A DNA stretch of 64,000 bases from Sphingomonas sp. LM7. GTDB lineage: Bacteria > Pseudomonadota > Alphaproteobacteria > Sphingomonadales > Sphingomonadaceae. Position numbers and translations under genes: made by a program. The stretch spans positions 2,666,001-2,730,000 of the forward strand of contig NZ_CP019511.1 in assembly GCF_002002925.1 (NCBI RefSeq), given 5' to 3'. Positions 1 to 64,000 of this stretch are shown here, piece by piece. The number at the start of each line of letters is the position of its first letter. Within the stretch, counting starts at the first letter, position 1. Below the pieces are notes generated by a model that was given only the letters and a program-made list of their open reading frames with translations, had not been told where the DNA came from and did no database searches.

Positions 1-274
1 ACTTCATGTAGCGATTGAACCGCGCACCCTTGGGCGGCTCGTCCACCCAGGTCTCAGCGGTCACCGTCTCGCCTTCGAGGACGCTGGAGCGATAGTCGAT
101 CTCGTGGCGCGTTATCACCCAGATATAGGCTTCGTGATGCTCGGGCGCGGCGATCGCGTGCCAGTGCGCCACTGCGACATCCTGAATCCATTTCACCCAC
201 ACCGCATTGTTGACGTGGCCGAGGATGTCGATGTCCTCGGGGCCGGCGGTTATCGTAGCGGTATAGGGCGTCAT
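1..274 (-). CDS. Acyl-CoA thioesterase, hotdog fold (3' end outside window)
   Basis: Reading leftward from the ATG at 274, the frame stays open to the window edge, giving about 91 residues of a protein starting MTPYTATITAGPEDIDILGH. The D-x-x-GHVNNAVWVKW segment near residues 15-27 is the signature of the 4-hydroxybenzoyl-CoA/YbgC thioesterase family, which hydrolyses acyl-CoA thioesters in the cytoplasm. An in-frame GTG two codons upstream is an alternative start; no strong ribosome binding site decides it. The family is usually 130-150 residues, so about 40 C-terminal residues lie outside. The physiological substrate cannot be read from the sequence. Confidence 0.8.
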   Translation of the reverse strand, partial: MTPYTATITAGPEDIDILGHVNNAVWVKWIQDVAVAHWHAIAAPEHHEAYIWVITRHEIDYRSSVLEGETVTAETWVDEPPKGARFNRYMK

Positions 275-339
275 GCCCACGATCTTACTTAACCAGCTCT
301 GGAAGCGCAGCCTTCATTTGCGGCCTCTATAGGGATGCG

Positions 340-543
340 ATGGTTCCGCTACGTCCGGCACGCCTTTTCCGCAGCCGCTGGGCAGCCATGTTCTGGGCCG
401 CGGGCGTGATCTTCACTGCGGTGACGACGATCGGCTTCGGCGACTCGGAAGGCAAGGCAGTGGAATCGACTCTCGTCGATGCCACCGGCGCCAACGTCAG
501 CGACGCCGATCTGGCGATGCTCCAGAACTTCCTCAGCGAATAA
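340..543 (+). CDS. Small single-pass membrane protein, unknown function
   Basis: A 67-residue frame with high-GC codon use. It has a basic N-terminus (PLRPARLFRSRW), one hydrophobic segment at about residues 17-32, then a soluble tail ending DADLAMLQNFLSE. The pattern is an inner-membrane anchor with a short periplasmic or cytoplasmic tail. It is divergent from the thioesterase gene and convergent with the lipoprotein gene, overlapping the latter's 3' end by about 11 bases. An ATG at residue 17 is an alternative start but would remove the basic anchor. I recognise no family. Confidence 0.55.
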   Translation: MVPLRPARLFRSRWAAMFWAAGVIFTAVTTIGFGDSEGKAVESTLVDATGANVSDADLAMLQNFLSE

Positions 544-1381
544 TCCTGCACGCGATAGGTGGCAGGCCGGGCGCAGTGAAGGTCATGTCGTCGCCCTTGC
601 CGCGCAACTCATAGCCCTTGGTCGTGTAACGGATGCCCGATGCGACACGCTCCTCGCGCAAGCTCGCGATCTGCTTGCCGCCGCGCGACACGGTGACGCG
701 GTCTCGATCGAAGCGCGCGACGAGCCGCGAACCGTCCATGCAGCGATAACGCGCCATCGATCGATTTTCTTCGCTGGGCTGGGGTGCGGGCGCAGCCTCG
801 CCGGGGCGCGGCTTGATATCGGTGCTGCGGATGCGCCAGCGGCGCTGTTCGGCGGTGGCGCCGTCGATGTCGGCAGTGCGGTGCAGCGTCACCGAACCGC
901 GCATCTCGAATGGCTGTGCGCCCCGCTTGAGCCGGCCCTGAACTCGCACCGGCACATTCACATAGCGCTGGCCCGCGCCCGAATCGATTCGGCCGGGCAC
1001 ACCGATAGTGGCGTGGTATTCCGAATAGCGATCGAAGCTCGCCGCAAAGGCTGGGGCGTCCATCCCGGCCGCACCCGCGTCCCACAGCCGATATGCCTGA
1101 CCGTATTTCTGCTCGCCGAGCAGCGCATAATAGGTCTGGACGACATCGGCTGCGCCCTGCGCGCTGTCCTCGGCGAACGGCGCTTCGCTGACCGGGGTCC
1201 GGCCGTCTTCGATTCCGTTGGGCGCGGGCGTTGCCGCAGGCACCTTGCCGGACGCAGCTCTTTTGGATGGCAGCGCGGCAAGATCGTTTGTCGGGGCATC
1301 GTTTGTCGGGGCAGCGACATTTTCACTGGGCTGGGGCGAGCAGCCGGCCAGCGTGAGAAGCAACGGCAGATACAGGCGCAT
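533..1381 (-). CDS. Lipoprotein of unknown function
   Basis: 282 residues beginning MRLYLPLLLTLAGC, a type II signal sequence with lipobox LAGC, so the mature protein should be lipidated at Cys14. A low-complexity, Ala/Pro/Asn-rich linker (to about residue 75) is followed by a globular part containing QTYYALLGEQKYGQAYRLW, a fold reminiscent of NTF2-like domains, then a Pro-rich joint and a C-terminal segment (about 208-282) containing RYRCMDGSRLVARFD and a final Cys. The C-terminal segment resembles membrane-bound lysozyme-inhibitor (MliC-like) domains: short beta-strands with two cysteines. That is an impression, not an assignment. It lies downstream of exbD on the same strand. Confidence 0.75.
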   Translation of the reverse strand: MRLYLPLLLTLAGCSPQPSENVAAPTNDAPTNDLAALPSKRAASGKVPAATPAPNGIEDGRTPVSEAPFAEDSAQGAADVVQTYYALLGEQKYGQAYRLWDAGAAGMDAPAFAASFDRYSEYHATIGVPGRIDSGAGQRYVNVPVRVQGRLKRGAQPFEMRGSVTLHRTADIDGATAEQRRWRIRSTDIKPRPGEAAPAPQPSEENRSMARYRCMDGSRLVARFDRDRVTVSRGGKQIASLREERVASGIRYTTKGYELRGKGDDMTFTAPGLPPIACRIIR

Positions 1382-1398
1382 GCGATTTCCTGTCAGGA

Positions 1399-1421
1399 GG
1401 CGGGCGACGAACGCGCCCGCC
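1399..1421 (-). terminator. GC-rich hairpin between exbD and the lipoprotein gene
   Basis: An 8-bp perfect stem (GGCGGGCG / CGCCCGCC) with a 7-base loop lies between the exbD stop and the lipoprotein start. No T tract follows. It could attenuate read-through or protect the exbD mRNA end. Confidence 0.35.
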
Positions 1422-1434
1422 TTCGCGCCGTTCC

Positions 1435-1842
1435 TCAGTCCGGGAGGGGACGGTTGCCGACAAAGCCCAGCCGATTGACGCCCGCGCGCTTGACCACGGC
1501 GAGCACCCCGTCGAAGCGATCGTAGCGCGCATCGGGATCGGTGTTCATGTGGAGCACCGCCGCCGCGTCGGCCTGCATCATGGCGAGCAGGCCCGGCAGC
1601 TCGGCATCGGCGATACGGCGGCCGTCCCAGAACAAGGTGCCGGCGCGATCGATGCCGAGCTGGTGTGGGCGCGTTTCGGTCACGGGGCCCGGCCCCGAGG
1701 GCAAGTCGATTGGAATCTTGTGCGTCGCCATCGGCATGCCGAGGATCATCACGATCAGTAGCACCAGCATAACGTCGATGAACGGCGTGACGTTGATTGC
1801 GCTGAATGGAACGGGCTCGGGGACACGCGCGGCCTTGACCAT
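1435..1842 (-). CDS. exbD: ExbD/TolR-type biopolymer transport protein
   Basis: 135 residues in the ExbD/TolR family, whose members use the proton motive force with ExbB/TolQ to energise outer-membrane transport or envelope maintenance. After a short cytoplasmic stretch there is INVTPFIDVMLVLLIVMIL (about residues 16-35), the single membrane helix with the essential Asp of the family (PFIDVMLVL). The remaining periplasmic part matches the usual length. The second half has SIDRAGTLFWDG-like and RYDRFDGVLAVVKRAG segments typical of ExbD. No exbB/tolQ or tonB gene adjoins it, so its partners must be elsewhere. Confidence 0.9.
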   Translation of the reverse strand: MVKAARVPEPVPFSAINVTPFIDVMLVLLIVMILGMPMATHKIPIDLPSGPGPVTETRPHQLGIDRAGTLFWDGRRIADAELPGLLAMMQADAAAVLHMNTDPDARYDRFDGVLAVVKRAGVNRLGFVGNRPLPD

Positions 1843-1921
1843 GGCACCTCTCCTCTATTGTTATGATGCAACGTATCACTCGCCATCAAAGGCGCAATAG
1901 AGATTCTTCGCCATATCCTCT

Positions 1922-1937
1922 CTCGCGCAGCGGGGGA
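1922..1937 (+). repeat. Copy of a short GC-rich intergenic repeat
   Basis: CTCGCGCAGCGGGGGA occurs here, upstream of exbD, and again at 8528-8543 after glpX. In both places it is flanked by CCTC.../...GGGAGA-like bases that can pair. It belongs to the family of short dispersed palindromes seen throughout this window. Confidence 0.55.
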
Positions 1938-2049
1938 GATGTCACGCGCAACATGACAGAGGAGGTTTAGCCGCGCTCTCCGCTTATGGTGGCACCGCCT
2001 CATCAATTCGCGATCTCGACCCCGTCACGCGAGGGAGGATTTCGGGAAC

Positions 2050-2601
2050 TCAGCAGCTCTCGTATCTCCAATTGCGCCGCTTGCCGTCGCGCATCCATTC
2101 CACCGCTTCGGCGGCGCGCTTGGCCCTGGTCTCCAGCCGCTTGGCCTCGGCGATCCATTCGCAATATTCGCGGCGGCAGCCGCCTTTGCATCAGTGGCGA
2201 GCGCCTCGGCGGCACGTCGGCTTCGGGCTTGGGCGGCTCCGCGGCGCGCGCCGGCTTAACTTCCGCGTCGATCCGCGCCACGGCCTCGCGGATCTGCGCC
2301 TCGAACGTCGCTGCGTTGGGCAGATCGTCGAGGTTCCCGACCCGGCCATATTGGCCCGTCGCGGCGCCTTCCTTGCCGGTCGCCAGCGCCACGCGGTCCC
2401 AGAAGCCGAAGGTCGCATTCGCCTTGAATGCGGCCATGTTGGCCAGCGGCTTCCTCTTGTAGGTGAAGGCCGGCATCGACCATTGATCGATTCCACCTCG
2501 GGTCAGGCCGCGTGGACGCGTTCGCGCAGCCAGGCGAGGATCGGCTGCGCGAACGCCGCCCCGCCTGCGATCTAGCTATCGAAACGCGCATCACGCGACA
2601 T
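2050..2601 (-). pseudogene. Decayed YdeI/OmpD-associated (DUF1801-type) gene
   Basis: Pieces of one YdeI/DUF1801 protein are recognisable across three frames. From the ATG at 2601: MSRDARFDS then an in-frame TAG, then AFAQPILAWLRERVHAA then an in-frame TGA, then PEVE. After a frame change comes MPAFTYKRKPLANMAAFKA and TFGFWDRVALATGKEG (2003-2476 frame). After another frame change come REYCEWIAEAKRLETRAK, EAVEWMRDGK and the terminal RNWRYESC with a TGA at 2050. Normal family members read straight through all of these blocks. Two nonsense codons plus at least two frameshifts make function very unlikely. Confidence 0.85.
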
Positions 2602-2659
2602 GGCGCCCTCCCCGAATGAAGAGCGCCATGCTGGGTCCGGGCCGCGGCCCGGTCAAGCG

Positions 2660-3010
2660 TCAGGGTTCGAGCGCGGCCTCGTCGCCATCGTCGAGTTCCT
2701 CGTCCAGCTCTTCGTCGTCGACATCCTCGTCATCGAGATCGGCCTGGATCTCGTCCTCGCGCTGGTCGTCGTCGTCCTGCTCGGCGTCGTCGTCTTCCTC
2801 GCCGATCTCGCCGTCGACCATGTTGAGCTCGTCGGTATCATCGTCGTCGCCGTCATCGCCCAGATCGACGGGGATGTCGGTCAGGATGTTGCCGTCGCTG
2901 GGCGCATCGTTGGTCGCCTCGATGATTTCGGCGCGCTGGCTCTCGTCATAGCCTTCGTCATCGAAACCGTCGTCGTTGGGACCCTGTACCGGAACCTGAT
3001 GACCACCCAT
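2660..3010 (-). CDS. Highly acidic protein of unknown function
   Basis: 116 residues starting MGGHQVPVQGPNDDGFDDEG; more than a third of residues are Asp or Glu, concentrated after residue 50 in runs of DDD and EED. There is no signal peptide and no hydrophobic segment. It is probably intrinsically disordered. The opposite strand is also open but gives a biased Val/Ser-rich product, the expected shadow of GAT/GAC/GAG codons. It follows the MFS gene on the same strand with about 78 bases between. Acidic disordered proteins may act as metal or basic-protein buffers, but nothing here shows it. Confidence 0.7.
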   Translation of the reverse strand: MGGHQVPVQGPNDDGFDDEGYDESQRAEIIEATNDAPSDGNILTDIPVDLGDDGDDDDTDELNMVDGEIGEEDDDAEQDDDDQREDEIQADLDDEDVDDEELDEELDDGDEAALEP

Positions 3011-3087
3011 CGCCTGTCCTTTTCGCTCTGGGGGCCGAAAGATCCCCCGTCCGATGTGCGAACGGAGAGCGTGGCCACTCCGTTCCG

Positions 3088-4323
3088 TCAGCTCGGGCGG
3101 AAAAGCCGGCCCCGCTCCGCGACTGCGACCGCGACCATGGCCAGTACGCCCATCAGCAGGAAGCCCGCATAGAGCGGCACAGTGGTGCCGTCGAACGACT
3201 GGCCGATCTGCGCGCCGATCAGCGCCCCGCCCAACGTGGCGACAAAGCCCTGCAGGCTCGAGGCGGTGCCGGCGATCTCCCCCATCCGCTCCATCGCCAT
3301 TGCCGAGAAGTTCGAGGTGGCCAGGCCGAAGCTCGCCATCATCAGCGCCTGGAGGATCGCGAAGGTCCACAGATTCTCGAAGCCGGCAAAGGCGACGCCG
3401 AGATGGATCGCGGCGAACAGGATCAGCGCCGACAGCGCAGTATGCGAGATCCGCCGCGTGCCGATCTTCATCACGATCCGCGAATTGAGGAACGAGCCGA
3501 TCGCCATCGTGCTGGCCACCGCGGCGAACACCAAGGTGAGCAGTTCGGGCCGTCCGAACACGACTTCCATGATCTGCTGCACCGATCCGATGAAGCCGAA
3601 CAATCCGCCCGAGAGCAAGGCAGCCGCGAGGGTGTAGCCGACGGCGCAACGGTCGCGGAGCACCAGCCCGTAATCGGCGATGATCCGGCTGGGCTGGAGG
3701 CTCTGGCGCGACTCCATGTCGAGTGTCTCGGGCATACGCAGCCAGAACCACGCCACCACCAGCGCAGAAACCGCCGCGACGCCCCAGAAGATCATCCGCC
3801 ACGATCCGCCGACAGCGAGCACGCCTTGCCCGAAGGCAGGCGCGAAAATCGGCGCGGCCATGAAGACGATGAAAGCTAAACTCATCACACGCGCCATTGC
3901 CCGCCCGGCGAAGCAATCGCGCACCAGCGCCACCGTCACCACCCGGGCGCCGGCGGCCGAGGCGCCCATCGCCGCACGGGCGACCAGCAGCAGCTCGAAG
4001 CTGCCCGAGATCGCCGCGAGGGCACTGGTGAGCACATAGGAAACGAGCGCGACGATCAGCACCGGCCGCCGCCCGAACCGGTCCGACAACGGCCCGTAGA
4101 TCAGCTGGGCGAATGCGAACCCGAGCAGGAACGCGGTGATGACGAACTGGCGATGATTGGGTTCGGTAACGCCCAGGCTGTCGCCCATCGCGGGCAGTGC
4201 CGGCAACATCGAATCGATGCCCAGCGCAGTCAGCGCCATCATCGACGCGATCAGCGTCACGAACTCGCCGAACCGAAGTGGTGCGCGATTGGCGGAGTCG
4301 GTGGAGAGATGCGGCTGGGACAT
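3088..4323 (-). CDS. MFS drug exporter, Bcr/CflA type
   Basis: 411 residues from MSQPHLSTDS. The ATG twelve codons downstream of the longest frame start is chosen because the upstream part is basic and unlike the family. Helix 1 carries ALGIDSMLPALPAM, close to the D-x-x-LPALP motif of the Bcr/CflA group, and the loop 2-3 motif A is GPLSDRFGRRPVL. About 12 hydrophobic segments follow. Members are inner-membrane proton antiporters that export drugs such as bicyclomycin or chloramphenicol, or small metabolites; the real substrate is unknown. The gene is divergent from the 2OG oxygenase gene. Confidence 0.9.
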   Translation of the reverse strand: MSQPHLSTDSANRAPLRFGEFVTLIASMMALTALGIDSMLPALPAMGDSLGVTEPNHRQFVITAFLLGFAFAQLIYGPLSDRFGRRPVLIVALVSYVLTSALAAISGSFELLLVARAAMGASAAGARVVTVALVRDCFAGRAMARVMSLAFIVFMAAPIFAPAFGQGVLAVGGSWRMIFWGVAAVSALVVAWFWLRMPETLDMESRQSLQPSRIIADYGLVLRDRCAVGYTLAAALLSGGLFGFIGSVQQIMEVVFGRPELLTLVFAAVASTMAIGSFLNSRIVMKIGTRRISHTALSALILFAAIHLGVAFAGFENLWTFAILQALMMASFGLATSNFSAMAMERMGEIAGTASSLQGFVATLGGALIGAQIGQSFDGTTVPLYAGFLLMGVLAMVAVAVAERGRLFRPS

Positions 4324-4466
4324 GGCAGTGCCAATGGCGGATCGCCGCGCAGGCGTCACCCCCTTGCTAGCGGCCGACGGCGCAAATTGATCGCCGTCAT
4401 GCCGGTGCGCCCGCTTGTTCGGCAGGGGCTTGCGGGTCTAACTGGATGCAACACACGGAGACTCGC

Positions 4467-5417
4467 ATGCTCGACACTCTCGCTGAGATCCCGGCGCTTT
4501 CGCTCGCCGACCAGCAAACCGATCCGGACGGCTTCTCACGGCAGTTCGGCCAGTCCTTCCAGCGCTTCGGCTTCGCTGTGGTGCGCGATCACGGCATCCC
4601 TGATGCGCTGATCGAGCGCGCCTGGGCGATGACCAAGGCGTTCTTCGACCTGCCCGAAGAGGTCAAGCGTGGCTATTTCGTTTCCGGCGGTGGCGGCGCG
4701 CGCGGCTACACCCCGTTCAAGACCGAGATCGCCAAGGGTGCGACACATGTCGATCTCAAGGAATTCTGGCATGTCGGCCGCCAGCTGGCGGAGGGCCATC
4801 GCTTCGCCCCACAGATGCCGGCGAACATCTGGCCCGACCAGCCCGACGGCTTCCGCGAGACCTTTCTCGAGCTGTTCCAGGCATTCGACGATGCCGGCGA
4901 CAAATTGCTCTCGGCGATCGCGCGCTATCTCGGACTGGCACCCAACTGGTTCGATCCGGCGGTCAAAGACGGCAATTCCGTCCTGCGCCTGCTCCATTAT
5001 CCGCCGGTCGCCGCCGACGCTCCCGAAGTTCGTGCCGGCGCGCATGAGGACATAAATCTGATCACGCTGCTGCTCGGCGCCGAGGAAGCCGGGCTCGAGC
5101 TGCTCGACCGCGACGGCAAGTGGCTCCCGGTCAAGCCGCCCCAAGGCGCGATGGTGGTCAATGTCGGCGACATGCTCCAGCGGCTGACCAACCACGTATT
5201 GCCCTCGACCACGCACCGCGTCGTCAATCCGCCGCCCGAGCGACGCGGCAATTCGCGCTATTCGATGCCGTTCTTCCTGCATCCTGCACCCGATTTCCTG
5301 ATCGAGACCTTGCCCGGCTGCATCACCGCCGAGCGCCCGAATCGCTATTCCGAGCCGATCAGCTCGCACGATTATCTCCACGAACGGCTGGTCGAGATCG
5401 GGCTGATCAAGAAATAG
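4467..5417 (+). CDS. 2OG-Fe(II) oxygenase, isopenicillin-N-synthase-like
   Basis: 316 residues from the ATG preceded by GGAG seven bases upstream. An ATG seven codons earlier is less well placed. The N-terminal DIOX_N part includes FGFAVVRDHGIPDALIERAW. The C-terminal jelly-roll has the iron triad His193-x-Asp195 (GAHEDINLIT) and His250 (TTHRVV), and the 2-oxoglutarate-binding Arg264-x-Ser266 (NSRYSMPFF). All catalytic residues are therefore present. Bacterial members of this family act on diverse small molecules, including ethylene-forming and gibberellin-type chemistry, so the substrate is not predictable. It stands alone, followed by a repeat element. Confidence 0.9.
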   Translation: MLDTLAEIPALSLADQQTDPDGFSRQFGQSFQRFGFAVVRDHGIPDALIERAWAMTKAFFDLPEEVKRGYFVSGGGGARGYTPFKTEIAKGATHVDLKEFWHVGRQLAEGHRFAPQMPANIWPDQPDGFRETFLELFQAFDDAGDKLLSAIARYLGLAPNWFDPAVKDGNSVLRLLHYPPVAADAPEVRAGAHEDINLITLLLGAEEAGLELLDRDGKWLPVKPPQGAMVVNVGDMLQRLTNHVLPSTTHRVVNPPPERRGNSRYSMPFFLHPAPDFLIETLPGCITAERPNRYSEPISSHDYLHERLVEIGLIKK

Positions 5418-5428
5418 TATCTTGAAAG

Positions 5429-5568
5429 CCCCTCCCCTTCAGAGCATCGGGTGATCAGCGCGGGGCGCTGATCACCCGATGCTGGGTTGGGGGTGGGACC
5501 TAGCCGTCTCACCGAGCCTGACACATGTCCCACTGCCCCACCCCAACCCCTCCCCTGAAGGGGAGGGG
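5429..5568 (+). repeat. Paired GC-rich palindromic repeat (REP/BIME-like) between oxygenase and hom
   Basis: The left half begins CCCCTCCCCTTCAG and continues, after a 41-bp palindrome, with GGGTTGGGGGTGGG. The right half is CCCCACCCCAACCCCTCCCC followed by TGAAGGGGAGGGG. The two halves are inverted with respect to each other, the same architecture as the elements at 6899-7039 and 35776-35874. Confidence 0.75.
5443..5483 (+). repeat. 41-bp near-perfect palindrome nested in the repeat
   Basis: The 19-base arm at 5443-5461 (AGCATCGGGTGATCAGCGC) is the exact reverse complement of 5465-5483, separated by GGG. As RNA it would form a very stable hairpin 25 bases after the oxygenase stop codon, so it may act as a terminator or mRNA 3' stabiliser. 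It has no T tract. Confidence 0.85.
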
Positions 5569-5587
5569 CCCATCTCGTGAGATTTCA

Positions 5588-6880
5588 ATGACCGAACCGC
5601 TTCGCATCGCACTCGCCGGCCTCGGAACCGTCGGCGCGGGCGTCATTCGCTTGCTCGACACCAATGGCGAGCTGATCGCGCGGCGCGCGGGGCGGCCGAT
5701 CGAAGTGGTGGCAGTCTCGGCACGCGACCGCTCCAAGGATCGCGGCGTCGACATCACGCGCTTCGACTGGGTCGATGATCCTGCCGAGCTGGCCCGCCAT
5801 TCGCGCGCGGACGTCGTGGTCGAACTGGTCGGCGGGTCGGACGGCCCTGCCCTTGCACTCGCCCGCGCCGCGCTCGGCGCCGGCAAGAGCTTCGTCACTG
5901 CCAACAAGGCAATGATCGCCCATCATGGCCTTGAGCTCGCCCGCGCCGCGGAAAGCGCCAATCTCGCGCTCAAGTTCGAAGCTGCAGTCGCCGGCGGCGT
6001 GCCGGTGATCAAGGGCCTGCGCGAAGGCGCTGCCGCCAACGTGATCGGCCGGGTCTATGGCATCCTCAACGGCACCTGCAATTTCATCCTGTCGAAGATG
6101 GAAGCCGAAGGCCGCGACTTTTCGGAAATCCTGAGCGAAGCCCAGGCGCTGGGCTATGCCGAAGCGGACCCCAGCTTCGACATCGACGGCGTCGATGCCG
6201 CGCACAAGCTCTCTATCCTCGCCAGCGTCGCGTTCGGCGCGCAGCCGGCGTTCGGCGACGTCGCAATCACCGGCGTGCGCCACGTCCTGGCCGCCGACAT
6301 CGCCGAGGCGGCGGCACTCGGCTATCGTGTCCGCCTGCTCGGCGTCGCGGACTCCGGCCCGCATGGCCTGTTTCAGCGCGTCCACCCGCACCTCGTCCCG
6401 CTCAGCCACCCGCTCGCACATGTCGTCGGCTCGACCAATGCCGTCGTTGCCGAGGGCAATTTCGTTGGCCGCCTGCTGTTCCAGGGCGCCGGCGCCGGCG
6501 ACGGCCCCACGGCTTCCGCAGTCGTTGCCGACCTGATCGACATCGCCCGCGGCGAATTCGGCCCGCCTTATGCGATGCCCGCCGATGCGCTCGCCGCGCA
6601 GGACGCCGCCGACAGCGGCGAGCGCCGTGCACGCGCCTATGTTCGCCTCAACGTCGCCGACAAGGTCGGCGTGCTCGCCGAGATCGCCGCGGCGATGCGC
6701 GACGCCGGCGTCTCGATTGAAAGCCTGATCCAGCGCGGCGCCAACCCCGACGGCAGCGTGCTCGTCGCGATCGTCACCCATGAAGGCCCCGAGCGCAGCG
6801 TCGCCCGGGCGCTCGAAAAGCTGCGCGGCTCGCAGAGCCTGGTCGGCGAACCGATGTGGATGCACATCCTCGGGGAGTGA
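5588..6880 (+). CDS. hom: Homoserine dehydrogenase
   Basis: 430 residues from MTEPLRIALAGLG; the upstream in-frame ATG lies inside the repeat and is rejected. The enzyme reduces aspartate semialdehyde to homoserine with NAD(P)H, feeding threonine, methionine and isoleucine synthesis. The Rossmann motif GLGTVGAGV is at about residues 11-19. The catalytic region has NGTCNFILSKM and YAEADPSFDIDGVDAAHKL, with the Glu, Asp and Lys of the family. A C-terminal ACT domain (about 350-430, KVGVLAEIAAAMRDAGVSIES) suggests feedback control by an amino acid, usually threonine. The length is typical. Confidence 0.97.
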   Translation: MTEPLRIALAGLGTVGAGVIRLLDTNGELIARRAGRPIEVVAVSARDRSKDRGVDITRFDWVDDPAELARHSRADVVVELVGGSDGPALALARAALGAGKSFVTANKAMIAHHGLELARAAESANLALKFEAAVAGGVPVIKGLREGAAANVIGRVYGILNGTCNFILSKMEAEGRDFSEILSEAQALGYAEADPSFDIDGVDAAHKLSILASVAFGAQPAFGDVAITGVRHVLAADIAEAAALGYRVRLLGVADSGPHGLFQRVHPHLVPLSHPLAHVVGSTNAVVAEGNFVGRLLFQGAGAGDGPTASAVVADLIDIARGEFGPPYAMPADALAAQDAADSGERRARAYVRLNVADKVGVLAEIAAAMRDAGVSIESLIQRGANPDGSVLVAIVTHEGPERSVARALEKLRGSQSLVGEPMWMHILGE

Positions 6881-6898
6881 GGTGAATCTGCATTGATT

Positions 6899-7039
6899 CC
6901 CCTCCCTGCAAGGGAGGGGCCGGGGCAGGTATCGGCGCGCAGGGCTTGATGCCCTGCTCGACGATCGAAACTGGGCGATTGAGACTTTGACCGCGCAGAC
7001 CCGCGCACCTACCCCCAATCCCTCCCTTGCAGGGAGGGG
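6899..7039 (+). repeat. Paired palindromic repeat after hom
   Basis: CCCCTCCCTGCAAGGGAGGG at 6899-6918 and CCCTCCCTTGCAGGGAGGGG at 7020-7039 are each palindromic, and they bracket the element as an inverted pair with GGGGCAGGT and ACCTACCCCC on their inner sides. It occupies nearly all of the hom 3' intergenic space. Confidence 0.8.
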
Positions 7040-7049
7040 AGAAATTGCC

Positions 7050-7406
7050 TCATGGCGCCGGCGCGCGCCGCACATAGCCACCATTCCCCAGCCCCACGGT
7101 CACCCCCACGCCGACCGATCCGCATTTGGCCATGAACGGCCCTTGCCCGCACTCCACGATGCCCTGCGCCTCGCGCGTCATGATCGGTGCGAGCTGGGCA
7201 TTGGCGTCGTTTCTGGGATTGTACGCCGGCACTAGCGGCAGCTGATGGCGATAGGCATCGCGCCGAGCGCAGACGACGATCTCCTGCTCATCCTCGGTGG
7301 CCTTGCAGGGCACGTCGGCAGCGGTCTTCGTCCGATATTCGGCGATGGCCGCCGTAATCGCCGGCGCATCCTGGACCAGCATCAGCAACGGCAACAGCAC
7401 GCGCAT
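7050..7406 (-). CDS. Small exported protein of unknown function
   Basis: 118 residues, MRVLLPLLMLVQDAPAITAA, with a short hydrophobic N-terminus that could be a signal peptide cleaved near residue 12-20. The body contains EIVVCARRDAYRHQLPLVPAYNP and two later cysteines (VECGQGPFMAKCG), which could form disulphides in the periplasm. It ends in a Gly/Val-rich stretch. The CxR-RD motif is recurrent in sphingomonad exported proteins, from memory. It is convergent with hom and divergent from glpX. Confidence 0.7.
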   Translation of the reverse strand: MRVLLPLLMLVQDAPAITAAIAEYRTKTAADVPCKATEDEQEIVVCARRDAYRHQLPLVPAYNPRNDANAQLAPIMTREAQGIVECGQGPFMAKCGSVGVGVTVGLGNGGYVRRAPAP

Positions 7407-7543
7407 TTCCTTCCGCTTGCGACGAAACGAGGCTGACGCAAGGTTGTGGCGAAAATGCGATGCCCCTGACAGCGCTAGCAGCCTCGACAGTGCAACATGC
7501 GCCGCCTATCGCCACCTGAGTTCTGCAAGGGGATTACCAGCCG

Positions 7544-8512
7544 ATGACCGCCGCCAGCACCGTTCTCGATCGTGTTCTCGTGCTCGAAATGGTGCGCGTC
7601 ACCGAAGCGGCGGCGATCGCCGCGTCGAGCCTGGTCGGGCGCGGCGACGAGAAGGCGGCCGACCACGTCGCCGTCGAGGCGATGCGCGAGGCGCTCAACT
7701 CGCTCTACATGGACGGCACCGTGGTGATCGGCGAAGGCGAGCGCGACGAGGCGCCGATGCTCTATATCGGCGAGAAGGTCGGCAGCGCGATCGGCACCGG
7801 CCCCAAGATCGACATCGCGCTCGATCCGCTGGAAGGCACTACGATCTGCGCCAAGGCCGGTCCGAACGCGCTCGCGGTGCTCGCCGTCGCCGAGCATGGC
7901 GGCCTGCTCAACGCGCCCGACGTCTATATGGACAAGATCGCGGTCGGCCCGGGCTACCCCGACGGCGTGATCGATCTCGCCAAGTCGCCGACCGACAATG
8001 TGAAGTCGCTCGCCGCCGCCAAGGGCGTCGAGCCCCATGAGATCATCGTCTGCGTGCTCGATCGCCCGCGCCACGAGAAGATGATCTCCGAGCTGCGCGC
8101 GATCGGCTGCGGCATCGTGCTGATCGGCGACGGCGATGTCGCGGGCGTGATCGCCACTACCAATCCCGACACCACGATCGACATGTATATGGGTTCTGGC
8201 GGCGCGCCTGAGGGCGTGCTCGCCTGCGCGGCGCTGCGCTGCGTCGGCGGCCAGTTCAAGGGCCGTCTGGTGTTCCGCAACGACGACGAGCGCGCCCGCG
8301 CACGCAAATGGGGCATCGAGGATCTCGACAAGATCTACGACCTCACCGAACTCGCCAAGGGCGACTGCATCTTTGCGGCCACAGGCGTGACTGACGGCTC
8401 GCTGCTCGAAGGCGTCAAGCGCGTTCGCGGCAAGATGACCACCGAGAGCGTCGTCATGCGCGCCAGCTCGGGCACCGTGCGCTGGGTCAAGGGCGAGCAC
8501 CGGCTCGATTGA
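7544..8512 (+). CDS. glpX: Class II fructose-1,6-bisphosphatase
   Basis: 322 residues, the normal length for GlpX. The enzyme hydrolyses fructose 1,6-bisphosphate to fructose 6-phosphate in gluconeogenesis and carbon fixation. Metal and phosphate-binding motifs are visible: VIGEGERDEAPMLYIGE (about 61-77), ALDPLEGTTICAK (about 92-105), and GDGDVAGVI. The C-terminal YMGSGGAPEGVLACAALRC is also characteristic. The ATG follows CAAGGGGATT. It is on the hom strand but separated from hom by the opposite-strand small gene and the repeat. Confidence 0.96.
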   Translation: MTAASTVLDRVLVLEMVRVTEAAAIAASSLVGRGDEKAADHVAVEAMREALNSLYMDGTVVIGEGERDEAPMLYIGEKVGSAIGTGPKIDIALDPLEGTTICAKAGPNALAVLAVAEHGGLLNAPDVYMDKIAVGPGYPDGVIDLAKSPTDNVKSLAAAKGVEPHEIIVCVLDRPRHEKMISELRAIGCGIVLIGDGDVAGVIATTNPDTTIDMYMGSGGAPEGVLACAALRCVGGQFKGRLVFRNDDERARARKWGIEDLDKIYDLTELAKGDCIFAATGVTDGSLLEGVKRVRGKMTTESVVMRASSGTVRWVKGEHRLD

Positions 8513-8522
8513 AATTGAAATT

Positions 8523-8545
8523 CCTCCCTCGCGCAGCGGGGGAGG
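8523..8545 (+). repeat. Short GC-rich hairpin repeat after glpX
   Basis: CCTCCC and GGGAGG pair around an 11-base loop ten bases after the glpX stop, and the core CTCGCGCAGCGGGGGA is shared with 1922-1937. It probably also acts as the glpX 3' hairpin. Confidence 0.55.
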
Positions 8546-8636
8546 TATTAGCGAGCGCAGGCCGCCTGAATGTCGGGCCCTTGCCCCATCTTATCCCGCG
8601 CCTTACCCCTCCCCGCACACTATCCGGGAGTAGGGC

Positions 8637-10490
8637 ATGCGCAGGTTGGGTTTCGTGGCACTGGCAGCCCTGGCCGCCCCCCTCGCGGCACACGCCCAGC
8701 CGGCCGCCCCGGCCACCACCGCCGAAGCCGCTTTCAGCTACGAAGAAATCATGGTGCCGATGCGTGACGGGGCGATGCTCCAGACCGTCATCCTCCGTCC
8801 GCGCGGCAAGCCCGGCAAGCTGCCGATCCTGCTCCAGCGCACGCCGTACGGCGTCCCCGGCCAGGCGCCCGCAAGCATCCCCGCCTCGATGCGCTTCCTG
8901 ATGGAGGACGGCTACATCCTGGTCTTCCAGAACATGCGCGGCCAGTTCAAGTCGGACGGCGACTTCACCATGTCGATGGCGCTGGACGCCAAGGGCAAGA
9001 AGGATGTGGACGAGGCGACCGACGCCTGGGACAGCGTCGACTGGCTGGTCAAGAACGTCGCCGGCAACAACGGCAAGGTCGGGATGTGGGGCGTGTCATA
9101 CCCCGGCTATGCCTCCGCCGTAGCGCTCGCCCGCCCGCACCCGGCGCTCAAGGCCGTCAGCCCGCAGGCGGCGTGGAACGACTGGTGGATCAACGACGAT
9201 CTCCACCGCTACGGCGCCGCGCGTCTCTCCTATCTCACCGACTGGCTGTTCAGCCTGCAGAACAACGATCAGGGCGATGATTTCGACTATGGCGGCAAGA
9301 CGCCGGTCGACACCTATGACTGGTTCCTCAAGCTTGGTCCGGTCGAGAATCTCGACAAGCTCTATTTCAAGGGTTCGGTCCCGCAATTCTCCGCGATGAT
9401 CGAGCATCCCGATTACGACGATTTCTGGAAGCGCCAGCGCTGGACCGACAAGCTCGGCCGCACGACGGTGCCCACGCTCCATGTCGCGGGATTCTGGGAT
9501 CAGGAAGACCCGCTGGGCACTTGGAAGATCTACGAGAAGATGGAAGCGAACGACCCCGACGGGCTCAACCTGATCGTCGGCGGTCCCTGGGCACACGGCA
9601 CGTGGCACACGCCCGGCAGCGATGTGGGCTATGTGAAATTCGGCAAGGAGAGCGGCACCGATTTCATGCGCGACATTGAAGCGCCTTTCTTCGCGCATTG
9701 GCTACACGGCAAAGGCGCCCGTCCCAACTTCGAAGCCAAGATGTTCCAAAGCGGCTCGTGGGAATGGAAATCCTACGCCAAATGGCCCGCTCGCGGCACC
9801 ACGCTGACCAACCTCTATCTCCAGCCCGACGGCACCTTGTCGTTCACCGCGCCCGCCGACGCCGGCCAGTGCCGCGAATACGTGTCCGATCCCGCCAATC
9901 CGGTGCCGTTCCGCGAGCGCCCGATCTCGCGCACCTACCCCTCGCAGGAATGGCGCTGGTGGGAGGCCGCCGACCAGCGCTTCGTCAATCACCGCCCCGA
10001 CGTGCTGAGCTACACCAGCGCCCCACTTGAGGCCGACCTCACCGTCACCGGCGACATCGCCGCCAAGCTGATGGCCTCGACGTCGGGCACCGACAGCGAC
10101 TTCGTCGTCAAGCTGATCGATGTCCTGCCCGACGACTACGAGCCCGCCCGCCCCGGCACGCTCGGCGAATATCCGCGCACATTGAACGGCTATCAGTTCC
10201 CGATCGCGATGGAGGTCCGCCGCGGCCGCTATCTCGCAAGCTTCGAGAAGGCGACCCCGCTCACCCCGAACAAGGTCGTCGCCTGGGACGTCGCGCTGCG
10301 CGATCACGACCACGTATTCAAGAAGGGCCACCGGATCATGGTGCAGGTCCAGTCGAGCTGGTTCCCGGTGATCGACCGAAATCCGCAGAAATTCGTACCC
10401 AATATCTACAAGGCTGCGCCCGGGGACTTCGTCAAGGCAACCCAGCGCGTCTGCGGCGGATCGCTGGTGGCACTGCCCATCGTCAAATAG
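8637..10490 (+). CDS. Secreted CocE/NonD-family hydrolase (X-Pro dipeptidyl-peptidase S15-like)
   Basis: 617 residues. MRRLGFVALAALAAPLAAHA is a Sec signal peptide, so the enzyme is periplasmic or secreted. The alpha/beta-hydrolase domain has the nucleophile elbow GVSYPG near residue 154; the candidate Asp and His lie in AGFWDQEDPLGT and GGPWAHGTWH. The C-terminal jelly-roll (about 400-617) with ISRTYPSQEWRWW and FKKGHRIMVQVQSSWFPVIDRNPQ is the XPP_C domain. Members hydrolyse esters or amides, including cocaine, beta-lactam precursors and X-Pro peptides. The native substrate is unknown. Confidence 0.92.
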   Translation: MRRLGFVALAALAAPLAAHAQPAAPATTAEAAFSYEEIMVPMRDGAMLQTVILRPRGKPGKLPILLQRTPYGVPGQAPASIPASMRFLMEDGYILVFQNMRGQFKSDGDFTMSMALDAKGKKDVDEATDAWDSVDWLVKNVAGNNGKVGMWGVSYPGYASAVALARPHPALKAVSPQAAWNDWWINDDLHRYGAARLSYLTDWLFSLQNNDQGDDFDYGGKTPVDTYDWFLKLGPVENLDKLYFKGSVPQFSAMIEHPDYDDFWKRQRWTDKLGRTTVPTLHVAGFWDQEDPLGTWKIYEKMEANDPDGLNLIVGGPWAHGTWHTPGSDVGYVKFGKESGTDFMRDIEAPFFAHWLHGKGARPNFEAKMFQSGSWEWKSYAKWPARGTTLTNLYLQPDGTLSFTAPADAGQCREYVSDPANPVPFRERPISRTYPSQEWRWWEAADQRFVNHRPDVLSYTSAPLEADLTVTGDIAAKLMASTSGTDSDFVVKLIDVLPDDYEPARPGTLGEYPRTLNGYQFPIAMEVRRGRYLASFEKATPLTPNKVVAWDVALRDHDHVFKKGHRIMVQVQSSWFPVIDRNPQKFVPNIYKAAPGDFVKATQRVCGGSLVALPIVK

Positions 10491-10546
10491 CGACGCCTGC
10501 TCCGGCTCCATGTCGCTTTGTTGTTTCGGAGCGGCGTGCCGGCCCC

Positions 10547-10552
10547 TAATAT
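10547..10552 (+). promoter_or_regulatory. Candidate -10 of the SPFH/polyamine cluster
   Basis: TAATAT lies about 20 bases before the SPFH start codon, with TTGTTT at 10521-10526 as a poor -35 at a 20-base spacing. It is the only AT-rich spot in the gap between the hydrolase and the cluster. This is a weak prediction. Confidence 0.25.
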
Positions 10553-10571
10553 CGGTGCAACGGAGGGGCAG

Positions 10572-11561
10572 ATGGGTATTTTCGATTTTCTTTCGAACCA
10601 GTTCGTCGATGTCATCGATTGGGTCGACGAGCCCGGCACGCTCGCGATCCGCTATCCGATGGAAAATCGTGAGATCCAGAACGGCGCGCAGCTGACCGTG
10701 CGCGCGGGCCAGACCGCGCTCTTTTATAACGAAGGCGAGCTCGCCGACGCCTTCGTTCCCGGCCTCTACACGCTCGAGACCGGAAATCTGCCCGTGCTCA
10801 CCGCGGTGATGAACTGGGACAAGGGCTTCAATTCCCCCTTCAAGGCCGATGTCTATTTCTTCAGCCAGAAGGAGCAGACCGGGCTCAAATGGGGCACGCA
10901 GCAGCCGATCACGGTGCGCGACAAGGAGTTCGGCCCGTTACGCGTCCGCGCGTTCGGCTCCTATTCGTTCAGCGTCGAGAGCGTGTCGACCTTCGCGATC
11001 AAGATGATGGGCTCGCTGGAAAAACTGACCATCGCCGATCTCGAGCCGCAGTTGCGCGGCGCGATTGCCACCGCGATCGCCTCGGCGCTCGGCACCGGCG
11101 AAATCGCATTCCTCGACCTTGCCGCGAACCAGACTGCGCTGTCCGAGAAGCTCAAGGCCGCAGTCGAGCCCGCCTTTGCGCAATGGGGGCTGAGCTGCAC
11201 CAGCTTCTTCATCGAGAGCCTGTCGCTGCCCGAGGAGGTCCAGGCGCATCTCGACAAGGCGAGCTCGATGCGCGTCGTCGGCGACCTCGACCGTTTCGTC
11301 CGCTTCCAGAGCGCGCAGGCGATCGAGACTGCGGCGGGGCAGTCGGGCGGCGTCGCGGGTGCCGGCGCGGGCATGGCCGCCGGCATGGCGATCGGCCAGA
11401 GCATGGCCGGCGGCATCGGCGCCCCGGCGGCACCTGCCGCCGCGCCGGGCGAGGACGCCTATGCCCAGATCGAAAAGCTCCACAAACTGGTGACGATCGG
11501 CGCGATCACCCAGGAGGAGTTCGACGCCAAGAAGGCCGAGCTGCTGGGCCGCATCCGCTGA
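10572..11561 (+). CDS. SPFH-domain protein with C-terminal SHOCT domain
   Basis: 329 residues from MGIFDFLSNQFVDVIDW; the start is fixed by the ribosome binding site GGAGG just upstream. The N-terminal 240 residues match the YdjI-like 'virion core protein' branch of the SPFH (stomatin/prohibitin/flotillin) superfamily, with DEPGTLAIRYPMEN and VRAFGSYSFSVE. A Gly/Ala-rich linker (about 255-295) leads to a SHOCT motif, AQIEKLHKLVTIGAITQEEF. It has no membrane helix. In Bacillus, YdjI helps localise PspA at the membrane (known from the family). Here it heads the polyamine cluster and its stop is only five bases from the next ATG. Confidence 0.9.
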   Translation: MGIFDFLSNQFVDVIDWVDEPGTLAIRYPMENREIQNGAQLTVRAGQTALFYNEGELADAFVPGLYTLETGNLPVLTAVMNWDKGFNSPFKADVYFFSQKEQTGLKWGTQQPITVRDKEFGPLRVRAFGSYSFSVESVSTFAIKMMGSLEKLTIADLEPQLRGAIATAIASALGTGEIAFLDLAANQTALSEKLKAAVEPAFAQWGLSCTSFFIESLSLPEEVQAHLDKASSMRVVGDLDRFVRFQSAQAIETAAGQSGGVAGAGAGMAAGMAIGQSMAGGIGAPAAPAAAPGEDAYAQIEKLHKLVTIGAITQEEFDAKKAELLGRIR

Positions 11562-11565
11562 ACGC

Positions 11566-12240
11566 ATGAGCCTGCACCTCCCCTGCCCCAATTGCGGCGC
11601 GGACGTCGTGTTCCGCTCGCCGGCATTGCCCAACCGCGTCTGCGACTATTGCCGATCGATGCTGGTGCGCAGCGATGCCGGCGTGGCCAGGGTCGGCGAA
11701 GTCGCGGCGCTGCCCTTCGACGTCAGCCCGGTCCGGATCGGCATGCGCGGCACTGCCGATGGCAAGCGCTTCGAAGTCATCGGCCGCGTCCGCTGGGCGT
11801 GGACCGACGGCGCGTGGAACGAATGGCTGCTGCTGTTCGAAGACGGGAGCAATGCCTGGCTCGGCGAGGCGATGGGCCAGTTCATGCTGCTTTGGGAGCA
11901 GCCGATCGGCAAGGTACGCTCGCGAATGCTGCGCGAAATCCTGAACGGTAGGGATGCAGTACCGGGCACGGAAGTGCAGCTCGACAATCAGAAGCTGGTC
12001 ATCGCCGATGCGCGCGACGTGACGTGCATCGCCGCCGAGGGCGAGCTGCCCTTCACCGCCACGAGCGGATGGAAGCTTTACAGCGTCGATCTGCGCGGTC
12101 GCGGCGGCGAATGCGCGACGCTCCAGCGCGACGGCGCCGAGACGAGCTTCTATCAGGGCCGCTATGTGACGCTCGCCGAGCTTGCCCCACGCGGGCTGCG
12201 CGCAATCGAAGGCTGGGCGCTCCCCCCTTATGCAGCCTGA
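11566..12240 (+). CDS. DUF4178 protein with N-terminal zinc ribbon (paralogue 1)
   Basis: 224 residues. CPNCGADV and VCDYCRS (about residues 6-29) form a CxxC...CxxC zinc ribbon. The rest is the DUF4178 beta-rich domain, with GRVRWAWTDGAWNEWLLLFEDGSNAWLGEAMG, similar to the second gene's EEYLLFNPYHGYRWLVKV. There is no membrane helix. The function of DUF4178 is unknown; it is repeatedly found beside DUF350 and spermidine-synthase genes (recalled from comparative genomics). It is translationally coupled to its neighbours: five bases after the SPFH stop, and overlapping the next start by 11 bases. Confidence 0.88.
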   Translation: MSLHLPCPNCGADVVFRSPALPNRVCDYCRSMLVRSDAGVARVGEVAALPFDVSPVRIGMRGTADGKRFEVIGRVRWAWTDGAWNEWLLLFEDGSNAWLGEAMGQFMLLWEQPIGKVRSRMLREILNGRDAVPGTEVQLDNQKLVIADARDVTCIAAEGELPFTATSGWKLYSVDLRGRGGECATLQRDGAETSFYQGRYVTLAELAPRGLRAIEGWALPPYAA

Positions 12241-13567
12241 GCCCGTGGCCCCGCCCGCCCCCGCGGCGCGCGCGCTGACCTGCCCGTCGTGTGGCGGCGG
12301 CGTCGAGCTGCGCGCGGCGGGCTACACCGTCCATGTCGCGTGCCAATATTGCGGCTCGATCCTCGACGTCACCGATCCGCAGGTGAAGCTGGTCACGCAA
12401 TACTACCAGCAGGCCGCCGCGCTCGAGATCTCGCTCGGCACCCGCGGCGTGCTGCGCGGTGTCGAATGGGAAGCGATCGGCTATCTCCAGCGCTCCGAGA
12501 ACGGCGCCTATGGCTGGGAAGAATATCTGCTGTTCAATCCCTATCACGGCTATCGCTGGCTGGTGAAGGTGCGCGGCGGCTGGAGCCTGGGCGAGGCGCT
12601 CACGGTCACGCCCGATTGGGTGTCCTACGATACGCTGCGGATCGGCGGCGAGTTCGTCACGCATTTCTTCGGCGATGGCGAGGCGCAGGTCGATTACGTC
12701 CTCGGCGAATTCTATTGGCGCGTCGCGGTCGGCGAGCGCGTCCAGACCGACGACTGGGTCCGCCCCGGCGTGATGCTGTCTCGCGAGAAGAACGCCAACG
12801 AAGTCAGCTGGACGCGGAGCGAGCTGCTGCCCGCGAAGGAGATGCAGAAGGCGTTCGGCGTCGAACCCGAGGGAAAGATCTGGCCGCCGCTGCCGCACCA
12901 GCCCTCGCCCTATGGCAATTGGCTCAAGACCGGATTCGCGATCGCGATTGCTGCGGTGGTTTTCCTGCTGGCGTTCGCGCTCCAGTTCGGCGGCACGCAA
13001 TGGTCGGCCGCGGGCACCTTTCCGATTACCGCCGATGGGCGCGAGCAGAGCGTGACGCTTGGCCCGATCAACCTGCTGCGCCGTTACCAGAGCGTGCACC
13101 TCCGCGCCGATGTGCCGCGGCTGGAGAATGGCTGGGTCGATCTCGATTACAGCCTCGTCGATCGCACGACCCAACAGGTCTATCAGGCCTATGGCGCCGC
13201 CGAGCGCTATTCCGGCTATGATTCGGATGGCTCCTGGACCGAGGGCTCCCGTCGATCGAGCGTCTCGATCGCCAGCGTGCCGACCGGCAGCTACGATCTC
13301 GTCGTCGACTATAAGGGCAATCGCTGGAGCGGTGCGAGCGGCGGTTCTAGTAGCGATCCAGGCTGGATGGACTCAGCGAACCAGCCCGAAGTGAAAGTCG
13401 AGATTCGCCAGGGCGCGCTCTATGCCTCGAACCTGCTGCTCGCACTGAGCCTGATCGTATTGCCGCTGCTGTTTGCGCTGATCGCGCACACCAGCTTCGA
13501 AACCGCACGCAAAAACGAGAGCGACTTCGCTCCCTCAGGCGACGATGACGAGGAGGACGACGAATGA
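12230..13567 (+). CDS. DUF4178 protein with zinc ribbon and membrane anchors (paralogue 2)
   Basis: 445 residues from MQPEPVAPPAPAAR, the ATG overlapping the previous stop; longer in-frame starts lie inside the previous gene. It has a zinc ribbon (LTCPSCGGGVEL...CQYCGSI, about residues 18-43), then a DUF4178 domain (to about 220), a membrane helix (about 245-262, FAIAIAAVVFLLAFALQF), an extracytoplasmic domain, and a second helix near 410-430 (LLLALSLIVLPLLFALIA). It ends in an acidic tail (DDDEEDDE). This would place the ribbon and DUF4178 part in the cytoplasm and the middle domain outside. It looks like paralogue 1 plus a membrane module. Confidence 0.88.
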   Translation: MQPEPVAPPAPAARALTCPSCGGGVELRAAGYTVHVACQYCGSILDVTDPQVKLVTQYYQQAAALEISLGTRGVLRGVEWEAIGYLQRSENGAYGWEEYLLFNPYHGYRWLVKVRGGWSLGEALTVTPDWVSYDTLRIGGEFVTHFFGDGEAQVDYVLGEFYWRVAVGERVQTDDWVRPGVMLSREKNANEVSWTRSELLPAKEMQKAFGVEPEGKIWPPLPHQPSPYGNWLKTGFAIAIAAVVFLLAFALQFGGTQWSAAGTFPITADGREQSVTLGPINLLRRYQSVHLRADVPRLENGWVDLDYSLVDRTTQQVYQAYGAAERYSGYDSDGSWTEGSRRSSVSIASVPTGSYDLVVDYKGNRWSGASGGSSSDPGWMDSANQPEVKVEIRQGALYASNLLLALSLIVLPLLFALIAHTSFETARKNESDFAPSGDDDEEDDE

Positions 13568-13713
13568 GCACGCGCACCTTTCTTTACGCGCTCTGGTGCC
13601 TCGGTGTGGCGGGACTGTTCATGCTGGGCAGCGTCTTCGCCTGGTCGCCCTTCGCCGAAGGCAGCCGCGCACGCCCCGTTACCGGCGTGTTCGTCGGCCC
13701 CACACACAAATAG
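13564..13713 (+). CDS. 49-residue membrane peptide in the polyamine cluster
   Basis: The ATG overlaps the previous stop (GAATGA), and the frame reads MSTRTFLYALWCLGVAGLFM followed by LGSVFAWSPFAEG and ends VTGVFVGPTHK. It has one hydrophobic helix (about 6-27). The stop is ten bases from the next ATG, with AGGAGG between. Tight coupling on both sides and GC-rich codon use argue that it is real. In related clusters a small protein often sits beside DUF350. I assign no function. Confidence 0.7.
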   Translation: MSTRTFLYALWCLGVAGLFMLGSVFAWSPFAEGSRARPVTGVFVGPTHK

Positions 13714-13723
13714 GAGGAACGAT

Positions 13724-13936
13724 ATGGTGACCAGCCTGCCTGCCGTGCTCAGCACGCTGCTTTATTCGGCGATCGGCATCGTCGTGTTCGTGATCGGCTT
13801 CGTGGTGCTCGACTTGCTCACCCCCGGGAAATTGTGGGAAGAAATCGGGCAAAAGCAGAATGTTGCGGTGGCGATCTTCGCCGGTGCCGGCGCGATCGGG
13901 CTCGCGATCATCGTCGCCGCCGCGATACATGGCTGA
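13724..13936 (+). CDS. DUF350 (YjfL-like) membrane protein
   Basis: 70 residues from MVTSLPAVLSTLL, preceded by AGGAGGAACGAT. Two membrane helices are visible (IGIVVFVIGFVVLDLL and VAVAIFAGAGAIGLAIIVAAAI), joined by the conserved LTPGKLWEEIGQKQNVAVAI. This is one repeat of the DUF350 domain, the short form. DUF350 proteins are inner-membrane proteins of unknown function, linked by gene neighbourhood to PspA-like proteins, spermidine synthases and SpeD. The stop overlaps the start of the synthase gene. Confidence 0.9.
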   Translation: MVTSLPAVLSTLLYSAIGIVVFVIGFVVLDLLTPGKLWEEIGQKQNVAVAIFAGAGAIGLAIIVAAAIHG

Positions 13937-15476
13937 AGCCGACCCCGTACGACCCAAGCCCAGAGCGTCCGCACCCGCCGCGGCGCTGCTTGCGTCCGCC
14001 TTCGTCGTATCGACCTGCGGGCTGATCTACGAGCTGCTCGCGAGCACGCTGGCGAGCTATCTGCTTGGCGACAGCGTCACCCAATTCTCCACCGTCATCG
14101 GCAGCTATCTGTTCGCAATGGGCGTGGGGAGCTGGTGCTCACGCTATGTCCGGAAGGACGAGCTGCGGCTGTTCGTCCGCGTCGAGCTGCTGATCGCCTT
14201 GCTTGGTGGCTGCTCGGCGGCGGCGCTGTTCCTGCTCTTCCCGGTGGTCGACCATTTCCGGGTGGCACTCTACGGCCTCGTCCTCGCGATCGGCTTCCTC
14301 GTCGGGCTCGAAATCCCGCTGCTGATCCGCATCCTGCGCGGCTTCGACTTCCGCGAGACCGTGTCGAACGTCCTCACCTTCGACTATGTCGGCGCGCTGG
14401 TCGCGTCGCTGCTCTTCCCGCTGCTGCTGATGCCGCATCTCGGCATGATCCGCACCGGCTTCCTGTTCGGCATCTTCAATGCCGCGGTAGCTCTCGCCGT
14501 GCTGTTCGCGCTGCCGCGGACTGCGCGGTATCGCAGCGAGAAGGTGGCGTCGCTGCTCGTGCTGCTCGTGCTCGGCGCCGGCTTCGTCGCGTCGGACCGG
14601 CTCCAGCGCTGGGCCGAAGTCGCGAGCTATGGCGAGCCAGTGATCTATGCCACCAGCACCAAATTCCAGCGCATCGTCCTTACGCGGCGTGACGACGATG
14701 TCCGGCTGTACCTCAACGGCAACCTCCAATTCTCGTCGCGCGACGAATATCGCTATCACGAGGCGCTGGTGCATCCCGCGCTCGGCCGCGTCGCCAACCC
14801 GCGCAACGTGCTGATCATGGGCGGCGGCGACGGGCTCGCAGCGCGCGAAGTGCTCAAGAACAAGGCGGTGCAGCGCCTGACGCTGGTCGACCTCGATGGC
14901 GAGATGACCAGCCTGTTTTCGCGCACCGCGATGCTGTCCAAGCTCAACGGAGGCTCGCTCACCGATCTGCGGATGACGGTGATCAATGCCGACGGCTTCC
15001 GCTGGGCGCGCGAGGCAGCCCAGAATGGACTTGAGGGCAAATACGACGCGATCATCGTCGATTTTCCCGATCCGGTCGATTATTCGGTTGGCAAGCTCTA
15101 CACCGAAACCTTCTACCGCGCCGCGCGGAAGCTGCTCGCGCCGGGCGGGATGATGGCGATCCAGAGCACCTCGCCGCTGGTCGCGCCGCGCGCATACTGG
15201 ACCGTCGCGACGACACTCGAAGCCGCCGGGCTCCAGACCCGCGGCTACCACGTCTATGTGCCGAGCTTCGGCGAATGGGGCTTCTTCCTCGCCGCCAACG
15301 GCCCGATCCCGCAGCAGGCAAATATCCCGCCCGGCCGCTTCCTCACTGCGACGATCGACCAAAGGCTGTTCGATTTCCCGCCCGACATGGCGCGGCGGCC
15401 AACCTCGGTGAACCGGCTCGACAACCAGGTGCTGGTCCGCGAGTTCGCCGACGCCTGGGACAAATATGAAGGCTGA
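13929..15476 (+). CDS. Membrane-fused spermidine synthase-like aminopropyltransferase
   Basis: 515 residues from MAEADPVRPKPRA. About seven hydrophobic helices fill residues 20-230. The C-terminal half is a spermidine-synthase fold: nucleotide-binding MGGGDGLAAREV (about 295), acidic LVDLDGEM that binds the aminopropyl donor, and DFPDPVDYSVGKLYTETFY with the catalytic Asp. LYLNGNLQFSSRDEYRYHE is also typical. It should transfer aminopropyl from decarboxylated AdoMet to an amine acceptor, on the cytoplasmic face. The membrane-fused type is not a general housekeeping SpeE. Its stop overlaps the start of the oxidase gene. Confidence 0.9.
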   Translation: MAEADPVRPKPRASAPAAALLASAFVVSTCGLIYELLASTLASYLLGDSVTQFSTVIGSYLFAMGVGSWCSRYVRKDELRLFVRVELLIALLGGCSAAALFLLFPVVDHFRVALYGLVLAIGFLVGLEIPLLIRILRGFDFRETVSNVLTFDYVGALVASLLFPLLLMPHLGMIRTGFLFGIFNAAVALAVLFALPRTARYRSEKVASLLVLLVLGAGFVASDRLQRWAEVASYGEPVIYATSTKFQRIVLTRRDDDVRLYLNGNLQFSSRDEYRYHEALVHPALGRVANPRNVLIMGGGDGLAAREVLKNKAVQRLTLVDLDGEMTSLFSRTAMLSKLNGGSLTDLRMTVINADGFRWAREAAQNGLEGKYDAIIVDFPDPVDYSVGKLYTETFYRAARKLLAPGGMMAIQSTSPLVAPRAYWTVATTLEAAGLQTRGYHVYVPSFGEWGFFLAANGPIPQQANIPPGRFLTATIDQRLFDFPPDMARRPTSVNRLDNQVLVREFADAWDKYEG

Positions 15477-17073
15477 CCGCCGCACCCTGCTCGGCCTGGG
15501 CGCCGCCGCAGTTGCTGCGGGCGGGGGCGGGCTGGCCTATGCGCTGGGGCATGCCGCACCGTTGCCCGAAGGTACGCTAGCGGGGGCCGACATAGCGCGC
15601 GGGCACCGGCTGCGCGATGGCAATTTCCCAGCGCCCAGCCGACAGGAAGAAGTCGATCTGGTCATCGCCGGCGGGGGCGTCGCCGGGCTTTCGGCAGGCT
15701 GGCGGATGGCCGATGCGGGGTTCGATCGTTTTCGGTTGCTCGAGCTGGAAGACAGCGTCGGCGGCAATGCCCGCAGCGGCCGCAACGCGGTTTCCGCCTA
15801 TCCGCTCGGCGCACATTATCTGCCGGTCGCCAACCAGGAAGCGAAGGCGCTCCAGCATCTGCTGCGCCAGCTCGGGATGATCACCGGCGACAGGGACGGC
15901 GTGCCGGTCTACGACTCCGAACAGCTCTGCGCCGATCTGCAGGAGCGTTTCTTCTGGCAGGGCCGCTGGCAGGAAGGGCTGATCCCGCGCACTGGCATCA
16001 CCGCGCGGGACCGTCAGGATCTCGCCGCGTTCGAAGCGGCGATGGCCGACTTCTCCAGCCATGTCGGCACCGACGGCAAGCCCGCCTTCGCGGTGCCGAT
16101 AGCGTACAGTTCGCGCGACGCCGATTTGACCGCGCTCGATACGCTGAGCTTCGCCGCCTGGCTCGATCAGCAGGGCTGGCGCTCGCCCGTGCTGCGCGCG
16201 CACGTCCGCTATGCGATGCGCGACGATTACGGCACCGAGCCGGACGAGGTCTCGGCCTGGGCGGGCATTCACTATTTCGCCGGCCGGCGCGGCTGGGCCG
16301 TCGAGGGTGGCGACAACGAGCTCACCTGGCCCGAAGGCAATGGCCGGCTGGCACAACAGCTCGCCGGCTTCTTCCCTGATCGTATTGCGCCGGGGCGGAT
16401 CGTCCACCGCGTGGCGCGCGAGGGGCAGCGCGTACTGGTCGACAGCTTCGACGTCGCCGCCAACGCCACCATCCGCACCAGCGCACGCGCCGCGATCCTG
16501 GCGATGCCGCATTTCATTGCGGCCCGGGTGTGCGGCGAGATCGGCGAGGCTTCGGCATTCAGCTATGCGCCCTGGCTGGTCGCCAATGTGACGGTCGATC
16601 GCCTGCCAGGCGGGCGCGGCGTACCGCTCGCCTGGGACAATGTGTCGAGCACCAGCGAATCGCTCGGGTATGTCGTCGCGACGCACCAGGGGCTCGATGC
16701 CGCGCACACCGGGACCGTGCTGACCTGGTATCTGCCGCTATCGACGATGCCGCCCGCCCAGGCGCGGCGGCTGCTGGTCGAGCGCCCGGCCGAGGAGTGG
16801 AAGCGCATCGTACGCGATGATCTGCTGGCGATGCATCCCGAGCTCGATAGCGCGATCACGCGGATCGACCTGTGGCGCTGGGGACATGCGATGGCGCGCC
16901 CAACGCCGGGTTTCCTGTGGCGCGGCGAGGCGATCGCGCCCAAGCCGCCGCTGTTCCTCGCCCATTCCGATCTCAGCGGCCTGTCGCTGTTCGAGGAAGC
17001 CCAGTATCACGGCGTCCGCGCCGCCGAGGCGGCGATGACGCTGCTCGGTCATGACCATGCGAGCCTGTTGTGA
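15466..17073 (+). CDS. FAD-dependent amine-oxidase-like protein with Tat-type signal
   Basis: 535 residues. MKADRRTLLGLGAAAVAAGG has a twin-arginine (RR-x-L-L) signal, predicting export of a folded flavoprotein. The FAD-binding motif is VIAGGGVAGLSAGWRMADAG (about residues 65-85), followed by ELEDSVGGNARSG. Later come GRRGWAVEGGDNELTWPEGNG and PLFLAHSDLSGLSLFEEAQY, as in amine oxidases and phytoene-desaturase-like enzymes. It may oxidise the polyamine product made by its neighbours. The location inference depends on the Tat motif. It overlaps the synthase gene by 11 bases and speD by four. Confidence 0.87.
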   Translation: MKADRRTLLGLGAAAVAAGGGGLAYALGHAAPLPEGTLAGADIARGHRLRDGNFPAPSRQEEVDLVIAGGGVAGLSAGWRMADAGFDRFRLLELEDSVGGNARSGRNAVSAYPLGAHYLPVANQEAKALQHLLRQLGMITGDRDGVPVYDSEQLCADLQERFFWQGRWQEGLIPRTGITARDRQDLAAFEAAMADFSSHVGTDGKPAFAVPIAYSSRDADLTALDTLSFAAWLDQQGWRSPVLRAHVRYAMRDDYGTEPDEVSAWAGIHYFAGRRGWAVEGGDNELTWPEGNGRLAQQLAGFFPDRIAPGRIVHRVAREGQRVLVDSFDVAANATIRTSARAAILAMPHFIAARVCGEIGEASAFSYAPWLVANVTVDRLPGGRGVPLAWDNVSSTSESLGYVVATHQGLDAAHTGTVLTWYLPLSTMPPAQARRLLVERPAEEWKRIVRDDLLAMHPELDSAITRIDLWRWGHAMARPTPGFLWRGEAIAPKPPLFLAHSDLSGLSLFEEAQYHGVRAAEAAMTLLGHDHASLL

Positions 17074-17423
17074 GCGAAGCGTATCGCGGCCATCACTTGA
17101 TCGCCGACCTGCATGAGGCGGCGCATCTGACCGACGTCGCGCATATCGAGCGCTGCCTGATCGACGCCGCCGCCGCGGCCGGCGCGACCCTGCTCGACGT
17201 GCGGCTCCACAGCTTCGGCCCCGGCCAGGGCGTGACCGGCATGGCGATGCTCGCAGAATCGCACATCTCGATCCACACCTGGCCCGAATATGGCAGTGCG
17301 TGCGTCGATCTTTTCCTGTGCGGGCGCCGCCACGACCTCGACGCCGCGCTCGATACGATCGTCGCGCGGCTGGAAGCGCGGGTGGCCAAACGCACGCTGC
17401 TGACGCGGGATCTGGGGAGCTAA
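17070..17423 (+). CDS. speD: S-adenosylmethionine decarboxylase proenzyme
   Basis: 117 residues from a GTG start overlapping the previous stop (TTGTGAGCG). It makes decarboxylated AdoMet, the aminopropyl donor for the synthase upstream. The self-cleavage site is ESHISIHTWPE with Ser64, the processing His69, and the catalytic Cys84 in DLFLCGR. All match the class 1 bacterial enzyme, whose precursor cleaves before the serine to form a pyruvoyl group. The length is normal for this class. It is the last gene of the cluster; a strong hairpin begins three bases after its stop. Confidence 0.95.
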   Translation: MSEAYRGHHLIADLHEAAHLTDVAHIERCLIDAAAAAGATLLDVRLHSFGPGQGVTGMAMLAESHISIHTWPEYGSACVDLFLCGRRHDLDAALDTIVARLEARVAKRTLLTRDLGS

Positions 17424-17425
17424 TC

Positions 17426-17552
17426 CCCTCTCCCGTCGGGAGAGGGTTGCGCAGACTTGGCCCGCTTCTTCGGCAGGCCCTAGTCGGAGCTGGGTGAGGG
17501 GATCGCACTATCGAGAGCGGAAAACCCTCACCTAGCTCCCGCAGGGAGAGGA
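17426..17552 (+). repeat. Paired palindromic repeat / terminator after speD
   Basis: CCCTCTCCCGTCGGGAGAGG at 17426-17445 is a near-perfect hairpin. GGAGCTGGGTGAGGG (17486-17500) and CCCTCACCTAGCTCC (17525-17539) form an inverted pair with one mismatch, and CTCCCGCAGGGAG closes the element. It lies between two convergent genes and probably terminates both transcripts. Confidence 0.75.
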
Positions 17553-17553
17553 A

Positions 17554-20106
17554 TTAGGGAGCTTCCCCAGCCACCGGCGGCGCAGGCCGCGCCAGGAATC
17601 GGCTATAGGCCCAGCTGATCCCGATCAGCACCACGCCCAATGCAAGGAACGACAGGATGCGCAGCACCCCGTCGAGCGCGGCGGCGTCGACCAGGAACAC
17701 CTTGAACGTCACCAGCGTCAACAGCGCAAGCCCGGCGATGCGCAGGTCATAGACGCTCGCGGTGATCCCGCGCCACAGCCAGAACAGCGCCACGCCGAGC
17801 AGAACCGCCGAATAGCCGCCATTCTCCAAGGTGCTGATCGGCCCGGTGAGCACCGTCCCATGCGTCGCCTGGCGCACCGCGACCAGCGCTGCCGCGATGG
17901 TGAGCAATGCCGCGCCGGCGCGCACCGCGGGCGCCTTGTGCAGCGTCCACAGCCAGAAGGCGGCCAGCGCGGCGTGGAGCGTCGCCGCATTGAGCAACGG
18001 GAACGGCCCGACCTGTTGCGGCACGATCGCGGGGTTGAGCAGCAGCAGATCGAACCATATCAGCCGCACCAGTCCGAGCCCGAACAGCACCACCGCGAGC
18101 GACGGCAAGCGGCCGCTGCGCAGCAGATACCAGCCCGAAGCAAGACATGCCTGGGTGAGCAGCAAGCGCTCGACAAAGCCCAGCGCGAAGAAGCGCTCGG
18201 GCGCGCCGATCGCGAGCGCCTGCTTGGCGAGCGCATAGATCAGCAGGATGCCCACGCCGATTGCGACGCTGCCGACGAAGCGCCGCGCGCGACCAAGCTG
18301 GCGCGGATCGAGCATTGCTCCGAGCAGCGCCGCGGTCGGCAGCGCCAGCGCGCGGAACAGGTCTGGCAGCGGCGGGATGCGCAGCCAGGGCAGCCGGTCC
18401 CCTGCCAGCGACGTCGAGATCAATTCGATCAGCCCGGCCAGCGGCATTGCGGCAGCGACGAGCGCGGCAAGGTATGGCAGCGCCGGGAGTACGAACAGCG
18501 AAGGCGCCTTTGCCAGCCGCGCCCAGGCGGCAAGGCCGAGCAGGACCAGCGCAAGCGGCACGCCGAGCCAGGCATCGGGCAGGAACTGCGCGAGCCCCCA
18601 TGCCGCGAGCAGACCGGCGAACAGGCTCGCCGCGGTCAGGATCGGATCGTCGGTCTCGCGCTTGTGCCGCCAGGCGAGATGTCCAGCGCCCGCAGCCGCG
18701 AGCAGGTCCAGCAAGCCCCAGATCTCCGCCGCGAGCAGCGACGGCGCACAGAGCTGCGCGACCAGCAGCGGTCCCGCGGTGCCGCCCAGCGCAAGCGCCG
18801 CCCAGCCGCGTCCGCGCGCCGCGAGCACATGGCCGGGCACGGCGAACAGCAACGTCGCGATCAGCGCCGCGATCGGCGTGGCGGCGCGTTCGGGTTGGAG
18901 CAGCGCCAGCACTTCGAGCGCCAGCAGGAAGCCCAGCGCGGCCAGCGCGGCGGGCAAGTAGATCGCCTGGCGCCATGACAGGAACAGCGCCGCAGCGGCG
19001 AGCACTAGGTAGAAGCTCCAGGCGAGCGCGCCGAAATCAAGCGACGGCGCCAGCGCCAGCAGCTGGACGAACCCGGCGACCAGTGGGGCGAGCCGCAACA
19101 ACGGATTGCGCGTGCCGGTGGCGGGCAACGCCGCGCTGGCGCAGGCGGCGAGCAGCATCGTGAATGCGCCGACCGCCGACAAATCCGCTTCGCGCCCGGC
19201 CAGCGCAAAGATCAGGAAGTTGATCCAGCCGAACCCGGCGATGCTCGCGGCGAGCGCCAGCCAGCCCCAGCCGCGATGGATCGCCAGCCCGAACAGCGCA
19301 GAGATGAACAGCGCCAGATAGACGAGCAGCGGCGCGATCCCCGCGGCGTCGAACCCGGCGACGAGCGGCGCGACGAACCCGCCGATCAGCGCCATCACTG
19401 CGGTGGGCGGACCATGGCGCAGCGCCAGCCCCATCGCCGCGGCGGTGACCAACACGACCAAGACGAAGGCAGTAAGCGGCGCGATCAAATGATAGAGCGC
19501 CGCCGCCATGTAGAGCGTGCCATAGAGGCTGGCGATGCCGGCGCCGGCAAGCACCTGCGCCACGCGCGGATCTTCTGCCGTGGCGGGGAAGCGGCGCGCG
19601 GCTTCGCTGGCGGCGATCAGCGCGACGCCGAACAAGGCGGCGAGGAAGGTGCGCGTGCCAGGGCCGAGCAGCCCGCTCTCGATCGAATAGCGCACGAGGA
19701 AGAAGCCGGCGAGGACCAGCGCGGCGCCGCCGATCCAGATCGGCAGCCGTCCGCCGATCAGCGATTCGAGATTGAGCGGCGGGCGCGGCGGCGCCTCGAC
19801 CGGGGCAGTCCGTATCGGCGCCGGCAGGGCATCGGCAGCGCGGGCGCGGATACGCTCGGCCGCGACGACGCGTGCCGGCGTCCGGACTTCCTCGCGAAAA
19901 GGCTCGGCGATGCCGGGTGCCTCCTGAGGAGCGCTATCGGCTGCGGCGGAAACCGGTTGCGCAGTCATCCGTGTTTGGCGATCTTCGAGCCGCTCGACGA
20001 GTGACTCGACGCGGCGCAACTCCTGTTCCACAACAGTCAGGCGCCGCAGGACCACGAAGAAGGCCGCGGCGACACCAAGGGCGAGCAGGAGCGTGAAGAG
20101 CGTCAC
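17554..20106 (-). CDS. DUF2339 polytopic membrane protein
   Basis: 850 residues. An N-terminal helix (LLLALGVAAAFFVVLRRL) is followed by a short coiled coil (VEQELRRVESLVERLEDRQ), a Pro-rich linker with NLESLIGGRLPIWIGGAALV, and then more than 20 hydrophobic segments to the end. This is the DUF2339 architecture, a large inner-membrane protein of unknown function found in many proteobacteria. It is convergent with the polyamine cluster and separated by the repeat, so it is not in that operon. Alternative roles such as transport or envelope maintenance are guesses. Confidence 0.9.
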   Translation of the reverse strand: MTLFTLLLALGVAAAFFVVLRRLTVVEQELRRVESLVERLEDRQTRMTAQPVSAAADSAPQEAPGIAEPFREEVRTPARVVAAERIRARAADALPAPIRTAPVEAPPRPPLNLESLIGGRLPIWIGGAALVLAGFFLVRYSIESGLLGPGTRTFLAALFGVALIAASEAARRFPATAEDPRVAQVLAGAGIASLYGTLYMAAALYHLIAPLTAFVLVVLVTAAAMGLALRHGPPTAVMALIGGFVAPLVAGFDAAGIAPLLVYLALFISALFGLAIHRGWGWLALAASIAGFGWINFLIFALAGREADLSAVGAFTMLLAACASAALPATGTRNPLLRLAPLVAGFVQLLALAPSLDFGALAWSFYLVLAAAALFLSWRQAIYLPAALAALGFLLALEVLALLQPERAATPIAALIATLLFAVPGHVLAARGRGWAALALGGTAGPLLVAQLCAPSLLAAEIWGLLDLLAAAGAGHLAWRHKRETDDPILTAASLFAGLLAAWGLAQFLPDAWLGVPLALVLLGLAAWARLAKAPSLFVLPALPYLAALVAAAMPLAGLIELISTSLAGDRLPWLRIPPLPDLFRALALPTAALLGAMLDPRQLGRARRFVGSVAIGVGILLIYALAKQALAIGAPERFFALGFVERLLLTQACLASGWYLLRSGRLPSLAVVLFGLGLVRLIWFDLLLLNPAIVPQQVGPFPLLNAATLHAALAAFWLWTLHKAPAVRAGAALLTIAAALVAVRQATHGTVLTGPISTLENGGYSAVLLGVALFWLWRGITASVYDLRIAGLALLTLVTFKVFLVDAAALDGVLRILSFLALGVVLIGISWAYSRFLARPAPPVAGEAP

Positions 20107-20206
20107 TGGCTTCTCCTTGGCACAGCGGATTCGCGCTGTCGTGGCAAACTAGGCGTTCCCCGGGTCCGGAGTGCCAGATTTGCGGCATGATGGAGGGGAA
20201 TGTGCG

Positions 20207-20878
20207 ATGATCGTATTTGGTTCGACGCTGTCGCCTTACGTTCGCAAATGCATGGTGTTCGGCGCCGAAAAAGGGCTCGAACTCGAACTTCAGCCCGCCG
20301 GCCTCGGCCGCGGCGGGCCCGATTTCCAGGCGGCCAGCCCGTTTGGCAAGATGCCCGGCTTCAAGGATGACGATTTCCTGATCTCCGATTCGAGTGCGAT
20401 CGTCACCTATCTCGAGGCCAAGTTTCCCGAGCCCAATCTCATCCCGCTCGAGCCGCGCGCGCGAGCGCGAACGATCTGGTATGACGAGATGGCCGATACG
20501 GTGATGATGGCGGCGGGCGGCGCGATCTTCGGCAATCGCTTCGTGCTGCCGCGCGTGCTCAAGCAGGAATGCGACCATGCCGCGGCCGATACCGCCGAGC
20601 ATGATCTGCTGCCGTCGCTATGCGATTATCTGGAGAACGTCATCCCGGCGAGCGGCTTCCTGGTCGAGGATCGGCTGACCCTGGCGGACATCGCCGTGGC
20701 GAGCCCGTTCGCGACTCTGGGCTGCATCGGCGTCAAGGCCGACCCCAGCCGGCACCCGCGCACTGCCGCCTATGTCGAGGCGATATTGGCGCGGCCGAGC
20801 TTCGCGGCGATCATCGCCAAGGACCAGGCAATGGTTTCGGCGATGGGCGGCCCGGTAACCGCGAAGCAGGCCGCCTGA
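20207..20878 (+). CDS. Glutathione S-transferase family protein
   Basis: 223 residues from MIVFGSTLSPYVRKCMVF, chosen because GGAGGGG lies about ten bases upstream. The N-terminal thioredoxin-like domain has LSPYVRK, with Ser/Tyr near residue 8-10 in the catalytic position, and the glutathione-binding DSSAIVTYLEAKFP (about 65). The C-terminal helical domain contains LTLADIAVASPFATL, the N-capping motif of GSTs. The family conjugates glutathione to electrophiles or acts as a peroxidase or isomerase; the substrate is unknown. It is 39 bases ahead of the DapF-family gene, possibly co-transcribed. Confidence 0.9.
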   Translation: MIVFGSTLSPYVRKCMVFGAEKGLELELQPAGLGRGGPDFQAASPFGKMPGFKDDDFLISDSSAIVTYLEAKFPEPNLIPLEPRARARTIWYDEMADTVMMAAGGAIFGNRFVLPRVLKQECDHAAADTAEHDLLPSLCDYLENVIPASGFLVEDRLTLADIAVASPFATLGCIGVKADPSRHPRTAAYVEAILARPSFAAIIAKDQAMVSAMGGPVTAKQAA

Positions 20879-20917
20879 GGCTGGTCACACCCCGTGCCGC
20901 GTCCTAGAGGAGGCGGC

Positions 20918-21835
20918 ATGCGGTTTGCCTTCACCAAATGCCATGGCTCGGGAAATGATTTCCCGCTGATCGACGCACGCGACCTCGCGCTGGACGACGC
21001 CGATTGGGCGCGCGTTGCGCAGGCGCTCGCCGACCGTAGCGGCCCGGTGGGCGGCGACGGACTGCTGCTGCTCGTCAACGGTGACAGCGACCATGCCTTC
21101 GGAATGCGGATGTTCAATTCGGACGGGTCCGAGGCGGAGACCTGCCTCAATGGCCTGCGCTGCGTGGCGCGCGCAGGATTCGAGGCGCTGGGCGTGGATA
21201 CCGCGCACGTGAAGCTCAAGACGAGCTCGGCCGCAGTCGCACGCGAAGCCGAGCTTGCGCCGGGCGTCGTCACGGTGCGCACGACAGTTGGCCCCGCCTC
21301 GACCGAGCTGGCCGATGTCGGGCTGCGCGGGCCGCTGTCCGAGCTGCCGAGCGACCGCAGCTTTACGGCGGTGGCGATGCCCAACCCGCATCTCGTCACC
21401 TTCGTCGATGCCGTCGACGAAGGTGAGCTGGTGGCACTCGGCGAATATTGCGAGGGCGCCCCCGCGCTGATCCCCGGCCGCGCCAACGTCTCCTTCGTCG
21501 CGCTGCGCGGCCCCGACCTGTTCGTCCGCACCTTCGAACGCGGCGTCGGGCTGACCGACAGCTGCGGGAGCGCGATGGCCGCATCGGTGCTCGCCGCGTC
21601 GCTCACCGGCCACGTGCCGATCGACGCCGACATCCGCGTGTTCAACAAGGGCGGGCTGGTCCGCGGCCGCGCCGGCGCCGACCGCGTCGTGACGATCAGC
21701 GGCAACGCGACCTTCGTGTACGACGCGCATATCGACATCGACCTCGCGCGCGGCCGCGCCGATGCGCTCGAGATCCTCGCCCGGCGCGACGGCGAAGTCG
21801 CAGCCTGGGATGCCGCGGTCGCCGCGCTCGGCTGA
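20918..21835 (+). CDS. dapF: Diaminopimelate epimerase family protein (divergent)
   Basis: 305 residues from MRFAFTKCHGSGNDF, start set by GAGGAGG upstream. DapF converts LL- to meso-diaminopimelate for peptidoglycan and lysine. The two catalytic cysteines (Cys76 in SEAETCLNG, Cys216 in GVGLTDSCG), His158 (NPH) and Glu207 (FERG) are conserved. However, the usual CGNG is CLNG and the usual G-x-GET is GVGLT, and the first motif is HGSGNDFPLID rather than HGLGNDFVV-D. It could be the housekeeping enzyme of this lineage or a paralogue acting on another amino acid. Confidence 0.75.
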   Translation: MRFAFTKCHGSGNDFPLIDARDLALDDADWARVAQALADRSGPVGGDGLLLLVNGDSDHAFGMRMFNSDGSEAETCLNGLRCVARAGFEALGVDTAHVKLKTSSAAVAREAELAPGVVTVRTTVGPASTELADVGLRGPLSELPSDRSFTAVAMPNPHLVTFVDAVDEGELVALGEYCEGAPALIPGRANVSFVALRGPDLFVRTFERGVGLTDSCGSAMAASVLAASLTGHVPIDADIRVFNKGGLVRGRAGADRVVTISGNATFVYDAHIDIDLARGRADALEILARRDGEVAAWDAAVAALG

Positions 21836-21907
21836 GCTTGCCACGCCCCGGGCGGCTGGCTAGCCTCGCCTGACCAAGAGGCCGGACCACCGGCACCGGG
21901 GAGAGAA

Positions 21908-22840
21908 ATGCCGATGTCGTGGGTCCGTTCGCTTGCCGTCGCCGCGCTGGTGGCGCTTCCGCTCTCGCTTGCCGCTCAGGACTCGCCGCAGGCCCCGCTT
22001 CCCAGGATCGACAAGCCCCTGCCGCCTGCCCCCGATCGCACGGCGCGGGCAAGCGTAATGCTCGCCGACTATCGCTATGACGACCTGCTCTGGGAAAATG
22101 ACCGCACCGCGCATCGCATCTACGGCCATGCCCTCGAAGCCTATGAGCCCCCCTCGGGCTCGGGGATCGACAGCTGGGGCAAGAACGTCGCCTGGCCGTT
22201 CATGGACCGCCAGCTCAGGAGCGGCGACCAGCATGGCTTCCACGGCGAGGGCCTCGACAATTACAATGTCGGCACCGGGCGCGGCGCCGGCGGCCTGGGC
22301 ATCTGGCTCGACAACAAGCTGTGGACGTCGCGCAACTTCATCGCGCACCGCATCCTCAGCAAGGGCCCCGCCACCGCCGATTTCGAAGTCGATTACGCCC
22401 CCTGGCCGGTCGATGTGAACCGGCGCGTCTGGGAGACGCGGCGCTTCACCCTGCCCACCGGCACCCATTTCACCCGAATGGTATCGACGATCCGCTCGGA
22501 CAAGTCGGGACCTTTGGTCGTCGGGATCGGCATCGGCCGCAAGCCCACCGGCGCAGAGGGCGAGCTGACCGTCGACAAGGCGCGCGGACTGCTTTCCTGG
22601 TGGGGTCCGGAAGTGGGCGACCACGGCCGAATGGCTATCGCGCTCCGCTTCGATCCCGCGATGCTGGTCGATGTGGTCAAGGATGCCGACAACCATATCG
22701 CGCTGCTGCGCATCACGCCGGGCAAGCCCTTCGTCTATTATTCCGGCTCGGCATGGAGCCTCGGCAATGGCAGCTTCCGCGTGCGCGCCGACTGGGATCG
22801 CTATGCCGCAGCGGAACGCGTGACCTTCGCGGCCCGCTAA
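21908..22840 (+). CDS. Exported DUF4861 protein
   Basis: 310 residues. MPMSWVRSLAVAALVALPLS is a Sec signal peptide, so the mature protein starts near AQDSPQAPL. The body has DLLWENDRTAHRIYGHALEAY, SWGKNVAWPFMDRQLRSGD and NYNVGTGRGAGGLGIW, the blocks of the DUF4861 family, which is often found with carbohydrate-utilisation genes. It resembles beta-sandwich sugar-binding or lyase-like domains, but no reaction is established. The ATG follows GGGGAGAGA. No sugar-related genes are next to it here. Confidence 0.85.
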   Translation: MPMSWVRSLAVAALVALPLSLAAQDSPQAPLPRIDKPLPPAPDRTARASVMLADYRYDDLLWENDRTAHRIYGHALEAYEPPSGSGIDSWGKNVAWPFMDRQLRSGDQHGFHGEGLDNYNVGTGRGAGGLGIWLDNKLWTSRNFIAHRILSKGPATADFEVDYAPWPVDVNRRVWETRRFTLPTGTHFTRMVSTIRSDKSGPLVVGIGIGRKPTGAEGELTVDKARGLLSWWGPEVGDHGRMAIALRFDPAMLVDVVKDADNHIALLRITPGKPFVYYSGSAWSLGNGSFRVRADWDRYAAAERVTFAAR

Positions 22841-22844
22841 GGCG

Positions 22845-23219
22845 TCAGCGTGCCGGTATCGCCGCGGGCGGGATCACTTCGATCAGATCGTCCTGCAGGC
22901 TGACGATCGCCTCGATTTCGGCCGGACCGATCGGCCTGGCGAACGCCACGCCGAACCGCCGTCCGCTGCTCCACTGGACGCGCGCCGATCCCAGCGAAAT
23001 CCCGCATGCCAGCTGGACCTGCGTGCCGACGTTGGGCGGGCTGTCGCCATAGACCAAGGCGCCGCCAGTGGAGACATTGAGCAGGTGGACTCGCTTGGGC
23101 GCGCCCGCGCCGCACCGCAGAACGGCGGGCTGGAACACCTTGATGCGGGGCGCCCCGCGCATCTGTGCGCCATGCTTGTCGGTGGCCTGCACCCTTTCCC
23201 CCCGGATCGTCATGACCAT
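22845..23219 (-). CDS. PilZ-domain protein
   Basis: About 124 residues; candidate starts are GTG 23228, ATG 23219 and ATG 23213, none with a clear ribosome binding site. The RRR-like front is replaced by APRIKVFQPAVLRCG and the second motif is NVSTGGALVYGD, close to the PilZ D/N-x-S-x-x-G c-di-GMP motif. A C-terminal VQWSSGRRFGVAFARPIGPAEIE follows the PilZ pattern too. It may bind c-di-GMP, but the N-terminal arginine motif is weak (one Arg), so binding is uncertain. Confidence 0.8.
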   Translation of the reverse strand: MVMTIRGERVQATDKHGAQMRGAPRIKVFQPAVLRCGAGAPKRVHLLNVSTGGALVYGDSPPNVGTQVQLACGISLGSARVQWSSGRRFGVAFARPIGPAEIEAIVSLQDDLIEVIPPAAIPAR

Positions 23220-23289
23220 GAATCGCACAATCGAGTCCGGCGTTCCGCAAAATTGATGCTTAGCGCGGGTTAATCTTTTTCCGCGGTGC

Positions 23290-23766
23290 TCAGGGCAGCC
23301 GATAATGGTCCGCGAGCCGATCGAGCGCGAGGCCGAGCACCAGTTTTCCGGCGCGGCTCGGCCAGCCCAGCGCCTTTTCGGCCATGACGAGCCCCTCGCC
23401 CGCGCACACTACTCGCCACAGCACGTCGGCAAGTCCCCGCCCCGCCGCGCCCATTGCCCCATCGAACCGGCGCTTGGCGGCGATATGCGCGAGCGTCGGA
23501 TCCAGCACCTCGGGCGGCCCCCGGCGGCCGCCGGCACGCGGGCTAGTGTCCCAGCGCATCGTCACGCTCGGCCCCAGCGACGCCGTCTCGTAATCGGTGC
23601 GGAGCCGCTCGCCCGCTTCGAACTGGCGCGCATCGACATGCCCCCGCGATCGCAGCCAGCTCAGCGGCGATTCGGCGAGATTGACCGTCACGGTTCGCCG
23701 TCCCCGCCGCGCGACGCCGCCAGCCACCACGCCGTCCAGGATTTCCCGCTCTGCCAGCTCGCGCAT
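23290..23766 (-). CDS. DUF6456 protein
   Basis: 158 residues. The core is DTSPRAGGRRGPPEVLDP and RRFDGAMGAAGRGLADVLWRVVCAGEGLVMAEKALGWP, ending LALDRLADHYRLP. In alphaproteobacteria this DUF6456 domain is typically attached to or near helix-turn-helix proteins and recalls the T4SS/RctB-like 'ATPase-associated helical' region; its function is unknown. The N-terminus carries SPLSWLRSRG, which resembles the helix before the domain. It is divergent from the XRE-type gene, with a common 90-base promoter region. Confidence 0.75.
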   Translation of the reverse strand: MRELAEREILDGVVAGGVARRGRRTVTVNLAESPLSWLRSRGHVDARQFEAGERLRTDYETASLGPSVTMRWDTSPRAGGRRGPPEVLDPTLAHIAAKRRFDGAMGAAGRGLADVLWRVVCAGEGLVMAEKALGWPSRAGKLVLGLALDRLADHYRLP

Positions 23767-23857
23767 TTCGATCTCCTTTTGTTCCTATTGCTATCCGCTT
23801 GCCATGAAGTCCCGTTTGTAGGAAAGAGAAAAAACCAAATCGGTTACCGAGGTGCCT
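23767..23857 (+). promoter_or_regulatory. Divergent promoter region, DUF6456 and XRE genes
   Basis: A relatively AT-rich 91-base gap holding TTGTTCCTATTGCTAT and GAGAAAAAACCAAATCGGTTA. Such divergent spacing next to an XRE repressor is typical of autoregulation. No clear inverted operator is visible to me, so the assignment is by context. Confidence 0.4.
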
Positions 23858-24421
23858 ATGATCACGGCCATCCGCGAGGTTCGTCGCGCCAAGGGTCTCA
23901 CGCTCGACGAAGTTGCCCAGCGCTGCGATCCGCCAACCACCGCGCAGACGATCGGGCGACTGGAGACCGGCACGCGTACCGTATCGGTGGGCTGGCTGAA
24001 CCGCATCGCCAACGCGCTCGGCGTCGATGCCGCGGACTTGGTTCGCATGCCCGATCGCCCCGAAATCGCCGTCGCGGCGATCCTCGACGGCAGCGGCGCG
24101 CAGGCACCGCGGCGCCCGGCCTCGGTCGTGCCCCCGCGGGGCGAGCCCGGCCTGGTCGCAGTCACTGTCGGCGGCGGGATCGGCGATTATCGCGCGGGCG
24201 ACGAGATCTGGTGCGAGCGGCTCGGCCCGGAGGCGTATGCCCGCGCGCTCAACCGCGACGTGCTGGTGCCGCGCCCCGCCGGACGCTTCCTGTTCGGCCG
24301 GCTGATCGGACGCGAGGGCGACAAGCTCCACTTGCTGCCGCTCGGCGCCGGCGCACGCCAGCAGGTGGTCACCGATCCGCCCTGGATCGCCTGTGCGGTA
24401 CGGTTGGTCCGCGCACTCTAG
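23858..24421 (+). CDS. XRE-family repressor-like protein with C-terminal S24-like domain
   Basis: 187 residues from MITAIREVRRAKGLTLDEVA, preceded by GAGGTGCCT. The N-terminal 65 residues form a helix-turn-helix of the XRE type (LTLDEVAQRC...TAQTIGRLETGTRTVSVGWLNRIANALGV). The C-terminal half (AVTVGGGIGDYRAGDEIW, RPAGRFLFGRLIGREGDKLHLLPLG) looks like an S24/LexA-type beta domain, without the Ser-Lys catalytic pair that I can identify. It is expected to be a DNA-binding regulator, probably of its own and the divergent gene. Confidence 0.85.
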   Translation: MITAIREVRRAKGLTLDEVAQRCDPPTTAQTIGRLETGTRTVSVGWLNRIANALGVDAADLVRMPDRPEIAVAAILDGSGAQAPRRPASVVPPRGEPGLVAVTVGGGIGDYRAGDEIWCERLGPEAYARALNRDVLVPRPAGRFLFGRLIGREGDKLHLLPLGAGARQQVVTDPPWIACAVRLVRAL

Positions 24422-24490
24422 CCTCTTGCCGAGCGCCGCGCAGAGGCGCAGTCTCCCAGCAACAATAGAGCAAGGCAGGAGGGGACTGCG

Positions 24491-24853
24491 ATGATCAGGA
24501 AAGCGATGACGATCGCCGCCGCGCTGGCGTTCGCTGCGCCGGCGCTGGCCGAGGATTGGGACTTCGTCCTCGTCAACAACACCGGCAAGCCGATCAAGGG
24601 CGTGGAGATCTCCGCTGGCGGCGCCGGCAGCTGGGTCGCCAACAAGGTCGATCCGGAGATGAAGCGCGAAGGCGTCACCGCGGCGGGCAAGCGTATGACC
24701 GTCCATTTCGACAAGGGCTCGGGCTGCAAATACGACATCAAGGCCACCTTCGGCGACGACACCACCGCGGTCTGGTCAGGCATCAACGTCTGCGACAACG
24801 CCTATGTCACGGTGAACTACGCCAGCGGCGTGCCGACGTTCAAGGCGAGTTGA
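24491..24853 (+). CDS. Small exported protein of unknown function
   Basis: 120 residues. MIRKAMTIAAALAFAAPALA is a Sec signal peptide ending AxA, so the mature protein begins EDWDFVLVNNTGKPIKGVE. The mature 100 residues are beta-rich, with two Cys (GCKYDIKA and NVCDNA). It is reminiscent of the small periplasmic proteins of sphingomonads and xanthomonads, but I know no function. The ATG lies about ten bases after GCAGGAGGGG. Confidence 0.75.
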   Translation: MIRKAMTIAAALAFAAPALAEDWDFVLVNNTGKPIKGVEISAGGAGSWVANKVDPEMKREGVTAAGKRMTVHFDKGSGCKYDIKATFGDDTTAVWSGINVCDNAYVTVNYASGVPTFKAS

Positions 24854-24962
24854 GGCACGGAGCGGCGATCGCTGTAACGCAAAAACAGCCGATCTCCACA
24901 TACCCTCCAATGCCGCTCCACTAGCGAATCGGCAGAGGCAAGCAAGGAGACCGGCCGGGCGC

Positions 24963-25490
24963 CTAGCGAATGCGCCTGAAATGAAAGTTTCGTACGAACG
25001 GCGCTCCGGTGCCGTCGACATTGGCGGCGGCTTCGGTCATCTCCCTGCCGTCCGCAGAAACGGTATATACGCGTACCGACCCCAGAGCCTTGTTCTTGGA
25101 GAGGCTCATGACAAGCACGTCGGGAGCGGGGGAGTTTACCGCGGCGCTGTCAGCTTCGCTCGTATCGCCTTCGCCTGGCGCCATCTTGCCATCGCGTCGA
25201 TATCGGATCGCCATATGCCGGACGCTGTCGTCCGGCGCGGTGATGTCAACTTTCGTGCGCCAATGGCCCGCGCCGGCGTCTTCGAAGGTGTAGATCACGC
25301 GCTTCGGAGGCGCACCATAGGTTTCCGGCATTCGTGTCAGATCTAGTTCCCATATGCCGAGAAAGGGAGAAGGCGCGGCGGTTGACGAGGACGGACTCAC
25401 CGGCTGCGCAAGGGCCGGCCTGCCAACGAACGAGGCTGCGGCGATGGCGCAGAGGCAGAATCCCCTGAAGCGTGGATACGAGTACGGCAT
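24963..25490 (-). CDS. Exported protein of unknown function
   Basis: 175 residues from MPYSYPRFRGFCLCAIAAAS; the N-terminal hydrophobic stretch to FVGRPALA is a signal peptide. The mature part has FLGIWELDLTRMPETYG..RVIYTFED, SVRHMAIRYRRDGK, and ends VRNFHFRRIR, typical of small lipocalin-like or beta-barrel domain proteins seen in bacteria (DUF-type 'LIDTLSETYG' proteins). The frame is open further upstream but that part is Arg/Pro-rich and not credible. Codon use is slightly less GC-biased than its neighbours. Confidence 0.7.
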   Translation of the reverse strand: MPYSYPRFRGFCLCAIAAASFVGRPALAQPVSPSSSTAAPSPFLGIWELDLTRMPETYGAPPKRVIYTFEDAGAGHWRTKVDITAPDDSVRHMAIRYRRDGKMAPGEGDTSEADSAAVNSPAPDVLVMSLSKNKALGSVRVYTVSADGREMTEAAANVDGTGAPFVRNFHFRRIR

Positions 25491-25635
25491 TTGACATCTC
25501 CATTTGCGAGGGCGGGGTCTCGGGTTTGGCTGTTCAGCGAAACGTCGCGTCGCGTCGCGCCACCGCTCGCCGGCGCAGGGCCTCGATCCCCGGGGCGATG
25601 CTTCCCGAAGTTGCTGCAAGCAGGGGCTGGAACGC

Positions 25636-26280
25636 CTAGCCGGGCGGCGCCGTCGCGGCGGAGGGAAATAGCTGGGCATGCCACCGCGCTACAATCGCGA
25701 CAATTGCCAGTTCGATCACCAGAATAGCCCCTTGCAGCAGCGCCTGGATGCCGTTGAGGAAGAGCACGCCCATGAACAGGATCAGCGTCGCCGCAGCGGC
25801 CAGCGCGCCTGCTCCCAAGCGCCTGACGGCAGGCCAATCGCGGTTCAGCATTACCCAGGCGATGCGAAGATGCCCCAGGCCGATCAACAGCTGGAGAAGC
25901 GCAAGCGAAGGAATGGCGGCCTGATAGACGCTACGTACAAGCGCCTCATGCGCCTTGCCTTCCAATAGCGCGCCGGAAAGCCCCTGCTGTCCGGGATAGA
26001 GATAGGGCAGTCCAAGCAGCGCGCATCCGATCTGCAACGCCGCCATCGGAAGCATCAGGCCGAGTACCAGGGCATAGTTCGTCAGGACGAAGCGGCCTTG
26101 CTCGCGCGTCAATAGTTCGCGCCAGGCCGCGGCGAGGCAGCCCGTCGCGAACGAAAGCGGTTTTCCGTCTGCCGCGGCGGTCTCAAACTCGGCCCGCATC
26201 GCCGCCGCCCAGGCGCGGCGGCTCTCGTCGAAGCAACATACCGCCAAGGCCATTACCACACGTGCGACGGCCGACCTCAT
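25636..26280 (-). CDS. Polytopic membrane protein coupled to PadR regulator
   Basis: 214 residues with about five to six hydrophobic helices (VLTNYALVLGLMLPMAALQIG, IPSLALLQLLIGLGHLRIAWVML, LAAAATLILFMGVLFLNG and AILVIELAIVAIVARW). Between residues 20 and 65 there is a soluble helix (MRAEFETAAADGKPLSFATGCLAAAWRELL), which in related PadR-linked membrane proteins precedes the membrane part. Its ATG overlaps the PadR stop by four bases (ATGA), so the two form one operon. The target or ligand is unknown. Confidence 0.8.
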   Translation of the reverse strand: MRSAVARVVMALAVCCFDESRRAWAAAMRAEFETAAADGKPLSFATGCLAAAWRELLTREQGRFVLTNYALVLGLMLPMAALQIGCALLGLPYLYPGQQGLSGALLEGKAHEALVRSVYQAAIPSLALLQLLIGLGHLRIAWVMLNRDWPAVRRLGAGALAAAATLILFMGVLFLNGIQALLQGAILVIELAIVAIVARWHAQLFPSAATAPPG

Positions 26281-26579
26281 ATGAGCGCCCCTCCGGAAGG
26301 GAAGGCACTGCGGTCATCGGCCCCCTGCAACGCGAGCGCAAAGCCTTCCGCGGTCAATCGATAGGCGTGACGGGCTGGCCGCCCCGGCTGCGCCGGCTCG
26401 TGCCACTCGGCCTCGACAAGGCCCTGATCGGTCATCCGCATCAGCAAGGGGTAGAGTGTCCCGGAAGAGAGACCGGTCTCCTTCATCAAATCATAGCCGT
26501 GTCGCCATTGCTGCCGCTGCACGGACAGCGAATCGAGAAGGGCACGCATCTGCTTCGAGGGTTTCCGCTTCCGAACCAT
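26277..26579 (-). CDS. PadR-family transcriptional regulator
   Basis: 100 residues forming a winged helix: HGYDLMKETGLSSGTLYPLLMRMTDQGLVEAEW is the classic PadR recognition region (SGTLYPLL), and LTAEGFALA the wing. Its length corresponds to the minimal PadR-s2 type, without the long C-terminal dimerisation helices. The upstream sequence has the palindrome ACATATGT about 15 bases from the start, like the ATGT...ACAT half-sites bound by PadR proteins, so it probably represses its own operon. Confidence 0.9.
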   Translation of the reverse strand: MVRKRKPSKQMRALLDSLSVQRQQWRHGYDLMKETGLSSGTLYPLLMRMTDQGLVEAEWHEPAQPGRPARHAYRLTAEGFALALQGADDRSAFPSGGALI

Positions 26580-26882
26580 GGCTCAATGCAACATATGTAG
26601 ATTTAAGAGTCAACCGATCGATCTGGGCGCGCCGACATAGACTTGTCGACCGCATCCAGGCGCGCCCGGGCGTCTTGGGCAAGGCAAGAAACGACACTCT
26701 GCCCGAGGAGAAACTTCCCGAGACGAGTCTCCGAAGGCTGCCGCGCGCTTTACCGCGCTGTTCGATCAAGGGAGGGTCAGGCACCACTGCGGCGTGAGCC
26801 ATTGCGGGCCATGGTGGGAAACGGGGCACCATAGTCCTTCGCCGCAGCGACCCGACGGCCGCAGACATTCTGGCTAAAGGGA
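26580..26882. other. Non-coding gap between padR and tRNA-Val
   Basis: About 300 bases without a credible gene on either strand. It starts with the padR promoter and putative ACATATGT operator at about 26590-26600. The rest is GC-rich and shows no repeat or attachment-site duplication that I can find. Reading frames here lack a start with ribosome binding site and have atypical codon use. Confidence 0.6.
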
Positions 26883-26958
26883 TGGTGGGCGCTGACGGGC
26901 TCGAACCGCCGACCCTCTCGGTGTAAACGAGATGCTCTACCAACTGAGCTAAGCGCCC
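26883..26958 (-). tRNA. tRNA-Val (anticodon TAC)
   Basis: On the minus strand the cloverleaf starts GGGCGCTTAGCTCAGTTGGT. It has a seven-base acceptor stem (GGGCGCT/AGCGCCC), an anticodon loop TTTACAC giving TAC, a T-arm GGCGG TTCGAGC CCGTC, and an encoded ACCA end. All invariant D- and T-loop positions are present. Anticodon UAC decodes GUA and GUG valine codons. Confidence 0.95.
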
Positions 26959-27006
26959 TTGCTTCCTGCCGATGCCAAAAGCGGTGCGCCGGGGCAAGGC
27001 CGGTTT

Positions 27007-27969
27007 TCAAACGAGCCCCAACCCCGCCCGTTTCACCGCACTCGCATAGCTGCGCATTCCCTCCAGCCCCTTGGGGCTGAGCCCGATATAGGCGCGCCTG
27101 CGATCGGCCGGATCAGCCTGGCGCTCGAACAGCCCGGCTTCGTGGAGCGTGCCGATCCAGCGCAGCGCAGTGGTCGGCGGGACCGCGGCGGCGATGCACA
27201 GGCTCGATACCGATACCTGGCGCCGCTCGAGCTGCGCGGCGAACAAGTCGAGCAGCATGTCCCAGGCGGGATCGGCGAACAGTTCGTCGGCGAAGAATTG
27301 CGCGCGCATCCGCCGCGCGCGGATCACCGACCGGATTTCCGCCGCGGCAATCTCGATCGGCGGCCCGGCCTCCGGTCCGCGATAGCCGTTGTTGCGGTCG
27401 CGCACCCCGGCGCGAGTTTCGGGTTCGTCACTGCGAGTCAGCCGGGCAAGCGTCTCGGCGATCCGCGCGACTTCCTCGTTCAGCCGGCGCAGACGGACCG
27501 ACTCGGTCTCGCGGTTGACGTCGTCCATCACGCCGCGGGCATGCCATTTGGCGCCGGCGATCGCGCTGACTCGCTCGGCGCGGGCGGGGCGGCAGAGGAT
27601 CTGCGTACGCGGCCCGAGCAGTTGCGCGGCAACGGCGTCGATCTGTTCGGGAAGCACCGTCGCGACGATGCCGAGCGCCCGTTCCCGCGCCATCGTGTCG
27701 GCACGCGCCAGCACGATATCGAGCAGCGCATCGGGAACGGCCGCCGCTTCGATGCAGATCAGGTCGAGCCCGTCATAATTGCTCAGGTCGGTCGAGGCTT
27801 GGGCGAAGCCCACCGGCTGGCGGGCGGTGCACCCCGCCAGCGTCAGCGCCTCGACGGCCTCCGCGGCGGCTTCGGCGCTGTCAGCGATGACCAGCGCGAC
27901 CGGGCCGGCGCTGGCATAGCCTTCGGGACCTTCGTGCAACATGGTCAGTCTCGCCATCGCCTGCCTCAA
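27007..27969 (-). CDS. MarR-type winged-helix regulator with N-terminal receiver-like domain
   Basis: 320 residues. The C-terminal part (about 225-315) is a winged helix: DMLLDLFAAQLERRQVSVSSLCIAAAVPPTTALRWIGTLHEAGLFERQADPADRRRAYIGLSPKG, with the wing DPADRRRAYIGLS. The first 130 residues (VALVIADSAEAAAEAVEALTLAGC, LDLICIEAAAVPDALLDIVLA) have the alternating hydrophobic strands of a response-regulator-like fold, but no phosphoacceptor Asp at the expected site, so it is likely not phosphorylated. ATG 27957 is an alternative start. Confidence 0.85.
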   Translation of the reverse strand: MRQAMARLTMLHEGPEGYASAGPVALVIADSAEAAAEAVEALTLAGCTARQPVGFAQASTDLSNYDGLDLICIEAAAVPDALLDIVLARADTMARERALGIVATVLPEQIDAVAAQLLGPRTQILCRPARAERVSAIAGAKWHARGVMDDVNRETESVRLRRLNEEVARIAETLARLTRSDEPETRAGVRDRNNGYRGPEAGPPIEIAAAEIRSVIRARRMRAQFFADELFADPAWDMLLDLFAAQLERRQVSVSSLCIAAAVPPTTALRWIGTLHEAGLFERQADPADRRRAYIGLSPKGLEGMRSYASAVKRAGLGLV

Positions 27970-28024
27970 GTTCGTCTTCTGTTCCGGGGATGCCGCATGG
28001 CCCCGAAACGTTTGAGTCCGATTT

Positions 28025-28064
28025 CCTCCATTTTGGAGGTTATGAGGCGACCCGCGCAGCGGGT
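28025..28064 (-). terminator. Two short hairpins after pntB
   Basis: CCTCCA-TTT-TGGAGG (28025-28039) and ACCCGC-GCA-GCGGGT (28050-28064) are two perfect six-base stems about 80-120 bases after the pntB stop. They probably define the 3' end of the transhydrogenase transcript. No T tract follows. Confidence 0.35.
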
Positions 28065-28145
28065 TGGTCGATCAGCGTCCGTTCCGGATCGAACGGCAGG
28101 AACGGCGCAGGTACAGGTGCGCCGCCCTCCCCTTCGAAACCGGTC

Positions 28146-29645
28146 CTAGTCCAGCGACTTGACGATCTCTTCGACCATCTTCTTGGCGTCCGCCAGAAGC
28201 ATCATGGTATTGTCGCGGTAAAACAGTTCATTGTCTACGCCTGCATAGCCGACGCCGCCCATCGATCGCTTGATGAACAATACCGTCTTGGCCTTTTCGA
28301 CATCGAGCACCGGCATGCCGTAGATCGGCGAGCTCTTGTCGGTCTTCGCGGCGGGATTGGTGACGTCGTTGGCGCCGATCACGAAAGCGACGTCGGTCTG
28401 CGCGAACTCGCTGTTGATGTCCTCCAGCTCGAACACTTCGTCATACGGCACATTGGCCTCGGCCAGCAGCACGTTCATGTGCCCGGGCATGCGTCCCGCG
28501 ACCGGATGGATCGCGTATTTCACCCGGACGCCATGTTCCTTGAGCTTGTCGCCCATCTCGCGCAGCGCGTGCTGTGCCTGCGCGACTGCCATGCCGTAGC
28601 CGGGGACGATGATGACCTGCTCGGCCTGTTGCATCAGGAACGCGGCGTCTTCTGCCGAGCCGCGCTTCCATGGCCGATCGGTCGCCGCCGCTGCGGCGCC
28701 GCCGCTGCTGTCGCCGCCGAAGCCGCCGGCGATCACGCTGATGAAGCTGCGGTTCATCGCGCGGCACATGATGTAGCTCAGGATCGCGCCCGAGCTTCCG
28801 ACCAGCGCGCCGGTGACGATCATCGCAGTGTTGTGGAGCGTGAACCCCATCGCCGCCGCCGCCCAGCCCGAATAGGAGTTGAGCATCGACACGACGACCG
28901 GCATGTCCGCCCCACCGATCGGCACGATCAGCAGGAATCCGATCACAAAGCTCAGCACGGTGATCGTCCAGAACACCCACGGGCTCTGATCGGTGACAAA
29001 ATAGGCGATCAGCCCGAGGATGCCGGCAAGCAGCCCAAGATTGATGACGTGGCGGCCGGGCAGCATGATCGGCTTGCCGCTCATATTGCCGTTGAGCTTG
29101 AGAAACGCGATGACCGATCCCGAGAAGGTGATTGCGCCGATCGCGACGCCCAGCGCCATCTCGATCCGGCTGACTGGCAGGATGTTGACCAGGTCCGGCC
29201 CGTAGATCGGCCGGATCACCTGCGCGATGCCGAACGCCAGCGGGTTGAGAAACGCCGCCGCCGCGACGAGCACCGCCGCAAGCCCGACCAGCGAGTGAAA
29301 TGCTGCGACGAGCTGCGGCATCGCCGTCATCGCGATGCGGCGCGCGGTGACGATGCCGATGATGGCACCGATGGCGATCGCGATCAGGATTTGTCCCAAC
29401 GTGACGACGTCAACGAAATCCCCGCCAAAAGCGATGGCGGGCGCATGGGCGCCGCTCAGGCCGCCGAGCGGCACATGCGTCACCAGCGTCGTCACCACCG
29501 CTACGCCCATGCCGATCATGCCGAAACGATTGCCGCGCTGGCTGGTGACGGGGCTCGAAAGCCCGCGCAGCGCTAGGATGAAGCAGACGCCCGCGACCAG
29601 ATAGGCCAGCGACACCCAGGGGCTCACTGCGACGGCATGTTCCAT
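28146..29645 (-). CDS. pntB: NAD(P) transhydrogenase subunit beta
   Basis: 499 residues. The N-terminal half has about eight membrane helices (VSLAYLVAGVCFILALRGL, GVAVVTTLVTHVPLGG) forming the proton channel with PntAb. The C-terminal half is the NADP(H)-binding domain III: VIIVPGYGMAVAQAQHALREM (about 335), IHPVAGRMPGHMNVLLAEANV and GANDVTNPAAKTDKSSPIYGMPVLDV. PntAB couples NADH-to-NADPH hydride transfer to proton movement across the inner membrane. Its ATG is one base after the PntAb stop. Confidence 0.97.
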   Translation of the reverse strand: MEHAVAVSPWVSLAYLVAGVCFILALRGLSSPVTSQRGNRFGMIGMGVAVVTTLVTHVPLGGLSGAHAPAIAFGGDFVDVVTLGQILIAIAIGAIIGIVTARRIAMTAMPQLVAAFHSLVGLAAVLVAAAAFLNPLAFGIAQVIRPIYGPDLVNILPVSRIEMALGVAIGAITFSGSVIAFLKLNGNMSGKPIMLPGRHVINLGLLAGILGLIAYFVTDQSPWVFWTITVLSFVIGFLLIVPIGGADMPVVVSMLNSYSGWAAAAMGFTLHNTAMIVTGALVGSSGAILSYIMCRAMNRSFISVIAGGFGGDSSGGAAAAATDRPWKRGSAEDAAFLMQQAEQVIIVPGYGMAVAQAQHALREMGDKLKEHGVRVKYAIHPVAGRMPGHMNVLLAEANVPYDEVFELEDINSEFAQTDVAFVIGANDVTNPAAKTDKSSPIYGMPVLDVEKAKTVLFIKRSMGGVGYAGVDNELFYRDNTMMLLADAKKMVEEIVKSLD

Positions 29646-29646
29646 C

Positions 29647-29940
29647 TCAGCGCACCTTCTTCTTGTACATCGCCAGCATTCGAGCGGTCACGGCGAACCC
29701 GCCGAAGATGTTGACGCTCGCCAGCACCACCGCGAGCAGCCCCAGCCATTTGGACGCCGCGCCGCCGCTACCCAGCCCGACCGCCGCCGACGCGATCAGC
29801 GCGCCGACGATGATCACCGAGGAAATCGCATTGGTCACCGCCATCAGCGGCGTATGCAGCGCCGGCGTGACCGACCACACGACATAATAGCCGACGAAAC
29901 AGGCCAACACGAAGATCGACAGGATCGAGATGAAGTCCAT
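29647..29940 (-). CDS. pntAb: NAD(P) transhydrogenase subunit alpha, membrane part (PntAb)
   Basis: 97 residues with three membrane helices ([36 protein letters not shown] and [22 protein letters not shown]) and the family's ending [10 protein letters not shown]. It supplies the helices that are fused to PntA in E. coli. It sits between the unknown 163-residue gene and pntB. Confidence 0.95.
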
Positions 29941-29941
29941 T

Positions 29942-30433
29942 TCAGCTCTCCTTGCTTGCGGCGGGGAGCCATTGTTGCAGTCGGTCCAGCGCGCCGTCCC
30001 ACCGGCGCGCGCTGGCGAGGTTGCGTTCGCGTTCGAAATCGCATCCCATCAGCGACACTTGCGCGAGCCAGTTCGAATATTCCTTGTCGACCACATCCAT
30101 TTCGTGGCCGAAGCCGGAAGTGCGCAAATCTCGAATCACCGCCTTCATCCGGGCATCGAGACGCTTGCGGCTTTCCACAAGATCGGGATCCGTGCACATC
30201 GCGATAGAGTGCGTCTGGTCGAGCACCGCGCGATATGTGCCGCGGAACGCGATCCCTATTTCGATCGGCATGATCACGCTTGCGGACGCAAACGTATAGT
30301 GGCGATCGCGCGGATCCCGGAGCGTGGGGGATTGATCGTTCGCAACCATCTGAACGGTTTGCCCCTCCCCACACGAAACCAAGGTCCCCGCCGCGCCGAT
30401 CGCCGTCACGAGCTGCAAGGGCGCGCTAGCCAT
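29942..30433 (-). CDS. Unknown protein embedded in the pnt operon
   Basis: 163 residues, starting [20 protein letters not shown]. The N-terminus is only weakly hydrophobic; a signal peptide is possible (cleavage near CGEGQ) but not certain. The rest is soluble, with four Cys in all, including [10 protein letters not shown] context and LMGCDFERE. The sequence [25 protein letters not shown] is unlike any domain I know. It overlaps the pntAa stop by eight bases and is one base from pntAb, so it is translated as part of the transhydrogenase operon. Confidence 0.75.
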
Positions 30434-31547
30434 TCAGCCTCTCATGCACGACCTTGCCGCCCTGCGTCAGCCGCACTGCGTTGCCGATTTCCTCATCGAG
30501 CACCGGTTTGCCCGCTTCCTTGTCCCAGAACGCGCTCAGGAAGTTGAACAGGTTGCGTGAGAACAGCGCCGAGCTGTCCGCCGCCAACCGGCTCGCCACG
30601 TTGCGGTGGCCGACGATCTTGACGCCGTGGACGGTCACCACTTCGCCTGCGACCGCACCCTCGACATTCCCACCGGCCTCGACCGCAAGATCGACGATGA
30701 CGCTGCCCGGCTTCATGCTGGCGATCTGCGCGTCGCTGATCAGCCGCGGCGCCGGGCGCCCCGGGATCAGCGCCGTGGTGATGACGATGTCCTGCTTGGC
30801 GATGTGGCTCGAGACCAGTTCGGCCTGCGCGGCCTTGTATTCGTCGGACATCTCGGTGGCGTAGCCGCCGGTGCCTTCGCCCTCGATGCCCTTGACGTTC
30901 TCGACGAAGATCGGCTTCGCACCGAGCGACTGGATCTGCTCCCTCGTCGCGGCGCGCACGTCGGTCGCCGAGACCTGTCCGCCCAGCCGCCGCGCGGTGG
31001 CGATCGCCTGCAGCCCGGCGACGCCGACCCCCATCACGAAGACCTTGGCGGCCGAGACGGTGCCCGCCGCGGTCATCATCATCGGAAAGGCGCGGCCATA
31101 TTCCGCCGCCGCGTCGAGCACCGCCTTGTAGCCCGACAGGTTCGATTGCGAGGACAATATGTCCATCGATTGCGCACGGGTGATCCGCGGCATCAATTCC
31201 ATCGCCAGCGCCTCGGCACCAAGCGCGGCATAGCGATCGACCCGTGCGCGCTCGCCGAACGGGTTCAACCCAGCGACGATCCACGCGCCCTGTTTCAGAC
31301 CGGAAAGCCCATCGGGATCGGGCCCCTGCACACCGAGCACGATATCGGCGTCCGCCAGCACCTCGGCACGACCGCCGATCGTGGCGCCGGCATCGGCATA
31401 GCCCTGATCGGCGATCGACGCCGTCTCGCCCGCCCCGGCCTCGACCGCCACGGTGGCGCCAAGCCCGATGAACTTCTTGACGGTCTCGGGAGTCGCGGAG
31501 ACGCGCCGCTCGTCGGCGGCGGCCTCCTTGAGCACCGCGATCTTCAC
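30426..31547 (-). CDS. pntAa: NAD(P) transhydrogenase subunit alpha, NAD-binding part (PntAa)
   Basis: 373 residues from a GTG start that directly abuts the stop of the upstream gene (TAG-GTG). This is domain I, which binds NAD(H): MKIAVLKEAAADERRVSATP and the Rossmann motif VMGVGVAGLQAIATARRLGG near residue 170. It lacks the membrane helices of the long PntA, matching the three-subunit form typical of alphaproteobacteria (with PntAb and PntB). DEYKAAQAELVSSHIAKQDIVITTALIPGRPAP is a family signature. Confidence 0.96.
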   Translation of the reverse strand: MKIAVLKEAAADERRVSATPETVKKFIGLGATVAVEAGAGETASIADQGYADAGATIGGRAEVLADADIVLGVQGPDPDGLSGLKQGAWIVAGLNPFGERARVDRYAALGAEALAMELMPRITRAQSMDILSSQSNLSGYKAVLDAAAEYGRAFPMMMTAAGTVSAAKVFVMGVGVAGLQAIATARRLGGQVSATDVRAATREQIQSLGAKPIFVENVKGIEGEGTGGYATEMSDEYKAAQAELVSSHIAKQDIVITTALIPGRPAPRLISDAQIASMKPGSVIVDLAVEAGGNVEGAVAGEVVTVHGVKIVGHRNVASRLAADSSALFSRNLFNFLSAFWDKEAGKPVLDEEIGNAVRLTQGGKVVHERLNG

Positions 31548-31685
31548 CTAGTTGGCGATCATGAAGACGACGAAGGCGCCAATGGCTGCCGACGCGATCG
31601 TGCCCCAGAGCATGAGCTTGGTGAAACCACTATAGGTTTCGGCATGTGCCTGGACTTCGGTGCTGGTCTCGCCCGCGTCGGCCAT
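31548..31685 (-). CDS. aa3-type cytochrome c oxidase subunit IV
   Basis: 45 residues: MADAGETSTEVQAHAETYSG, then FTKLMLWGTIASAAIGAFVVFMIAN, one C-terminal membrane helix. The pattern H-x-x-TY-x-GF-x-x-x-x-x-W is characteristic of the bacterial aa3 oxidase subunit IV family (Pfam PF07835 by memory), a small accessory of the haem-copper oxidase. It is the first gene of the pnt operon, its stop being immediately followed by the pntAa GTG. It is too short to be found by long-ORF rules. Confidence 0.85.
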   Translation of the reverse strand: MADAGETSTEVQAHAETYSGFTKLMLWGTIASAAIGAFVVFMIAN

Positions 31686-31843
31686 CGTTGATCCCCTCTG
31701 AACAAGTTTTGCGGGACCTTAACCGCCGCATCGCGCAGCCTCAACCCTGCTGCGGTAAACATCGCCTGTCCGCAGGCTTAAGCCCGCCTTTACCCATGAC
31801 CATTATGGGATACGACCTGAAACGGGACACTGGGGACAGACGG

Positions 31844-33271
31844 ATGACGCGCAACGGGCAGCGCCTCCTGATGCTGATCGACGACGAGCCGGCACAACGC
31901 CGTCTCGTCGCGGCGATCGCTGCACGCCGCGGATGGCGCACCATCTTCGCGGGCGAGGCCGAAACTGCGATCGCGATGCTCGGCACGCCCGACGGCATGG
32001 CGCTCGACGCGATCATCCTCGACCATGCTTCGTCCGACGCCGACGCCGCCGCACTGATCGGCGAACTGCGCGAGCGTCGCCCGCAATTGCCGATCCTTGT
32101 CCTCACCGCCAACAGCTCGGCGGCCGCCGCAGTCAGCGCGATGCGCGCCGGCGCCACCGATTTCCTGGTCAAGCCGATCGCGTCGGAGCGGCTGCTCGCC
32201 GCGCTCGAGGTCGCCGCCGGTGGCCTGTCGGCGGGCGAATTGCGCCCGCTCACCGAAAAACTCTCGGCCAGCCTCGCCTTCGACGAGATCGTCGGCAGCG
32301 CGCCGCAGTTTCGCGCCGCGCTCGCCATCGCCGCCAAGGCCGCCCGCGCGCGCGTTCCCGTGCTGATCGAAGGCGAAAGCGGCGTCGGCAAGGAAGTCGT
32401 CGCCGAAGCCGTCCACGCCGCTTCGCCGCGCAGCCGCAAGCCCGCGATCGCCGTCAATTGCGGCGCGATCCCCGCCAATCTGGTCGAATCCGAACTGTTC
32501 GGGCATGAAAAGGGCGCGTTCACCGGCGCGTTCGAGCGCAAGATCGGCCGCTTCCAGGATGCCGATGGCGGCACGCTGTTTCTCGACGAAGTCGGCGAGA
32601 TGCCGCTCGACGCGCAGGTCAAGCTGCTGCGCGTGCTGCAGACCGGCGAGATCCAGCCGCTTGGCGCGCGCCATCCCCGCGAAGTCGACGTCCGCGTCAT
32701 CGCCGCGACCAACAAGAGCCTGCTCGCCGAAGTCGAAGCCGGACGCTTCCGCGAAGATCTCTATTACCGCCTCAACGTCGTCCAGGTGACGATCCCGCCG
32801 CTTCGCGAACGCGCCGGCGACATTCCCGCGCTTGCCCGCCACTTGCTCGCGCGGATCGCCGAGCAGCCCGGGCTTCGGCCGCTGGGCATCACCGACGACG
32901 CGCTGACGCTGCTCGGCAGCTATGACTGGCCGGGCAATGTCCGCCAGCTCCAGAACGCCCTGTTCCGCGCCGCAGTGCTTTGCGAAGGCGACGGGCTGGC
33001 GCGTGCCGACTTCCCGCAGATCGCCCAGCTTGCCGCAGGCCGGCCCGCGGGCAGCATCCCGCCACAGCAGGGATCGGGCAATGCCGGGGTCACCCTGTTC
33101 CGTCCCGACGGCAATCTGCGCGCGCTCGACGAGATCGAGGCCGACGTCATCCGTCTTGCGATCGGCCATTATCGCGGGCGCATGACCGAAGTCGCCCGCC
33201 GTCTCGGCATCGGCCGCTCGACGCTCTACCGCAAGCTCGGCGAGCTCGGCATCGACCAGAGCGCCGCCTGA
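31844..33271 (+). CDS. Sigma-54-dependent response regulator, NtrC family
   Basis: 475 residues from MTRNGQRLLMLIDDEP; the ATG is chosen for GGGGACAGACGG just upstream, over an ATG at 31805. The receiver domain (1-115) has the acidic pair Asp13-Asp14, phosphoacceptor Asp60 (ILDHAS) and Lys in LVKPIA. The AAA+ domain has Walker A GESGVGKE (about 175), the sigma-54-contacting GAFTGA and Walker B GGTLFLDEVGEM. A Fis-type helix-turn-helix ends the protein (MTEVARRLGIGRSTLYRKLGELG). It activates sigma-54 promoters; no kinase gene is adjacent. Confidence 0.95.
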   Translation: MTRNGQRLLMLIDDEPAQRRLVAAIAARRGWRTIFAGEAETAIAMLGTPDGMALDAIILDHASSDADAAALIGELRERRPQLPILVLTANSSAAAAVSAMRAGATDFLVKPIASERLLAALEVAAGGLSAGELRPLTEKLSASLAFDEIVGSAPQFRAALAIAAKAARARVPVLIEGESGVGKEVVAEAVHAASPRSRKPAIAVNCGAIPANLVESELFGHEKGAFTGAFERKIGRFQDADGGTLFLDEVGEMPLDAQVKLLRVLQTGEIQPLGARHPREVDVRVIAATNKSLLAEVEAGRFREDLYYRLNVVQVTIPPLRERAGDIPALARHLLARIAEQPGLRPLGITDDALTLLGSYDWPGNVRQLQNALFRAAVLCEGDGLARADFPQIAQLAAGRPAGSIPPQQGSGNAGVTLFRPDGNLRALDEIEADVIRLAIGHYRGRMTEVARRLGIGRSTLYRKLGELGIDQSAA

Positions 33272-33273
33272 AT

Positions 33274-33831
33274 TCAGTCGCGCGGCACGGGGAGGATCGG
33301 CAGCATCCGGTGCACCACGCCGTCGCGATTGAGGAACTGGTGCTTGATCGCGCCCAGCACGTGCAGCCCGATCAGTATATAGGTCGCCTTGATCAGCAGC
33401 TTGTGTGCGCCGCCCAGCATCTCGCCGAGATCCTCCGAACGCGGCACCGGCAGATTGCCGACCGGGAACAGCCCGAACCAGTCCGTCGTCGGCGCACCGC
33501 CCGCCGAAGCCGCCGCCCAGCCGAGCAGCGGGATCGCCAGCAGGACGACATAGAACAGGACGTGCGTCGCGCGCGCGAGCAGCCGCTCCCAGCCTGCCAT
33601 ATGCACCGGCAGCGACGGCCAGGGATGGGCGATCCGCCAGCCGAGCCGCACCAAAGTGAGCACGAAAACGGTGATCCCCAGCGACTTGTGCGTCGCGAAC
33701 CAGCTTAGCTTGTCGGGACCTTGGGCGTCCTCCATCCAGCCGCCGACCAGTATGTTGGCGATCAGTAGCACGGCGATCGTCCAGTGAAGCACGATCGAGA
33801 CGGTGGAATAACGGTGCTCGGATTCGCGCAT
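33274..33831 (-). CDS. Cytochrome b561 family protein
   Basis: 185 residues with four membrane helices (TIAVLLIANILVGGW, LGITVFVLTLVRLGW, THVLFYVVLLAIPLLGWA and LIKATYILIGLHVLGAI). Haem-ligand histidines are visible in LHWTIAV, ATHKSLG, ATHVLFY and GLHVLGAIKHQF, the pattern of the YodB/CybB family. It moves electrons from ubiquinol, possibly to scavenge superoxide (known for the E. coli homologue). It is convergent with the NtrC-type gene, with only two bases between stops. Confidence 0.92.
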   Translation of the reverse strand: MRESEHRYSTVSIVLHWTIAVLLIANILVGGWMEDAQGPDKLSWFATHKSLGITVFVLTLVRLGWRIAHPWPSLPVHMAGWERLLARATHVLFYVVLLAIPLLGWAAASAGGAPTTDWFGLFPVGNLPVPRSEDLGEMLGGAHKLLIKATYILIGLHVLGAIKHQFLNRDGVVHRMLPILPVPRD

Positions 33832-33889
33832 GGATAGTCCCCTTGCGCCCGCTCTGGCCCGATCCCCGGAGCCGCGCTAGGGCACTGCC

Positions 33890-34624
33890 ATGCAAAACAA
33901 GTTCACCGGGCGAACGATCCTCGTCACCGGCGCTGCATCGGGGATCGGACTCTCGGTCGCAGAGCACCTCGCCGCCGCGGGCGCCAAGCGGCTGATCCTT
34001 ATCGACCGCGACCCGATCCCCGCCGACTTCACGCACGAAGCGGTCGCCGGTGACGTGCGCGACGAGGCGCTGTGGGACGGGCTCGACCTGACCGGGCTCG
34101 ACCACGCCGTGGTCAATGCCGGCGTCGCAGGCGCGGGCGCGATCGCCGACCTGTCACTGGACGAATGGCGGCGCATCCTGTCGGTCAATCTCGACGGCGC
34201 ATTCCTGACGCTGCGCGCCGCGATGCGCGCGATGAAGGGGCGCGGCGGCAGCATCGTGCTCACTGCGTCGGCGGCAGGCGTGAAGGCCGAGCCGGGCGTC
34301 GCCGCCTATGGCGCGTCCAAGGCGGCGCTGATCCACCTCGCTAAGGTCGCTGCAAAGGAAGGCGCGCCGCACGCAATCCGAGTGAACGCCATCGCGCCGG
34401 CGGGCGTCGAGACGCCGGTGTGGGATGCAATCCCGATGTTCGCCGAGCGCGCCGCCGAGATCGGCCGCGATGCCGCCTTTGCCGAGATGGCGGCGATGGC
34501 CACACCGCTCGGACGCTATGCCAAGCCCGAGGAGATCGCCGCGCAGATCGGCTTCCTGCTCTCCGACCAGAGCGCGCTCGTCACCGGCGCGACCCTGATC
34601 AGCGACGGCGGCTATACGCTGTAA
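33890..34624 (+). CDS. Short-chain dehydrogenase/reductase
   Basis: 244 residues. Nucleotide-binding TGAASGIG (about 13-20), NAG in VVNAGVAG, the Ser of LTASAAG and the catalytic YGASK are all present, as in classical SDRs. GDVR in VAGDVRDEAL favours binding of NAD(H), whose acidic residue after beta-2 appears in LILIDRD (Asp). It oxidises or reduces an alcohol or ketone; the substrate is unknown. C-terminal LLSDQSALVTGATLISDGGYTL is typical. Divergent from cytochrome b561. Confidence 0.93.
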   Translation: MQNKFTGRTILVTGAASGIGLSVAEHLAAAGAKRLILIDRDPIPADFTHEAVAGDVRDEALWDGLDLTGLDHAVVNAGVAGAGAIADLSLDEWRRILSVNLDGAFLTLRAAMRAMKGRGGSIVLTASAAGVKAEPGVAAYGASKAALIHLAKVAAKEGAPHAIRVNAIAPAGVETPVWDAIPMFAERAAEIGRDAAFAEMAAMATPLGRYAKPEEIAAQIGFLLSDQSALVTGATLISDGGYTL

Positions 34625-34628
34625 AACG

Positions 34629-34654
34629 CCCCTCCCTGAAAGGGGGGGAATTCT
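34629..34654 (+). repeat. Single palindromic repeat copy
   Basis: CCCCTCCCTGAAAGGGGGGG is a lone, degenerate copy of the palindrome in the paired repeats (5568, 6899, 35776). It lies between two convergent genes and can form an imperfect hairpin. Confidence 0.5.
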
Positions 34655-34666
34655 GGTGCGACCCCT

Positions 34667-35758
34667 CTACCCCGGCATCCGCGCGACCAGCGCCGCGTCG
34701 CGCAGCCCGCGCCAGATGCGCAGCGCCTGCGCAGTCTCGAACACATCGTGGACGCGGATCAGTTGCACCCCGAGCTCGGCACCCTTGAGCGCGACGCCAA
34801 GCGAACCGCCAAGCCGTGCCTCGGCCGGCGCTTCGTTGGAGAGTGCGCCGATCATCCGCTTGCGGCTGGCGCCGAGCACGATCCCGCAGCCAATGCCGTG
34901 GAACAGCGCCAGGCCATTGAGCAGCGCAAGATTGTCGGCGAGCGACTTGCCAAAGCCGATGCCCGGATCGATCAGGATGCGCGAGCGATCGACGCCTCTT
35001 GCCACGACTTCGTCAACGCGGCGTTCGAGCCAGTCATAGACTTCGATCAGCACATCGCCGTAATTGCCCCCATCATGGCCGGTCTTCGCCGGATCGGGCG
35101 AGTGCATCAGCACCACCGGACAGCCGGCCTGTGCCACCACATCAAGCGCGCGATCGTCGTAGAGCAGCGCAGAGACATCGTTGACGATGTGCCCGCCCGC
35201 GGCGAGCCCCGCCTCCATCACCGCGGCTTTCCGCGTATCGATCGACACCGCCGCGCCGCTACGTGCCAGCCGCTCGATCACCGGCACGATGCGCCTGATC
35301 TCGTCGCCTTCCCAGACGGCGGCAGCACCGGGCCGCGTCGATTCGCCGCCGACGTCGACGATCGCCGCACCTGCGACGGTCATGTCGACCCCGACCTGCG
35401 CCGCGGCGGCGGGATCATCGGCATGCTTGCCGCCGTCCGAGAAGCTGTCTGGGGTGACGTTGAGGATGCCCATCACCTGCGGCTGATCGAGCCGGACGAC
35501 GCGGTCGCCGAGCCGAAGCGGGGCGCGCGGCGCGACGATGCGTGCCACGATCGTCTGGAGGCGCTCGTCCTGCGGCAGCTCGGCCACCGGGATCGTCCGT
35601 TGCAGCACACGCTTGCCGCCCTCGACTGCGATCAGCTCGAACGCGCTGCACCAGGTCAGCCCGCCCGCGATCCGCACGACCTCGCCGTCGCGGCCGACCG
35701 GCGTATCGGCGAACTGGACCGGGCGGAGATAGAGGCGGGCGGTGGTGGGAAGGTTCAT
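34667..35758 (-). CDS. folP: Dihydropteroate synthase
   Basis: 363 residues. The enzyme joins 6-hydroxymethyl-dihydropterin pyrophosphate and p-aminobenzoate to make dihydropteroate, the target of sulfonamides. Domain motifs: VMGILNVTPDSFSDGG (about residues 97-112), DVGGESTRPGA (about 137) with pterin-binding residues, IVNDVSALLYDD, PGIGFGKSLADN and LGASRKRMIG. An N-terminal extension of about 90 residues, absent from E. coli FolP, is typical of sphingomonads and resembles a partial duplicate; its role is unknown. The start is assigned to the first ATG. Confidence 0.95.
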   Translation of the reverse strand: MNLPTTARLYLRPVQFADTPVGRDGEVVRIAGGLTWCSAFELIAVEGGKRVLQRTIPVAELPQDERLQTIVARIVAPRAPLRLGDRVVRLDQPQVMGILNVTPDSFSDGGKHADDPAAAAQVGVDMTVAGAAIVDVGGESTRPGAAAVWEGDEIRRIVPVIERLARSGAAVSIDTRKAAVMEAGLAAGGHIVNDVSALLYDDRALDVVAQAGCPVVLMHSPDPAKTGHDGGNYGDVLIEVYDWLERRVDEVVARGVDRSRILIDPGIGFGKSLADNLALLNGLALFHGIGCGIVLGASRKRMIGALSNEAPAEARLGGSLGVALKGAELGVQLIRVHDVFETAQALRIWRGLRDAALVARMPG

Positions 35759-35775
35759 GCGGTGACCTTAACAAG

Positions 35776-35874
35776 CCTCTCCCCTTCAGGGGAGGGGTTG
35801 GGGTGGGGCTTGTCCGCGGGCGAGGTCTCGGTGAGACCTCCCCCACCCCCTGCCTCTCCCCTGAAGGGGAGGGG
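35776..35874 (+). repeat. Paired palindromic repeat between folP and ccrM
   Basis: CCTCTCCCCTTCAGGGGAGG (35776) and CCTCTCCCCTGAAGGGGAGG (35853) are palindromes in inverted orientation, joined by GGGGTTGGGGTGGGG and CCCCCACCCC. In the middle, GAGGTCTCGGTGAGACCTC (35822-35840) forms another perfect eight-base stem. The whole is the clearest BIME-like copy in this window. Confidence 0.85.
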
Positions 35875-35880
35875 TCAAAG

Positions 35881-37047
<1,167 letters not shown>

Positions 37048-37052
37048 TCACG

Positions 37053-37193
37053 GACTCCGTCGTCAAGCGAACATTGGTTAACGAAAATGGCTGCTAAACC
37101 GTTAACGACGCAGAACATTCGGGCACCCGCCCAGATGTTGAGTCAAGAAGTTATCCACAGGCGCAAGCGCTGGTGGTGTGGCGAAAAAGACTC
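37053..37193 (-). promoter_or_regulatory. ccrM 5' region with three GANTC sites
   Basis: GACTC at 37053-37057, GAGTC at 37140-37144 and GACTC at 37189-37193 lie within 190 bases of the ccrM start. They could make the gene sensitive to its own methylation state. Two GTTAAC palindromes (37077-37082 and 37101-37106) resemble CtrA half-sites (TTAACCAT type) on the minus strand. The spacing of the latter does not match TTAA-N7-TTAA. Confidence 0.55.
37151..37159 (+). promoter_or_regulatory. Perfect DnaA box
   Basis: TTATCCACA matches the high-affinity DnaA consensus TTATNCACA exactly. It is 140 bases upstream of ccrM, between two GANTC sites, in the non-coding gap after tldD. One box does not make an origin, but it could let DnaA regulate ccrM. 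Confidence 0.6.
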
Positions 37194-37268
37194 AGTTTCG
37201 GCGGCGGTACGATTTTGATGGTCGTGCTCCAGCTTTCGCAGGAGCACACAACAATTCGACCGCGGCCC

Positions 37269-38693
37269 TCAGGCCGCGGTGCCACCCACGGTCAGCCCCT
37301 CGACCAGCAACGTCGGCTGCCCCACGCCGGCCGGCACGCTCTGCCCGCCCTTGCCGCACATGCCGACGCCTTCGTCGAGCGCGAAGTCGTTGCCGATCCC
37401 GGTAACCCGGTTGAGCACCGTCGGGCCGTCGCCGATCAGGGTCGCGCCCTTGATCGGGCGGCCGAGCTTGCCGTTCTCGATCCGGTACGCCTCGGTGCAC
37501 GAAAACACGAACTTGCCCGAGACGATGTCGACCTGCCCGCCGCCGAAGCTCTTGGCGTAGATGCCCTTCTTCACGCGCGACAGCAGCTCGGCGGGATCGT
37601 CCTCGCCGTCCTTCATGAAGGTATTGGTCATCCGCGGCATCGGCGCATGCTGGAACGATTCGCGGCGGCCGTTGCCGGTCGGCTCGACGCCCATCAGCCG
37701 CGCATTCAGCCGGTCCTGCATATAGCCCTTGAGGATGCCGTCCTCGATCAGCACCGTCTCGCGCGTCGGCGTGCCTTCGTCGTCGATCGACAGCGACCCG
37801 CGGCGATCGGTGATCGATCCGTCATCGACCACAGTGACGCCGGGTGCGGCGACCCGCTCGCCGATGCGGCCGGAGAAAGCGCTGGTGCCCTTGCGGTTGA
37901 AGTCGCCTTCGAGCCCATGGCCCACTGCTTCATGGAGCAGCACGCCCGGCCAGCCGGGGCCGCACAATACGGTCATGTCGCCCGCGGGCGCATCCTCGGC
38001 GTCGAGATTGACCAGAGCCTGCGCCAGCGCCTCGTCGATCGCGCGGTTCCACGTCTCGGGCTGGAACAGCCGATCGTAGAGCGTCCGCCCGCCGGTGCCG
38101 AAGCTGCCGGTCTCGCGGCGTCCATTCTGCTCGACCACGATCGACACATTGAGCCGGACGAGCGGGCGGACATCGGTGGCGATGAAGCCATCGGGGCGGA
38201 CGATCTCGACCACGCCCCATGATCCGGTGAGCCCCACCGAGACCTGGACGATGCGCGGATCGCGCGCCCGCGCCGCGGCGTCGATCGTCTGGCAGAGGTT
38301 CACCTTGTCGGCGAAGGGCACCAGATCGAGCGGATCATTGTCGGTATAGAGATGGCGGTTGTTGCCCTGGGGCGGCGGTGCCTTGCCGGCCTTGCCCGGC
38401 TCGATCAGCGCCATCGTCTCGGCCGCGCGGCGGATCGCCGCCGGACTGATCTCGTTGGCGTGCGCGAATGCCGTGGTCTCGCCCGATACCGCGCGCAGGC
38501 CGAACCCCGATTGGGTGTCGAACGACGCGGTCTTCAACCGCCCGTCGTCGAAGCCGAATGCTTCCGACTTGCGATATTGGAGATAGAGCTCGCCGTCCTC
38601 GGCGCTCGCGAGCGCGTCGGCGGTCAGCCGCGTCGCGGTTTCGGGATCAAGCTCGCGATACAGGAACGCGCGGGGATCGGAGGGAATCGACAT
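37269..38693 (-). CDS. tldD: Metalloprotease TldD
   Basis: 474 residues. TldD works with TldE/PmbA as a zinc protease that degrades unfolded peptides and matures modified peptides. The HExxxH zinc motif HEAVGHGLEGD (about residue 256) and the ending GMCGKGGQSVPAGVGQP are characteristic. The N-terminal domain with FDTQSGFGLRAVSGETTAFAHANEIS matches the PmbA/TldA fold. Its partner PmbA is not in this window. It starts 19 bases after the zf-CHCC gene. Confidence 0.95.
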   Translation of the reverse strand: MSIPSDPRAFLYRELDPETATRLTADALASAEDGELYLQYRKSEAFGFDDGRLKTASFDTQSGFGLRAVSGETTAFAHANEISPAAIRRAAETMALIEPGKAGKAPPPQGNNRHLYTDNDPLDLVPFADKVNLCQTIDAAARARDPRIVQVSVGLTGSWGVVEIVRPDGFIATDVRPLVRLNVSIVVEQNGRRETGSFGTGGRTLYDRLFQPETWNRAIDEALAQALVNLDAEDAPAGDMTVLCGPGWPGVLLHEAVGHGLEGDFNRKGTSAFSGRIGERVAAPGVTVVDDGSITDRRGSLSIDDEGTPTRETVLIEDGILKGYMQDRLNARLMGVEPTGNGRRESFQHAPMPRMTNTFMKDGEDDPAELLSRVKKGIYAKSFGGGQVDIVSGKFVFSCTEAYRIENGKLGRPIKGATLIGDGPTVLNRVTGIGNDFALDEGVGMCGKGGQSVPAGVGQPTLLVEGLTVGGTAA

Positions 38694-38711
38694 TCCTCCG
38701 ATATAGGACGC

Positions 38712-38945
38712 TCAGATGCTGGCGCCAGCCGGATGGTCGGGCAATTGCGACTGGTCGGCACCGTCGGCAGGTCCGCCGATCAGGATAAAGCGCCGGTCGC
38801 AATAGCCGCAATCGACATAGCCATGCTCGTCGATCTGCAGGAACACGCGCGGATGGCCCAAAGCGGCGGGCACGCCGGGGCCGCTGCCGTCGCAGGCGAC
38901 GCGGGCATGGCTGGTACGGATCGTCTCGGGCAGGGGCGCAGTCAT
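38712..38945 (-). CDS. Zinc-finger (zf-CHCC / NDUFS6-like) protein
   Basis: 77 residues from MTAPLPETIRTSHARVACDG. Cys18, His31 and Cys46-x-x-Cys49 (VDCGYCDRRFILIGG) are the CHCC zinc ligands, similar to the small NDUFS6-type subunit or assembly factor of complex I. In alphaproteobacteria such genes are solitary. It is a short gene 5' of tldD on the same strand. Confidence 0.88.
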   Translation of the reverse strand: MTAPLPETIRTSHARVACDGSGPGVPAALGHPRVFLQIDEHGYVDCGYCDRRFILIGGPADGADQSQLPDHPAGASI

Positions 38946-38985
38946 GAGTCGCCGATAGCAAGCGCCCGCGCCCGCCTCAAATTCT

Positions 38986-39017
38986 TTCGTCACCCCGGCA
39001 CAAGGCCGGCGTGACGG
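38986..39017 (+). repeat. GTCACCCCGG-type dispersed repeat
   Basis: TCGTCACCCCGGCACAAGGC followed by CGGCGTGACGGG is a single arm of the family also found at 49988-50095 and 59500-59530. It is palindromic (GTCACCCCGG / CCGGCGTGAC). Confidence 0.6.
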
Positions 39018-39062
39018 GTAGGAGACTTGGCGAGCGCCGCTCGTCCCCGTAGAGCACATCCC

Positions 39063-39983
39063 ATGACTCAGGCCGCGATCGAGATCGACAATCTCTGCAA
39101 GACCTACACCGGTGGCAAGCGCGCGCTCGACGGCGTCAGCTTCGAGGTCCCGCGCGGCCAGATCTTCGGGCTGCTCGGGCCAAACGGCGCGGGCAAGTCG
39201 ACGCTGATCAACATCCTGGCAGGGCTGGTCAACAAGACTGAGGGCCGCGCGACGATCTGGGGCTTCGACATCGATGCGCACCCGCGCAACGCCAAGGCGA
39301 GCATCGGCATCGTCAACCAGGAGATCACCTTCGATCCCTTCTTCACCCCGCGCGAGACGCTGGAGATCCAGGCCGGGCTCTACGGCGTGCCCAAGGCGCA
39401 GCGCGATCCGATGGGCCTGCTGCGCGCCGTGCATCTCGAGGACAAGGCCAACGCCTATTCGCGCACGCTTTCGGGCGGCATGAAACGCCGGCTGATGGTC
39501 GCCAAGGCGATGGTCCATTCGCCCCCCGTCCTCGTCCTCGACGAGCCGACCGCGGGCGTCGACGTCGAACTCCGCCAGCAGCTCTGGGCCTATGTGAAGC
39601 AGTTGAACGCACGCGGCATCACCGTGGTGCTGACCACGCATTATCTGGAGGAAGCCGAGCAGCTCTGCGACCGCATCGCGATCATCAACCACGGCAAGCT
39701 CATCGCCAACAAGCCGACGCGCGAGCTGGTCGGCATGGCGCAGGAGAAGGTGGTCGAAGTGACGGTGGACCGCGATGTGCCGGTGCTGCCCGAAAATGCG
39801 TGCTTCCAGAAGATCGAATTGAAGGCCGAGCGGACCTTGGTGATCACGTATCGCAAGGACCAGGCGAATGCCGGCGAAGTGCTCGGCGCGGTCCAGGGCG
39901 GCGGCTACGGCATCGTCGACGTCTCTACCCGCGAGGCCGATTTGGAGGACGTGTTCCTCAATCTGACCCGGGCAAACGGCTGA
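39063..39983 (+). CDS. ABC transporter ATP-binding protein (YadG-type)
   Basis: 306 residues from MTQAAIEIDNLCKTYTGGKR. Walker A GPNGAGKST, signature LSGGMKRRLM, Walker B LVLDEP and the H-loop TTHYLEEA are intact, so it should hydrolyse ATP. It resembles the YadG/ABC-2 group that exports lipids or polysaccharides. The usual permease (YadH-type) gene is not next to it in this window; the following gene is a DJ-1 protein. An earlier ATG (39027) lies in a poorly coding region. Confidence 0.93.
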   Translation: MTQAAIEIDNLCKTYTGGKRALDGVSFEVPRGQIFGLLGPNGAGKSTLINILAGLVNKTEGRATIWGFDIDAHPRNAKASIGIVNQEITFDPFFTPRETLEIQAGLYGVPKAQRDPMGLLRAVHLEDKANAYSRTLSGGMKRRLMVAKAMVHSPPVLVLDEPTAGVDVELRQQLWAYVKQLNARGITVVLTTHYLEEAEQLCDRIAIINHGKLIANKPTRELVGMAQEKVVEVTVDRDVPVLPENACFQKIELKAERTLVITYRKDQANAGEVLGAVQGGGYGIVDVSTREADLEDVFLNLTRANG

Positions 39984-40078
39984 GCCCCCTTCCCTAACCT
40001 AGCGGGAGCGGAAGCAGCGCAGGATCGTTTCGCGGAGGAACATGGTTCTTTGATCATGTTCGATACGAGGAAGATTCG

Positions 40079-40756
40079 ATGAAGATCCTGATGGTCCTGA
40101 CCTCCCACGACACGCTGGGCGACACCGGCAAGAAGACCGGTTTCTGGCTCGAGGAGTTCGCGGCCCCCTATTACGTCTTCAAGGATGCGGGCGCGGAGAT
40201 CGTGCTGGCGTCGCCGGCCGGCGGGCAGCCCCCGCTCGACCCCAAGAGCGACGAGCCCGATTCCCAGACCGAGCAGACCAAGCGGTTCAAGACCGATCCG
40301 GACGCGCAGCAGGCGCTGGCGAACACCGTCCGACTCGACACCATCGACGAGGCGGACTTCGACACCGTCTTCTATCCCGGCGGTCACGGCCCGCTATGGG
40401 ACCTAGCCGAACTGGACAGCTCGATCCGCCTGATCGAGAGCTTCGACCGGGCAGGCAAGCCGATCGCCTTTGTCTGCCACGCGCCCGGTGTGCTGCGCCA
40501 CGTGAAGGGCGCGGACGGTGCGCCGCTGGTGAAAGGGCGCCGCGTGGCGGGCTTCACCAACTCCGAGGAAGCAGGGGTCCAGCTGACCGATATCGTGCCG
40601 TTCCTGGTGGAAGACGAACTCAACAAGCTCGGCGCCCGCTATGAGAAGGGCGCGGACTGGGGTCCCTATGTCGTGATCGATGGCAATCTGGTCACTGGCC
40701 AGAACCCGGCCAGCTCCGAAGAGGCGGCGAAGGAACTGCTCAAACAGCTCGGCTGA
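40079..40756 (+). CDS. DJ-1/PfpI family protein (Hsp31-like)
   Basis: 225 residues. Nucleophile elbow FVCHAPG (about residue 136) with the catalytic Cys, and the acidic residue and His expected from DJ-1 members (DTVFYPGGHGP contains the Glu/Gly region). Known members are glyoxalases, deglycases or chaperones that detoxify methylglyoxal. The ATG follows GAGGAAG. It is in the same direction as the ABC ATPase gene but 95 bases away. Confidence 0.9.
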   Translation: MKILMVLTSHDTLGDTGKKTGFWLEEFAAPYYVFKDAGAEIVLASPAGGQPPLDPKSDEPDSQTEQTKRFKTDPDAQQALANTVRLDTIDEADFDTVFYPGGHGPLWDLAELDSSIRLIESFDRAGKPIAFVCHAPGVLRHVKGADGAPLVKGRRVAGFTNSEEAGVQLTDIVPFLVEDELNKLGARYEKGADWGPYVVIDGNLVTGQNPASSEEAAKELLKQLG

Positions 40757-40783
40757 GGTACGGGCTGGTGGGGCTGAGAGACC

Positions 40784-41677
40784 TCACCGCCTTTTGCTTG
40801 CGAGGAATGCCCACATCACGTCGTTGTCCGCGGCCCAGACATGCCCGGCTTCCGGAGTGATGTGCGCGACCACCTCAGCGCCGCCGCGGCAGTCGGTGTA
40901 GCCGCGCTCGATCACGCCGCTTTCGAGCGTGCGCTCCGGCAACGGACGCTGGCACCCGTTGAGATCGGCCCAGCGCGCCTCAGCCTTGCGCATCGTGTAT
41001 TGCCAGTATCCCGCGCCGCCGCCCTCGATCGGGTTGGTGCCGTCCTTGCCCCCGGCAAAGGCAATGACGGGCATCGTCCGCGCGGGCGTGCAGGTTGCCG
41101 CATCGGAGAAACGCGGGTCCGCCGCGGAAGGGTTGCCCGCGCGTAGCCCGACCACCGGCGCGATCGCTGCAAAGTGGTCCGACGCGACGCAGCCGAGCCA
41201 GGACGACATTCGCCCGCCGCCCGACAACCCGGTGGCATAGACGCGGCGGCGATCGGCGCACCCCTTAGCCGCCAGCCAGTCGATCGCCGCGCCCAGGAAC
41301 GCGACGTCGTCGGCATCCTGCGGTCCCGGCACCTTGCCCACGATGGTCGGCACGCCGGGGATGTTCCAGACAAAGCCCTTTTCGACCGGGATGCCGGCAT
41401 CGGGCGCGGCTAGGACGAAGCCGTGCGCGTCGCTGGTCGCTTCGAGCTTCGAGCCGGCGAGGATCGCAGCGCCATCGCCCCCGCTGCCGTGAAGCGCGAA
41501 GACCAGCGGCGCCCTGCCCTTCAGCCCGGCGGGCACGTGGAGCAGCAGCGACCGGCCGGTATGGCCGATCGTCACGCGCTGGGTCGTGCCGGGCGCGCCG
41601 AGCGTGCAGGCGGCGGCGGGGACCGTCCACGCCGCGGCAAACACCAGTCCGACGAAACCCAGGCTTTGGCGGCGCAT
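40784..41677 (-). CDS. Secreted esterase, polyhydroxybutyrate-depolymerase (LpqC)-type
   Basis: 297 residues from MRRQSLGFVGLVFAAAWTVP, start set by GGAGAGAG; the longer frame's extra N-terminus is unlike a signal peptide. The Sec signal ends AAA-C, with possible lipidation at ACTLGAPG uncertain. The alpha/beta hydrolase core has the nucleophile elbow GLSGGG, the oxyanion region ALHGSGGDG and late His in AGHVWAADND. It probably hydrolyses ester polymers or feruloyl-type esters. Convergent with the DJ-1 gene and divergent from nadB. Confidence 0.88.
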   Translation of the reverse strand: MRRQSLGFVGLVFAAAWTVPAAACTLGAPGTTQRVTIGHTGRSLLLHVPAGLKGRAPLVFALHGSGGDGAAILAGSKLEATSDAHGFVLAAPDAGIPVEKGFVWNIPGVPTIVGKVPGPQDADDVAFLGAAIDWLAAKGCADRRRVYATGLSGGGRMSSWLGCVASDHFAAIAPVVGLRAGNPSAADPRFSDAATCTPARTMPVIAFAGGKDGTNPIEGGGAGYWQYTMRKAEARWADLNGCQRPLPERTLESGVIERGYTDCRGGAEVVAHITPEAGHVWAADNDVMWAFLASKRR

Positions 41678-41743
41678 ATCTCTCTCCATTTGCAAGGCGA
41701 GCCGCTTAGCGCCTACGCGAAACGCGAACCAGCGGAAGAGACG

Positions 41744-43336
41744 ATGGCGAACGATCCTCATATTTCAGACATCCTCGTCATCGGCTCCGGCGCGGCAGGG
41801 CTTACCGCGGCGCTCAACCTCGCGTCGCGCTTCAAGGTCACCGTGATTGCCAAGGGCGCGCTCAACGAAGGATCGACGGCCTGGGCGCAGGGCGGAATCG
41901 CCGCGGTGCTCGAACCCGGCGACACCTTCGAGAACCATATCGAGGACACGATCGTCGCGGGCGCCGGGCTCAACGACCGCGCCACCGTCGAGATGGTGGT
42001 GGAGAATGCCCCCGCCGCGATCGAGCGGCTGGCGAAGCTCGGCGTGCCGTTCAATACCGACAAGGGTGCACTCCACCTCACCCGCGAGGGCGGGCACAGC
42101 CATCGCCGCATCGTCCATGTCGACGACGCCACCGGCTGGGCCGTGCAGGAGGCGCTGCTCAAGGCGGCGCGCGCCAATCCCAATATCACCCTCGTCCCCG
42201 ATATGGTGGTGATCGATCTCGCCACCAGCCGCCACGAGGCGCGCTATTCGGGCGCAGGGAATGTCTGGGGCGTCTATGCCTTCAACCGCGCGACCAACCG
42301 CGTCGAACTGTTCACTGCCAACGCCACCGTGCTGGCGACCGGCGGCGCGGGGCGGACGTACCTGTTCTCGACTGCGCCGCGCGGGGCGACCGGCGACGGC
42401 ATCGCGATGGCATGGCGCGCGGGGTGCCGCATCTCCAACATGGAATTCATGCAGTTCCACCCGACCTGCCTTTACAATCTCGAGGTCAAGAACTTCCTGA
42501 TCACCGAGGCAGTGCGCGGCGAAGGCGGGCGGCTGATCAACCCGCAGACCGGCAAGCGCTTCATGACCGACTACGACCCCGCGCGGATGGAGTTGGCACC
42601 ACGCGACGTAGTGGCGCGGGCGAACGACGCCGAGATCAAGCGCGATGGCCTCGACTATGTCCATCTCGACATCAGCCATATGGGCCCGGATTTCGTGAAG
42701 CAGCACTTCCCGACGATCCACGCCCGGCTGCTCGATCTCGACATCGACATGACCCGCGAGCCGATCCCGGTCGTCCCCGCCCAGCATTACACTTGTGGCG
42801 GCGTGGTGGTGGACCGCGACGGGCGCACCGACCTGCCCAATCTCTATGCCGCAGGCGAAGTCAGCCAGTCGGGGCTGCATGGCGCCAATCGCCTCGCCTC
42901 CAATTCGCTGCTCGAATGCTTCGTGTTCGGCGAGGCGGTGGCCAACCACATCACCGCGAACTGGAGCGATCTCGCCCCGCCCCCGCCCATTCGCCCTTGG
43001 GACGAGAGCCGCGTCACCGATTCCGACGAGGAAGTGGTGATCAAGCAGAACTGGACCGAAATCCGCCGCTTCATGTGGAATTATGTCGGCATCGTCCGCT
43101 CGACCAAGCGGCTCGAGCGCGCCCAGCACCGCATCCAGATGCTCCGCGGCGAAGTGAACGACTATTACGGCCATTTCCGCGTGACCGCGGATCTGATCGA
43201 GCTGCGCAACCTGCTTGAGAGCGCCGACCTGATCGTCCGCTCGGCGCTCCATCGCAAGGAAAGCCGCGGGTTGCACTACACGCTCGATTATCCCGAGACG
43301 CTCGATGTGGCCGTGGACACCATCCTCGTGCCCTGA
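41744..43336 (+). CDS. nadB: L-aspartate oxidase
   Basis: 530 residues from MANDPHISDILVIGSGAAGL, preceded by GGAAGAGACG. It oxidises L-aspartate to iminoaspartate with FAD, the first step of de novo NAD synthesis. FAD motif IGSGAAGLTAAL (about 13-24), active-site region HSHRRIVHVDDATG and AVRGEGGRLIN, and FAD-capping GANRLASNSLLECFVFGEAV. The C-terminal helical domain (after 430) is normal. Quinolinate synthase (nadA) and nadC are not beside it here. Confidence 0.96.
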   Translation: MANDPHISDILVIGSGAAGLTAALNLASRFKVTVIAKGALNEGSTAWAQGGIAAVLEPGDTFENHIEDTIVAGAGLNDRATVEMVVENAPAAIERLAKLGVPFNTDKGALHLTREGGHSHRRIVHVDDATGWAVQEALLKAARANPNITLVPDMVVIDLATSRHEARYSGAGNVWGVYAFNRATNRVELFTANATVLATGGAGRTYLFSTAPRGATGDGIAMAWRAGCRISNMEFMQFHPTCLYNLEVKNFLITEAVRGEGGRLINPQTGKRFMTDYDPARMELAPRDVVARANDAEIKRDGLDYVHLDISHMGPDFVKQHFPTIHARLLDLDIDMTREPIPVVPAQHYTCGGVVVDRDGRTDLPNLYAAGEVSQSGLHGANRLASNSLLECFVFGEAVANHITANWSDLAPPPPIRPWDESRVTDSDEEVVIKQNWTEIRRFMWNYVGIVRSTKRLERAQHRIQMLRGEVNDYYGHFRVTADLIELRNLLESADLIVRSALHRKESRGLHYTLDYPETLDVAVDTILVP

Positions 43337-43502
43337 ACCTCAGGCCTTCCCTACGGATTTGCCCCAATGGCAGAAGCCGGAGCGCGGCCCCACATCAGAG
43401 GACAACGGTTAGGTTTCCTCTCCGTTCACGATTCGTCGCTATCGTTACCGGATTCGTCGCATCTCACTGCGCCCGGGCTTTGATGCGAGTTGCGTTCGCC
43501 GC

Positions 43503-44687
43503 ATGTTTAGAGATGCGCAAGGGGCTGCATTTGTGAAGAATTTTGTGGGTTTCTCAAAAGTCGAACGGGCATTGACCCTTGCCGGGCTTGGTCCGGCGAT
43601 GTTGCTCGGCTGCGCCGTGCACGAAGATACGCAGCTCGCCGCCTATCTGCCGGCACCCAGCTACAGCGTGCTGATGCCCTTCCCGTCCGCCAAGGCAGCG
43701 ACGGCCCGGCCGCGCGTGCCGGCACCGGTCGATCTGGTGACGAGCATCGACTCCATCACCCGCAATTTCGCCGGGCTGGCCGGTATCGCCGTCACCAGCG
43801 TCGATGATGGCTGGATCGCCAGCAACGCCACCGCCAGCCGCCCGCTGCCGCAGCAGAGCGTGAGCAAGCTGTGGGTGGCGATGACCGTGCTCGACGCCGT
43901 CGATCGCGGCACGGTGCGGCTCGATGATCCGCTTACGATCACGCGGTCGGATTTCACGCTGTTCCACCAGCCGATTGCGGCGCTGGTCAAGGGCGATGTC
44001 GGGTACACCACCACCGTCGGCGAGATCATGCGCCGCGCGATGCAGATGAGCGACAACACCTGCAACGACAAGCTGCTGCGCCTGGTCGGCGGGCCGCAGG
44101 CGGTGCGCGACTTCATTGCGCGCAAGCAGCTGGGCACGATCCGCTTCGGCCCCGGCGAGAAACTGCTCCAGGCGGGCACTGCGGGCCTCGAATGGCGCCC
44201 CGAATATTCGATGGGGAATAGTTTTGCCGTCGCCCGCTCCAAGCTTTCGGCCGATGTGCGCCGCGCGGCGTACGAAGCCTATATCAAGGATCCGCCAGAC
44301 GGCGCGGCGCCGATCGCGATCGCCGATTCGCTTGCGCGGCTTCAGCGCGGCGAGCTGCTTTCGCCGAATTCGACCGCGTGGCTGCTCGCCACGATGGGCG
44401 GCGCCAAGACTGGCAAGGCACGGGTGCGCGGCGCGGTTCCGCCGGGCTGGCTCTATGGCCACAAGACCGGTACCGGCCAGGATCTCGGCAGCCGCACCGC
44501 GGGCTTCAACGATGTCGGCATCCTGACTGCGCCCGACGGCCGCTCCTATGCCGTCGCAGTGATGATCGGCGACACCGCGCGCCCGATCCGCGAGCGCCAG
44601 TTGCTGATGCAGGCAGTGGCGAGCGCGATCGTCGCGCATCACCGCCCGACCGGCCCGATCATGGCAGGCGCCCGCCCTTCGCGGTGA
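43503..44687 (+). CDS. Serine beta-lactamase-like protein, class A fold, lipoprotein
   Basis: 394 residues. The N-terminus carries a hydrophobic run and MLLGCAV, a lipobox-like LLGC near residue 37. Catalytic motifs S119-x-x-K122 (QSVSKLW), S183-D-N and K321-T-G (GHKTGTGQD) match class A. The expected Glu of the omega loop (E-x-x-L-N) is not obvious, so beta-lactam hydrolysis is not certain; it may be a D-Ala-D-Ala peptidase-like protein. An in-frame GTG at 43533 is a shorter start. No regulator gene is adjacent. Confidence 0.82.
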   Translation: MFRDAQGAAFVKNFVGFSKVERALTLAGLGPAMLLGCAVHEDTQLAAYLPAPSYSVLMPFPSAKAATARPRVPAPVDLVTSIDSITRNFAGLAGIAVTSVDDGWIASNATASRPLPQQSVSKLWVAMTVLDAVDRGTVRLDDPLTITRSDFTLFHQPIAALVKGDVGYTTTVGEIMRRAMQMSDNTCNDKLLRLVGGPQAVRDFIARKQLGTIRFGPGEKLLQAGTAGLEWRPEYSMGNSFAVARSKLSADVRRAAYEAYIKDPPDGAAPIAIADSLARLQRGELLSPNSTAWLLATMGGAKTGKARVRGAVPPGWLYGHKTGTGQDLGSRTAGFNDVGILTAPDGRSYAVAVMIGDTARPIRERQLLMQAVASAIVAHHRPTGPIMAGARPSR

Positions 44688-44866
44688 CCGCAACGGCGAG
44701 GCTGGGGTGCCTTGCAATGTAGGATTTCATCTGCTTGCCTTTGCGGAGCGGCTCGGCCGTTCGCGCTTTGAAATCGGCGGGTCAGGCGGCCTCGATTAAC
44801 GGACCGTCGGGATTAGACCGCAAGCAGCGGGGGGCGCCGCGCAGGTCGCACGGCTAGGCCCGCGCA

Positions 44867-45559
44867 ATGACCGATACCATCGACTGGACCGCCGCCGCCG
44901 AGGCGCTAGACACCAATGGCTGGGCAGTGCTGCCCGGGCTTCTCGACCCCGAGACTTCCGCACAGGTCGCGGCACTCTATGACGCGCCCGAGCTCTTCCG
45001 CAGCCAGGTGATCATGGCCCGTCACGGCTTCGGCCGCGGCGAATATCGCTATTTCGCCTATCCGCTGCCCGATCCCGTGCAGGACCTTCGCACCCGGCTC
45101 TATCCCCCGCTCGCCGGCCTCGCCAATCGCTGGCACGCCCGGATGGGAATCGAGCGACGCTTCCCCGAATCCCATGCCGAGTGGCTCGCCCAATGCCATG
45201 CCGCCGGGCAGACGCGGCCGACGCCGTTGCTCCTCCGCTACGGGCCCGGCGATTATAATTGCCTGCATCAGGATCTGTACGGCGACCATGTCTTCCCGCT
45301 CCAGCTCGCGGTATTGCTCTCCGAACCGGGGTGCGACTTCGCCGGCGGCGAATTCCTCCTGACCGAACAGCGCCCGCGGATGCAGTCGCGCGCGGCGGTG
45401 GTGCCGCTCCGCCAAGGCGATACAGTGATATTCGCAGTCAACCAGCGCCCGGTACGTGGCGGCAAGGGCGATTACCGCGTGACGATGCGCCACGGGGTAA
45501 GCGCAGTGCATATCGGCCGGCGGCATACGCTCGGGATCATCTTCCACGACGCCAGCTAA
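44867..45559 (+). CDS. 2OG-Fe(II) oxygenase
   Basis: 230 residues. Iron-binding HxD is in CLHQDLYGDHVFPLQ (about residues 133-147), with a later His in MRHGVSAVH (about 205). The Arg for 2-oxoglutarate is likely in GGKGDYRVTMRHG. It belongs to the AlkB/proline hydroxylase-like 2OG superfamily (PHYH-like, 'oxidoreductase, 2OG-Fe(II) oxygenase'). The substrate is unknown. It stands alone between the beta-lactamase-like gene and polA. Confidence 0.88.
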   Translation: MTDTIDWTAAAEALDTNGWAVLPGLLDPETSAQVAALYDAPELFRSQVIMARHGFGRGEYRYFAYPLPDPVQDLRTRLYPPLAGLANRWHARMGIERRFPESHAEWLAQCHAAGQTRPTPLLLRYGPGDYNCLHQDLYGDHVFPLQLAVLLSEPGCDFAGGEFLLTEQRPRMQSRAAVVPLRQGDTVIFAVNQRPVRGGKGDYRVTMRHGVSAVHIGRRHTLGIIFHDAS

Positions 45560-45604
45560 CGCTAAGGCTTTGCCCGGCCCGCCCGCTCGGCTATCCCGGC
45601 GCCG

Positions 45605-48358
45605 ATGCCCCATCTCTATCTCGTCGACGGCTCCGGCTATATCTTCCGCGCCTATCACCGGCTGCCGCCGCTCACCAACAAGCATGGCGAGCCGGTCGGC
45701 GCGGTCTATGGCTATACGACGATGCTGTGGAAGCTCGCCGACGAGTTGCACAAGGCTGACGGCCCGACGCACATGGCAGTGATCCTCGACAAGTCGAGCC
45801 ACACCTTCCGCAACGAAATGTACGACAAGTACAAGGCGCAGCGACCGCCGCCGCCCGAGGATCTGGTCCCCCAGTTCCCGATGATCCGAGACGCCACCCG
45901 CGCCTTCTCGCTGCCGTGCATCGAGGAAGAAGGCTGGGAGGCCGACGATCTGATCGCCAGCTATGCCAAGGCGGCGCTGGCGCAAGGCTGGCAAGTGACG
46001 ATCGTCAGCTCGGACAAGGATCTGATGCAGCTGATCGAGCCCGGGCTCGACATGTACGACACGATGAACAACCGCCGCCTGAGCGACGATGCGGTGATCG
46101 AGAAGTTCGGAGTGCCGCCCGGGCAATTGGGCGAAGTGCTCGCGCTGATGGGCGACAGCGTCGACAACGTCCCCGGCGTGCCCGGGATCGGACCCAAGAC
46201 CGCGGCCAAGCTGATCCAGGAATTCGGCGACGTCGAGGCAGTCCTCGCCGCCGCGCCGGGGATGAAGCCCAGCAAGATGCGCGAGAATCTGATCGAGCAC
46301 GCCGAGATGGCGCGGCTTTCCCGCAAGCTGGTTACGCTGGCGTGCGACGTGCCGTTGCCAGATCCCCTCGACCAGCTCGAATTGCAGGGCATTCCTGATG
46401 CGCCGCTGCGCGCATTCCTCGAGCATCACGGCTTCAAGTCGCTGATCGCGCGGCTCTCGGCAGTGGCCGACGCACCGGTCGAGGCGCACGAGACGCCGGG
46501 GCTGCCGGAAGATCCGCCCTGCGATCACGACGCCTATGAGACAGTGGTGACCGAAGCCGATCTCGACCGCTGGATCGCCGATGCACAGCATCAGGGCTGG
46601 GTGGCGATCGACACCGAGACCAGCGAACTGGACGCGATGCGCGCCGGACTGTGCGGCGTGTCGATGGCGCTGGCACCCAACAAGGCGTGCTACGTGCCCC
46701 TCACCCATGGCGGCAGCGACATGTTTGCCGAGAAGCCGGCGCAGCTCGACAAGCCGCTGGCGCTGGCGAAGCTCAAGACCCTGTTCGAAGACCCGGCGGT
46801 GCTCAAGATCGGGCACAACCTCAAATACGACATGATCGTGCTGGCCCGCCGCGGCATCACGGTCGCGCCGTATGACGATACGATCGTGATGAGCTTCGAT
46901 CTCGATGCCGGGCTGCACGGGCATGGCATGGACGAGCTGGCCGCGACCCACCTCTCGCACAGCTGCATCGCGTTCAAGGACGTTGTCGGCACCGGCAAGA
47001 AGCAGCTCAGCTTCCGCGAAGTCGATCTCAAGACCGCGACGCGCTACGCCGCCGAGGATGCCGACGTCACGCTGCGGCTGTGGCAGCGCTTCAAGCCGCG
47101 CCTCGCCTATGAAAGCGCGACGCGCGTCTATGAGATGGTCGATCGGGCGCTGGTTTCGGTGATCGCCGGGATGGAGCAACAGGGGGTCAAGGTCGATGCC
47201 GTGACGCTCGCGCGGCTCTCGGACGAATTCTCCAAGCAGATGGCGGTCCTCGAAGAGGAAATCCACGGCATCGCCGGGTTCAAGTTCACCATCGGCAGCC
47301 CCAAGCAGCTCGGCGACGTGCTGTTCGAGGGTATGGGGATCAAGGGCGGTCGCAAGGGCAAGTCGGGCGTCTACTCCACTGACGTCAACGAGCTCGAGCG
47401 GATCGCGGCGGACAAGGATTCGCCCGGACGCGAGATTGCGCGAAAAGTGCTCGACTGGCGCCAGCTGTCGAAGCTCAAATCGACTTATACCGACGCACTG
47501 CAGGCGCAGATCAACCCCGAAACCGGGCGGGTGCACACCAGCTACAGCCTCACCGGCGCGCAGACCGGGCGGCTATCCTCGACCGACCCCAATCTCCAGA
47601 ACATCCCGATCCGCACCGAAGTGGGCCGGCAGATCCGCAACGCCTTCGTCGCGGAGCCGGGCAATGTCATCCTCGCCGCCGACTATTCGCAGATCGAATT
47701 GCGGCTGGCGGCGCATATCGCCGACGTGCCCCAGTTGCGCGAAGCGTTCGAGCGCGGCGACGACATCCACAACATGACTGCGCAGGAGCTGTTCGGCGAG
47801 GTCAACCGGGACACGCGGGGCCGGGCGAAGACAATCAACTTCGCCATCCTCTACGGCATCTCGCGCTGGGGGCTGGCGGGACGGCTCGACGTCACCGCGG
47901 ACGAGGCGCAGGCGATGATCGACCGCTATTTCGAGCGTTTCCCCGGCATCAACCGCTACATCGCCGACACGATCACCAGCGCCAAGGAAAAGGGCTACAC
48001 CACCACGCTATTCGGCCGGAAAACGCATTTCGCGCGGCTGAAATCGAGCGTCCAGCACGAGCGACAGGGCGCGGAGCGTGCCGCGATCAACGCGCCGATC
48101 CAGGGCACCAGCGCCGACATCATCAAGCGCGCGATGGCGCGGATGGGCCCGGCACTCGCCGAGGCGGGGCTGCCCGATGTGCGGATGCTGATGCAGGTGC
48201 ACGACGAACTCGTGTTCGAGCTGCCGGAAGGCGATGTCGAAAAGGCCCGGCCGGTGATCGAGCGCGTGATGGCGACCGCCGCCGAACCCGCGATCAAGCT
48301 TACCGTCCCGCTCGGCGTCGAGATCGGGGTGGGCCCGAGCTGGGGCGCGGCGCATTGA
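45605..48358 (+). CDS. polA: DNA polymerase I
   Basis: 917 residues with all three domains. The 5'-3' exonuclease occupies about 1-290 (EGWEADDLIASYAK, SSDKDLMQL, VPGIGPKTAAKLI). The 3'-5' exonuclease has acidic VAIDTETSELDAM and YAAEDADVTLRLW, so proofreading is probably active. The polymerase has motif A AADYSQIELRLAAHIA, motif B RAKTINFAILYG and motif C MQVHDELVFELPEGD. It processes Okazaki fragments and fills gaps in repair. A REP-like element follows directly after its stop. Confidence 0.98.
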   Translation: MPHLYLVDGSGYIFRAYHRLPPLTNKHGEPVGAVYGYTTMLWKLADELHKADGPTHMAVILDKSSHTFRNEMYDKYKAQRPPPPEDLVPQFPMIRDATRAFSLPCIEEEGWEADDLIASYAKAALAQGWQVTIVSSDKDLMQLIEPGLDMYDTMNNRRLSDDAVIEKFGVPPGQLGEVLALMGDSVDNVPGVPGIGPKTAAKLIQEFGDVEAVLAAAPGMKPSKMRENLIEHAEMARLSRKLVTLACDVPLPDPLDQLELQGIPDAPLRAFLEHHGFKSLIARLSAVADAPVEAHETPGLPEDPPCDHDAYETVVTEADLDRWIADAQHQGWVAIDTETSELDAMRAGLCGVSMALAPNKACYVPLTHGGSDMFAEKPAQLDKPLALAKLKTLFEDPAVLKIGHNLKYDMIVLARRGITVAPYDDTIVMSFDLDAGLHGHGMDELAATHLSHSCIAFKDVVGTGKKQLSFREVDLKTATRYAAEDADVTLRLWQRFKPRLAYESATRVYEMVDRALVSVIAGMEQQGVKVDAVTLARLSDEFSKQMAVLEEEIHGIAGFKFTIGSPKQLGDVLFEGMGIKGGRKGKSGVYSTDVNELERIAADKDSPGREIARKVLDWRQLSKLKSTYTDALQAQINPETGRVHTSYSLTGAQTGRLSSTDPNLQNIPIRTEVGRQIRNAFVAEPGNVILAADYSQIELRLAAHIADVPQLREAFERGDDIHNMTAQELFGEVNRDTRGRAKTINFAILYGISRWGLAGRLDVTADEAQAMIDRYFERFPGINRYIADTITSAKEKGYTTTLFGRKTHFARLKSSVQHERQGAERAAINAPIQGTSADIIKRAMARMGPALAEAGLPDVRMLMQVHDELVFELPEGDVEKARPVIERVMATAAEPAIKLTVPLGVEIGVGPSWGAAH

Positions 48359-48370
48359 CCCAATCGAACG

Positions 48371-48447
48371 TTCGCCCTGAGCTTGTCGAAGAGCCTTCCC
48401 GTCGCATGCCGGAACACAGAACTGCCCTTCGACGGGCGCAGGGCGAC
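48371..48447 (+). repeat. TTCGCCCTGAGCTTGTCGAAG repeat, inverted pair
   Basis: The left arm is the 21-base run at 48371-48391 (TTCGCCCTGAGCTTGTCGAA plus G). The right arm 48427-48447, CTTCGACGGGCGCAGGGCGA, is its imperfect inverse. This motif is a familiar dispersed repeat in sphingomonads (recalled). It ends five bases before the flippase start codon and so carries its leader. Confidence 0.75.
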
Positions 48448-48451
48448 CGGA

Positions 48452-49978
48452 ATGGCTGAGCCCACACCGGCCCCCGCCGCCGACGACATCAACACGCTCG
48501 CCAAGGGCGGACGGACGAATATCCTCGGCTTCCTGCTGCGGCTCGCCGCGCGGCTGCCGTTCCTGTTCATCGCCGGGCGCGCGTACGGGCCTGACATTGT
48601 CGGGCGCTATGCGATCGCGGTGCTGGTGATCGAAGTCGCGGCACTGCTCGCGACACTGGGCCTCAAGCGCGGGCTGGCGGAGGCATTGTCCTCGACCGAC
48701 CGACCGCACGCGCATGTCGTTTGGGACGCGGTGCTCGTTGCGTGCGGCGCCTCGGCGATCGCCAGCGTAGTGCTGATCGCCTTCCCGCAAGTGATGTACC
48801 CCAACAGCCAGGTGATGGGACTGGAGCGGCTGCTGCCGCTGGTGGTGTTTGCCGTCGCCATTTCCGACGTGACGCTGGCGGCGCTCGCCTATCGCCACAA
48901 TATCCGCGCCTCGGTAACGGCGCGGGCGGTGATCGAGCCGTGGACGATCAGCATCGCCGCCTGGGCCTTTTCCTTCGTCTCGACGCGCGACGGGCTAATG
49001 TATGCCTATGTGCTGTCGATGCTCGCCGCGCTCGCCGCATCGGTGGTGCCGTTCGTACGCGAATATGGCATGCCGCGCGGCTGGCATCCGCGGTTCGCCG
49101 ACATCCTCGCGCTCGCCCGCCGCAACGCGCCGCTGGCCGGCGCCGACGCGATCGAATGGGCGACGCGCAACGTCGACCGGTTCATCCTCGCCTTGCTGTT
49201 CACGCCCACGGTGGTCGGCATCTATTACATGGCGCAGCAAGTCGCCTCGATCCCCCAGCGACTGAAGTCGAGCTTCGATCCGATCCTCGCGCCGGTGGTC
49301 ACTAACAGCCTTGCCGACAACGATCGCAAGGCAGTCGCCAAGCAGGTGCGCCAGGTAGGCTTCTGGATCATCAGCGCGCAGGCGGCATGCCTGGTCGTGT
49401 TCGCCATTCCCGCCGAGGGCGTGATGGGACTGATCGGCCCCGAATTCGTCGTCGGCGCGGGCGTGATGTGCGTGTTGCTGGTGGCCGAGGTTCTCGCCTC
49501 GACCGGCGCAGTCTGCGAAACGGGGCTCGTCTATATCGCGCGCCATCGCAACCTGATGATCTCGCTCGCGGTGTTGCTGCTCCAGATCGCCTTGAGCTTC
49601 GGCTTCGTCTTCCTTGCACGCGCGCAGGGCTGGTCCGAACCGGTGCAGGCGGCCGGTCCGGCAGTGGCGCTGGCCGTCTCGCTGACGATCGGCTCGATTG
49701 CCAAGGCGATCATGCTGCGCCGGCTGCTCGGCGCGCAGGTGGTGAGCATCCGTCCGAGCTTCTTCGTCGCGATTGGCGCAGCGGCGCTGGTCGGCGCGGC
49801 TTTCACGTCGCTGCCACATCATTACGAATGGGCCGAACTCAGCATCGGCATGCCGGCGATTCTGGTCACGTTCCTGTTCGTGATGATCAAGTTCGGCTTC
49901 AGCGACGAGGACCGATCGCTGTTCCGCAAGACGCCCAAGAGCGAGGAGCCGACGCTGCCGGTGGCGGAGAAGCTTTAG
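48452..49978 (+). CDS. Polysaccharide flippase (MOP/Wzx-type)
   Basis: 508 residues from MAEPTPAPAADDINTLAKGG. About 12-14 hydrophobic helices, including ILGFLLRLAARLPFLFIAGRAYGPDIVGRYAIAVLV, and the oligosaccharide-flippase-like IYYMAQQVASIPQRLKSSFDPILAP (about 265-290). It belongs to the MOP exporter superfamily, which moves lipid-linked sugars across the inner membrane. The longer frame starts inside the repeat and is rejected. No other surface-polysaccharide genes are nearby, so its substrate is unknown. Confidence 0.9.
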   Translation: MAEPTPAPAADDINTLAKGGRTNILGFLLRLAARLPFLFIAGRAYGPDIVGRYAIAVLVIEVAALLATLGLKRGLAEALSSTDRPHAHVVWDAVLVACGASAIASVVLIAFPQVMYPNSQVMGLERLLPLVVFAVAISDVTLAALAYRHNIRASVTARAVIEPWTISIAAWAFSFVSTRDGLMYAYVLSMLAALAASVVPFVREYGMPRGWHPRFADILALARRNAPLAGADAIEWATRNVDRFILALLFTPTVVGIYYMAQQVASIPQRLKSSFDPILAPVVTNSLADNDRKAVAKQVRQVGFWIISAQAACLVVFAIPAEGVMGLIGPEFVVGAGVMCVLLVAEVLASTGAVCETGLVYIARHRNLMISLAVLLLQIALSFGFVFLARAQGWSEPVQAAGPAVALAVSLTIGSIAKAIMLRRLLGAQVVSIRPSFFVAIGAAALVGAAFTSLPHHYEWAELSIGMPAILVTFLFVMIKFGFSDEDRSLFRKTPKSEEPTLPVAEKL

Positions 49979-49987
49979 ACACACACC

Positions 49988-50095
49988 CGTCACCCCGGAC
50001 TTGTTCCGGGGTCCACGGTGCCGCACGGGCTGGGCTAGGACTGGCAGGGTGTTGCCAACCCGCTTGGTGGACCCCGGCACAAGGCCGGGATGACG
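49988..50095 (+). repeat. GTCACCCCGG-type repeat, inverted pair
   Basis: Left arm 49988-50016 (CGTCACCCCGGACTTGTTCC onward) and right arm 50067-50095 are inverted copies with 26 of 29 bases matching. It fills the gap between the flippase and the convergent peptidase. Confidence 0.75.
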
Positions 50096-50133
50096 AAGGA
50101 GCGAGAGGCACCGGCAGCACCTCCCGCGATAGG

Positions 50134-52290
50134 TCACTTCACCGGGAACCCGCGGCGCTTGAACAACGCCTGCACGTCGGGATCGCGGCCGCGGAATGCC
50201 TTGTACGCTTCCTTGCGGTCGGTCTCATTGCCGGTCATCAACAGGGTCGTGCGGAACTTGTCGGCGGTCGCCTTGTCCCAGACGTTGCCGGTTTCCTCGA
50301 ACGCCGCCCAGGTGTCGGCGTCCATCGTCTCCGACCAGAGATACGAATAATATCCGGCCGAGTACGCATCGCTGGAGAACAGGTGATTGAACTGCGGCAG
50401 GCGGTGCCGCATCACGATCTCCTTCGGCATGCCGATGCTGGTCAGGGTATCGCGCTCGAACGCGTCGGGATCGGTTACGGCCACGTCGCGGTCATGCAGC
50501 TTCATGTCGATGATCGCCGACGAGAGATACTCGACCGTGTCGAAGCCCTGGTTGAAGGTCTCCGCCTTCTGGATCTTGGCGACGAGATCGGCCGGGATCG
50601 GCGCACCGGTCTTGTAGTGCTTGGCGAAGCGATTGAGCACATCGGGGGTGAGCAGCCAATTCTCGTTCACCTGGCTGGGATACTCCACGAAGTCGCGCGG
50701 CGTGCCGCCCAGCCCGGGATAATAGACGTTCGAGAGCAGGCCGTGCAGCGCGTGGCCGAATTCGTGGAACAGCGTGGTCGCATCGTCCTTGCTGATCAGC
50801 GTCGGCTCGCCGGCGGCACCCTTGGTGAAATTGTTGTTGTTCGATGCGAGCACGATCTTGTTGCCGCGCAGGCCCGAACGCCCGCGATAGGCCGTCGCCC
50901 AGGCGCCCGAGCGCTTGCCCGCGCGCGCGAAATTATCGAGATAGAAGATACCGACTTCGGCACCACTGGTGCGATTGGTGACCAGGAACGTGCGCACGTC
51001 CGGATGGAAGACCGGAATGCTGCCGGTGTTTTCCTTGAAATCGAGATCGTAGAGCCGGCCCGCGGCATAGAACGCCGCCTGCACCATCTGGTCGAGCTGG
51101 AGGTACGGCTTAACCTCATTCTCATCGAGGTCGTACTTCGCCTTGCGCACCTTTTCGGCATAGAAGCGATAGTCCCACGGCTCGATCGTCAGCTTGGCGC
51201 CCTCCTTATCGGCCAGCGCCTGCATGTCGGCGACTTCCTCGCGGACACGCGCCGTCGCGGCGGGCCACACTGCCATCATCAGCTTCGTGGCATTCTCGGG
51301 CGTCTCGGCCATGGTGTCGTCCATCCGATACCAGGCGTGGTTCTTGAAGCCGAGCAGCTTGGCGCGCTCCTGGCGCAGTTTGAGGATCTCGGCGATCGTC
51401 GCATTGGTATCATTGGCGTCGCCATTGTCGCCGCGGTTGACGAATGCCTTGTAGATTTTCTCGCGCAGCGCGCGGTTGGTGGAATACATCAGGAAGGGCT
51501 GAACCGAGGAACGCGTGTTCTTGATCGCCCATTTTCCGGGCTGGCCAAGCGCCTTGGCTTCCTCGGCAAGGCTGGCCTTGAAGCTGTCGGCAAGCCCGGC
51601 GAGATCGGCTTCGCTATCCAGGAAGATCGCGGTTTCCTCGTCGGCGAGAACCTTGCGGCTGAATTCGGTATAAGCCGTGGCGAGTGTCTGGTTGATCCGC
51701 TTGACCTCGGCCTTGGCGGCCTCGTCGAGCAGCGCGCCCGAGGTGACGTAATCGCGATAGCTGCGCTCGAGCAGCCGCGTCTGCTGGGCATTGAGCTTGG
51801 CGTGCGCGCGGTGATCATAGACTGCCTTCACCCGCGCGAACATCTTGGGGTCGAGGCTCATCTCGGTGAAATAGGCCGAGAGCTTGGGGCTCCATTCCTT
51901 GGCGATCTTCTGGACCTCGGGGGTGGCGAGGTTGCTCTGATAGACGCCCCAGACGGCGAACAGCCGGCCCATTTCCTCGCCCGAGCGCTGGCTGGCCTCG
52001 ATCGTGTTCTCGAAGGTCGGCGCGGCGGGATTGTCGCGGATCTTCGCCATATCCGCACGGGCATTGGCCATCGCGCGCTCGAACGCCGGCGCGAACATCG
52101 CCGGCGTCACCTTGTCCCACTGCGGCACCCCTTCGTGCGCGCCCGGCCATTTGGCGAGCAAAGGCGTGGGATCGGGCATGGTGGCGGGGGCAGGCGAAGT
52201 CTGGGTCGTGGTCTGGGCCATTGCGGATCCGAACGAGAGGGTGGCGAGCGCGGTGGTCGCGATCAACGCGAGCCGGAGCGAATGGGTCAT
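50134..52290 (-). CDS. dcp: M3-family peptidyl-dipeptidase (Dcp-type), exported
   Basis: 718 residues from MTHSLRLALIATTALATLSF, a Sec signal ending GSAMAQ; the upstream in-frame extension is rejected. The zinc motif HEFGHALH (FHEFGHALHGLLSN, near residue 500) and the distal Glu in NENWLL define M3 metallopeptidases. AGYYSYLWSETMDADTWAAFEE is also typical. Such enzymes remove C-terminal dipeptides from oligopeptides; the export signal suggests a periplasmic role. Oligopeptidase A is the main alternative name. Confidence 0.93.
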   Translation of the reverse strand: MTHSLRLALIATTALATLSFGSAMAQTTTQTSPAPATMPDPTPLLAKWPGAHEGVPQWDKVTPAMFAPAFERAMANARADMAKIRDNPAAPTFENTIEASQRSGEEMGRLFAVWGVYQSNLATPEVQKIAKEWSPKLSAYFTEMSLDPKMFARVKAVYDHRAHAKLNAQQTRLLERSYRDYVTSGALLDEAAKAEVKRINQTLATAYTEFSRKVLADEETAIFLDSEADLAGLADSFKASLAEEAKALGQPGKWAIKNTRSSVQPFLMYSTNRALREKIYKAFVNRGDNGDANDTNATIAEILKLRQERAKLLGFKNHAWYRMDDTMAETPENATKLMMAVWPAATARVREEVADMQALADKEGAKLTIEPWDYRFYAEKVRKAKYDLDENEVKPYLQLDQMVQAAFYAAGRLYDLDFKENTGSIPVFHPDVRTFLVTNRTSGAEVGIFYLDNFARAGKRSGAWATAYRGRSGLRGNKIVLASNNNNFTKGAAGEPTLISKDDATTLFHEFGHALHGLLSNVYYPGLGGTPRDFVEYPSQVNENWLLTPDVLNRFAKHYKTGAPIPADLVAKIQKAETFNQGFDTVEYLSSAIIDMKLHDRDVAVTDPDAFERDTLTSIGMPKEIVMRHRLPQFNHLFSSDAYSAGYYSYLWSETMDADTWAAFEETGNVWDKATADKFRTTLLMTGNETDRKEAYKAFRGRDPDVQALFKRRGFPVK

Positions 52291-52392
52291 CGATGGGGTT
52301 CCCCGAAGTGCTTTAGGATGCCGGCACACTAGGGACGCGCAAGGGGCGAAGGCAAGCGCCGTCGATGCATGACTTGACTCTTGGGCCATGCG

Positions 52393-52407
52393 GAACAGAA
52401 TAGGAAC
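52393..52407 (-). promoter_or_regulatory. LexA (SOS) box upstream of imuA
   Basis: GAAC-N7-GAAC (GAACAGAATAGGAAC) is the reverse complement of GTTC-N7-GTTC, the alphaproteobacterial LexA box. It is 38 bases before the imuA start and close to the divergent peptidase gene. It should make imuA-imuB-dnaE2 DNA-damage inducible. Confidence 0.85.
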
Positions 52408-52445
52408 ATATCTGTTCCCGAGTCGTGAGTAACCGCTGCCCCATT

Positions 52446-53195
52446 ATGGCCGATCCCGCCGTCCTTGCCCAGCTCCGCGAGCAATTGCGCGCGGTGGAGA
52501 CCAAGGGTTTCCGCCGCCGCCCGGCGCTGCCCTTCGGGATCGAGCCGATCGATTCGCGGATCGCCGATGGCGGGCTACGGCTCGATGCGCTGCACGAGGT
52601 TGCGGCGGGCACCAGCGACATGGCCGATGATTGCGCGGCCACCCTGTTCATGGCCGGAATTGCGGGCCGCGCCTGGGGCCCGGTGCTGTGGGTGGTGCGG
52701 CGGCGCGACCTGTTCGCGCCGGGGCTGGCGCAGGTCGGGCTGGATCCCAAGAGATTGATTTATGCCGAGGCGGCCGACGATGCCGAATTGCTCGCGATCA
52801 TGGAGGAAGGGCTGCGCCATCGCGGGCTCGGCGCAGTGATCGGCGAGGCCAAGCGCGCCGACATGACCGCGACGCGGCGGCTCCAGCTGGCGGCCGAGGG
52901 GGGCCGCACGATCGCGTTGCTGATGAAGCGCGGCGCGCGCGAAGGCGCCGATCCGATCGGCATGCCTTCGGCGGCGGTGACGCGCTGGCGCGTGACGTCG
53001 GCGCCGTCGAGCCCGCTGCCGGTTGCCGGGGTCGGGCGCGCGCGCTGGCGGCTCGCATTGGCGCGGCAAAAGGGGGGCGAGAGTTTCGAGATCGAAGTGG
53101 AGGCATGCGATGCAACGGGTCGCTGCGCTCTTCCTTCCCCTGTGGCCGATCGAAAGGCTGTGGCGGGCGGAAGCGCGAACCGCCGCGCCGCCTGA
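52446..53195 (+). CDS. imuA: Mutasome protein ImuA
   Basis: 249 residues from MADPAVLAQLREQLRAVETK. ImuA is a RecA-like, SulA-related protein that works with ImuB and DnaE2 in error-prone repair. RRPALPFGIEPIDSRIADGG and LDALHEVAAGTSDMADDCAA resemble its core, whose Walker-type residues are degenerate. The gene is under a LexA box. It overlaps imuB by 86 bases in another frame, unusually long. The ATG seven codons inside the longest frame is chosen. Confidence 0.9.
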   Translation: MADPAVLAQLREQLRAVETKGFRRRPALPFGIEPIDSRIADGGLRLDALHEVAAGTSDMADDCAATLFMAGIAGRAWGPVLWVVRRRDLFAPGLAQVGLDPKRLIYAEAADDAELLAIMEEGLRHRGLGAVIGEAKRADMTATRRLQLAAEGGRTIALLMKRGAREGADPIGMPSAAVTRWRVTSAPSSPLPVAGVGRARWRLALARQKGGESFEIEVEACDATGRCALPSPVADRKAVAGGSANRRAA

Positions 53196-55050
53196 GCCGC
53201 GTCACGCTGCTTCGCTCGATCCGCTGCGCGAAGCGGTGGCGAAGGAGCAGGAACATGCGTGTTCGGTCTCCCGCGGCGGCGGCTGGCGTCCCGGCGCGCG
53301 CTGGGCACGCGAGGACGAACTCGGCAAGGTCGCGCTGCCCCCGGTGACGCGGGCGCGGGCGAAGCATGAAGTGGGGCGCAAGGACGAAGCGGCGGCGAAC
53401 CCGTTTCGGGCGATGCCGCCGGATGATGGCTCGTCGACTAAATTCCTCCCCGGAACGGGGAGGGGGAACATGCGAAGCATGGTTGAGGGGGCCCCGCTCT
53501 CCACAAGCGGGATAGTTCGAGGTTCGCGGCCCCCCCCTCCCCGTTCCGGGGAGGAATTGCCTCCCCTCGTCACTTCGCTCCGCAACGGCAGCCGCATCGA
53601 GATCGCCGCCGCCTGCCCGCAAGCGCAGGCTCTTGGCCTGCGCCCGGGCATGGCAGTCACCCAGGCGCGCGCGCAGGTGCCGGGGCTCGACATCCGCCCG
53701 GCCGATCCCGAGGGCGACCGCGCACATCTCGCCAGCCTCGCGCTCGCGCTGGCGCGGCGCTGGGCGCCGAGCGTAGCGATCGAAGGCGACGACACCTTGT
53801 TTCTCGACTTGACCGGCGTAGCGCATCTGCACGGCGGGGAGGCCGCGATGGCATCGCGGCTGCAGCGCATGCTCGCCCGGCTGGGCTATGGCGCGCGGAT
53901 TGCGATCGCCGACACGCCCGGCGCCGCCTGGGCGCTGGCGCATTTCCGCGGCAGCGCGCGGTGCCCGTCGGGCCGGCATGGCGAAGCCCTCGCCCCGCTT
54001 CCGATCGAGGCGTTGCGCATCGAACCCGCCGCAGTCGAATTGCTCCACCGGCTCGGGGTCAAGGCGATCGGCCAGCTCGCCGAAATGCCGCGCGCACCGC
54101 TGGTCCGCCGCTTCGGCGCCGGGCTCGCCGCGCGGCTCGAACAGGCGCTGGGCAGGCTGCCCGAGCCGCTGCATCCAGTGATCCCGCCCGAGCCGATCGC
54201 CATCGCCCAGCGCTTCGCCGAGCCGATCGCCACCGCCGAGGCGATCGAGCATTGGCTGGGCACGCTCGTCCCCCGCCTCGCCGCCGCGCTCGAGGCCGGG
54301 GGGCTGGGCGTGCAGGCGCTCGAATGCATCGCCGACCGCATCGACGGCGTGCCGCAGCGCATCCGTATCGGCCTGGCCCGGCCCAATCGCGATCCCGTCC
54401 ATTTGCTCCGCCTGCTCAAGCGCCGGATCGAGGATATCGAGCCCGGCTACGGCATCGACGCGCTCGCGCTCCATGTCCGCCGCGCCGCGCCGCTCGGGCC
54501 CGAGCCCATGGTCGAGCGGCTCGACGAAGAGGCCGCGCCCGACATCGCCACGCTGGTCGATACGCTCGCGACGCGGATCGGCCTGGGGGCAATGTGGCGG
54601 ATGCGCCCGGTCGAAAGCGACGTGCCCGAGCGCGCCGCGGCACGCGCGGCGGTGCTCGACCCGCCCGAGCGGGGCGGCGCGCGGCCCAGGATCGACGCCG
54701 TCGGCCAGCTCGTCCGCAACCCCGCGCTGCATCCCTGGCACCCCGAATGGCCCAAGCCGACGCGGCTGCTGCGCCGGCCCGAGCGGCTCGACCATGTCGT
54801 CGCCGAACTGCCCGATCATGCCCCGCGCCGCTTCACCTGGCGCGGCCAGCCGCACCGTGTGGTCCGCGCCGACGGGCCCGAGCGCGTCCATGGCGAATGG
54901 TGGAAGCATGTCGCCGAGGCCGAGCATGTCCGCGACTATTTCCGCGTCGAGGACGAGCAGGGCCGCCGCTACTGGCTGTTCCGCCGCGGCGACGGCGAGC
55001 GCCCGGCAACCGGCGACCTCAGCTGGTATCTCCACGGCGTGTTCGGATGA
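53110..55050 (+). CDS. imuB: Y-family DNA polymerase-like ImuB
   Basis: 646 residues from MQRVAALFLPLWPIERLWR. It is related to Y-family polymerases but catalytically silent; it bridges DnaE2 and the sliding clamp. The palm-like FLDLTGVAHLHGGEAAM (acidic residues partly replaced) and the helix-hairpin region LLHRLGVKAIGQLAEMPRAPLVRRFG are visible. Clamp-binding motif is probably near the C-terminus, with DPPERGGARPRIDAV. Between about residues 110 and 150 an inverted repeat supplies KFLPGTGRGNMRSM... and PPPRSGEELPP. It overlaps dnaE2 by four bases. Confidence 0.92.
   Translation: MQRVAALFLPLWPIERLWRAEARTAAPPEPRHAASLDPLREAVAKEQEHACSVSRGGGWRPGARWAREDELGKVALPPVTRARAKHEVGRKDEAAANPFRAMPPDDGSSTKFLPGTGRGNMRSMVEGAPLSTSGIVRGSRPPPPRSGEELPPLVTSLRNGSRIEIAAACPQAQALGLRPGMAVTQARAQVPGLDIRPADPEGDRAHLASLALALARRWAPSVAIEGDDTLFLDLTGVAHLHGGEAAMASRLQRMLARLGYGARIAIADTPGAAWALAHFRGSARCPSGRHGEALAPLPIEALRIEPAAVELLHRLGVKAIGQLAEMPRAPLVRRFGAGLAARLEQALGRLPEPLHPVIPPEPIAIAQRFAEPIATAEAIEHWLGTLVPRLAAALEAGGLGVQALECIADRIDGVPQRIRIGLARPNRDPVHLLRLLKRRIEDIEPGYGIDALALHVRRAAPLGPEPMVERLDEEAAPDIATLVDTLATRIGLGAMWRMRPVESDVPERAAARAAVLDPPERGGARPRIDAVGQLVRNPALHPWHPEWPKPTRLLRRPERLDHVVAELPDHAPRRFTWRGQPHRVVRADGPERVHGEWWKHVAEAEHVRDYFRVEDEQGRRYWLFRRGDGERPATGDLSWYLHGVFG
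53441..53558 (+). repeat. Inverted palindromic repeat inside imuB
   Basis: A 26-base arm at 53441-53466 (starting AATTCCTCCCCGGAACGGGG) is perfectly inverted at 53533-53558, 66 bases apart. The same core, AATTCCTCCC...GGGGAGG, appears in the intergenic repeat at 8520. Unlike the others it is translated, in frame, within imuB. Confidence 0.8.
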
Positions 55051-58000
55051 CGTACGCCGAACTCCAGGTGACGACGCATTTCTCGTTCCTGCGCGGCGCT
55101 TCCTCGCCCGAGGAGCTGTTCCGCCAGGCCGCGTTGCTCGGGCTGCCCGCGCTCGGCATCGTCGATCGCAATTCGGTGGGCGGGGTAGTGCGCGCGCTGG
55201 TCGCTGCCGAGCAGTTCACGGCGCTCGGCGCGGACATCCGCATGATCGCCGGCTGCCGGCTCGACCTGGTCGACGGGACGTCGCTGCTGGTCTGGCCCGA
55301 GGATCGCGCCGGCTGGTCGCGGCTGACGCGGCTGCTCACGCTGGGCAAGTCGCGTGCCGATCCCCAGCATGGCGAGAAGGGCAAATGCTTCCTCCATTGG
55401 GAGGATGTCGCCGCCGCGGCGCAGGGGCTGGTCGGCGCGCTCGTCCCCGGGCTCGCCGACACCGGCGATCCGCTGTCGCTGCAATGGATGGCGGACGTGT
55501 TCGGGACACGCGGCCATGTCTGCCTGACCCAGCATCGCCGCCCCGGCGACGCGATGCGCATCCACGAACTGAACCTCTCGGCGAAACGCTTCGGGCTGAC
55601 TCCGCTCGCAACCGGCGACATACTCTACGACACGCCGGACCGCCGCATGCTGCAGGATGTCGTCACGGCGATCCGCGAAAAATGCACGATCGACGAACTC
55701 GGCTTCCGCCGCGAGCGCAACGCCGACCGGCATCTAAAATCGCCCGAGGACATGGCCCGGCGCTTCCGCGACTATCCCGAGGCATTGCAGGCGAGCCTGG
55801 CGATCGCCGAGCGCTGCACCTTTTCGCTGCGTGACCTGGAGCACCAATATCCCGAGGAGCATGTCATCCCTGGCCGCACCGCGCAGGAGGCGCTGAGCAC
55901 ACTGGCGTGGAACGGGCTCAAGCACCGGTTCGCCGGCAAGCCATCCCAGGCACATCAGGACCTGCTCGTCCACGAACTCGGGCTGGTCGAGCAGATGGGC
56001 TATGCGCCCTATTTCCTCACGGTCAATTCGATCGTCCAGTTCGCGATCAGCCAGCAGATCCTCTGCCAGGGGCGCGGCAGCGCGGCCAATTCGGTGATCT
56101 GCTTCGCGCTGGGGATCACCTCGATCGACCCGGTCAAGCACCAGTTGCTGTTCGAGCGCTTCATCTCGACCGAGCGCAAGGAGCCGCCCGACATCGACGT
56201 CGATTTCGAGCATGAGCGGCGCGAGGAAGTGATCCAGTGGATCTATGAGAGCTATGGCCAGGACCATGCCGCGCTGACTGCGGTGGTCAGCCGCTTCCGC
56301 TCGCGCGGCGCCCTGCGCGAAGTCGGCAAGGTGCTGGGGCTGCCCGAGGACATGACCGCGGCGCTGTCGAGCCAGGTCTGGGGCTGGTCGAACGATGTCG
56401 ACGACAAGCATGCCGATGCGCTCAATCTCGACCGCAGCGATCCGCGGCTGGCGCTGACGCTCCAGCTAGCGCGCGAGCTGATCGGCACGCCGCGGCATCT
56501 GTCCCAGCATCCGGGCGGCTTCGTGCTGACCCGCGACAAGCTCCACGACCTGATCCCGGTCGAGCCCGCCGCGATGGTCGATCGCCGCGTGGTCGAATGG
56601 GAGAAGCTCGACATCGAGGAGCTCGGCTTCATGAAGGTCGATATCCTCGGCCTCGGCATGCTCGGCTGCATGCGCCGCGCCTTCGATCTGCTCGCCGAGC
56701 ATAAGGCGACGCAGCTCACCATGGCCTCGCCGCTGATGCAGGAAGACGATCCGGTGACCTTCGAGATGATCCGCCAGGCGGATACGCTGGGCGTGTTCCA
56801 GATCGAGAGCCGTGCGCAGATGTCGATGCTGCCGCGGATGAAGCCGGAAAATTTCTACGACATCGCGATCCAGGTCGCGATAGTCCGCCCCGGCCCGATC
56901 CAGGGCAACATGGTCCACCCCTATCTCAAGCGCCGCGAGAACCCGAAGCTGGTCGATTATCCTTCGCCGGCGCTCGAAGAAGTGCTCACCAAGACGCTCG
57001 GCGTGCCGCTGTTCCAGGAACAGGCGATGCTGGTGGCGATCAAGGGCGCCGGGTTCACGCCGAGCGAGGCGGACCGGCTGCGTCGCGCGATGGCGACGTT
57101 CAAGTCGAGCGGCGGCATCGGCGAGTTCGGGCCCAAACTGCTAGCCGGCATGCGCGCGAACGGCATCAGCGACGATTTCGCCGAGCGGCTGGTCGCCCAG
57201 ATCGAAGGCTTCAGCAATTACGGCTTCCCCGAGAGCCACGCCGCGAGCTTCGCCAAGATCGCCTACGCCTCGTCATGGATGAAATGCCACCACCCCGACG
57301 TCTTCTGCGCGGCGCTGCTCAATGCCCAGCCAATGGGATTCTATGCCCCCGCGCAGCTGATCCGCGACGCCCGCGCGCACGGTGTCGAAGCACGGCCGGT
57401 GTGCGTCAACGATAGCGACTGGGACACGCGGATGGTGTCCGAAGCGCATTCCCGGCCGCGACATGAAAGCTTTTGCGGGACTGATGAGGATTGGGCGAGC
57501 ATGCAGCCGATCCGGCTCGGCATGCGCATCGTGCAAGGACTGGCAAAGAGCGACGGCGAAGCGATCCTCGCCGCCCGCGCGCAAGCGACGTTCGTATCGA
57601 TCGAGGATGTCTGGCGCCGATCGGGCGTGAAGCCCGCCGCGCTCGAACGGCTGGCGCGGGCGGATGCGTTTCACGCACTCGGGCTCAACCGGCGGCAGGC
57701 ATTATGGGCAATCAAAGGGCTGGGGCAGAAGCCGCTCGATTTGTTCAGCGCCGCCGATGCGCGCGAGCGCGTGACGGTGCCAGAGAGCGTCGAGCCCGTC
57801 GTCGCACTGGTGCCGCTCACCGCGGGCCGCGAAGTGGTCGAGGATTATCGCGCGACCCAGCTGTCGCTCCGCGCGCATCCGGTGGCCTTCCTGCGCGCGC
57901 GGCTGACCGAACAGCGGATCGCCCGGTGCGCGGAACTGATGGAGATGAAGGATGGCGCGCGCGTCGAAGTCGCTGGACTGATCCTCGTCCGCCAGCGGCC

Positions 58001-58388
58001 GGGCAGCGCCAACGGCGTAGTGTTCGTCACGCTGGAGGACGAAACCGGCATCGCCAATGCGGTGCTGTGGGCCGATCGCTTCGAGGCCAATCGCCGCACG
58101 GTGATGTCGGCGACGATGCTGGCGATCCGCGGCAAGGTGCAAAAGGAAGGCATCGTGATCCACCTCGTTGCCGAGACGATCACCGATCTCACACCGTGGC
58201 TGCGCGACGTCGGTGAGCTCGATCTGCCACGGATGACCGCCCCCGGCGACGGCGCGACGCATGGCGGCACGATCGATCCGCGCGAGCGTCTCAAGCTGCC
58301 CCGCCAGCGCGCGCTGGAAAGCTGGCCGCCGCGCCGCAGCCTCAAGGCGCCCGACCTGATCCCGGTCAAGTCACGCGATTTTCACTAG
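55047..58388 (+). CDS. dnaE2: Error-prone DNA polymerase DnaE2
   Basis: 1113 residues from [20 protein letters not shown]. The ATG overlaps the imuB stop (ATGA), giving a single translationally coupled cassette. PHP domain at the N-terminus ([20 protein letters not shown]), polymerase palm with [21 protein letters not shown] carrying catalytic aspartates, and C-terminal OB domain ([26 protein letters not shown]). DnaE2 performs damage-induced mutagenic synthesis with ImuB. A 1475-codon frame upstream is only an extension through imuB. Confidence 0.96.
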
Positions 58389-58396
58389 GACCAATC

Positions 58397-58918
58397 ATGC
58401 CCGCACCCCGCCCGCTCTACATCTTCGCCAAGCCGCCCGAGCAAACCGCGCTCGAAGCCGAGCAGCGGCGTCGCGAACTCGGCCTCGCCAACGACTACAG
58501 CCACGAACGATTCCACACGACGATCCTGCCACTCTGCGACGCCAGCGAAGCGCCGCCGGGACTGATCGGCACGCTGGAGGCCGCCTTCGCCTCGATGCTC
58601 GCCGAGCCCTGCACGATCCTGTTCGACCGGCTCCACCGCAATGCGCTGCGCGGTGGCAGCGCGCTCCGCGACCTGCGCGCGCTGCAAGCCACGCTGGTCA
58701 GGCGCCTGACCGCGATGGGCCTGCTCCTGCCGCGCTACCTTTTCCGTCCGCACATGTCGCTCGCTTATGGCGCGTCGACCGAACGGACGATACCGATCGC
58801 GCCGATCGGCTGGCAGGTGCGCGAGCTGCAGCTCGTAAAGAGCATCCACGGTGAAGGCCGCCACGAAACGCTTGCGCGCTTCGAACTGATCCAGCGCCAA
58901 GGGGCGTTCGGCTTCTGA
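58397..58918 (+). CDS. LigT-like 2'-5' RNA ligase / 2H phosphoesterase
   Basis: 173 residues. The two HxT/S motifs are RFHTTILP (His41 or so) and RPHMSLAYG (His120 or so), the catalytic pair of the 2H phosphoesterase superfamily. Members act as cyclic phosphodiesterases or ligate RNA ends. It is eight bases after dnaE2, possibly in the same SOS transcript, but its link with repair is not established. Confidence 0.9.
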   Translation: MPAPRPLYIFAKPPEQTALEAEQRRRELGLANDYSHERFHTTILPLCDASEAPPGLIGTLEAAFASMLAEPCTILFDRLHRNALRGGSALRDLRALQATLVRRLTAMGLLLPRYLFRPHMSLAYGASTERTIPIAPIGWQVRELQLVKSIHGEGRHETLARFELIQRQGAFGF

Positions 58919-58987
58919 GGATATACGACCCCGAGGGTGCTTCCGCCCCGGCGTGGCGGTGCTAATCTGGGTGCGAGGAGAAACCGA

Positions 58988-59452
58988 ATGAACCTGCGCG
59001 CACTCTTGGTTGCCCTGCTTCTCCCGCTCGCGTCGCCGGCACTTGCCCAAGGCACGCCCGAGCCCGCCGCACAGATCGACCATATCGGGATCTGGGTGGC
59101 CGACCAGCAGAAGAGCATCGATTTCTACCGCGCGCTGTTCGGGCTCGACGAGATCCCCGCGCCGTTCCCGCCCGGCGGCCCGCGCTGGCTGCGGTTCGCG
59201 GGCGGCGTCGAGCTTCACATCCAGCCGGGCCGCACCGAAAAGCTGCACCAGCCGCGCCGCGTCCACATGGCGATCGCCGTCGCCAGCCTCGATCCGATCC
59301 TGGCGCAGCTCAAGGCGCGCGGCCATGGCTGGACGAACATCGAAGGCACGCCCGGCGCGATCAACACCAGCCGCACCGACGGCGTGCGACAAATCTTCCT
59401 CCAGGACCCCGACGGCTATTGGATCGAAGTCAACGACGTGCCGAAGCGCTAG
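58988..59452 (+). CDS. Exported VOC (glyoxalase/dioxygenase-fold) protein
   Basis: 154 residues from MNLRALLVALLLPLASPALA, a Sec signal with ALA-Q cleavage; GAGGAG lies about ten bases upstream. The mature domain has IDHIGIWVADQQKSIDFYRALFG and HMAIAVASLDPILAQLKARG, and FLQDPDGYWIEV, the two half-motifs of the vicinal oxygen chelate fold with metal ligands His and Glu. Export of a VOC protein is uncommon. Its substrate is unknown. Confidence 0.87.
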   Translation: MNLRALLVALLLPLASPALAQGTPEPAAQIDHIGIWVADQQKSIDFYRALFGLDEIPAPFPPGGPRWLRFAGGVELHIQPGRTEKLHQPRRVHMAIAVASLDPILAQLKARGHGWTNIEGTPGAINTSRTDGVRQIFLQDPDGYWIEVNDVPKR

Positions 59453-59499
59453 GGCGTATCGACATTCACCGGCTTGGGGCGGTGGTCTTACACACTTCG

Positions 59500-59530
59500 T
59501 CCCCCCGGCCTTGTGCCGCGGTGACGGGTG
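59500..59530 (+). repeat. Dispersed GTCACC/GGTGAC repeat
   Basis: TCGTCCCCCCGGCCTTGTGC followed by CGCGGTGACGGG is one arm of the repeat at 38986 and 49988. It is in the gap between the VOC and the FAH-family genes. Confidence 0.55.
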
Positions 59531-59584
59531 AATTGTGGGCAACCCCGGCTTTCAATTTGAACGTCGAGACGCCCTAGAGCCGGA

Positions 59585-60589
59585 TCAGCCCCCGACGGTC
59601 TGCTCGATCACCCCGAAGATCGCGTGGTGCTTGTCGTCCTCGGCCCAGATGCGGACTGTGTCGCCGGCCTTGAGGAACGGCGTTTCCGCCTTGCCGCCGC
59701 GGATCGTCTCGATCGTGCGGACCTCGGCCAAGCACGAATAGCCGACGCCGCCCTCGGCGATCGGCTTGCCGGGGCCACCATCGGAATCGCGGTTCGAGAC
59801 GGTGCCAGAGCCGATGATCGTCCCTGCGCCCAGTGCACGCGTCTTGGCGGCGTGCGCAATCAGCGTGCCGAAATCGAACGTCATGTCCTCGCCCGCCTCG
59901 GCGCGGCCGAAGGGCTTGCCGTTCAAGTCGACCATCAGCTTACGGTGGAGCTTGCCGTCCTTCCACCAGTCGCCAAGTTCGTCGGGGGTGACGAACACCG
60001 GCGAAAAGGCGCTGGCGGGCTTGGACTGGAAAAAGCCGAAGCCCTTGGCGAGCTCGCCCGGGATCAGGTTGCGCAAGGACACGTCGTTGGTCAGGCCCAC
60101 CAGCCGGACCGCGGCAAGCGCCTCCTCGCGCGACGCCCCGAGCGGCACGTCCCCGGTGACAACCACCACTTCAGCCTCGAGATCGCAGCCCCAGGCTTCG
60201 TCGGCGAGCGGAATCGGATCGCGCGGGCCGAGGAATGCGTCCGAGCCGCCCTGGTACATCAGCGGATCCTGCCAGAAGCTCTCGGGCATTTCGGCGCCGC
60301 GCGCCTGCCGGACCAGCGCGACATGGTTCACATAGGCCGAGCCGTCGGCCCATTGATACGCCCGTGGCAGCGGCGACGCGGCCTGCCGCTCGTGGAAGCG
60401 CCGCATCGGGATCGTCTCATGCTCCAGATCGGTCGCCAAATTGCGCAGATCGCCTTCGACCTGGTCCCAATTGTCGAGCGCAGCCTGCAGCGTCGGCGCG
60501 ATCCCGGTGGCATCGGCGCACCATGCCAGATCGTTCGACACCACGACGAGCTTGCCGTCACGACCGTGCTTCAGGCTGGCCAGTTTCAT
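59585..60589 (-). CDS. Fumarylacetoacetate hydrolase family protein
   Basis: 334 residues, full-length for the bacterial FAH family. ARGAEMPESFWQDPLMYQGG and AWGCDLEAEVVVVTGDVP (acidic metal ligands Asp/Glu), then LGAGTIIGSGTVSNRDSDGG define it. Members cleave C-C bonds or hydrate 2-oxo acids, such as fumarylacetoacetate or 4-oxalocrotonate. RLVGLTNDVSLRNLIPGELAKGFGFFQSKPASAFSPVF is the substrate-binding region. The true substrate is unclear; no hmgA or maiA gene is nearby. Confidence 0.92.
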   Translation of the reverse strand: MKLASLKHGRDGKLVVVSNDLAWCADATGIAPTLQAALDNWDQVEGDLRNLATDLEHETIPMRRFHERQAASPLPRAYQWADGSAYVNHVALVRQARGAEMPESFWQDPLMYQGGSDAFLGPRDPIPLADEAWGCDLEAEVVVVTGDVPLGASREEALAAVRLVGLTNDVSLRNLIPGELAKGFGFFQSKPASAFSPVFVTPDELGDWWKDGKLHRKLMVDLNGKPFGRAEAGEDMTFDFGTLIAHAAKTRALGAGTIIGSGTVSNRDSDGGPGKPIAEGGVGYSCLAEVRTIETIRGGKAETPFLKAGDTVRIWAEDDKHHAIFGVIEQTVGG

Positions 60590-60682
60590 GCGGGTTCTCT
60601 CCTGTTTCGTTCAAGCATAGAGCGGCGCGCGGCCAAGTCGAGCGGTTGACACCAAAGGCCCGTATCTTCATCGCTTTTGGGT

Positions 60683-63600
60683 ATGTCCTCGTCGCTCAGA
60701 TTTCTTGATCACGGCGGCGAAATGGCGCAGCGCATCCGTGCGCACGATTGGGCATCCACGCCGATCGGTCCGATCGAGAACTGGCCCCAGGCGCTCCGCT
60801 TCGCAGTCAACATCGCGCTGGGATCGAGCTTTCCGACCGCAGTCTATTGGGGCCCCGAGCTCCGCCTGATCTACAATGATGCGTGGACGACGATCCCGGC
60901 CGACCGCCATCCCTGGGCACTGGGCCGGCGCGGCGCGGAGGTCTGGGCCGATATCTGGCACGTCGTCGGCCCCGAGATGGAGCGCGTGCTGGCCACCGGC
61001 AAAGGCTTCTCGACCTTCGACCAGATGCTGCCGATGGAGCGGAACGGCCGGCCGCAGGAAACCTGGTGGAGCTACAGCTTCACACCGATCCGTGACGAGC
61101 ATGGCGACGTCGTGGGCCTGCTCAATCAGGGCAATGAGACGACGCGCACCGTGCTCGCCGAACGCGCGCGCCTCGCTGAGGTCGGCCGCCTGCGCGAGCT
61201 GTTCGAACAGGCCCCGGGAGCGGTCGCGCTGCTCCACGGGCCCGACCATGTCTTCGAAATCGCCAACCCCGCCTATTGCGAGCTGATCGGCGGGCGCGAC
61301 GTATTGGGCCTGTCGGTCGCCGACGCGCTTCCCGAAGTGGTCGAGCAGGGCTTTATCGGGTTGCTGGACCAGGTGTTTGGCAGCGGCGTCCCCTATCGCG
61401 CGCATTCAGTTCCGATACGGCTTCAGCGAACGCCGGGGCAGGATACCGAGCCGCGGATGCTCGATTTCGTCTACCAGCCGATCAAGGACGCAAACGGCGA
61501 GACCACCGACATTTTCGTGCTCGCCAACGACGTCACCGAACGCGCGACTGCCGAGGCGGCGTTGCGCGCGAGCGAGGAACGGCTCCAGCTCGCGCTCGAT
61601 TCGTCGGTGGGCGTGGGCACCTGGTTCTGGGACGTGCCGAACGACCGGGTGACGGCGGACCTGCGCTTCCTGCGGCTCTATGGCGTCGACGAAGCGCTGG
61701 AAGGCGTCGGCGCACCGATCGAGGCGTTCTTCTCGCACGTCCATCCCGATGATCGGCCATCGCTCGAGGCGGCGATCACCGCCTCGCTCGCCAGCGGTGG
61801 ACATTTCTCGGAAGAATATCGCCTGATCCAGCCGGACGGGTCGGTCCATTGGGTGGCCGCGCAGGGACGCCCGATCCTCGACCCCGATGGCCGCCCGCTT
61901 CGCTTCCCGGGCGTCAGCTTCGACATCACCGAGCGCAAGGCGGCCGAAGACGCGGCGCGCGCCGCCGCCGAGGAGCTGCGCGAGGCGAACGCGCTGCAAT
62001 CCTTCGTCTATGCGCTCGCCGAGACGCAGCGCCGGCTCGACACGCCCGACGCGATCATGGCCGCCACGTCGGAAGCACTGGTCGACCAACTGCACGCCAG
62101 CCGCGTCGGCTTCTATCGCGTGGTCGGCGGCGAGACGATCGCGTTCGGCGCTTCGGCGACTCGCGGTGCGCTGCCCCGGCTTGAAGGTATCGCCACGGTG
62201 CAGGGTGTCGGCGCCACCGCAGTCGAGGCTTATCGCTCGGGCAGTACGGTCGTGCTGCACGACACCGGGCGCGAATTCTCGCCGGGCGAAAGCGACATTC
62301 CCCAGCGCGCGGCGGCGGCGATCGGCGTGCCGCTGCTGCGCGGCGGCGAGTGGGTCGCCACGATGTACGTCAACCAGGCCGAACCGCGCCGCTGGCACCC
62401 CGATGAAGTCGCGTTCATCGAGGCGATCGCCGAGATGTCATGGGACGCCGTCGAGCGTGCCGGGGCGTTGGTGGCGTTGCGCGGCAGCGAGGAGAAGTTC
62501 CGCGCGATCGCCAATTCGATCGACCCGATGGTCTGGTCGACGCTGCCCGACGGCTATCACGATTATTACAATGATCGCTGGTACGAATTCACCGGCGCGC
62601 CCTACGGCTCTACCGATGGCGAGGGCTGGGCCGACATGTTCCACCCCGACGATCAGGAGCGGACCTGGGCGCTGTGGCGGCACTGCCTCGACACGGGGGA
62701 GCCCTATCACATCGAGTATCGGCTACGGCACCATTCGGGCCAGTATCGCTGGGTGCTCGGCCGCGCGCAGCCGGTACGCGACGATGCCGGGCGGATCATC
62801 CGCTGGTTCGGGACGTGCACCGACATTCAGGAGATCGTCGACGCACGCGAAGTGCTCGCTCGCTCTCGCGAAGAGCTCGAAGCGGCGATCCACGAGCGCA
62901 CCGAACAGCTGATGCAGGCCGAGCAGCAGCTCCGCCAGGCGCAGAAGATGGAGGCGGTCGGCCAGCTCACCGGCGGCATCGCGCACGACTTCAACAACAT
63001 GCTCGCGGTGGTGATCGGCGCGCTCGACCTGCTTGAACGCCGCGTTGCGCAGGGCCGCACCGATATCGACCGCTATCTCGTCGCCGCGCGCGACGGCGCC
63101 ACCCGCGCCGCCGCGCTCACCCAGCGGCTGCTCGCCTTTTCGCGCCAGCAACCGCTCGCCCCCACTCCGGTCGACGCCAATGCGATGGTCGAGGGGATGA
63201 TCGAGCTGCTGGTCCGCACGCTGGGCGAGGCGATCAGCGTCGAGACATTGCTGCCCGGCGGGCCGCGACCGGCGCTGGCGGATCCGAACCAGCTCGAAAA
63301 CGCCATCCTCAATCTGTGCGTCAATGGCCGCGACGCGATGGCGGGCGGCGGCAGGCTGAGCATCGAGACCGCCAATATCGCGGCAGGGCCGGCGGAGGCG
63401 CAGGCCCTCGGGCTCGAGCCTGGAAGCTATGTCGAGATCACCGTTGCCGATACCGGATCGGGGATGCTGCCCGAAGTCGCCGCGCGCGCCTTCGATCCGT
63501 TCTTCACCACCAAGGGCGTTGGCAAGGGCACCGGGCTCGGGCTGAGCCAGGTATTCGGCTTTGCGCGCCAGTCGGGCGGCACCGTGCGGATCGACACCGA

Positions 63601-64000
63601 ACTGGGCAAGGGCACGCGAGTCAGCCTGTATCTCCCGGCCTATGCCGGCGAGATCGACCCGGCGGTACACGCGGCCGAAATCGCTGAGGCGGAACGCGGC
63701 CGGCCGGGCGAAGTGGTGATGGTCGTCGAGGACGAGGAGCGCGTGCGCAGCTATTCGGTGGAGGCACTGCGCGAGCTCGGCTACGAAGTGGTGTCCGCGC
63801 CCGACGGGCTGGAGGCACTGCGGATGATCGAGAACGGCCAGAGCGTCTCGCTGCTGTTCACCGACGTGGTGATGCCCGAGATGAGCGGCCGCGAGCTCGC
63901 CCGGCGCGCGCACGACCGGCTGCCCGGTCTCAGGATATTGCTGACCAGCGGCTACACCCCGGACATCGCCGGCCTAGACGATTCGATCCTCACCAAGCCG
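60683..64000 (+). CDS. Hybrid sensor histidine kinase, multi-PAS/GAF with receiver (3' end outside)
   Basis: 1106 codons are open from ATG 60683 to the right edge (ATG 60722 is an alternative). Domains: N-terminal PAS-like (1-140), PAS (about 150-275), PAS_3 (about 300-410, LQLALDSSVGVGTWFWDVPND), GAF (about 430-590), PAS_3 (about 600-715). Then coiled coil with RTEQLMQAEQQLRQAQKMEA, HisKA with H-box GGIAHDFNN (about 762), and HATPase with NLCVNGRDAM, VADTGSGM and GTGLGLSQVFG. A receiver begins near 1010, with phosphoacceptor Asp in LLFTDVVMPEMSG. No membrane helix: a cytoplasmic sensor. Confidence 0.93.
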   Translation, partial: MSSSLRFLDHGGEMAQRIRAHDWASTPIGPIENWPQALRFAVNIALGSSFPTAVYWGPELRLIYNDAWTTIPADRHPWALGRRGAEVWADIWHVVGPEMERVLATGKGFSTFDQMLPMERNGRPQETWWSYSFTPIRDEHGDVVGLLNQGNETTRTVLAERARLAEVGRLRELFEQAPGAVALLHGPDHVFEIANPAYCELIGGRDVLGLSVADALPEVVEQGFIGLLDQVFGSGVPYRAHSVPIRLQRTPGQDTEPRMLDFVYQPIKDANGETTDIFVLANDVTERATAEAALRASEERLQLALDSSVGVGTWFWDVPNDRVTADLRFLRLYGVDEALEGVGAPIEAFFSHVHPDDRPSLEAAITASLASGGHFSEEYRLIQPDGSVHWVAAQGRPILDPDGRPLRFPGVSFDITERKAAEDAARAAAEELREANALQSFVYALAETQRRLDTPDAIMAATSEALVDQLHASRVGFYRVVGGETIAFGASATRGALPRLEGIATVQGVGATAVEAYRSGSTVVLHDTGREFSPGESDIPQRAAAAIGVPLLRGGEWVATMYVNQAEPRRWHPDEVAFIEAIAEMSWDAVERAGALVALRGSEEKFRAIANSIDPMVWSTLPDGYHDYYNDRWYEFTGAPYGSTDGEGWADMFHPDDQERTWALWRHCLDTGEPYHIEYRLRHHSGQYRWVLGRAQPVRDDAGRIIRWFGTCTDIQEIVDAREVLARSREELEAAIHERTEQLMQAEQQLRQAQKMEAVGQLTGGIAHDFNNMLAVVIGALDLLERRVAQGRTDIDRYLVAARDGATRAAALTQRLLAFSRQQPLAPTPVDANAMVEGMIELLVRTLGEAISVETLLPGGPRPALADPNQLENAILNLCVNGRDAMAGGGRLSIETANIAAGPAEAQALGLEPGSYVEITVADTGSGMLPEVAARAFDPFFTTKGVGKGTGLGLSQVFGFARQSGGTVRIDTELGKGTRVSLYLPAYAGEIDPAVHAAEIAEAERGRPGEVVMVVEDEERVRSYSVEALRELGYEVVSAPDGLEALRMIENGQSVSLLFTDVVMPEMSGRELARRAHDRLPGLRILLTSGYTPDIAGLDDSILTKP

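Follow-up and report, generated by a model that had tools for sequence, protein, structure and literature searches.

The locus studied here raises the question of what a membrane-bound SpeE aminopropyltransferase modifies when it is encoded together with an AdoMet decarboxylase (SpeD). The acceptor question for membrane-SpeE/AdoMetDC systems dates from the report of their non-involvement in spermidine synthesis.

An eight-gene operon that keeps its order in related loci

ORF and coordinate reading of the window, by which we mean the whole 64,000-nucleotide stretch of Sphingomonas sp. LM7 DNA that was analyzed, confirmed all eight ORFs in one direction at 10572-17423:

10572..11561, + strand: SPFH/band-7 protein with C-terminal SHOCT, 329 aa (PF13421, Band_7_1, E 1.1e-72; PF09851, E 1.5e-7)
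11566..12240, + strand: DUF4178 protein a, 224 aa, four-Cys zinc-ribbon-like N-terminus (PF13785, E 2.1e-13)
12230..13567, + strand: DUF4178 protein b, 445 aa (PF13785, E 9.9e-12)
13564..13713, + strand: 49-aa membrane-anchored tail protein ending GPTHK, candidate aminopropyl acceptor (no Pfam family over cut-off)
13708..13710, + strand: codon AAA of C-terminal Lys49, candidate modification site (sequence; upstream-tail survey)
13724..13936, + strand: DUF350 membrane protein, half-length, 70 aa (PF03994, E 2.1e-16)
13929..15476, + strand: membrane SpeE, seven hydrophobic segments and an aminopropyltransferase domain, 515 aa (NF002956, 645.8 bits; hydropathy)
15466..17073, + strand: FAD amine oxidase with a Tat-like N-terminal signal, 535 aa (PF01593, E 7.7e-18)
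17070..17423, + strand: SpeD, predicted AdoMet decarboxylase class 1b, 117 aa, GTG start (TIGR03330, 107.4 bits)

The junctions in gene order are a gap of 4, overlaps of 11 and 4, a gap of 10, and overlaps of 8, 11 and 4 nucleotides, in agreement with an earlier note on this DNA that had read the genes as one unit. A TTG at 10518 is an alternative start for the SPFH/band-7 gene, and a sigma-70 promoter search, which was uninformative, found none. The DUF350 protein covers Pfam positions 5-66 of 133. DUF4178-b has a zinc-ribbon-like N-terminus, two hydrophobic segments (by eye) and an acidic C-terminus. The zinc ribbon of DUF4178-a is a reading of its sequence, with Pfam zinc-ribbon matches under the cut-off, and no transmembrane segment was seen in this protein by eye, so the description of the SPFH, DUF4178 and DUF350 proteins as "all membrane-linked" was not borne out.

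Across 121 genomes of the genus, membrane SpeE, SpeD and DUF4178 each turned up in an identical set of 26. Neighbor conservation in related genomes held, as all eight genes were present with their order kept in 23 of 25 other genus loci, and the remaining two (L072 and L076), which are cut by contig ends, hold whatever part fits. Because of this conservation, we conclude that the eight genes are real and travel together beyond chance.

The enzymes and the question of spermidine synthesis

SpeE scored over the cut-off of NF002956 (PRK03612, polyamine aminopropyltransferase; 645.8 vs 472 bits), and its alignment contains the GGGDG motif for decarboxylated AdoMet (dcAdoMet), LVDLD and DFPDP. Residues Y276, H277, E278, D323, D378 and D381 were invariant in 44 sequences, and D301 was nearly so. 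SpeD, the sole SpeD match in the window genome, also scored over its cut-off (TIGR03330; 107.4 vs 75.65 bits), and its S64, H69 and C84 align with the T. maritima enzyme, giving the pyruvoyl Ser, the His and the Cys of a predicted class 1b AdoMet decarboxylase. The catalytic motifs that the earlier note had named in both enzymes are present.

The two enzymes could carry out ordinary synthesis, with SpeD and SpeE making spermidine or aminopropylated homospermidine and the other genes exporting or sensing it. NCBIfam scores SpeE as the equivalog "polyamine aminopropyltransferase" and the acidic residues of SpeE are kept, as this explanation would predict. It also fits that the DHS-like synthase family had no match in 7/26 cluster-positive vs 8/95 negative genomes of the genus (p 0.019, uncorrected for kinship). 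Against these points, a paper citing Li et al. 2019 reports that bacterial membrane-SpeE (membrane-APT fusion) proteins take no part in making spermidine or spermine. Moreover, SpeD was not found in 95 of the 121 genus genomes, the window genome itself carries a DHS-like synthase (PF01916), and the lysine tail described below would be left unexplained. On the literature and the genus distribution we set spermidine biosynthesis aside as the main role, and we regard ordinary synthesis as quite unlikely. The earlier expectation of an aminopropylated amine was right in kind; a free polyamine is an improbable product given the reported non-involvement of homologs. Genomes of this kind should not be assumed to make spermidine on the strength of SpeD and SpeE annotations.

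Other candidates in the genome were also considered. L003 (222 aa), a second SpeE-like protein to pass the Pfam cut-off, was rejected as a partner, being without GGGDG and DxxDP; by eye it sits between portal- and terminase-like genes. A third SpeE-like match was weaker (21.3 bits). Homospermidine synthase was sought through PF03435, and the three of five matches that were inspected seemed unrelated by eye; a likelier synthase of this type is the DHS-like family PF01916.

The small membrane protein ends in lysine

The 49-aa gene, which the earlier note had listed without comment, is the most informative of the eight, and no role for it was found in the open-access literature searched. Its ortholog ends in HK in 25/25 genus loci. 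Homolog searches were run with the last three residues of the query deleted, so that the lysine was not part of the selection, and the homologs ended in K in 17/17 and 4/4 cases; a further end-trimmed query (968 matches) gave 120/120 among the matches listed, with the 4/4 and 120/120 sets each containing the query's own record. ORFs matching a model of the 49-aa protein ended in K in 46/46 cases. Picks made by position and hydrophobicity, and not by lysine, came from 107 loci with DUF4178 followed by DUF350. A separate gene passed the strict hydrophobicity cut-off in 84 of these loci, and 82 of the 84 ORFs end in K, the two others being wrong-frame choices that adjoin a lysine ORF. Six of the other 23 loci have DUF4178 fusions ending in K, and the remaining 17, which fell under the hydrophobicity cut-off, nevertheless have a lysine tail in the rule-based or laxer look described below. 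K is the last residue far less often elsewhere in the cluster: SpeE 1/151, DUF350 0/135, FAD oxidase 2/111, SpeD 2/101, SPFH 3/69 and DUF4178 15/198 (fusions included).

The lysine at the end of the tail might serve in docking or sorting. On that account the tail would have a docking, sorting or regulatory part to play, perhaps by filling the SpeE pocket as a pseudo-substrate or by recruiting DUF350 or SPFH, and the true aminopropyl acceptor would be a lipid of the membrane or some other amine in the envelope. A lipid acceptor would match a transferase that is itself bound to the membrane, and Ravi et al. 2024 (PMC11237479), in the text concerned, leave "aminopropylation of other substrates" open; our gene maps of the cluster covered the eight families only. 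The residue preceding the lysine is His in 75/82 picks, as a recognition motif might be. However, this His is replaceable (by G, V or I among the picks and by Q in one end-trimmed-query homolog) while the lysine is constant in sets not chosen by lysine, and docking has no need of an exact C-terminal position. We therefore consider docking with another acceptor unlikely, while still giving it some weight.

Lysine-ending tails accompany membrane SpeE

We surveyed membrane-SpeE loci for tails, defined as an ORF that encodes a hydrophobic segment and ends in [HG]K, GR[VI]K or SGK, on the same strand and at most 2.2 kb upstream; the end rule was fixed after many tails had already been seen. The sample comprised 154 loci (31 + 40 + 80 + 3, window excluded), of which 80 were the best 80 of at least 587 confirmed stretches in a genome scan. 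A rule-matching tail was found upstream in 136/154 loci (140 such ends among 468 ORFs), compared with 2/154 loci (2/356 ORFs) in equal-length downstream stretches and 0/154 loci (0/453 ORFs) on the opposite strand. The full 2.2 kb of upstream sequence was present in 145 of the loci, and 130 of those carried a tail. The 154 loci include near-duplicates; with single-linkage clustering of 151 SpeE proteins (L336-L338 left out), 117/134 clusters at 90% identity and 56/64 at 70% identity were tail-bearing. The lysine-ending tail is associated with membrane SpeE.

A laxer look at the 18 loci missed by the rule found a tail in ten, and eight of the 154 have no convincing tail (L157, L166, L186, L189, L224, L227, L231 and L269). 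Only L227 among these begins at a contig edge. The laxer look also gave two matches judged to be chance (L157, L227), and two of the 140 upstream matches, the second ones of L239 and L240, seem fortuitous.

Tails occur as a separate small gene, as a larger lipoprotein or as a DUF4178 C-terminus (nine loci), and L338 looks like a DUF4178 fusion. Lysine-tail loci span Proteobacteria, Bacteroidota, Verrucomicrobia, Acidobacteria and others. Once the rule had been fixed, plasmid loci with a full-length membrane SpeE were fetched, and 6/6 had a lysine-ending tail (three by script, two from annotated genes, and one, ending NRVK and outside the rule, by eye). These six were drawn from 12 records with at least 80% coverage, the rest being from the same genera, and a partial plasmid match (L345) was left out of the count. 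The tails fall into 30 groups (blastp at E 1e-3 on sequences trimmed of their final three residues), which is weak evidence for separate origins because most tails are under 100 residues.

The survey also bears on the FAD oxidase, which resembles solved amine oxidases weakly (best E 5e-4) and whose relatives carry a loose RR motif in 90/110 cases. This protein has a Tat-like signal and shares the operon, and it might act on the tail directly, in the manner of a lysyl oxidase, with a separate role for SpeE. However, no FAD relative was found within the stretch at 35/134 tail-bearing loci, L088 and L089 keep the lysine tail without it, and we judge direct action very improbable. Since the tail persists in those 35 loci, SpeE is its constant partner.

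A proposed modification of the tail

Our preferred reading, to which we assign a rough probability of 55%, is that membrane SpeE aminopropylates the C-terminal lysine of the tail with dcAdoMet made by SpeD, and that, in clusters carrying the gene, the FAD oxidase undoes or further processes the modification. The cluster would be a dedicated protein-modification system and not a free-polyamine pathway. SpeD would produce dcAdoMet in the cytoplasm, membrane SpeE would use it to place one or more aminopropyl groups on the epsilon-amine of Lys49 in the small membrane protein, and the flexible membrane-tethered tail would become an arm ending in a polyamine. The FAD amine oxidase, with its export signal, would cleave or oxidize the resulting secondary amine as an eraser or a processing step, and the SPFH, DUF4178 and DUF350 proteins would organize the complex in the membrane. 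We infer the lysine acceptor, the oxidase step and these scaffold roles alike.

Charge counts suggest that the SpeE domain may face outward, and from this bias we infer an extracytoplasmic reaction site. Cytoplasmic dcAdoMet would therefore need to cross the membrane, for which we know of no precedent. A more specific form of protein polyamination, in which the membrane aminopropyltransferase would build a polyamine on the C-terminal lysine, possibly at the outer surface of the inner membrane, from dcAdoMet produced solely for it and with the exported amine oxidase as its eraser, is a tentative proposal that we place just short of even odds. The conserved C-terminal lysine on a co-encoded tail makes the acceptor question one mass-spectrometry experiment.

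Comparison with known systems

Li et al. 2019 reportedly described an AdoMetDC and membrane-SpdSyn fusion uninvolved in spermidine synthesis, with DUF350 nearby, and are said to have left the aminopropyl acceptor unknown. SpeD and a membrane-SpeE fusion are common to that system and ours; here a specific acceptor is proposed.

Pederick et al. 2023 reportedly described YgiC and YjfC of E. coli as peptide-spermidine ligases with the DUF1190 proteins YgiB and YjfM, and peptide-spermidine ligase is the RefSeq product name of these ATP-grasp enzymes. Like the window operon, the E. coli sets place a polyamine enzyme next to a protein that is anchored and has a tail rich in Ser and Gly, and the yjf set has DUF350 and PspA neighbors. 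In contrast, the E. coli enzyme is an ATP-grasp ligase with tails ending GG, whereas the window has an aminopropyltransferase and a tail ending in lysine; the arrangement of ATP-grasp beside the tail is not found among the eight genes. DUF1190 tails, examined in 60 of 67 match rows, end in G (48), S (10) or T (2) and never in K (0), and 55/60 stretches place DUF1190 beside a relative of the E. coli ligases, for which DUF1190 proteins would be the substrates. Since DUF1190 ends are never lysine and SpeE tails end in lysine, the tail end appears to fit the neighboring chemistry, a carboxylate for DUF1190 with the ligase or an amine for lysine with SpeE, in a contrast between unrelated proteins. 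PF06693 (DUF1190) had no match in the 49-aa protein, and DUF1190 had none in the window genome. The larger lysine-tailed proteins were rejected as DUF1190, with no match in the five tested (P0024, L093, L176, L191 and L343). If our proposal is true, the window system would be an alkylating counterpart of the peptide-spermidine ligases beside Gly-ending tails, giving two unrelated bacterial routes to polyamine-ended envelope proteins.

Most of the gene set is already published, as the main text of Ravi et al. 2024 (PMC11237479) indicates. Among the PSP-linked CesT/Tir-PspA and band-7 operons described there, one group combines DUF350 and DUF4178 with a 7TM-spermidine-synthase fusion and a "novel lipoprotein (Ctha_1186)"; in a variant of another, band-7 + 2TM + SHOCT replaces the PspA dyad and comes with AdoMet decarboxylase and polyamine oxidase. 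An actinobacterial DUF4247 type is also named. The window operon unites features of both groups, with band-7, SHOCT, DUF350, SpeD and oxidase present. PspA is absent among the eight genes, as is ATP-grasp; the earlier note had seen both absences, and the band-7/SHOCT variant in PMC11237479 already covers the former. The note's membrane-stress or envelope-polyamine system likewise comes close to what that paper had proposed. The words "lysine" and "small protein" are absent from its main text, so the lysine end, the DUF4178 fusion and the Gly/Ser contrast are undiscussed there.

Polyamine chemistry on protein residues is described for hypusine, diatom silaffins and sponge aculeines, with lysine as the residue in silaffins, in the relevant part of PMC12029483. 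If true, our proposal would add a bacterial protein modification analogous to hypusine and silaffin polyamination and tie polyamine chemistry to the envelope. These systems share with it polyamine on protein residues, but they are eukaryotic, and a bacterial membrane tail that ends in lysine is not among them.

The eight-gene cluster is conserved as a unit in the genus

An earlier note had claimed a run of eight co-directional genes in the window, and we confirmed it, the junctions being gaps of no more than 10 bases or overlaps:

10572-17423, + strand: eight-gene cluster of SPFH-SHOCT, DUF4178-a, DUF4178-b, the 49-aa gene, half-length DUF350, membrane SpeE, FAD amine oxidase and SpeD

The window genome, a single contig of 4.16 Mb, has one SpeD (AdoMet decarboxylase) match. 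The catalytic residues of membrane SpeE, read as intact in the same note, are indeed kept in the aligned sequences. Only one other SpeE-like protein of this genome exceeds the Pfam cut-off, and this 222-aa protein lacks the catalytic motifs. It (G000:C1:2797728-2798111; 1363-2031, - strand, in the fetched locus L003) has neither GGGDG nor DxxDP, and its neighbours in L003 are portal- and terminase-like genes by eye. Between convergent genes at 17426-17560 of the window we saw, by eye, an inverted repeat of the kind ccctctcccg...cgggagaggg, and a resembling element lies at 1219-1350 of L003.

The neighbour conservation expected in related genomes was found: all eight genes occur in the same order in 23 of the 25 other genus loci, and contig ends interrupt the cluster in the remaining two. 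Membrane SpeE (model NF002956, over cut-off) was detected in 26 of the 121 genomes sampled from the window's genus, and in 3/59 family, 6/289 class and 44/398 phylum genomes; any match to the SpeE model occurs in 44 of the 59 family genomes, only 3 being over cut-off. Matches to SpeD and DUF4178 fall in exactly the same 26 genus genomes, and the other 95 have neither, so among these 121 genomes SpeD is found only where the cluster is present. DUF350 has the half-length form in the cluster (window 13724-13936), and a near full-length match occurs elsewhere in 36 cluster-negative genus genomes. Three genes flanking the cluster of the window were unmatched at E 1e-20 across 31 related loci, one of them giving two weak matches (E 1e-8 and 5e-6); the cluster therefore sits at differing genomic places.

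Of the 121 genus genomes, 106, including that of the window, have a match to a DHS-like homospermidine synthase. Such a match is absent from 7/26 cluster-positive versus 8/95 cluster-negative genomes (p 0.019, uncorrected for kinship), and in cluster-positive genomes without this match the cluster might contribute to synthesis of the main polyamine.

A lysine-ending tail usually accompanies membrane SpeE

The 49-aa protein of the window (13564-13713, + strand) has a hydrophobic segment at its N-terminus and ends ...GPTHK, and its orthologues end in HK in 25/25 genus loci. Genes in the same slot in Bacteroidota, Verrucomicrobia, Acidobacteria, Leptospiraceae and others end ...YHK, ...FHK, ...SHK, ...NHK or ...GGK. 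In nine loci, three of them from Burkholderiales, DUF4178 itself is extended by a hydrophobic segment plus a Gly/Ser tail that finishes in ...GGSHK, ...GGGHK or ...GGAHK. Where genes judged by eye to be PspA-like are present, SpeE or DUF350 adjoins a lipoprotein or membrane protein that ends ...GGK, ...RGK or ...SGK. His precedes the lysine in 75 of 82 tails but is replaceable. Two fetched loci vary the arrangement: L217 of Solitalea (6034-13151) has the DUF4178-tail-DUF350 set twice in tandem with a YYHK end on both tails, and L343 of an Alteromonas mediterranea plasmid (5926-12584) has SpeE, SpeD, a hypothetical gene, a 'toxic anion resistance' gene, DUF4178, a 510-aa protein with a lipobox-like start and a lysine end, and DUF350.

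We counted as a tail any ORF combining a hydrophobic segment with a lysine end of set type, on the same strand and within 2.2 kb upstream of SpeE. By this rule 136 of 154 membrane-SpeE loci have a tail, compared with 2/154 in the downstream control and 0/154 on the opposite strand. A laxer look at the 18 misses, covering both strands of the whole loci, recovered tails in ten and two further matches judged to be chance, leaving eight of 154 loci without a tail. Clustering SpeE at 70% identity placed a tail in 56 of 64 clusters. Because the rule was set after tails had been inspected, we sought fresh material. Each of six plasmid loci that encode full-length membrane SpeE carries a tail ending in lysine; one of these tails (NRVK) lies outside the rule and was read by eye. 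In homologue searches run with the last three residues of the tail removed, 17/17, 4/4 and, among the matches listed of 968, 120/120 homologues end in K.

Proposed acceptor and topology

We propose the C-terminal lysine as a candidate acceptor of SpeE. Membrane SpeE would aminopropylate this lysine, and the FAD enzyme, undetected in 35 of the 134 loci with a tail, would reverse or process the product. Chemical precedents for polyamine-bearing protein residues are hypusine, silaffins and aculeines (PMC12029483).

The averaged profile of SpeE reads as seven hydrophobic segments, matching the '7TM' of Ravi et al. (PMC11237479). Over 44 sequences, loops placed inside have mean Lys+Arg of 1.5 (N-terminus), 2.4, 3.5 and 2.6, those placed outside 0.2, 0.8 and 0.9, and the stretch past segment 7 averages 1.3 Lys+Arg and 2.2 Asp+Glu. 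By the charge rule, which can mislead, the catalytic domain is predicted to face outward. Positive charge is greater on the N-flank than on the C-flank of the tail in 51 of 82 cases, equal in 25 and smaller in 6; a lipobox-like motif occurs in 106/120 relatives of one larger tail protein, among the matches listed, and a loose twin-arginine motif in 90/110 FAD relatives. Because of these loop charges, flanks and motifs, the SpeE domain, tail and oxidase may all lie outside the cytoplasm, with SpeD and dcAdoMet (decarboxylated AdoMet) inside it. An outward SpeE domain would then need dcAdoMet to cross the membrane, a crossing that this arrangement leaves unexplained.

Comparison with known systems

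The E. coli DUF1190 proteins YjfM and YgiB, both ending in GG, adjoin YjfC and YgiC, named peptide-spermidine ligases in RefSeq. Among 60 DUF1190 loci the protein ends in G 48 times, in S ten times, in T twice and never in K; 55 of these stretches contain a relative of YgiC or YjfC, and none of the 60 contains membrane SpeE. Small residues thus stand beside a carboxylate-using ligase and lysine beside an amine-requiring transferase, and we infer that YgiB or YjfM are substrates of the ligases. The tail proteins tested gave no DUF1190 match, and the likeness is therefore a functional parallel only.

One operon group described by Ravi et al. (2024, PMC11237479) combines a 7TM-spermidine-synthase fusion with DUF350, DUF4178 and a 'novel lipoprotein'; another includes a variant in which band-7 and SHOCT take the place of the PspA dyad, alongside AdoMet decarboxylase and polyamine oxidase. 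A 2025 paper (PMC12803844, citing Li et al. 2019) states that bacterial homologues of a fungal membrane-APT fusion had been shown to play no part in making spermidine or spermine. Most of the gene content is therefore already known, leaving the acceptor to be found. In the open-access literature searched, DUF4178 appears in a single paper and DUF350, as a whole word, in two. Our search of the open-access literature, with subscription papers and supplementary tables outside it, found no report of the lysine-ending tail, its fusions or the Gly/Ser contrast; as far as such searches show, the novelty is the tail, the DUF4178 fusions and that contrast. The tail observations supply a directly testable acceptor for membrane SpeE. 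The window locus itself is a member of a largely published operon family and joins features of both groups of Ravi et al.
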